A stretch of DNA of 22,298 nt. It comes from a virus. Under the pieces are notes generated by a model. It searched no databases. It was not told where the DNA came from and was given only the letters and a program-made list of their open reading frames with translations. The stretch spans positions 1 to 22,298 of IMG/VR virus record IMGVR_UViG_3300042563_001898; one strand, 5' to 3'. Positions within the stretch are counted from its first letter, which is position 1; each line of letters opens with the position of its first letter. Shown in pieces: positions 1 through 22,298 of this stretch. The position numbers and the translations under genes were made by a program.

Positions 1-19
1 GGAGTTATAGAAAACTGTT

Positions 20-63
20 AAAACAAAAAAGCACCCAAAAGGCTTTTATAACCTAATGGGTGC
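20..63 (-). terminator. Rho-independent terminator of the lysozyme-like gene
   Basis: A 7-bp perfect stem is formed by GCACCCA at 31-37 and TGGGTGC at 57-63. Read on the minus strand, the stem is followed directly by TTTTTTG and further T residues (about 20-30). It begins 9 nt after the stop codon of the minus-strand lytic gene. On the plus strand the stem is followed by TCTTCGTTTT, so weak bidirectional activity is possible. Confidence 0.8.
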
Positions 64-71
64 TCTTCGTT

Positions 72-635
72 TTACTTAGGAAATTTAGTCATCCAATACT
101 TGGTTCTTGGGGTAATACCCTTCCAAGAAGACCAATCATCTCCCCCGTTTGTCATGTAGTATGCAATTTCAGCATTTTTGACGGGATTGAATAGTTCAGC
201 GTTAGAGTCAAGATCAAACTTAGTTCTACGATCAGGACCAAGTGCATCAATCATGTTGATTTGGAACATACCATAAGATGAGTCACCAGTCTTGTGGTTG
301 CCGTTAAAAGCCAGTGGTCGCCCATTAGACTCTTTTTTAGCAACTGCCCAAGCAACTACAAGGTCTTTACCCTTGAAGCCTACTAGGGACAGCAGTTCTT
401 TTAGTTCTAAATCAGTCAGAGAAACCTTGTTCTCAAAACTCTCTAGTTTTTTTGCCTTAGAAACCAAAAAAACCTCTTTCGAGGTGGTTTCCGATGTCTG
501 AGCCTGTTCCAGGCTAAGATTGTTTTTAGTATCAAGATCTGGGGTAGCGTTGGCAGCATTAGAAAAAACACTGACAAGTGCTACGATACTGAGTGTGCTA
601 ATGATCTCTTTGTTTCTTTCGATAAATTTAATCAT
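72..635 (-). CDS. Secreted lysozyme/transglycosylase-like cell-wall hydrolase (187 aa)
   Basis: Predicted peptidoglycan-cleaving enzyme of the lysozyme-like/SLT fold. Residues 1-30 look like a Sec signal peptide: basic start, hydrophobic run around residues 11-24, then ANA as a cleavage site. Residues 31-75 are a polar linker. The catalytic domain (about 80-187) has E102 in the context AKKESNGRP as likely catalytic Glu, the SLT-like motif GDSSYGMFQIN (117-127), and a GGDDWSSW element near 164-171, which is typical of lytic proteins of actinobacteria and their phages. I chose ATG at 635 because AGGAGG lies 5 nt upstream; an in-frame ATG nine codons earlier has no such site. It is the only minus-strand gene, with its own promoter and terminator, so it can be timed separately from the structural genes. 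It may be an exported endolysin or a virion-associated lysin; sequence alone does not decide. Confidence 0.8.
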   Translation of the reverse strand: MIKFIERNKEIISTLSIVALVSVFSNAANATPDLDTKNNLSLEQAQTSETTSKEVFLVSKAKKLESFENKVSLTDLELKELLSLVGFKGKDLVVAWAVAKKESNGRPLAFNGNHKTGDSSYGMFQINMIDALGPDRRTKFDLDSNAELFNPVKNAEIAYYMTNGGDDWSSWKGITPRTKYWMTKFPK

Positions 636-656
636 AGTTTCCTCCTTAGAAAACAA

Positions 657-677
657 TAACACCTTTGGTAGGTGTTA
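657..677 (-). promoter_or_regulatory. 5'-terminal mRNA hairpin in leader of lysozyme-like gene
   Basis: TAACACC (657-663) and GGTGTTA (671-677) pair as a perfect 7-bp stem with a 7-nt loop. The stem starts at the predicted transcription start of the minus-strand transcript and lies upstream of the AGGAGG site. A hairpin at the extreme 5' end could protect the mRNA; this is inference. Confidence 0.5.
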
Positions 678-713
678 CTACCAAGTATAACACAAAAATT
701 TATCAAAAGTCAA
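677..713 (-). promoter_or_regulatory. Promoter of lysozyme-like gene (-35 TTGACT, extended -10 TGT-TATACT)
   Basis: On the minus strand TTGACT (713-708) is followed after 18 nt by TATACT (689-684), preceded by TGT. The expected start is near 677, giving a leader of about 42 nt with a hairpin and an AGGAGG site before ATG at 635. Confidence 0.7.
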
Positions 714-723
714 CTTTAGAGGG

Positions 724-732
724 TGGTATAAT
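724..732 (+). promoter_or_regulatory. Extended -10 promoter, leaderless start at 740
   Basis: TGG-TATAAT at 724-732. The ATG of the next gene begins 7 nt after the hexamer, where transcription would start, and no ribosome-binding site lies between. No good -35 is visible; the TGN extension may compensate. Confidence 0.65.
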
Positions 733-739
733 AAGAATT

Positions 740-1288
740 ATGGCTCAATCATCATCTAATTATCCTAGTATGAAATACCCTATTGCATCTGATCCCGTTA
801 ATGTACACGGAGATTTTAAGGTTTTGGTTGATGCATTAAATGATATTTTGCCACCTTTGGGTTATGGTGCTGCCTATGTTGATGCTAGAAATATTACTGG
901 ATCACAAATTAATTTAGGTACCCCAGTTTTTATTAATGGAAATGTATCATACGGTGGAACTATGGTTTCAACAATAGCAAAATATGATCCGTCGTCTCCA
1001 TCCCACAATCCAGATGTTCCAATATTAGGATTAACAAAGACTAACATTCAAAATGGAGATAATGGACTTGTAATTGTTTCTGGTGCTTTACAGATGAACA
1101 CTACAGGCCTTGGTCCAGCAGGAACAAAGATTTATGTAGATGGAAACGGAGCACTTGTTGCAGGTAGACCAGAAACAGGCCCAGCAAGATATATAGCAGT
1201 AGTTGCAATTCAGCATACTATGGGAATGTTGATTATTCAAACAAAAGGTAACGGTACTTGGGGCGCACTCAAGGACGGTTTGTCGTGA
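740..1288 (+). CDS. Virion structural protein, unrecognised family (182 aa)
   Basis: First gene of the rightward structural block. I do not recognise a named family. The protein is rich in Gly, Asn, Thr and Val with predicted beta character; it has no signal peptide or membrane segment. The C-terminal half (about 95-182), with phrases such as GTKIYVDGNGALV and PETGPARYIAVVA, resembles small beta-barrel decoration or capsid/tail accessory proteins of phages. This is a general likeness, not an assignment. The reading frame is open upstream to 665, but ATG at 740 is preferred because it sits 7 nt after an extended -10 box that would make the longer version untranscribed. Its stop codon TGA supplies the TG of the next gene's promoter. 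Confidence 0.6.
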   Translation: MAQSSSNYPSMKYPIASDPVNVHGDFKVLVDALNDILPPLGYGAAYVDARNITGSQINLGTPVFINGNVSYGGTMVSTIAKYDPSSPSHNPDVPILGLTKTNIQNGDNGLVIVSGALQMNTTGLGPAGTKIYVDGNGALVAGRPETGPARYIAVVAIQHTMGMLIIQTKGNGTWGALKDGLS

Positions 1289-1294
1289 TATAAT
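1286..1294 (+). promoter_or_regulatory. Extended -10 promoter, leaderless start at 1301
   Basis: TGA-TATAAT at 1286-1294; the TGA is also the stop codon of the preceding gene. Six nt follow the hexamer before ATG at 1301, so the predicted +1 is the A of the start codon. No Shine-Dalgarno sequence is present at usable distance. Confidence 0.65.
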
Positions 1295-1300
1295 AAAACT

Positions 1301-1690
1301 ATGGCTACTTTTAGAAATCAACCAACAGATTCTTATGCACTAGGTGCTGCCCCACCAGAAATTCGTTGGACAGTTGTTCGTGGAGACTCAGCAGCCTTTC
1401 GTGTTTATGTAACTAACGATGCAAGAGTTCCACTTCTTCTTGAGGATTGGGAAGTTGCAATGGATATCTATCGACCATCTACTGATGATGTTGTTTTAAG
1501 TTTAACTCCACAGCCAATTGAGTTTCAAGATGAAGAGGGAAGTTTTACAGTGACCTTAACATCAGCACAATCACAACTTCTTGAGACAGGAGATATCTTC
1601 GATATACAACTCACAGAACTTCTATCAGAAGGCAGAGTTTGGACGGTAGCCAAAGGGTCAATGGTTATCCTTGAAGATGTAACTCAGTAA
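1301..1690 (+). CDS. Beta-sandwich phage structural protein (129 aa)
   Basis: Small beta-rich protein beginning with a short polar arm, then a single domain (about 20-128) with alternating strands: RWTVVRGDSAAFRVYV near the start, WEVAMDIYRP in the middle, and VWTVAKGSMVILEDVT at the end. This pattern resembles the LtfC/BppU-type beta-sandwich accessory proteins found beside tail-fibre and baseplate genes; that is recollection of a family, not a search result. No transmembrane segment or catalytic motif is seen. Translation is probably leaderless from ATG 1301. The next gene starts on its stop codon (1-nt overlap), so the two are translationally coupled and may act together at the tail tip. 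Confidence 0.65.
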   Translation: MATFRNQPTDSYALGAAPPEIRWTVVRGDSAAFRVYVTNDARVPLLLEDWEVAMDIYRPSTDDVVLSLTPQPIEFQDEEGSFTVTLTSAQSQLLETGDIFDIQLTELLSEGRVWTVAKGSMVILEDVTQ

Positions 1691-1896
1691 TGCCAACACA
1701 TCAATTAGCCCATGCACAAATTCAAGAACTTGATTTAAAACGAGTAAGAGTAAAGCACCTACAGCCAAAAGCAAGAGTAGAAGAGTTTTTGCCATTTAGG
1801 GTTAAGTTTACAAACGTAAGTGTCTTTGGATATTCTAAGACTAATCCGCCACCAATCCCTCTTCAGGTCATTGGCTATAGCAATTACATTCTTTAA
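1690..1896 (+). CDS. Small hypothetical phage protein (68 aa)
   Basis: The start codon overlaps the stop of the previous gene (TAATG), the usual sign of a coupled real gene. The N-terminal half is charged with a run of basic residues (LKRVRVKHLQPKARVEEF). The C-terminal half is more hydrophobic and carries NPPPIPLQVIGYSNYIL. Nothing identifies a function. A structural or assembly role is suggested only by position between virion genes. There is no signal peptide or clear membrane helix. Confidence 0.55.
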   Translation: MPTHQLAHAQIQELDLKRVRVKHLQPKARVEEFLPFRVKFTNVSVFGYSKTNPPPIPLQVIGYSNYIL

Positions 1897-1917
1897 TAAA
1901 AGGGTTACTAAAATGGG

Positions 1918-1926
1918 TGTTATAAT
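1918..1926 (+). promoter_or_regulatory. Extended -10 promoter, leaderless start at 1933
   Basis: TGT-TATAAT at 1918-1926, then six nt and ATG at 1933, so +1 and the start codon coincide. No Shine-Dalgarno sequence is present. Confidence 0.65.
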
Positions 1927-1932
1927 TACCAC

Positions 1933-2379
1933 ATGGCTAAAGTATCAATTACCTCAGTTAAAAGTCTATTCCAAACTGGAGATAGACCGACTCAAGAAAA
2001 CTATGTAGACCTAATCGATACCGTTTCTGCTCAGGCAACTGAGTTGGGTTCGGCAGGTAACAATGAAAACACAATCACTGGTATTGAGAACCTAACAGTT
2101 GTTGATAACTTTGACGCTACAGTTTGGCGTATGGTGAAGTATATTGTTTCAATATCAAAGACTTCAGCAGGGGACAATAAGTTCTACGCAACTGAACTAA
2201 CAATTCTTGTTGACGGTACAAACGTATCAGTCAGCGAGTATGGAACAATCGACAATGATGGGAATATTGGCACCATTAATGTCTCTCGCACTGGAAATAC
2301 CGTGGCCTTAACAGTCACTCCAGATCCTGCGATCAAGCCAGTCACTGTACGTTTTGCACGTATGGGACTTAAGGCATAA
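1933..2379 (+). CDS. Tail-associated protein with a fibre-type C-terminal beta domain (148 aa)
   Basis: Two parts are visible. Residues 1-50 include SLFQTGDRPTQENYVDLIDTV, a segment seen at the start of many phage tail accessory proteins. Residues 52-148 form a beta-rich domain with clear similarity to the last 90 residues of the next gene's product: VKYIVSI aligns with AEYLVKV, and VSVSEYGTI with IAITEYGIV. The shared domain suggests both attach to, or assemble into, the same fibre or baseplate, or that one arose by domain duplication. ATG 1933 is placed by the leaderless promoter. The following gene is 17 nt downstream with its own AAGGAG site. Confidence 0.7.
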   Translation: MAKVSITSVKSLFQTGDRPTQENYVDLIDTVSAQATELGSAGNNENTITGIENLTVVDNFDATVWRMVKYIVSISKTSAGDNKFYATELTILVDGTNVSVSEYGTIDNDGNIGTINVSRTGNTVALTVTPDPAIKPVTVRFARMGLKA

Positions 2380-2396
2380 TAAAGGAGATATAAAAA

Positions 2397-3914
2397 ATGG
2401 CAACAGTAAATAAAGATTTTAAGATTAAGCAAGGGCTCGTAGTTGAAGGTACAACAGCAACCGTAAACAACTTTGATGTCCTTACTAAGAAGCAAGCAGA
2501 CCAAGACTACATTGTTAGTCTTATTGGCGGAACAGCCACATCTGCTAACGAAGCAAACAAGGTTGTAAAGCGTGATGCTAACGGAAACTTTGCTGCAGGA
2601 ACAATTACAGCAACTATTACTGGTACAGTTTCAAGTCTTTCAAACCATGACACTGCAGACCTTGCAGAAGGAACAAACCTATACTTCACAAACCAAAGAG
2701 CACTTGATGCAACAGCAGCAGCATACGATGCAGCAGGCGCAGCATCAGCAGCACAAGCCGCAGCAGCAACAGATGCTACAAATAAGGCTAATGCAGCACA
2801 GACAGCAGCAGAGACATTTGCTACAAATGCAGATACAGCAGTTCGCACAGCAGTAACAACTGAAATTGGAACTGCAATCAGCACAGAAGTTACAAACCGT
2901 AACTCTGCTATCTCAGCAGCAATTGCAACAGAGGTTACTGATCGTAACTCAGCAATTTCAACTGCAGTATCAGGACTTGTAGATGGAGCACCAGCACTGC
3001 TAGATACTCTTAACGAGTTGGCAGCAGCAATTGGTGACTCACCAGACACAATCACAAACCTTACAACTAGCATTGGAGAAAAACTTCCAAAGGCTGGCGG
3101 AACAATGTCAGGTGCAATTGCAATGGGAACAAACAAGATCACTGGTCTTGGAGATCCTACAGCAGCACAAGATGCAGCAACAAAGGCCTATGTAGATGCA
3201 GAAGTTTCATCTGCAGAATCAGCAGCATCAACAGCAGCATCAAATGCACTAACAGATGCTAACGCATACACAGATGCTCGTGAGACAGCAATTACAACTG
3301 CATACCAAGCATATGCAGATGCTCTTGACACAGACGATGTAGCAGAAGCAGGAAACCAGTACTTCACAGATGCTCGTGCTAAGTCTTCAGCAGCATCTCT
3401 CTTGACTGGCGCAACACTTACAAATATCACAATTACAGGTTCAGGTTCAGGACTTACTATTACCGCAGAAAACGGTGTAGCAGATTCTAATACTGATCAA
3501 CTTGCAGAAGGTACAACAAACAAGTACTTTACAGATGCTCGTGCTCGTACTGCGGTAGATGGAACAGATCGTTCATTTACTTCAGTTGAGTTAAACTCAG
3601 TTGCTAAGCAGGTCGCAGCAACACTTTCAGCACCAACAGCAGGAATTCAAGTAGCACACGCCTTCGCAAAGGCTGACTACCGTTCAGCAGAATACCTTGT
3701 AAAGGTTGCCTACGGAACACATACTGAAATATCAAAGGTTCTTTTGACACTTGACTCTTCAGATAACATTGCAATCACTGAATACGGAATTGTTGGAACA
3801 AATGGCTCAGCGTCATCAATTTCAGCAGGTATTTCAGGAGCAAACGTACAACTACAGGTAACAACCTCTAACAATGACTCAACAGTTACTGTTATGGGAA
3901 CCTTGGTTAAGTAA
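2397..3914 (+). CDS. Ala/Thr-rich tail fibre protein (505 aa)
   Basis: Long low-complexity fibre protein. Residues 1-17 (MATVNKDFKIKQGL onwards) form a head segment shared with the next gene. Residues 45-100 contain DGNFAAGTITATITG and LAEGTNLYFTNQRA, the latter echoed at about 319-327 and 369-383. Residues 100-195 and 265-310 are Ala-rich, likely trimeric coiled coil or helical shaft. DTLNELAAAIGD (203-214) and GGTMSGAIAMGTNKITGL (234-251) are standard tail-fibre phrases. Residues 418-505 are the beta domain shared with the preceding gene. Start ATG has AAGGAG 10 nt upstream. The role is presumably host attachment; the Arg codons are mostly CGT, unlike the dioxygenase block. Confidence 0.85.
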   Translation: MATVNKDFKIKQGLVVEGTTATVNNFDVLTKKQADQDYIVSLIGGTATSANEANKVVKRDANGNFAAGTITATITGTVSSLSNHDTADLAEGTNLYFTNQRALDATAAAYDAAGAASAAQAAAATDATNKANAAQTAAETFATNADTAVRTAVTTEIGTAISTEVTNRNSAISAAIATEVTDRNSAISTAVSGLVDGAPALLDTLNELAAAIGDSPDTITNLTTSIGEKLPKAGGTMSGAIAMGTNKITGLGDPTAAQDAATKAYVDAEVSSAESAASTAASNALTDANAYTDARETAITTAYQAYADALDTDDVAEAGNQYFTDARAKSSAASLLTGATLTNITITGSGSGLTITAENGVADSNTDQLAEGTTNKYFTDARARTAVDGTDRSFTSVELNSVAKQVAATLSAPTAGIQVAHAFAKADYRSAEYLVKVAYGTHTEISKVLLTLDSSDNIAITEYGIVGTNGSASSISAGISGANVQLQVTTSNNDSTVTVMGTLVK

Positions 3915-3949
3915 TAAAAAATAAAAATAGTTGGAAGAAGGAGTAGTAA

Positions 3950-4405
3950 ATGGCAACAGTCGACAAAGACTTTAAAGTCAAGAATGGGCTATCCGTAGCA
4001 AACGGGGGTACGTTCGGAGGTACAGTAACAGTTGCAACACCAACTCTTGCTGGGCATGCAGCAACAAAGGCTTATGTGGATTCAGTAACTGGATCTATGC
4101 ATGTTGGCACAACTGCTCCTTCTTCACCAACAAATGGAACACAGTGGTTAGACACTGCAACCAACAGGGTTAATTTCTATTATGAAGGAACTTGGTATAC
4201 CCAGGCAACTATCGATGATACAAATAATCTTCCACAGCACATTCACGATACCGCAATTGATGGAACTGGTTTTATAGTATCTCAGTTCTATGAAGGTGGA
4301 TCATTCAACAGCCCATTGGGTGTAGGTTTGGATGCGGGTGGCCCCTCTACAACAGAGTGGACAGTCGTATTCGATGGCGGTAGTGTAGTAGATAACTTCA
4401 ACTAA
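3950..4405 (+). CDS. Short tail-fibre-like protein (151 aa)
   Basis: The N-terminal MATVDKDFKVKNGLSV closely matches the head of the larger upstream fibre, and TLAGHAATKAYVDSV (33-47) is the tail-fibre phrase that also occurs there. Residues 50-90 (GSMHVGTTAPSSPTNGTQW and VNFYYEGTWY) resemble the small beta modules of phage fibre tips. The C-terminal part is Gly-rich. The protein lacks the long shaft and may be a shorter fibre or a tip protein that uses the same attachment point. ATG 3950 has AAGGAG at a good distance. No enzyme motif is visible. Confidence 0.75.
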   Translation: MATVDKDFKVKNGLSVANGGTFGGTVTVATPTLAGHAATKAYVDSVTGSMHVGTTAPSSPTNGTQWLDTATNRVNFYYEGTWYTQATIDDTNNLPQHIHDTAIDGTGFIVSQFYEGGSFNSPLGVGLDAGGPSTTEWTVVFDGGSVVDNFN

Positions 4406-4413
4406 AAAATTGA

Positions 4414-4422
4414 TGTTATAAT
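4414..4422 (+). promoter_or_regulatory. Extended -10 promoter of the repeat fibre gene
   Basis: TGT-TATAAT at 4414-4422, 9 nt after the preceding stop codon. The expected start is near 4429, giving a leader of about 35 nt that contains AAGGAG (4449-4454) before ATG 4464. Unlike its relatives upstream, this promoter serves a gene with a normal ribosome-binding site. Confidence 0.6.
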
Positions 4423-4463
4423 AATATAAGTAAATGGGCAGCCCCCATAAGGAGAATATAAAT

Positions 4464-6068
4464 ATGGCAACAAGAATGCAACAGCGCAGAGGTACTGCAG
4501 CACAATGGTCGGCTGCAAACCCAATTCTCGCAGCAGGTGAAATCGGTTTTGAAACCGACACAAGTAAGTTTAAAATGGGTAACGGCTCCTCAGCCTGGTC
4601 AGCATTGACATATTTTGCTAATGCAGCAGAACTAGCAGCGATCATTGATGGTGCCCCAGACCTTCTAAATACTCTGAACGAGTTAGCAGCATCGATTGGT
4701 GACGATCCAACATTCTTTACAAGTGTTGCTTCAAACCTTTCAGCACACTCTTCAGATACAACATCAGTTCACGGAATTGCAGATACATCAGCACTCGCTA
4801 CAACATCAGCAACTTCAACAGCAATTGGATCAGCAATTACAACACACAATGCAACAACAAGTGTTCACGGTATTGCTGATACCTCAGTTCTAGCAACTGT
4901 AACAGATGTATCAACAGCAAAGACAGAAGCAATTGCAGATGCAGGCACAGCAGCAGACTCAAAGGTTTCTTTGCACTCTTCTGATACCACTGGTGTTCAC
5001 GGTATTGCTGACACTTCAGCCCTTGCTACAACAGCAGCAACAGACACAGCAATTGGTCTTGCAGTATCAACACACAATTCAGATACAACAGAGGTTCATG
5101 GAATTGCTGACACTTCAGCACTTGCTCTAACAGCAGATGTTTCTGCACACACAGGAGCAACTCTGAATGTACACGGAATTGCAGATACAGAAGATCTTGT
5201 TACAACAGCAATTCTTTCTACACATACTGGTGCAACAACATCAGTTCACGGTATTGATGACACATCTCTTCTTGTTACAACAGAGATGTTGGCAGATGCA
5301 ATTACTCCATCTGCTCTAGGCTATGCAGGTCTTGCAGGCGTTGGACTTGATTATGATGCAGAAAATGATGCACTAGATATTGATTCAACAGTAGCAACTA
5401 AGACATACGCAGACAATGCAGTATCAACACACCAATCAGACACAACGAATGTTCACGGTATTGCAGATACATCACTTCTAGCACTTAAGTCAGAAGTTGC
5501 AGCAGTAACAGCAACCACACTTGGTCTTGGAAATGTAACTAATACATCAGATGCAGACAAGCCAGTATCAACAGCACAGTCTACAGCAATTGCAACTGCA
5601 AAGGCAGAAGCAATCGCAGACGCAACATCACAGGTTAATGCACTATTATCAGGTGCCCCAGCAGCCCTCAACACACTTGATGAACTTGCTGCAGCACTTG
5701 GTGATGACGCAAACTTTGCAGCATCAGTAACAACAAATCTTGGATTAAAGGTAGATTCTTTGACACCAATTTCACAAAAGACAGCATCATACACACTTTC
5801 ATCACTAACTGAAAGAGATGATCTAATTGAAATGGGTTCAGCATCAGCACTAACTCTAACAATCCCAACAGATTCAACTCTAAACTTCCCAATTGGAACA
5901 TCCATTGATATCCTTCAGACATCAACTGGACAGGTTACAATTGCAGGAGCAGGCGGAGTAACTGTTAACGCAACACCTGGCTTGAAACTTCGTACAACTT
6001 GGTCATCATGTACTCTCTTTAAGAGAGCAGCAAATACCTGGGTTGTCTACGGCGACTTGACAGCGTAA
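4464..6068 (+). CDS. Tail fibre with Mtd-N-like head and seven VHGI repeats (534 aa)
   Basis: Residues 1-50 (MATRMQQRRGTAAQW, GEIGFETDTSKFKMGNG) match the N-terminal domain of phage tropism-determinant and hydrolase-type tail fibres (Mtd-N-like), which anchors the fibre. DLLNTLNELAASIGD (66-80) and a second similar phrase near the C-terminal third are fibre signatures. Residues 95 to about 342 carry seven repeats of the form H-x7-H-G-I-x-D-T. The last 100 residues form a beta domain (TLTIPTDSTLNFPIGTSIDI, GQVTIAGAGGV, NTWVVYGDL) common at fibre C-termini. The frame is open to an ATG at 4434, but ATG 4464 has AAGGAG 9 nt upstream and gives the standard domain start. Probable receptor-binding or shaft protein. 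Confidence 0.85.
   Translation: MATRMQQRRGTAAQWSAANPILAAGEIGFETDTSKFKMGNGSSAWSALTYFANAAELAAIIDGAPDLLNTLNELAASIGDDPTFFTSVASNLSAHSSDTTSVHGIADTSALATTSATSTAIGSAITTHNATTSVHGIADTSVLATVTDVSTAKTEAIADAGTAADSKVSLHSSDTTGVHGIADTSALATTAATDTAIGLAVSTHNSDTTEVHGIADTSALALTADVSAHTGATLNVHGIADTEDLVTTAILSTHTGATTSVHGIDDTSLLVTTEMLADAITPSALGYAGLAGVGLDYDAENDALDIDSTVATKTYADNAVSTHQSDTTNVHGIADTSLLALKSEVAAVTATTLGLGNVTNTSDADKPVSTAQSTAIATAKAEAIADATSQVNALLSGAPAALNTLDELAAALGDDANFAASVTTNLGLKVDSLTPISQKTASYTLSSLTERDDLIEMGSASALTLTIPTDSTLNFPIGTSIDILQTSTGQVTIAGAGGVTVNATPGLKLRTTWSSCTLFKRAANTWVVYGDLTA
4746..5489 (+). repeat. Seven protein-level repeats with paired histidines in the fibre shaft
   Basis: Repeats start with His at codons beginning near 4746, then recur irregularly to the last one at 5430. 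Each reads roughly H-x-x-(D/A)-T-T-x-V-H-G-I-A-D-T-S-x-L. At DNA level GTTCACGG(A/T)ATTGC recurs almost unchanged, so the array can recombine or slip in frame. Confidence 0.8.
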
Positions 6069-6100
6069 TACAAAATTCAATAAGAAATTAGGAGATAGAT

Positions 6101-7480
6101 ATGGCAGCAGGTAAAAAGATAGGAAAGAAGTCCCAAGCGTCAAATGACTTTTTGGAACCGTTAGCACCAATATTAGGTGGTGCAACAAACGTAGGAACTG
6201 ATCGACCATTTAACGATGGTGCCGTCACTGTAACATTTTCTTTACCAGCACTTTCTCCTGCTGCTACATCATATACAGTAACTGCAAGCACTGGTCAAAC
6301 AGCAACTGGAGCATCTTCCCCTATTACAGTAACTGGGATTGCATCAACTGCAACTCCAACATTTACAGTACGGGCTACGAATGCTGCAGGAACTTCTGCT
6401 GCTTCTAACGCATCTGGCGCTGTTACAGTTACAACTGTTCCAGCAACTCCTTCTGCACCAGTAGCAACAACTGCAGTTAACCAGGATACAATTACTTGGA
6501 CAGCACCAGCAAATGGTGGTTCAGCAATTTTGGATTATACTTGGGCATCTTCAGATGGTAAGGGTGCAACACTTAATGCACTAACTACTGCTGTCGCTCA
6601 AGAAGGATCTACGGCTCAGACTTACACAGTACGGGCACGAAATGCTAACGGATTATCTGCAGTATCTCCTGCATCTAACTCTGTTACCACTACCCCGCCG
6701 TTTTTCCCACCGTTCTTCCCACCATTCTTCCCGTTCTTCCCTCCATTCTTCCCACCATTCTTCCCTCCATTCTTCCCACCGTTCTTCCCATTCTTCCCAC
6801 CGTTCTTCCCACCATTCTTCCCGTTCTTCCCGTTCTTCCCACCATTCTTCCCATTCTTCCCGTTCTTCCCGTTCTTCCCACCATTCTTCCCGTTCTTCCC
6901 GTTCTTCCCACCATTCTTCCCACCACCATTCTTCCCACCATTCTTCCCGTTCTTCCCGTTCTTCCCAAGTTTTATTATCCCTTGGTTCGGACCACCGTGC
7001 GTTGAAGAAAACACACTGATCGACACACCTAATGGACAGATTCCTGTAAAGAATCTTCAAGTCGGAGATGTCGTCTGGTCAACACCAATCAGTGAATTGG
7101 ACGAATCAGAGCCAGACTGGCACAAATATGCCTGGTCTGCAAACAACCTAACAACAGGTGCTTTGGTTGAGACAACAATCACAGCAATGGAAGTTGTTGA
7201 AGAGTCAGATATCATATGTTTCAACGGAAACTCAGATATTAGACTAACCTTCACACAGCCAGTGTTCGTGAAGACAGTCAACAACATCTACAAGATCAAA
7301 GAAGCATACTACGTAGAAGTTGGAGAAAGCCTGATAGTTATAGACTCAACTGGTCAAAAGGTTGAGGTCCCAGTAACAAGTATCGAGCACTTCACAGACG
7401 AAGTAGTAAATGTTTACCAACTATCTTGTGAGCCTTACGACTGGTTCTTTGTAAGTGGTATACTAATACACAACAAGTAA
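6101..7480 (+). CDS. Fn3-Fn3-(Pro/Phe tract)-Hint protein (459 aa)
   Basis: Mosaic protein. Residues 1-27 are a basic head. Residues 28-112 and 115-197 are two fibronectin type III domains with closing motifs FTVRATNAAGTSAASNAS and YTVRARNANGLSAVSPAS. Residues 199-289 consist only of Pro and Phe, as PPFF and PFF units. After SFIIPWFGPP, residues 300-458 form a Hint (hedgehog/intein) domain: it opens with C300 in CVEENTLIDTPNG, has LQVGDVVWS, and ends ILIHNK, so it has the nucleophile Cys and the terminal His-Asn expected for self-cleavage. The usual block-B His is replaced by Gln (TFTQ, Q386), which could slow or abolish N-S acyl shift. The residue after Asn is Lys and then stop, so this is not a splicing intein with a C-extein. 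Start ATG has AGGAG upstream. Likely a virion surface protein; self-processing is inference. Confidence 0.8.
   Translation: MAAGKKIGKKSQASNDFLEPLAPILGGATNVGTDRPFNDGAVTVTFSLPALSPAATSYTVTASTGQTATGASSPITVTGIASTATPTFTVRATNAAGTSAASNASGAVTVTTVPATPSAPVATTAVNQDTITWTAPANGGSAILDYTWASSDGKGATLNALTTAVAQEGSTAQTYTVRARNANGLSAVSPASNSVTTTPPFFPPFFPPFFPFFPPFFPPFFPPFFPPFFPFFPPFFPPFFPFFPFFPPFFPFFPFFPFFPPFFPFFPFFPPFFPPPFFPPFFPFFPFFPSFIIPWFGPPCVEENTLIDTPNGQIPVKNLQVGDVVWSTPISELDESEPDWHKYAWSANNLTTGALVETTITAMEVVEESDIICFNGNSDIRLTFTQPVFVKTVNNIYKIKEAYYVEVGESLIVIDSTGQKVEVPVTSIEHFTDEVVNVYQLSCEPYDWFFVSGILIHNK
6695..6967 (+). repeat. In-frame tandem repeats encoding 91 Pro/Phe residues
   Basis: The stretch is built from 9-nt (CCN-TTC-TTC) and 12-nt (CCN-CCN-TTC-TTC) units, with CCA or CCG as the only variation apart from the first unit. 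All units are multiples of three, so copy-number changes keep the frame. The minus strand is correspondingly G- and A-rich with GGG every 9-12 nt. Confidence 0.95.
7456..7464 (+). promoter_or_regulatory. Candidate extended -10 promoter for the dioxygenase block
   Basis: TGG-TATACT lies inside the last codons of the Hint gene. The expected start is near 7471, giving a leader of about 32 nt that carries the hairpin and ribosome-binding site of the first dioxygenase gene. The -35 is weak (TTACGA with 18-nt spacing). A chance match within coding sequence is possible. Confidence 0.45.
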
Positions 7481-7491
7481 TCTAGTAGAGA

Positions 7492-7537
7492 GTAGGGAGT
7501 ATATGTCAGTCGACAATAACGACGGTATACTCCCTAC
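7492..7537 (+). promoter_or_regulatory. 12-bp hairpin burying the ribosome-binding site of the first dioxygenase
   Basis: GTAGGGAGTATA (7492-7503) and TATACTCCCTAC (7526-7537) are perfect reverse complements separated by 22 nt. The 5' arm contains the AGGGAG site and the A of the ATG at 7503; the 3' arm lies in codons 8-12. Folded RNA would hide the ribosome-binding site. No T-run follows, so it is not an ordinary terminator. It could instead be a protein-binding operator. Confidence 0.7.
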
Positions 7538-8171
7538 CTCTGTTTTAAACAAGGTAGTTATAATTCCTGGTCTAGTATTGTATAAAAATATTCTATTAGA
7601 AGGAAACAAAATAATAAAAAATATTGAAAATGCCTTGTCGGATAATAGCAATTATAAGTGGAGTCCCGCAATGGTCGGGAATAGACAAAGAGTTCCAGAC
7701 TATAGGGACTGCCTTGACTTTAAATTTAAAAAGTCTACAATTATTGGAACAGATGATAAGTCTGAAATAATAAAAGACTCTTGGCAGTATTTATACGACA
7801 ACATGAATATTGCAGTAAAAGATTATTGCACTATGTATCCAATGGAGCCTTTAGAGTATTGGGAGTCAATAAATCTAGTTAAGTATTTTCCAGGAAACCA
7901 TTTTCAAACACATGCAGACGATGGAGCATCCTATAAGTCTGTTGTGTCTTTAGTTGGATACTTAAATGATGACTATGCTGGTGGAGAAATATCATTTCCT
8001 GCTCATGATATTATAATTAAACCAGATGCTGGAGATCTTGTAATATTCCCATCAAACTATATGTTTATGCATAGAGCAATGCCAGTTGAAAGCGGTATAA
8101 AGTATTCAATCGTAACAATGCTAGATTATAGTGATAAGTTTCATACACAGAGGTTTTATTATGGAAAGTAA
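7503..8171 (+). CDS. Fe(II)/2-oxoglutarate dioxygenase 1, prolyl-4-hydroxylase-like (222 aa)
   Basis: First of ten related dioxygenases. Members of this family use Fe(II), O2 and 2-oxoglutarate to hydroxylate a substrate, releasing succinate and CO2. The jelly-roll core (about 125-212) has the iron ligands H137 and D139 (HAD) and H190 (MFMHRAMPV), plus K200 (SGIKYS) to hold 2-oxoglutarate. YLNDDYAGGEISF is the family signature between them. The N-terminal part includes a segment (YKWSPAMVGNRQRVPDYRDC, then LDFKFKK) shared with dioxygenases 4 and 5, which marks a subfamily and may bind substrate. The start uses AGGGAG with only 3 nt spacing, inside a stable hairpin. It overlaps the next gene by 11 nt. 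Substrate unknown; free or peptidyl proline, other peptides, sugars or lipids are all possible for this fold. Confidence 0.85.
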   Translation: MSVDNNDGILPTSVLNKVVIIPGLVLYKNILLEGNKIIKNIENALSDNSNYKWSPAMVGNRQRVPDYRDCLDFKFKKSTIIGTDDKSEIIKDSWQYLYDNMNIAVKDYCTMYPMEPLEYWESINLVKYFPGNHFQTHADDGASYKSVVSLVGYLNDDYAGGEISFPAHDIIIKPDAGDLVIFPSNYMFMHRAMPVESGIKYSIVTMLDYSDKFHTQRFYYGK

Positions 8172-8706
8172 AGAGTTGGCTTTAGGAGTTATACTTTATA
8201 AAGGCATAAACTTACCATGTAAAGAAGAAGTGTTATCTTTAGATTTTAAAGGAGCAACAATGGAAAGCATAATTAGTAATGATGAGTTTAAAACAGACTA
8301 TAACTCTAGGATTACACTTTCAATAGATGTTCCATATGTTAATAGAGATAACAATAGGTTTACTGACTCTTTTAGAGAAACTTTTGATCCAGTAGAAAAA
8401 GACTATATGTCTTTATTTAACATATCTTTAAAATCTCATAATCCATATAAAATTTTAAAGTATGAGGTCGGTGGCAAGTTTGAAAATCACATGGATGACG
8501 GCGGGGGTAACTTTAGAAGAGTCTCAACTGTTTATTATCTTAATGATAACTATGAAGGGGGTCAACTGTGCTTCCCTCAATTTGGAATAGAATTAAAGCC
8601 AGATGCTGGAGATATGATCATATTCCCATCATCATACGTATACTCTCATAGCGTAAAGCCAGTCATATCTGGAAATAGATACTCAATAGCAAGTTGGTTA
8701 AAATGA
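8161..8706 (+). CDS. Fe(II)/2-oxoglutarate dioxygenase 2 (181 aa)
   Basis: Shortest of the ten, essentially the catalytic core with a reduced N-terminal part. Iron ligands are H110, D112 (HMD) and H163 (YSHSVKPV); R173 (SGNRYS) is the likely 2-oxoglutarate-binding residue, in place of the Lys of dioxygenase 1. YYLNDNYEGGQLCFP is the family signature, and the start (LALGVILYKGI) parallels the N-terminal strand of dioxygenases 1 and 5. The frame opens upstream, but ATG 8161 is the sensible start, with AGAGG 8-12 nt before it and an 11-nt overlap with the previous gene. Its own stop overlaps the next start as ATGA. The lack of the RDCxDFKFK segment suggests a substrate different from that of dioxygenases 1, 4 and 5. 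Confidence 0.85.
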   Translation: MESKELALGVILYKGINLPCKEEVLSLDFKGATMESIISNDEFKTDYNSRITLSIDVPYVNRDNNRFTDSFRETFDPVEKDYMSLFNISLKSHNPYKILKYEVGGKFENHMDDGGGNFRRVSTVYYLNDNYEGGQLCFPQFGIELKPDAGDMIIFPSSYVYSHSVKPVISGNRYSIASWLK

Positions 8707-9194
8707 TTAAAAATATTGACACCCCTGCAAACAAAGATCATATTTTAGGAATTAAAGAAAAGTTAGACGCTCTTTGCCCATTAAATAGGTTTGAAGATAC
8801 ACCCCACTGGTCATCTGACTGTGTTAGTGCTGATCAGGTGTATAGAATTCATAAACTTGCACAAAGGCTTATAGAAGAGACTGGGGTTATTATTCAAGGT
8901 CAAATCACAGAATTGTTTAAGTTACAAACAAAAGTGCTTCCATATAATATTCAATTAATTAAAATAGATAGAAATACTTTTGATACAAATGTGATAGTTG
9001 AAGGTCAGATATGTCAAACTATAACTCCAATAGTTGAAGATTGCAAAACCTACATACTAGAAAATAATTCTGGAGATGCTACCATAGAAGAACTTGTTTT
9101 AGGAGATTATGCAATAGCCACATATTGGACTGACTATAGAGATAAAAGATATAAGAATTGGTTTATTGGAAAATATATGGTTAGATATGTATAA
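8703..9194 (+). CDS. Orphan protein within the dioxygenase block (163 aa)
   Basis: Not a dioxygenase: there is no HxD...H pattern and no NDDYEGGE signature. I do not recognise a family. The first 70 residues are polar and probably helical (HKLAQRLIEETGVIIQGQI). Residues 85-163 look like beta strands with aromatic residues (GDYAIATYWTDYRDKRYKNW). Four Cys are scattered. No signal peptide or membrane helix. It starts in an ATGA overlap with dioxygenase 2 and overlaps dioxygenase 3, so it is translated with them. It could be a partner, carrier or substrate of the enzymes; that is conjecture from position only. Confidence 0.65.
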   Translation: MIKNIDTPANKDHILGIKEKLDALCPLNRFEDTPHWSSDCVSADQVYRIHKLAQRLIEETGVIIQGQITELFKLQTKVLPYNIQLIKIDRNTFDTNVIVEGQICQTITPIVEDCKTYILENNSGDATIEELVLGDYAIATYWTDYRDKRYKNWFIGKYMVRYV

Positions 9195-9969
9195 AAAAGA
9201 TTTATCAAATCCAAAAATTAGAGTGGTAGAAGACTTTATAGATCCAGAAACCTGTGAGTATTTAATAAACTATGCCCAATCTGAAAATCTTTGGGATAAC
9301 TTTAATGACTCAATTACAGCCATTGCTTTTAAAGACAAGGAAGAATATATCTCTGCTGGCAAGCAATGGAACAATAGAAGAATCGATATTAATGAACTTT
9401 ATTCTCAAGGTATGGATAAAAGAAAAGACTTATTTGATATTGTATTACCATTGCAATATAAAATGCATGGAGAGGTTATAGACTTTTTTAATCCAGATTT
9501 TGAATTACATAGCGAGTTGTGGGAAATTGTTCGTTGGAAAGAAGGCAATTTCCAAGAACCACATGTAGACCATATTGATCCAGATTTTGATTTATCTTCT
9601 GTAGATTTAAACTTAGTTCCAGAAGAATGTAAATACTTCTTTGAAGAGAGAAATATTGAAAAGTATAAAAAATTTTTTACCAATAAGTCTTTTACTTCTA
9701 TAATTTACTTAAACGATGATTATGAAGGGGGAGAACTTTATTTCCCACAGCATAATGGTTTTGAAATAAAGCCTAAAAAAGGAACAATGCTAATTTTTAG
9801 CGGAACAATAGACAATATGCATGGAATAAAAGAAGTGACCAGCGGAACAAGATATACCCATGTAACATTTTGGTCTAATAATATTTCTAAATCTAGTAAG
9901 ATTGCTTTTGATAAAAAGGTAAATAGGCTAGTTGTTGATGAAAATAACAAGCCAGTTATACATATATGA
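9187..9969 (+). CDS. Fe(II)/2-oxoglutarate dioxygenase 3 (260 aa)
   Basis: Iron ligands H126 and D128 (PHVDHID) and H212 (NMHGIKEV), with R222 (SGTRYT) for 2-oxoglutarate. IIYLNDDYEGGELYFP is the family core. The region between HxD and the core is long (about 45 residues, rich in acidic and aromatic residues), probably a lid over the active site. The N-terminus (IRVVEDFIDPETCEYLINYA) is the usual prolyl-hydroxylase-like opening, shared in style with dioxygenases 6 and 8. I chose ATG 9187; a TTG at 9166 in the same frame would add seven residues, and neither has a strong ribosome-binding site. It overlaps the orphan gene by 8 nt. Last gene before an internal promoter. Confidence 0.83.
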   Translation: MYKKDLSNPKIRVVEDFIDPETCEYLINYAQSENLWDNFNDSITAIAFKDKEEYISAGKQWNNRRIDINELYSQGMDKRKDLFDIVLPLQYKMHGEVIDFFNPDFELHSELWEIVRWKEGNFQEPHVDHIDPDFDLSSVDLNLVPEECKYFFEERNIEKYKKFFTNKSFTSIIYLNDDYEGGELYFPQHNGFEIKPKKGTMLIFSGTIDNMHGIKEVTSGTRYTHVTFWSNNISKSSKIAFDKKVNRLVVDENNKPVIHI

Positions 9970-9971
9970 AA

Positions 9972-10000
9972 TTGACAGGATTATCTTTTTATGCTATACT
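9972..10000 (+). promoter_or_regulatory. Consensus promoter inside the dioxygenase block
   Basis: TTGACA (9972-9977), a 17-nt spacer, and TATACT (9995-10000) preceded by TGC. This is the closest match to a full sigma-70-type promoter in the window. The expected start is near 10007, 13 nt before ATG 10020, with AAGGGGAAA as the ribosome-binding site. Confidence 0.8.
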
Positions 10001-10019
10001 TTATTAAAAGGGGAAAAAT

Positions 10020-10787
10020 ATGAGTAATTTAATTTCTTTTATGTCTAATAGGCCATGGCTTAAAAAAGATAGCAAGTCTGTTCCAACCCCAATAATTAAA
10101 ACAATCCCAGAATGGTATCGAGAAGCAGATAGATTTGCAAAGATGCCCAATGGAGAATTTTACAAGGCACCGAAAGAGATTTGCCCATATCCAAAAGAAG
10201 GAACAGCAGATGACTATGGGCTAATACCAACATGGAAAGCATGCCCTTCAATTTTTGATATTATGGGAACTGGATATTCTTTAAATCTTCCTTGTGATAT
10301 AGAGTTTATACAAAAAGATGAAAGAACATTAATAGTAAACATAGAAGACAAACAATATAAAGATTTCTGTACGCCAAGACCACCAATGGCGCAGTTTAAA
10401 CATCCTATGGGATATCACGAAAACCATTTTTCCTGGTTTATTGATTGGGGTCTAAAAACTCCAGAAGGTTATAGTAGTTTGATCACTCAGCCATTCAATA
10501 GGTTTGAACTGCCATTCCTAAACACCTCTGGTATAATTGACACAGACAAGGTTCATTTGATGGGATCCTTACCATTTTTTATTATAAAAGGTTGGTCAGG
10601 AACTCTTAAGGCTGGAACTACTTTTGCACAAGTCTTGCCTTTCAAAAGAGAAGATTGGTCGTCAGAAGTATCAATAGAAAATCCAATGAACATGTATACA
10701 AGAAATAAAGAGAATTCTGAGTTTTATAGAGTCCCTGATGGAGGGGTTTATAAAAACAAAGTCTGGAGCAGAAGGAAGTATGAATAA
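10020..10787 (+). CDS. DUF6065-like protein A (255 aa)
   Basis: Unknown function. It shares its layout with the second such gene in this block (at 12188): a strand pair around CPSIFDIMGTGYSLNLPCDIEF against CFPVTQANVIGWSLSC, a TPEGYSSLITQPFNR segment against TDENISLLTINPVNYF, and LKAGTTFAQVLPF against IKAGTPLATIIPI near the C-terminus. The second protein resembles DUF6065, which I recall from memory; this one is a more distant relative. Residues 120-150 are rich in His, Trp and Phe. No signal peptide. It is the first gene after a consensus promoter and is directly followed by dioxygenase 4 (TAATG overlap), so it probably works with dioxygenases 4 and 5. Confidence 0.7.
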   Translation: MSNLISFMSNRPWLKKDSKSVPTPIIKTIPEWYREADRFAKMPNGEFYKAPKEICPYPKEGTADDYGLIPTWKACPSIFDIMGTGYSLNLPCDIEFIQKDERTLIVNIEDKQYKDFCTPRPPMAQFKHPMGYHENHFSWFIDWGLKTPEGYSSLITQPFNRFELPFLNTSGIIDTDKVHLMGSLPFFIIKGWSGTLKAGTTFAQVLPFKREDWSSEVSIENPMNMYTRNKENSEFYRVPDGGVYKNKVWSRRKYE

Positions 10788-11515
10788 TGACAGTATATGA
10801 TGAAAATGAAACCCCATGGTTTACTAAGGACAGATCAGAGACAGCCTTAAACAGGTATCCTTCTAGAGATATTGGTAACGGCATCTTAGTTGAAAACCCA
10901 GCATTGGGTATAAACCTATATAGAAATACATTTTCAAAAGAAGATTCTGAAAGATATATAAAGACTCTTGAGTCAAACCTGAGTACTGGTGGTAAATACA
11001 AGTGGTCAGAGGCGCAAGTTACAAACTCCAGTGTTCCAATCAAAAAGGCTAGAGATGCTGTAGACTTTAAGTTTAAGCAAGAAAACCTAGGTCCACGAGA
11101 TGAAACAAATGCAGAACTTATTGATTTACATGAAGAAATTTATCAGAAACTAAAACTATGCGTTGATGATTATGCAAGGTACTGGGGAATAAACGTTATA
11201 TACTACGAAGCGTTTAACTTTGTAAAATATGAAGGAGAAGGAACACACTTCAACATCCATGCTGACCACGGACCAATGTATAACTGCACAGTGTCTGCTG
11301 TCATATATATAAATGAAGATTATGAAGGCGGAGAAATAAGGTTCCCAAGAATGGACAACTATACTCATACTCCACGAATAGGAGATATTCTTCTTTGCCC
11401 GTCTAACTATATCTATGAGCATGCATCTTTGCCAATGAAAAGGGGATCAAAGTATTGTGTAGTTGTTATGACAGACATTAATGAACTTGGCCATCAAGGA
11501 GTGAGGAACAAATAA
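10787..11515 (+). CDS. Fe(II)/2-oxoglutarate dioxygenase 4 (242 aa)
   Basis: Iron ligands H158, D160 (HAD in NIHADHG) and H212 (YEHASLPM), with K222 (GSKYCV) for 2-oxoglutarate. VIYINEDYEGGEIRFP is the core signature. It belongs to the subfamily of dioxygenases 1 and 5: KYKWSEAQVTNSS and ARDAVDFKFKQ correspond to their middle segment. The N-terminal 40 residues (ETPWFTKDRSETALNRYPS) are an extra arm not present in dioxygenase 5. The start codon overlaps the previous stop, with AAGGAAG before it; its own stop overlaps the start of dioxygenase 5. The triad is intact, so it should be active. Confidence 0.85.
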   Translation: MTVYDENETPWFTKDRSETALNRYPSRDIGNGILVENPALGINLYRNTFSKEDSERYIKTLESNLSTGGKYKWSEAQVTNSSVPIKKARDAVDFKFKQENLGPRDETNAELIDLHEEIYQKLKLCVDDYARYWGINVIYYEAFNFVKYEGEGTHFNIHADHGPMYNCTVSAVIYINEDYEGGEIRFPRMDNYTHTPRIGDILLCPSNYIYEHASLPMKRGSKYCVVVMTDINELGHQGVRNK

Positions 11516-12186
11516 TGCAAACATGGACAGACAAGATTGACCTTGGAAATGGTATTTTTTGCTATAAGGGTGTAATCAAAAAAGAAATAGACGTAATTAA
11601 CAGACTTGAAAATGTACTTGGATCTGTTTCTGATTATGGCCAACTATCTCCAGAAGGGAAAAGATACCACTGGCATCCAGCCTATGTTGGTTACCAGCAA
11701 CTAATGCCAGACTATAGAGATTGCGTAGATTTTAAATTTAAGAAGACAGACATAGAACTTGATACTAGTGAAGACTCTATTAAACTTCAATCATTGTGGC
11801 AAGACCTATATGATGTAAAGTTGCCAGTTGTTCAGGACTATTCTAGAATTCACAACATAAATAATTTGCAGTATTGGGAGGCGTTTAACTTTATCAAGTA
11901 CGGACCAGGACAGCATTTTAAAGAGCACCACGATCATGGGTTTTCATATAACTGTACAGTTTCTTTGGTCGCATACCCAAACGATGACTATGAGGGTGGA
12001 GAACTATTCTTTAGACTCCAAGGATTAACATTAAAACCAGAGGCTGGAGATTTATTTGTTTTTCCATCAAACTTTATGTATCCTCATCAGGCAATGCCCG
12101 TTCATTCTGGAATAAAGCATTCAATTGTAACAATGCTTGATTATAACAAAAAGTATCACACTCCAGAAATGTATCAGGGGGACTAA
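11515..12186 (+). CDS. Fe(II)/2-oxoglutarate dioxygenase 5 (223 aa)
   Basis: Closest visible relative of dioxygenase 1: MPDYRDCVDFKFKKT against VPDYRDCLDFKFKKS, and SGIKHSIVTMLDY against SGIKYSIVTMLDY near the C-terminus. This points to gene duplication. Iron ligands are H138 and D140 (HHD) and H191 (YPHQAMPV), with K201 for 2-oxoglutarate; the core is PNDDYEGGELFF. The start overlaps the stop of dioxygenase 4 (TAATG). The two duplicates are separated by about 3.3 kb and by unrelated subfamilies, so they have had time to diverge in substrate. Confidence 0.86.
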   Translation: MQTWTDKIDLGNGIFCYKGVIKKEIDVINRLENVLGSVSDYGQLSPEGKRYHWHPAYVGYQQLMPDYRDCVDFKFKKTDIELDTSEDSIKLQSLWQDLYDVKLPVVQDYSRIHNINNLQYWEAFNFIKYGPGQHFKEHHDHGFSYNCTVSLVAYPNDDYEGGELFFRLQGLTLKPEAGDLFVFPSNFMYPHQAMPVHSGIKHSIVTMLDYNKKYHTPEMYQGD

Positions 12187-12187
12187 A

Positions 12188-12904
12188 ATGTATAATATAA
12201 AAGTTGAAAAAAGTCAGGACTCTCTTTTTGAGATCTCTCCAATGTCCATCAAAAGAGATTGGATGGATGCCACATCGGAAAACCATGCATATAGGTGCTT
12301 TCCAGTAACACAGGCAAATGTTATTGGGTGGAGCCTTTCTTGCACAGATGATGTATCTTTTGAATGGAACGGCATTAACGATCAAACTCCAGATACCGTA
12401 AAGTTATTTAGCCCCGTAGGAGCATATTCTGGAAGAGGCCAATCATCTATTAGTTTGCACACTGGCCTTTATTTTAGAACAGATGAAAACATAAGTCTTT
12501 TAACAATTAATCCAGTAAACTACTTTAGTAATGAATTTGAAACTATGTCTTCTTTAATGACTACATCCTTTTATGACAACCCTCTACCACTTGCAATTAA
12601 AGCAAAGGCTGCAAACAGAGTTGTAACAATTAAAGCGGGTACGCCACTTGCAACAATTATTCCAATATCTTTAACTAGCCTAAATAACAGCACTATTGAG
12701 ATCAATAAGTATATGGATCCAGAAAGAAAAAGAGAAGCATCAAACCTTTCTTATGGACAAGCAGCACAAGTTGTAAACTCTTCGGGAGAGTGGACTGACT
12801 GGTATAGAAATGCTGTAAATGAAAAAGGAGATTCTTTAGGATCTCACGAAGTAAAAGCACTAAAACTTTCAGTTAAAGATAATACTAACGGTGATATACT
12901 ATGA
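12188..12904 (+). CDS. DUF6065-like protein B (238 aa)
   Basis: Residues 15-55 (MSIKRDWMDATSENHAYRCFP, then IGWSLSCTDDVSFEWNG) look like the opening of DUF6065 proteins, as I recall that family. Its function is not known. Two more regions, TDENISLLTINPVNYF and IKAGTPLATIIPI, also occur in the related gene at 10020. The last 60 residues are polar and appear extended. The frame is open upstream into the previous gene, but ATG 12188 is right: CAGGGGGA sits 7-13 nt before it and the start is 1 nt after the previous stop. It ends in an ATGA overlap with dioxygenase 6. Twice in this block a protein of this type directly precedes a dioxygenase gene, which suggests a working partnership. Confidence 0.7.
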   Translation: MYNIKVEKSQDSLFEISPMSIKRDWMDATSENHAYRCFPVTQANVIGWSLSCTDDVSFEWNGINDQTPDTVKLFSPVGAYSGRGQSSISLHTGLYFRTDENISLLTINPVNYFSNEFETMSSLMTTSFYDNPLPLAIKAKAANRVVTIKAGTPLATIIPISLTSLNNSTIEINKYMDPERKREASNLSYGQAAQVVNSSGEWTDWYRNAVNEKGDSLGSHEVKALKLSVKDNTNGDIL

Positions 12905-13575
12905 GCATGGAAGAATATAAAGTAGTTCAGAGAAAACCATCACTAACGCCTTCAGGCTGGTTTGGCAATGGTAAAGATATGATTGTTGAGTTAGAGAACT
13001 TTATGACTCAAGAGGAGATGGACTTTTTAGAAAAGGCTGCAAAGTCTTTAACAATTTGGGATGTTACAGAAAGTCATGTAAATGAGAATGGAACAGTTGT
13101 TTATGAATCAAGTTATTGGAAAGATAGAGTTGCTACTCAGCCAACTTTAGATAAGAATGATCCCAACATATCCCCAATAGTTGCAGGTCTTTTTCAAAGA
13201 CTAAAACCAATTGTTGAAGAATTTTACAAGGTTGAGGTTATTCCAACAGGGACAACGATTGTTAGGTGGCTTCCAGGACAACTGCAAAAGCCACATGCAG
13301 ACAAAGAATTGCACGAAGGTCCAGATGCTGGAACTCCCAATGATTTTCCCAACTACGACTTATCTAGTTTATTTTATTTAAATGACGACTATGAGGGTGG
13401 AGAGTTATACTTCCCAAATCAAGGAGTTCAGTTTAAGCCAAAGAAAGGTGCTGCTTATTTTTTCCCAGGGGACAAAGAGTACATTCATGGAGTAACAGAG
13501 ATTAAGAGTGGTATTAGATACACCTGTCCATTTTTTTGGGAAATAACTAAACACACTGGAGAAAGACAGCCATGA
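12901..13575 (+). CDS. Fe(II)/2-oxoglutarate dioxygenase 6 (224 aa)
   Basis: Iron ligands H132 and D134 (PHADKE) and H196 (YIHGVTEI), with R206 (SGIRYT) for 2-oxoglutarate. LFYLNDDYEGGELYFP is nearly the same as in dioxygenase 3, and GVQFKPKKG parallels its GFEIKPKKG. With the opening MIVELENFMTQEEMDFLEKAA and the IWD segment this puts dioxygenases 3 and 6 in one subfamily. The start is an ATGA overlap with the DUF6065-like gene; a second ATG two codons on is possible. It is linked to dioxygenase 7 by another ATGA overlap. Confidence 0.85.
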   Translation: MSMEEYKVVQRKPSLTPSGWFGNGKDMIVELENFMTQEEMDFLEKAAKSLTIWDVTESHVNENGTVVYESSYWKDRVATQPTLDKNDPNISPIVAGLFQRLKPIVEEFYKVEVIPTGTTIVRWLPGQLQKPHADKELHEGPDAGTPNDFPNYDLSSLFYLNDDYEGGELYFPNQGVQFKPKKGAAYFFPGDKEYIHGVTEIKSGIRYTCPFFWEITKHTGERQP

Positions 13576-14444
13576 TAGCAATGACATCAAACAACTTAAA
13601 CCCAATAGAAATATACCCACAAATATTTGTATACAAAAATCTTTTTAAGGACATAGAAAATACCTATAGAATTTTAAGAGAGTCTGAAGGAGATGATTTG
13701 CTTAGTCCATGGACAAAGTGGTCTCATTTTGGACAATATCTATACCCTACATTTAAAGACTATCATCATGGAATTAGTATTGAGTCTGTTGAAAGTATAG
13801 AGACAAAAACAGAAAAAGAAGAAGAACAAAGGCTTGCAATACTAGAACTGCTTCATATTTTTTATAAGGCAACAGAAGACTATGCTATAAGAACTGGAGT
13901 TAATATAGATAAAGAAAAATATATAACAGACCAGTATGGAAATCAAGTATTTGAATGGCGAAGGGTTGGTCCATCTATTGCAAGATACAGAACAGACATA
14001 GATGACCCAATTGCAATGACATATCATTCAGACTATATAAGACAGCCAATAAAAAGTCCAGACCACAAGTTTGTTATCACTGCTTTAGCATATTTTAACG
14101 ATGACTATGAAGGTGGAGAGATTGACTTTATTGTTTCTGGAGAAGCATTTATGTATAAGCCAGAGGCAGGAGACTTTTTGATTTTCCCTTCAGGACACCC
14201 AGAAATATTAACAAAAGATGGATCTGTTTATATACATGGAGTAATGCCACCAACGGGAGAAGCAAATAAATACATATCAAGAATGTACTGGATGAAGTAT
14301 GAAGATGGTGAACCGCTTTGGTTTGAAAAAGAAAAAGAATTTGGAAAAGAAGTGTGGGCAGAAATGCAAGAAGACATTATGCAAAAGTTTAGAGATGATA
14401 ATCCTAATAAGATTAGTTCAGAAAAAGAAAGAAGGGTCTCATGA
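13572..14444 (+). CDS. Fe(II)/2-oxoglutarate dioxygenase 7 (290 aa)
   Basis: Largest of the ten. Iron ligands are H152 and D154 (YHSDYIRQ) and H222 (YIHGVMPP), with K233 (ANKYIS) as 2-oxoglutarate ligand, one residue further from the His than in most of the set. The core ALAYFNDDYEGGEIDF is followed by an insertion (FIVSGEAFMYKPEAGDFLIF, then a loop PEILTKDGSV) that may shape a distinct substrate pocket. The last 40 residues are a charged, probably helical tail (KEFGKEVWAEMQEDIMQKF), similar in kind to that of dioxygenase 8. ATGA overlaps join it to its neighbours on both sides. Confidence 0.84.
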   Translation: MIAMTSNNLNPIEIYPQIFVYKNLFKDIENTYRILRESEGDDLLSPWTKWSHFGQYLYPTFKDYHHGISIESVESIETKTEKEEEQRLAILELLHIFYKATEDYAIRTGVNIDKEKYITDQYGNQVFEWRRVGPSIARYRTDIDDPIAMTYHSDYIRQPIKSPDHKFVITALAYFNDDYEGGEIDFIVSGEAFMYKPEAGDFLIFPSGHPEILTKDGSVYIHGVMPPTGEANKYISRMYWMKYEDGEPLWFEKEKEFGKEVWAEMQEDIMQKFRDDNPNKISSEKERRVS

Positions 14445-15187
14445 ATCTAGAAAATAAAAAAAGAATAACAAAGGATATAGTTGTTTACGAAAACTTTATT
14501 GATGCAGAAACCGCTGCTAAACTTGTAAAGGTTTTAGATAAGCATGCAGAACTTGGCTTGATTACTTGGATGCCAATATCTTTTTATGAGTCATACTCGT
14601 CTGTTTTACCACAAGACAATGACGAGCATGTAATCGCAGAAGGTCTAGATCCTAATATTTTTTCAGATATGAAAAAGGGAATTGTTAATGCAGTAGCAAG
14701 TGTTCATGACCTTGATCCAAAAATAATTTCTCAGATTGGATACCATACTCAAAAGTGGGAGCCAGGAGCCTACGCTAGAAAGCATTCTGATAATACAGAT
14801 GAGCAGGGAAAGTCTGGAGCATTTACAAGAAGCAGATACGCAGCATTTTTATACCTAAACGACAACTTTGAAGGTGGAATGTTGCAGTTCCCAGATCAAG
14901 ATATAAGTTTGGCACCAAAAGTTGGAATGCTTGCTGCATTTGATGGTGGATTTAACAATATGCACGAGGTAACCTTAATTACTAGTGGTGTAAGATATAC
15001 TCTAGGATCTTTCTGGGATGATAGAGAAGAAGATGCATATCCACAAGAACTAAGAGATGCTTGGGCTGAAGAAATGAAAGCCACTAGAGCACAACAAGAA
15101 ATTGAAAGAGCAGAATGGCAAGAGTTGTTGAAGCAAGGATGGAAACTTGACGATAAAGGAAATAAGTATAAGGTTGAGGAAATCTAA
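14441..15187 (+). CDS. Fe(II)/2-oxoglutarate dioxygenase 8 (248 aa)
   Basis: Iron ligands H115 and D117 (RKHSDNTD) and H175 (NNMHEVTLI), with R185 (SGVRYT) for 2-oxoglutarate. The core is FLYLNDNFEGGMLQFP. The opening (ITKDIVVYENFIDAETAAKLV) is typical of prolyl-4-hydroxylase-like proteins. A charged helical tail (about 205-248, with AWAEEMKATRAQQEIERAEW) follows the catalytic domain and may mediate contact with a partner. The start is an ATGA overlap with dioxygenase 7. GAYARKHSD before the first ligand and GMLAAFDGG in the distal half differ from the other members, so a separate substrate is likely. Confidence 0.84.
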   Translation: MNLENKKRITKDIVVYENFIDAETAAKLVKVLDKHAELGLITWMPISFYESYSSVLPQDNDEHVIAEGLDPNIFSDMKKGIVNAVASVHDLDPKIISQIGYHTQKWEPGAYARKHSDNTDEQGKSGAFTRSRYAAFLYLNDNFEGGMLQFPDQDISLAPKVGMLAAFDGGFNNMHEVTLITSGVRYTLGSFWDDREEDAYPQELRDAWAEEMKATRAQQEIERAEWQELLKQGWKLDDKGNKYKVEEI

Positions 15188-15850
15188 ATGGAACCTTTTC
15201 TAAAAAAAGAATTTGAAGATGCTGGATATAGTTTTGAAATATTTCACGACCAAATCCTTGTAGTTGAAAACTTTTTATCCAAGGTTGAACTAGGAATAAT
15301 TCTTGATATTATAGCAACTACAAAAAATGAAGATTGGTCTATAGAATACAAAAGAAGTCTTGCAGAGTTCTGTATGGAAAAATTTGGCAGAGACGATGTA
15401 GATAATCTTGTAGCAGAAGGCAAGTATGAAATTACACGAGGCTGGGATGACAAAAATTTAAATATTGGTAAAAGAGATATAAGTCGAGTTCTTCAAAAAA
15501 GACTTGGAGACTTACTAGCAATTGCAGATGACAGTCTAGAACTTGCTGGATTTGGAACTATGCAAAGAATGCAAGAGGGAGTAGAATTAAAGTCTCATAC
15601 AGATCAGCATACAGATCCATCTATTAAATATGCTGCTATACTATACATAAATGACGACTACAAGGATGGGACCCTGTTCTTTCAGAATAAGGAAAACTCA
15701 GACTTAAGGCCAAAGCCAGCGTCTTTGCTGATTTTCCCAGGTAACGAAGAATTTGAGCATGGCGTAAGACATGTAGGTAAGGGGCCAATCAGATACGTTA
15801 TAGTTGGCTTTATAAAAGTAAAGAACTTTTACGAAAACAACAAATACTAG
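15188..15850 (+). CDS. Fe(II)/2-oxoglutarate dioxygenase 9, divergent (220 aa)
   Basis: The most divergent of the ten in its core: NDDYKDGTLFF replaces the usual NDDYEGGELYF. The triad is still complete: H137 and D139 (SHTDQHTD), H191 (FEHGVRHV), and R202 (PIRYVI), 11 residues after the distal His. The opening is IFHDQILVVENFLSKVELGII. The segment between 80 and 110 (EITRGWDDKNLNIGKRDIS) has no counterpart that I can see in the others. The start directly follows the previous stop, with GAGGAAA upstream. It is probably active but with a changed pocket. Confidence 0.8.
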   Translation: MEPFLKKEFEDAGYSFEIFHDQILVVENFLSKVELGIILDIIATTKNEDWSIEYKRSLAEFCMEKFGRDDVDNLVAEGKYEITRGWDDKNLNIGKRDISRVLQKRLGDLLAIADDSLELAGFGTMQRMQEGVELKSHTDQHTDPSIKYAAILYINDDYKDGTLFFQNKENSDLRPKPASLLIFPGNEEFEHGVRHVGKGPIRYVIVGFIKVKNFYENNKY

Positions 15851-15859
15851 GAGGCAATA

Positions 15860-16489
15860 ATGGAAAAAGAAATACTTGAAGAAAAGGTTTATTATTACAC
15901 AAATGTAATTGAAGACCCTAAGAAACTTGTTGAGGCAATTGAAAATGACAACAAAGATGAGTGGGGCGAGTGGATGGCCTGTAGCGGTCAGCACTATGTA
16001 TATGGATCAGACAAGACTATTGCTCTAACTGCAGAAACAGATGAAAAGAATAAGTATATTTATGAGACATTGCAGAAGGCTTTTGACGATGTAGCCAGAG
16101 ACTATGCAAAAGCACAAGGAATAACAGACGAGCCAAAACTTTTTCCACAGTACCCAATCAAGAAGTATCAATCTGGAACCTTTATGGGTGCCCATTTTGA
16201 TCAGCAAGAAGGGGATGAAAGATTAAAGGTTTCTTTCGTTATGTATTTAAATGACGACTATGAAGGCGGAGAAATTTCTTTTACTATTGCTTCTCCAGAA
16301 GGAGTTCTTACTCACCCAAGCCCAGAGCCAGACTTTTCTGAGGCAGAGAAGAACGGAAACTATACATTTGCTATTAAGCCAAAAGCAGGTAGCGTTATAG
16401 TGTTCCCACCATCTCCACCATATCACCACACTGCACACTTAGTTAAAAGCGGTGAAAAGATTATGGTTCCACAACACTGGATTCACTAG
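15860..16489 (+). CDS. Fe(II)/2-oxoglutarate dioxygenase 10 (209 aa)
   Basis: Iron ligands H112 and D114 (AHFDQQEG), then H190 in PYHHTAHLV, with K200 (SGEKIM) for 2-oxoglutarate. The core is VMYLNDDYEGGEISF, followed by an insertion of about 30 residues rich in Pro and acidic residues (TIASPEGVLTHPSPEPDFS). The protein ends at PQHWIH soon after the last strand. AGGAGG precedes ATG 15860 by 5 nt, the best ribosome-binding site in the block, so this gene may be translated more strongly than its neighbours. The methyltransferase gene starts 1 nt after its stop. Confidence 0.84.
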   Translation: MEKEILEEKVYYYTNVIEDPKKLVEAIENDNKDEWGEWMACSGQHYVYGSDKTIALTAETDEKNKYIYETLQKAFDDVARDYAKAQGITDEPKLFPQYPIKKYQSGTFMGAHFDQQEGDERLKVSFVMYLNDDYEGGEISFTIASPEGVLTHPSPEPDFSEAEKNGNYTFAIKPKAGSVIVFPPSPPYHHTAHLVKSGEKIMVPQHWIH

Positions 16490-16490
16490 C

Positions 16491-17084
16491 ATGCCTAGTT
16501 ATCATCAACCAACAAGCGAGCAAGAAGAGTTTGTTTTAAACCTTTTAAATAAAAAAAGAGGTGGATACTATGTTGAACTTGGCGCTGCACACTCTGTAAA
16601 TGGAAGCAATACCTACAGGCTTGAAACAGAGTTTGACTGGAAAGGTGTATCATTTGAGATTGTTCCAGAATTACATAAAGAGATTTCTGAGAATAGAAAA
16701 AACCCTTGCATCCTAGGAGATGCAACAAAGTTTGACTATATTGGATACTTTGAAGAGAACAACTTTCCAAATCAAATAGACTACCTACAGGTAGATATCG
16801 ATGCTGGATATCAAATGGATGGCAGACCTGCAGGAAATCATTATACAACTCTGCACGGACTAATTGCGGTTCCTATTAATAAGTATAGATTTTCAGTAAT
16901 AACATTTGAACATGATGCAAACATGTATTGGAGAAACACGGCAATGAGAGACGCTCAAAGAGAGATACTGGATTCTCTTGGTTACTCTTTGGTAGTTAGA
17001 CAAATGCATGAAGACTGGTGGGTAGATCCAAATGTTATCGACTTAGAAAGATATAGAAAATATTTTAAGTGGGATACACTGTAG
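16491..17084 (+). CDS. FkbM-type SAM-dependent methyltransferase (197 aa)
   Basis: Class I methyltransferase fold. The SAM-binding motif is GGYYVELGAAHSVNGSNT (24-41), followed by an acidic residue in VSFEIVPEL (E56), GDATKFD (76-82) and IDYLQVDID (96-104). This order is that of the FkbM family, whose known members O-methylate hydroxyls of sugars and natural products. The C-terminal part has a segment with several Trp and acidic residues (HEDWWVDPNVIDLERY). ATG 16491 is chosen because it follows the previous stop by 1 nt; the frame also opens to a GTG at 16452. Its position right after ten hydroxylases fits methylation of newly made hydroxyls, but this is inference. Confidence 0.8.
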   Translation: MPSYHQPTSEQEEFVLNLLNKKRGGYYVELGAAHSVNGSNTYRLETEFDWKGVSFEIVPELHKEISENRKNPCILGDATKFDYIGYFEENNFPNQIDYLQVDIDAGYQMDGRPAGNHYTTLHGLIAVPINKYRFSVITFEHDANMYWRNTAMRDAQREILDSLGYSLVVRQMHEDWWVDPNVIDLERYRKYFKWDTL

Positions 17085-17749
17085 TGCAAAAAACAGCAAT
17101 TGTAACTGGAGCAAGCAAAGGCGTTGGATATGCAACGGTAAAACTTTTATCTGAAAGTGGGTATAAGGTTATAGCCGTATCTAGAAACTTATCAAATGTT
17201 TCAAAACTTGTTTCTGATAATGTTGAAGTTTATCAAATGGATATAACCAACTCTGAAGAAATAAAAAGATTTCATGAAAAATATAAGGACATAACTCTAG
17301 ACCTTTTAGTAAACAATGCAGGTGGCGGTGCTGGTCCAACAAATATAGTAAATGAAACAATGGATAACTTCAGGAGAGCCTATGATATAAACGTATCTGG
17401 GCCAATGTATTTATCACAACTTTTTGTTCCAGAAATGAAAAAGTCTAGTTCTCCAACAATAATTTTTATTAGTTCTCTTGGTGGAAAATTTGCCTATCAC
17501 GGTGGAGGAAATTATACAAATGCCAAAAGAGGAATGATGGCTCTTGTAGATACAATGAGGCTGGAGTTTCCACAGTACGGTATTAAGATTACTGAAATAT
17601 GTCCAGGAACAATTGACACACAAGAAGAAAAAAGAGACATTGCTTTAACAGCAGAAGACATGGCAGAATGTATAAGATGGGTATCACAATTACCAAGCCA
17701 TGTCAATATAAACCACATAGAGTTAAACCATATACTTAGTGGTAAATGA
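17084..17749 (+). CDS. Short-chain dehydrogenase/reductase (221 aa)
   Basis: Classical SDR. The NAD(P)-binding motif TGASKGVG is at residues 8-15, NNAG at 77-80, N103, the catalytic S131, and Y144-x3-K148. PGTIDT (174-179) is the expected loop after the active site. The basic residue R34 after the second strand hints at NADP use. It would oxidise an alcohol or reduce a ketone. GTG at 17084 is preferred: it overlaps the stop of the methyltransferase (TAGTG) and places the glycine motif at the normal distance; a GTG at 17069 is possible. It is the last gene of the tailoring block. The substrate is not visible from sequence. Confidence 0.85.
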   Translation: MQKTAIVTGASKGVGYATVKLLSESGYKVIAVSRNLSNVSKLVSDNVEVYQMDITNSEEIKRFHEKYKDITLDLLVNNAGGGAGPTNIVNETMDNFRRAYDINVSGPMYLSQLFVPEMKKSSSPTIIFISSLGGKFAYHGGGNYTNAKRGMMALVDTMRLEFPQYGIKITEICPGTIDTQEEKRDIALTAEDMAECIRWVSQLPSHVNINHIELNHILSGK

Positions 17750-17782
17750 GTTTTTAAATAACTATCAACTACACATTTAGGT

Positions 17783-17807
17783 AGAGTTTTACTTTTTACA
17801 AAACTCT
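17783..17807 (+). promoter_or_regulatory. Inverted repeat over the nrdJ promoter, candidate operator
   Basis: AGAGTTTT (17783-17790) and AAAACTCT (17800-17807) form a perfect 8-bp inverted repeat with a 9-nt spacer, lying across the -35 and spacer region and ending at the TG of the -10 extension. It is not followed by a T-run, so a terminator is unlikely. It does not resemble an NrdR box. A repressor site is plausible. Confidence 0.5.
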
Positions 17808-17815
17808 GCTATAAT
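17788..17815 (+). promoter_or_regulatory. Promoter of nrdJ (TTTACT, extended -10 TGC-TATAAT)
   Basis: TATAAT at 17810-17815, preceded by TGC, with TTTACT 16 nt upstream (17788-17793). The expected start is near 17822, giving a leader of about 28 nt with GAAAGGA before ATG 17850. Confidence 0.75.
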
Positions 17816-17849
17816 TAAGACTTATTCCGTTTTTGAAAGGACGATACAA

Positions 17850-19883
17850 ATGTCAGATTTTTTTAGTTTTAAACTTCCAGAGGATTTTGTAGAAAAGTAT
17901 AAAAGCCAAGAAAGCCCATTTGGGTTTAAGGATGCAGCAGAAAATTCACTTGGAGAAATTACTTTTATTCGTACTTACTCTAGAATGAAGGAAGATGGAA
18001 CTAAAGAACGCTGGCATGAAGTTTGTCGTCGTGTAATCGAGGGTATGTATTCAGTACAGAAGAACCATGCTAAAGAGAATCGTCTTCCATGGAATGACTA
18101 TAAGGCTCAGAAGTCTGCACAAGAAGCATTCCAAAGAATGTTTGAATTGAAGTGGACTCCACCAGGTCGTGGTATGTGGGCATTTGGAACTCCTATGACT
18201 ATGGAGAAAAAGAACTCTGCAGCACTACAAAACTGTGCAATGGTTTCTACAAAGGACCTTGACAAGAATGATCCAGGAGCATTATTTGCTTGGGTTATGG
18301 ATGCATTGATGCTTGGAATTGGTGTAGGGTTTGATACAGTGGGACAGGATAAGAATTTCTCAATCTATACCCCAACAGAACCAGAACAGGTGTTCGAAAT
18401 TCCAGACACTCGTGAAGGTTGGGTAGAGTCAGTCAGACTACTTATCAACTCATATCTCAGAGCAAACCAGAGTATTCAGAAGTTTAACTATGATTTGATC
18501 AGACCTCTTGGAGCCCCTATTAAGGGCTTTGGAGGCGTTGCTTCAGGACCTGCACCTCTTATCAAGTTGCACGACCAGATAGACCGTGTAATCGGCTCCA
18601 GAGGCGGAGAAACACTAGACTCTCGTGCTATCGTAGACCTTGTAAACCTTATTGGTACCTGTGTGGTATCAGGCAATGTTCGTAGATCAGCAACACTTGC
18701 TTTGGGTACAGCAGGAGATGAAACATTTATGAATCTAAAGAATTCAGAGATGTTCCCAGAGCGTAACTCATTTGATCCAGAGAATCCAGGTTGGGCTTGG
18801 ATGTCTAATAATTCTATTTCAGCAGAAGTGGGAACAAAGTACGAAGACTATGTAGATTTAATTACAGAAAACGGAGAACCAGGTTTTATCTGGCTTGATG
18901 TTGCTCGTAATTATGGACGACTAAAGGATGCGCCAGACGGTAAGGATTATCGTGTGATGGGATTTAACCCATGTGCGGAGCAGCCATTGGAATCATACGA
19001 ACTATGTACACTTGTAGAAGTGCACTTAAATCGTCATGAATCTAAGGAAGACTTCCTGCGTACCCTAAAGTTTGCATACCTTTATGGAAAGACCGTAACT
19101 CTTGTTCCAACACACTGGCCACAAACAAACGGCATTATGCAACGTAATCGTCGTATTGGTACATCACTTACTGGTATTGCATCATTTGCAGATCAAAAGG
19201 GTTTGCCAATTGTTCGTGAATGGATGGATGAAGGCTACAACAAGATTCGTCACTATGATCACCAGTACTCTGAGTGGCTATGTGTTCGTGAGTCAATTCG
19301 TGTAACAACGGTTAAGCCATCAGGATCAGTTTCAATTCTTTCTGGTGCAACTCCTGGAGTTCACTGGGGACCTGGAGGAAACTTCTTCCTTCGTGCAGTT
19401 CGATTTGGAAACACAGATCCAATGATGCATCTGTTTAAAGCAGCGGGGTACACAATTGAAGATGACGTAGTATCAGCAAACACATCAGTTGTATACTTCC
19501 CAATCAAGTCAGGTCATCCAAGATCTGAAAAGGATGTTACTTTATTTGAGAAGATTGCACTTGCTGCAACTGCTCAGAAGTACTGGTCTGATAATGGTGT
19601 TTCTGTAACACTTTCATTTGACAAGGAAACAGAGTCAAAACATGTTGTTCCAGCGCTGCATATGTACGAGGGACAATTAAAAGCAGTTTCATTCCTACCA
19701 ATGGGAAATCACACGTATCCACAACAGCCATATACTCAGATTACTGAAGAGCAATACGAGTCATATATCGGCAAGTTAAAGCACATTGACTTTGCTGCTA
19801 TTTATGACGGTGTGGATAACCTTGAAGCCCAAGGTGAAGCATACTGCACAACAGACTACTGTGAAATTAAAATAAACAAGTAG
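17850..19883 (+). CDS. nrdJ: Adenosylcobalamin-dependent ribonucleoside-triphosphate reductase, class II (677 aa)
   Basis: Makes deoxynucleotides from ribonucleoside triphosphates with B12 as radical source, supplying phage DNA synthesis. Visible hallmarks are LQNC129AMVS and N-P-C375-A-E377 followed at +11 by C386. These match the reducing Cys pair, thiyl-radical Cys and catalytic Glu of the Lactobacillus leichmannii enzyme (C119, C408, E410, C419). C666 and C671 (CTTDYC) at the C-terminus correspond to its C731/C736 shuttle pair. KPSGSVSILSGATPGVHWG and HTYPQQPYTQ are conserved active-site segments. It is about 60 residues shorter than the 739-residue Lactobacillus enzyme, with no sign of truncation at either end. 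It is probably monomeric like that enzyme. It is a single-gene reductase that needs no separate small subunit but does need host or imported B12. Arg codons are mostly CGT, unlike the neighbouring dioxygenase block. Confidence 0.95.
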   Translation: MSDFFSFKLPEDFVEKYKSQESPFGFKDAAENSLGEITFIRTYSRMKEDGTKERWHEVCRRVIEGMYSVQKNHAKENRLPWNDYKAQKSAQEAFQRMFELKWTPPGRGMWAFGTPMTMEKKNSAALQNCAMVSTKDLDKNDPGALFAWVMDALMLGIGVGFDTVGQDKNFSIYTPTEPEQVFEIPDTREGWVESVRLLINSYLRANQSIQKFNYDLIRPLGAPIKGFGGVASGPAPLIKLHDQIDRVIGSRGGETLDSRAIVDLVNLIGTCVVSGNVRRSATLALGTAGDETFMNLKNSEMFPERNSFDPENPGWAWMSNNSISAEVGTKYEDYVDLITENGEPGFIWLDVARNYGRLKDAPDGKDYRVMGFNPCAEQPLESYELCTLVEVHLNRHESKEDFLRTLKFAYLYGKTVTLVPTHWPQTNGIMQRNRRIGTSLTGIASFADQKGLPIVREWMDEGYNKIRHYDHQYSEWLCVRESIRVTTVKPSGSVSILSGATPGVHWGPGGNFFLRAVRFGNTDPMMHLFKAAGYTIEDDVVSANTSVVYFPIKSGHPRSEKDVTLFEKIALAATAQKYWSDNGVSVTLSFDKETESKHVVPALHMYEGQLKAVSFLPMGNHTYPQQPYTQITEEQYESYIGKLKHIDFAAIYDGVDNLEAQGEAYCTTDYCEIKINK

Positions 19884-19890
19884 TCTTCTG

Positions 19891-19899
19891 TGGTAAAAT
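19891..19899 (+). promoter_or_regulatory. Candidate extended -10 promoter, near-leaderless start at 19909
   Basis: TGG-TAAAAT at 19891-19899, in the 25-nt gap after nrdJ. The expected start is near 19906, leaving about 3 nt before ATG. No ribosome-binding site is present. A TATAAT at 19905-19910 overlaps the ATG and cannot serve this gene. Confidence 0.5.
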
Positions 19900-19908
19900 A
19901 GACTTATA

Positions 19909-22298
19909 ATGTCTACTCCATCAAACCTATACGCAGAAAAGGTGTTTGCAGAACACCCTACGGGTTTGTGGGCTCTTGATGATAATGCTGACTATATTTC
20001 TTTAATATCAGAAGCACAAAGAAATCTTGCTAACTGGACGATATACGGGGGAGTTGCTTCTGCATATCCAGAATCGATAGGTGAGCCATTTTCAGATAGT
20101 TATGTTGGAAAGATTACAGCAAATACAATATTAGAAAAGACAGCATCTATAACAGCAATCAGCCCACCAATTGTTAACATATCAAGTTTAAATAAATACT
20201 TAAGAACATTTTCTGTTGGAGGGTATTTTTACTCAGAAAGTTCATACATTTCTGGATTTTCAATTGGGTATCAGTATAGAGACGATACCAGCGGAACAGA
20301 CATAAGACACATAAAAAACTTTGATACCGTTATTAATAGCAATTGGCTTTTTATATCAGAAACCTTTGATGCTCCACCAGAAGACACAGACATAAGAATT
20401 GTTTTTAAGATTAACTTTGTTGGAGACGAAGATCAGCAACATGTCTTTAGAGTAAATGGCATAACACTTGGACAATGGTCAGAAGAGTTTGCATCAACAT
20501 CTCTTGGGACTACGCTGGTAGACATTCCATCAACTATTTCTATTGCCCCACAGAAAGGAATCGTTGCAAAATGTTATGGCTTACAAGAGTTAGATGCTTA
20601 CTATCTAGTGTCAGACAACATGATTAAAGCAAAAAATTCAGGTGTACCACTTGTTTATGGAACTCCTGGACACACAATTTTATATCCAAACAACAACCTT
20701 CCTTCTTTAATAGTTCCAGGCGTAGGCATGTTAAATGATGAAGGTCAATTTAAACAGTACACATTAGAAACATGGTTAAGAATAAACTCTTATACAACAG
20801 AAACAAAAAGGATAATTGGTCCAATAAACTCCACTGATGGAATATATGTAGATGGTCCATCAATAGGTTTAAAGGTAGGTAATGAATATCGTACAAACTA
20901 TGTTGGAGAATGGACAAGGCCTATGCTGGTTCATTTTAAATTGGGTAAAGATGTTGCATCTCTTCTTATAAATGGGCAAGAGGTTATATCAATACCATAC
21001 TCACAAGAGTTAGCAAATTTCCCATCAAAATTAAACGGTAACGGAAAAGATCAAGACTGGATTGGATTTTATGCTTATGATGATATATCTCCAATAGATA
21101 TAGACTGTGTGGGCATATACCCATACCTTGTTTCTTCTCAGGTTGCAAAAAGAAGATATGTCTTTGGTCAGGGTGTTGAAATACCAGAAAACATTAACAC
21201 ATCCTATAGTGGTACATCTGTAACAGTTGACTACTCTTTTGCAAATTACACTGGTAACTATTCTTACCCAAAGACTGGATCATGGAACCAAGGGTTTAGT
21301 GACAACGTATCAACATCAAATAAAAGTCTATCAGTTATATCTCATCCACTTCCAGAAATTGTTTTGTCTACAAAAACAAAGTCTCAACTGTTTGAAGATA
21401 ACAAGGTTGCAAACGCAATTACTGATCAAACAAACTTTTTGTATGACAGCAAAGAGTACTTTTCTTTTAGACCAAACAACTCCTGGGACAATGTTCCTGG
21501 ATATCTATTCTTTGAAAAGTTTGATTTTTTAAACACGCCAATATCAGCATTTTACGGATGCTTTCAGTTAAAAGGAAATGCTACAACTCCACAAATACTT
21601 TTTAAGATCGAAAAAGAAAACACATTAAATTATTTTAAAATTCAGGTTAAAGATAATAAACTTGAATATATAATTCACACAAATGGACAGTCTGAGATAT
21701 TGTATTTTTCTGAACTTTTAGAAAGCAATGAATTCTTTGAGGCGGGGATAAATATTGCAAGGTTTGTTGAGATATTTGGAAACCCAGTATCAGACTTCTT
21801 TGGATCTCTTTCTGACTTAAGGCTTTATGTTGGAGGAGATAGAGGAAATCAAAATACTTTTACTGGAAAGATGTATAACATTGGGTTTGCAACAAAGTTT
21901 AACTTCCAAAAAATAAGGCACCTATTTAATGAGTTTGGAGTTCCTAAACTAAATGAAGACCTTTTCTTTGCTTATCAAAGTAATCAAATTGTTGATATAG
22001 ACGGAGGAGTTGACACAGTGTCTCTCCCACCTTACGGAGGTCTTACAGATGTAGCGCCAGGAGCAATCTCAGGTGGTGGAGTAATCTTATTAGAAGAAGA
22101 TTATTTGATTGAGCACACAGCAAGTTATATGCTAGTTCCAGACACAGTGTTTGATACATACAAGTTAGTTGTTGCTGCAAGTGCTTACTGGGAAGACAAC
22201 ATTCCTTTAACATATTTTGCAGAATCTGTTTTTGATAAAAGAGGAGATCAATATTTTGATCTTGACTTTATTCAATTTAATGTTAATTATCCAATCAC
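19909..22298 (+). CDS. Large concanavalin A/LamG-like virion protein, 3' end outside window
   Basis: Open for 796 codons from ATG 19909 to the window end without a stop, so only the N-terminal part is seen. The opening (NLYAEKVFAEHPTGLWALDD) is typical of phage proteins that carry lectin-like beta-sandwiches. Residues 100-230 and about 280-370 show LamG-like strands, for example TLETWLRINSYTTETKRIIG and a later VASLLINGQEVISI. A third region around 520-660 looks similar (GCFQLKGNATTPQILFKIE, LSDLRLYVGGD, GKMYNIGFA). No signal peptide. A role as a large minor tail or adhesion protein is likely. Arg codons are mainly AGA/AGG, as in the dioxygenase block. Start choice rests on a near-leaderless promoter and absence of an earlier ATG. 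Confidence 0.75.
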   Translation, partial: MSTPSNLYAEKVFAEHPTGLWALDDNADYISLISEAQRNLANWTIYGGVASAYPESIGEPFSDSYVGKITANTILEKTASITAISPPIVNISSLNKYLRTFSVGGYFYSESSYISGFSIGYQYRDDTSGTDIRHIKNFDTVINSNWLFISETFDAPPEDTDIRIVFKINFVGDEDQQHVFRVNGITLGQWSEEFASTSLGTTLVDIPSTISIAPQKGIVAKCYGLQELDAYYLVSDNMIKAKNSGVPLVYGTPGHTILYPNNNLPSLIVPGVGMLNDEGQFKQYTLETWLRINSYTTETKRIIGPINSTDGIYVDGPSIGLKVGNEYRTNYVGEWTRPMLVHFKLGKDVASLLINGQEVISIPYSQELANFPSKLNGNGKDQDWIGFYAYDDISPIDIDCVGIYPYLVSSQVAKRRYVFGQGVEIPENINTSYSGTSVTVDYSFANYTGNYSYPKTGSWNQGFSDNVSTSNKSLSVISHPLPEIVLSTKTKSQLFEDNKVANAITDQTNFLYDSKEYFSFRPNNSWDNVPGYLFFEKFDFLNTPISAFYGCFQLKGNATTPQILFKIEKENTLNYFKIQVKDNKLEYIIHTNGQSEILYFSELLESNEFFEAGINIARFVEIFGNPVSDFFGSLSDLRLYVGGDRGNQNTFTGKMYNIGFATKFNFQKIRHLFNEFGVPKLNEDLFFAYQSNQIVDIDGGVDTVSLPPYGGLTDVAPGAISGGGVILLEEDYLIEHTASYMLVPDTVFDTYKLVVAASAYWEDNIPLTYFAESVFDKRGDQYFDLDFIQFNVNYPI

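Follow-up and report, generated by a model that had tools for sequence, protein, structure and literature searches.

Proline hydroxylation has been described mainly in collagen, in the walls of plants and in the sensing of hypoxia. For the many 2-oxoglutarate (2OG) oxygenases of aquatic phages there has been, to our knowledge, no known substrate, and the usual label for them is auxiliary metabolic genes. We know of no report of a protein-modification system of the kind proposed below. Among described enzymes, PBCV-1 vCPH (5c5t) and algal P4H-1 with (Ser-Pro)5 (3gze) are likewise viral or algal enzymes for prolines in repeats, and share with our X5 model (see below) the fold and the Fe/2OG residues. 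However, identity is ~15%, they are single enzymes without a DUF6065 partner, and the phages studied here have a cassette of 5-11 oxygenases whose proposed substrate repeat is [F/Y/W]FPP. The bacterial P4Hs acting on EF-Tu (P. putida 4iw3, B. anthracis 5v7y) have the same bacterial single-domain P4H fold, but each is a single chromosomal gene with a folded substrate and no repeat-tract partner. T4-like cyanophages carry many 2OG-Fe(II) oxygenases per genome, of the same Pfam superfamily, with a best identity of 33%, to X5. In the genome of S-SCSM1, a cultured cyanophage, there are 24 of these genes, and the published role of the cyanophage enzymes, those of S-SCSM1 included, is metabolic (PMC9602691). 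Two S-SCSM1 tail-fibre genes have four oxygenases before and three after them, and one of the fibres has a Pro/Arg/aromatic repeat. RQPR repeats are present in ORF245 (QFG06509.1) of this phage. No FFPP tract was found in the S-SCSM1 stretch examined, DUF6065 was absent from every record of the phage collection holding this phage, and a search for homologues of the tail fibre returned too few to gauge generality.

Ten oxygenase genes and their partners

The DNA analysed, referred to as the window, is a stretch of 22,298 nucleotides from a viral record (IMG/VR IMGVR_UViG_3300042563_001898). Its positive strand holds ten intact, mutually different oxygenase ORFs within 9 kb, X1 to X10 (Table 1), packed head to tail with overlaps of 1-4 nt in most cases. 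The run is broken by three non-oxygenase genes: one between X2 and X3, whose product gave no match in Pfam and PHROG searches, and two members of the DUF6065/phrog_7084 families. A Pfam profile search placed all ten ORFs above the curated cut-off of PF13640 (2OG-FeII_Oxy_3), with E values from 2e-7 to 5e-18, and ten such matches in 9 kb are not due to chance. In the alignment HxD and the distal His were invariant in the ten proteins, each of which also had a Lys or Arg ~10-11 residues past the distal His (~1 residue later where an insert is present). These results confirm an earlier sequence-only reading of this DNA, which had counted ten complete, different dioxygenase genes and located these residues in each.

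Table 1 Features of the oxygenase locus in the window
Feature	Coordinates	Strand	Evidence or remark
Protein with FN3/PKD-like part, Phe/Pro tract and putative Hint domain at C terminus; proposed substrate	6101..7480	+	
Phe/Pro tract, (P)PFF units	6695..6967	+	91 residues: Phe 50, Pro 41, nothing else
Oxygenase X1 (PF13640)	7503..8171	+	Pfam, alignment; among 80 relatives, orthologue in L074 only
Oxygenase X2 (PF13640)	8131..8706	+	Alternative ATG start at 8161; orthologues in L032 and L074
Protein between X2 and X3	8694..9194	+	Conserved in L032 and L074
Oxygenase X3 (PF13640)	9166..9969	+	Pfam, alignment, comparison with relatives
phrog_7084 protein, homologous to DUF6065	10020..10787	+	Aligned with DUF6065 for dUTPase-like (beta-clip) model
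Oxygenase X4 (PF13640)	10787..11515	+	Conserved core starts here; Pfam, alignment, relatives
Oxygenase X5 (PF13640)	11515..12186	+	Universal member; Pfam, AF2 model
DUF6065 (PF19541) protein, universal partner, dUTPase-like fold	12188..12904	+	Pfam, model
Oxygenase X6 (PF13640)	12901..13575	+	Universal member; Pfam, PDB profile match
Oxygenase X7 (PF13640)	13572..14444	+	Frequently absent from relatives; Pfam, dN/dS
Oxygenase X8 (PF13640)	14441..15187	+	Pfam, relatives, dN/dS
Oxygenase X9 (PF13640)	15188..15850	+	Pfam, relatives, dN/dS
Oxygenase X10 (PF13640)	15860..16489	+	Core ends here; Pfam, relatives, dN/dS
Variable accessory gene	16452..17084	+	FkbM-type methyltransferase-like by eye; without Pfam match
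Short-chain dehydrogenase, variable accessory gene	17069..17749	+	PF00106, E 5e-42

Structure modelling covered X5 of the ten. The AF2 model (pLDDT 92) was a double-stranded beta-helix, the jelly-roll core expected by that reading, with 476 PDB matches at E<=0.001, the best being prolyl hydroxylases. Closest by fold were the algal P4H with (Ser-Pro)5, which was the nearest, P. putida P4H and PBCV-1 vCPH. Profile searches of X6 and X5 against the PDB gave P3H1 and a Bacillus P4H as the nearest entries, prolyl 3-hydroxylase 1 being the best for X6. The model thus assigns X5 a prolyl-hydroxylase fold, and Pfam family and fold leave the substrate unfixed.

The DUF6065 model (pLDDT 91) matched the dUTPase-like beta-clip in Foldseek (E 6e-5, prob 1.0, TM (target) 0.6-0.7); a phrog_7084 relative occurs in haloviruses such as HF2, and in our locus these families are tied to the tract and the oxygenases. 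An alternative is that the enzymes, TET/JBP- or AlkB-like, have nucleotides or the DNA of the phage as their target, with DUF6065 and the ribonucleotide reductase (RNR) in a DNA-modification route. In its favour are the dUTPase-like fold of DUF6065/phrog_7084, a sub-threshold Tet_JBP match of X6, the RNR gene adjoining the cassette, and the DNA repair role suggested for cyanophage 2OG oxygenases (PMC3037559). Yet TET is a far weaker match than the prolyl/lysyl protein hydroxylases that lead the structure and profile searches, RNR is equally common in relatives without the cassette, and the GIID-like (G-x-ID) segment, kept in the phrog_7084 rows of the alignment, is absent from the DUF6065 rows. 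We therefore regard action on nucleic acids as very improbable.

Conservation of the enzymes in relatives

Oxygenase blocks of the relatives comprised 5 to 11 genes. The run of ten had been called exceptional, which is overstated given these numbers and the count in S-SCSM1. The core X4-X10 was mostly either there or missing as a whole, although X7 was often lacking, and few genomes had X1-X3, a distribution that argues against erratic decay. In the tree each of the ten oxygenases formed an old, separate orthologue group, so that recent tandem duplication was rejected. The duplication origin suggested from sequence alone does not hold as regards recent duplicates; likewise, of the subfamilies that it had delimited, X1/X4/X5 is supported by the tree and X3/X6 finds no resolution there.

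The iron triad and the basic 2OG-binding residue were all kept in 985 of the 1004 aligned oxygenases of relatives, and several of the remainder were misalignments of X7 with YHSD intact. Median dN/dS values, which cover X4-X10 since orthologues of X1-X3 were too few, were 0.05 (X4), 0.10 (X5), 0.07 (X6), 0.21 (X7), 0.08 (X8), 0.17 (X9) and 0.10 (X10), and show purifying selection on these seven genes. Decay of some members was thus rejected, the apparent HxS variants of X7 being misalignments, and the earlier view that none is decayed and that selection keeps the genes was upheld. These data also bear on the proposal, in print for cyanophages (PMC3037559, PMC9602691), that such oxygenases tune host 2-oxoglutarate/nitrogen status or, having no single dedicated substrate, serve as auxiliary metabolic genes of a general kind. 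It leaves unexplained both ten diverged orthologue groups, each apparently under purifying selection, and the co-occurrence with the tract (see below), and we consider it extremely improbable for this cassette.

The Phe/Pro tract and its association with the cassette

The gene upstream of X1, separated from it by 22 nt in a tight operon-like array, encodes a protein with weak, sub-cut-off Pfam matches to PKD_6 and Hint_2 and a similarly weak match to a virion structural PHROG. As candidates for the N-terminal Cys and C-terminal His-Asn of a Hint/bacterial intein-like domain it has PPCVEENT and the terminal SGILIHNK, the Pfam match being below cut-off, and some cassette-bearing relatives have a homologous protein without the Hint domain. 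The tract repeat is (PFFPPFF)n in the window and [F/Y/W]FPP across phages; the window tract, having no Gly, does not show the Gly-X-Y pattern of a collagen substrate. Variation among tract codons is nearly confined to third positions, and aromatic residues replace one another in the first aromatic place alone, so that selection acts on the peptide. A polypyrimidine DNA element was rejected as an explanation, since Tyr/Trp codons replace Phe and the third positions of Pro codons vary.

Among close relatives the homologous FN3/Hint protein had a Phe/Pro tract in 20/20 cassette-bearing loci versus 0/27 cassette-free loci (19/20 versus 0/27 for the strict motif), and in all 27 cassette-free loci this protein has another tract (FGFSPFGV, GAFGAFG, GFYHGFYH). 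The RNR tree showed 12 changes of cassette state, 7 of them forced by strong branches, and the tract switched with the cassette in 7/7 independent pairs (p = 0.016), a pattern indicating joint gain and loss. As tract and cassette are adjacent, part of this co-occurrence in close relatives reflects co-transfer in one recombination event, and the interval that separates the tail protein from RNR is a hot spot of recombination. The oxygenases could modify other targets, such as host proteins (e.g., EF-Tu, on which the P. putida and B. anthracis P4Hs act according to their PDB titles) or cell-surface material, and co-travel with the tail protein as a host-range block. Oxygenases are also held by tract-less genomes, with 0 to 7 of them elsewhere, which implies other substrates for the enzyme class; no low-complexity tract was seen beside these out-of-slot oxygenases in the regions inspected.

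Three further scans, seeded by the tract DNA, by oxygenase X6 and by a distant DUF6065, all recovered the same trio of [F/Y/W]FPP tract, P4H-like oxygenases and DUF6065. The first searched the whole of IMG/VR for FFPPFFP-coding DNA without regard to oxygenases. In 61/72 informative contigs an oxygenase lay no more than 4 kb away from the tract gene, and 50 of these 61 also had DUF6065/phrog_7084. L090 and L199, both of them fragments (37-38 kb), have the tract but no PF13640 gene. In the reverse scan from X6 the tract was present at all 38 loci with enough upstream DNA. The third query was 27% identical to the DUF6065 of the window and reached contigs of up to 172 kb; tract and oxygenases were found at all loci with at least 6 kb upstream except L330, a contig that stops short of the tract position seen in its relative. 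The trio occurred in phages with a mere 30-40% protein identity, including other phage groups and different gene contexts, and several genomes encode a second tract protein distant from the cassette. Such linkage over divergent phages, and the fact that within one homologous protein family it is the tract type, beyond the mere tail module, that follows the cassette, speak against other targets, which we consider unlikely. In divergent phages, as judged from their genomes, the enzymes, the tract and DUF6065 strictly occur together, which marks DUF6065 out as a partner tied to the other two.

No cultured relative was found: the phage collection had neither a DNA match to the window nor a DUF6065 protein. 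Across 85,000 species genomes the tract pattern matched only 17 times, and a cellular origin of tract and cassette was rejected, as hits beyond four contigs look like unrelated repeats. Three of these four also have oxygenases (L349, L353, L361) and the fourth a DUF6065-like protein (L360); all are MAG contigs and thus probably phage DNA.

A proposed tract-hydroxylation system

Enzyme sets that travel with an FFPP-repeat protein across many unrelated aquatic phages most likely decorate the repeat chemically. We consider it probable that the ten genes form a post-translational modification cassette hydroxylating tract prolines of a putative phage tail-region protein. The Fe(II)/2OG prolyl-hydroxylase-like enzymes would act on the Phe/Pro repeat encoded just upstream, and on further fibre proteins that bear such tracts and are encoded at other sites of the genome, with hydroxyproline as the predicted product. 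They may divide the work by repeat register, by 3- versus 4-hydroxylation or by target protein, and DUF6065/phrog_7084 may assist in substrate recognition or delivery. The multistep or multisite hydroxylation proposed by the sequence-only reading is favoured by this evidence, and a specific likely substrate, upstream of the block it described, can now be named.

An FFPP tract is otherwise very hydrophobic; hydroxylation would give it solubility, rigidity or adhesiveness on the particle, and in collagen and plant extensins it confers comparable properties. More tentatively, and as a possibility we hold short of likely, the locus may represent a phage multi-enzyme pathway for a hydroxyproline-rich, extensin- or adhesive-like tract on virion appendages, in which DUF6065 would handle the substrate, accessory enzymes would modify the new hydroxyls, and tract chemistry and enzyme set would evolve together, as a module that many aquatic phages exchange. 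PBCV-1 particles, despite the encoded P4H, had no hydroxyproline in an unpublished analysis cited by a chlorovirus review (PMC7019647).

Co-occurrence in three independent collection-wide scans provides a testable, concrete candidate substrate for one large group of oxygenases, and, if correct, phages would commonly hydroxylate proline of their own tail-region proteins. S-SCSM1, being cultured and having an existing virion proteome, is a place to check an analogous case. As to the accessory genes, the first one downstream of X10 was shared by some, but not all, of the relatives with a cassette, and those of some phages resemble sulfotransferases.

Oxygenase cassette and its genomic context

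All ten ORFs (X1-X10) that the sequence-only reading had described as complete 2OG-Fe(II) oxygenase genes were real and intact, each exceeding the curated cut-off for PF13640 in a profile search, and the HxD motif and distal His reported for them were invariant in the alignment of X1-X10. In this 22.3 kb virus record the array was compact, with gene ends overlapping in most cases, and was broken by three genes: an unknown ORF and those of a phrog_7084 protein and a DUF6065 protein. Tail genes were located 5' of this cassette, one encoding a protein of 544 aa that carries an Mtd_N domain and matches tail-fibre PHROGs, followed by the gene of a 459-aa FN3/Hint protein ending 22 nt upstream of X1; on the 3' side were genes for a short-chain dehydrogenase and, matching phrog_367, a ribonucleotide reductase. 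The oxygenase domain matched phrog_3531 ("ferrochelatase"), phrog_2297 ("DNA endonuclease") and phrog_274 ("DNA endonuclease V"), labels that look like mis-annotations because these families match the 2OG oxygenase domain.

The reductase, a useful marker of this phage group, was used as bait: at least 599 viral contigs were found and 80 related ones kept, up to 118 kb long and 88-99% identical in the reductase. Despite this identity, the slot between Hint protein and reductase was exchanged freely. In about 37 of the 80 relatives, several truncated by contig ends, it was occupied by one shared block with constant gene order (X4, phrog_7084, X5, DUF6065, X6, X7, X8, X9, X10), X7 being frequently absent. 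X1, X2, the unknown ORF and X3 were restricted to the window and relatives L032 and L074 (the L032 contig ends before X1). In the remaining relatives the slot measured about 1-4 kb, and those examined lacked oxygenases there.

Retention of the active site in relatives, proposed earlier as support for a working system, was observed: among the 1004 distinct uncut oxygenases gathered across all loci, 985 had HxD, His and Lys/Arg, and several apparent exceptions were X7 proteins with a misaligned YHSD motif. The supposed selection was borne out by median dN/dS values of 0.05-0.21 in the orthologue groups with enough pairs (reductase, 0.05). X1-X10 fell into separate old groups in the tree, in which the suggested relationship of X1, X4 and X5 was recovered and that of X3 with X6 was left unresolved. 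In profile comparisons with solved structures, X6 came closest to prolyl 3-hydroxylase 1 and Bacillus P4H, followed by PiuC and LH3, with TET much weaker; X5 gave likewise these matches. The structures nearest to the AlphaFold model of X5 (pLDDT 92) were algal P4H with (Ser-Pro)5, P. putida P4H, PBCV-1 vCPH and PHD2.

Coordinates of the features in the window and in related or distant loci
Locus	Position	Strand	Feature
Window	72-662	-	ORF with signal-like N-terminus and lytic-transglycosylase-like sequence (ESNG...SSYGMFQIN)
Window	6101-7480	+	FN3/Hint protein gene
Window	6695-6967	+	Phe/Pro tract
Window	6998-7480	+	C-terminal Hint-like domain
Window	7503-16489	+	X1-X10
Window	17850-19883		Ribonucleotide reductase
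L016	1251-2831		Alternative tract, same protein family
L036	7277-8509		Alternative tract, same protein family
L042	5179-6219		Alternative tract, same protein family
L071	5127-6254		Alternative tract, same protein family
L129; L154; L166	3146-3928; 3752-4501; 1340-2227, 3967-5427		Extra genes, distant cassettes (sulfotransferase-like by eye, glutathione-peroxidase-like, carbamoyltransferase)
L363	6084-7349		S-SCSM1 ORF245, short tail fibre
L363	2885-5499; 9113-11907		Oxygenases flanking ORF245

Association of the Phe/Pro tract with the cassette

The tract of the 459-aa protein consisted of 91 residues, exclusively Phe (50) and Pro (41). Directly behind it the Hint-like domain starts with Cys, ending in HNK; this domain may be self-cleaving and was absent from some cassette-bearing relatives. 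Homologues of the protein had a Phe/Pro tract in 20/20 cassette loci where it was visible and in 0/27 cassette-free loci, whose proteins carried FGFSPFGV, GAFGAFG or GFYHGFYH repeats at the same position. A strict motif count gave 19/20 versus 0/27, the single exception apparently being L013, whose tract is interrupted (PPFFPPSFPFFPP). The alternative repeats are Phe-rich and recall those of FG-nucleoporins.

Since the genomes compared are related, the test was run on the reductase tree, where at least seven changes of cassette state were forced and the tract changed in the same way in 7/7 independent pairs (p = 0.016). Neighbouring genes can move in a single event, and therefore this result alone indicates co-inheritance, not function.

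The same association emerged when 2.9 million viral contigs were scanned three more times with separate starting points. Scan (a), whose query was DNA encoding FFPPFFP, was blind to oxygenases; as a sample, among the matches listed, in 61 of 72 informative contigs the tract gene had an oxygenase no more than 4 kb away. The 11 misses comprised two chance heptapeptides, two short contigs, two loci (L098, L112) with an oxygenase and phrog_7084 at greater distance, three (L093, L126, L128) with 5-6 oxygenases elsewhere in the record, and L090 and L199 (records G017 and G020), without a PF13640 gene on their 37-38 kb fragments. The latter, which encode fibre proteins with long FFPP tracts, are possible exceptions to the rule. 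Scan (b), from X6, found the tract in 38/38 loci having at least 5.5 kb upstream. Scan (c), from a DUF6065 protein 27% identical to that of the window, covered contigs up to 172 kb and found an [F/Y/W]FPP tract with oxygenases in 64/80 loci; of the other 16 loci, L330 alone had 6 kb of sequence upstream, and it stops short of the position at which its relative L327 carries the tract. Some genomes presented a second tract gene distant from the cassette (a 1439-aa ORF in G055, a 358-aa protein in G056). Tract-less genomes can hold up to seven other oxygenases, and therefore not all phage 2OG oxygenases belong to this system.

Proposed hydroxylation and partner genes

In 144 distinct tracts, Pro was encoded by CCA (2145), CCG (1014), CCT (513) and CCC (59), and Phe by both TTC and TTT. 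The units were FFPP (1245), FFP (685), YFPP (225), YFP (66) and WFPP (8), with aromatic substitution confined to the first aromatic position. The constraint is thus at the peptide level; DNA structure as the cause of the tract is ruled out by the codon variation and the pattern of aromatic swaps.

Beside the established elements (enzymes, conserved active sites, selection, the fold of one member and co-occurrence), we propose that the cassette enzymes would hydroxylate Pro within the tract, of a protein predicted from genome context to be on the virion. The ten enzymes may share the work according to repeat register (FFP or FFPP), the carbon hydroxylated (position 3 or 4) or the tract protein acted on. 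Accessory genes of distant cassettes encoded a carbamoyltransferase and a glutathione-peroxidase-like protein; ORFs that looked sulfotransferase-like by eye (HIPRTSG) had no Pfam support in the accessory-gene search.

The DUF6065 model (pLDDT 91), built on an alignment mixing DUF6065 and phrog_7084 rows, matched dUTPases (E 6e-5, probability 1.0). A GIID-like segment was kept in the phrog_7084 rows and missing from those of DUF6065, which we describe as dUTPase-like in fold, not as a dUTPase. From its linkage, our guess would be a role in substrate handling. Since phrog_7084-like genes also turned up in oxygenase-free loci, the more specific partner of the two is DUF6065 proper.

Comparison with cyanophage S-SCSM1

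Cyanophages often carry 1-5 2OG oxygenases (PMC3037559), and S-SCSM1 has 24, with functions given as uninvestigated (PMC9602691). In print, cyanophage 2OG oxygenases have been suggested to serve in DNA repair or in balancing 2-oxoglutarate. Neither DUF6065 nor PPFFPPFF occurred in any paper of the literature searched, whose coverage leaves out most subscription journals. The cultured phage S-SCSM1 has two adjacent tail-fibre genes with four oxygenases before and three after them. One, ORF245, contains a long RQPRNFRQPR-type repeat of Pro, Arg and aromatic residues; like the window, this locus pairs a repeat protein with oxygenases, but the repeat type differs. It is a possible analogue of the tract-cassette pair, seen in a single case. 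A virion proteome exists for S-SCSM1.
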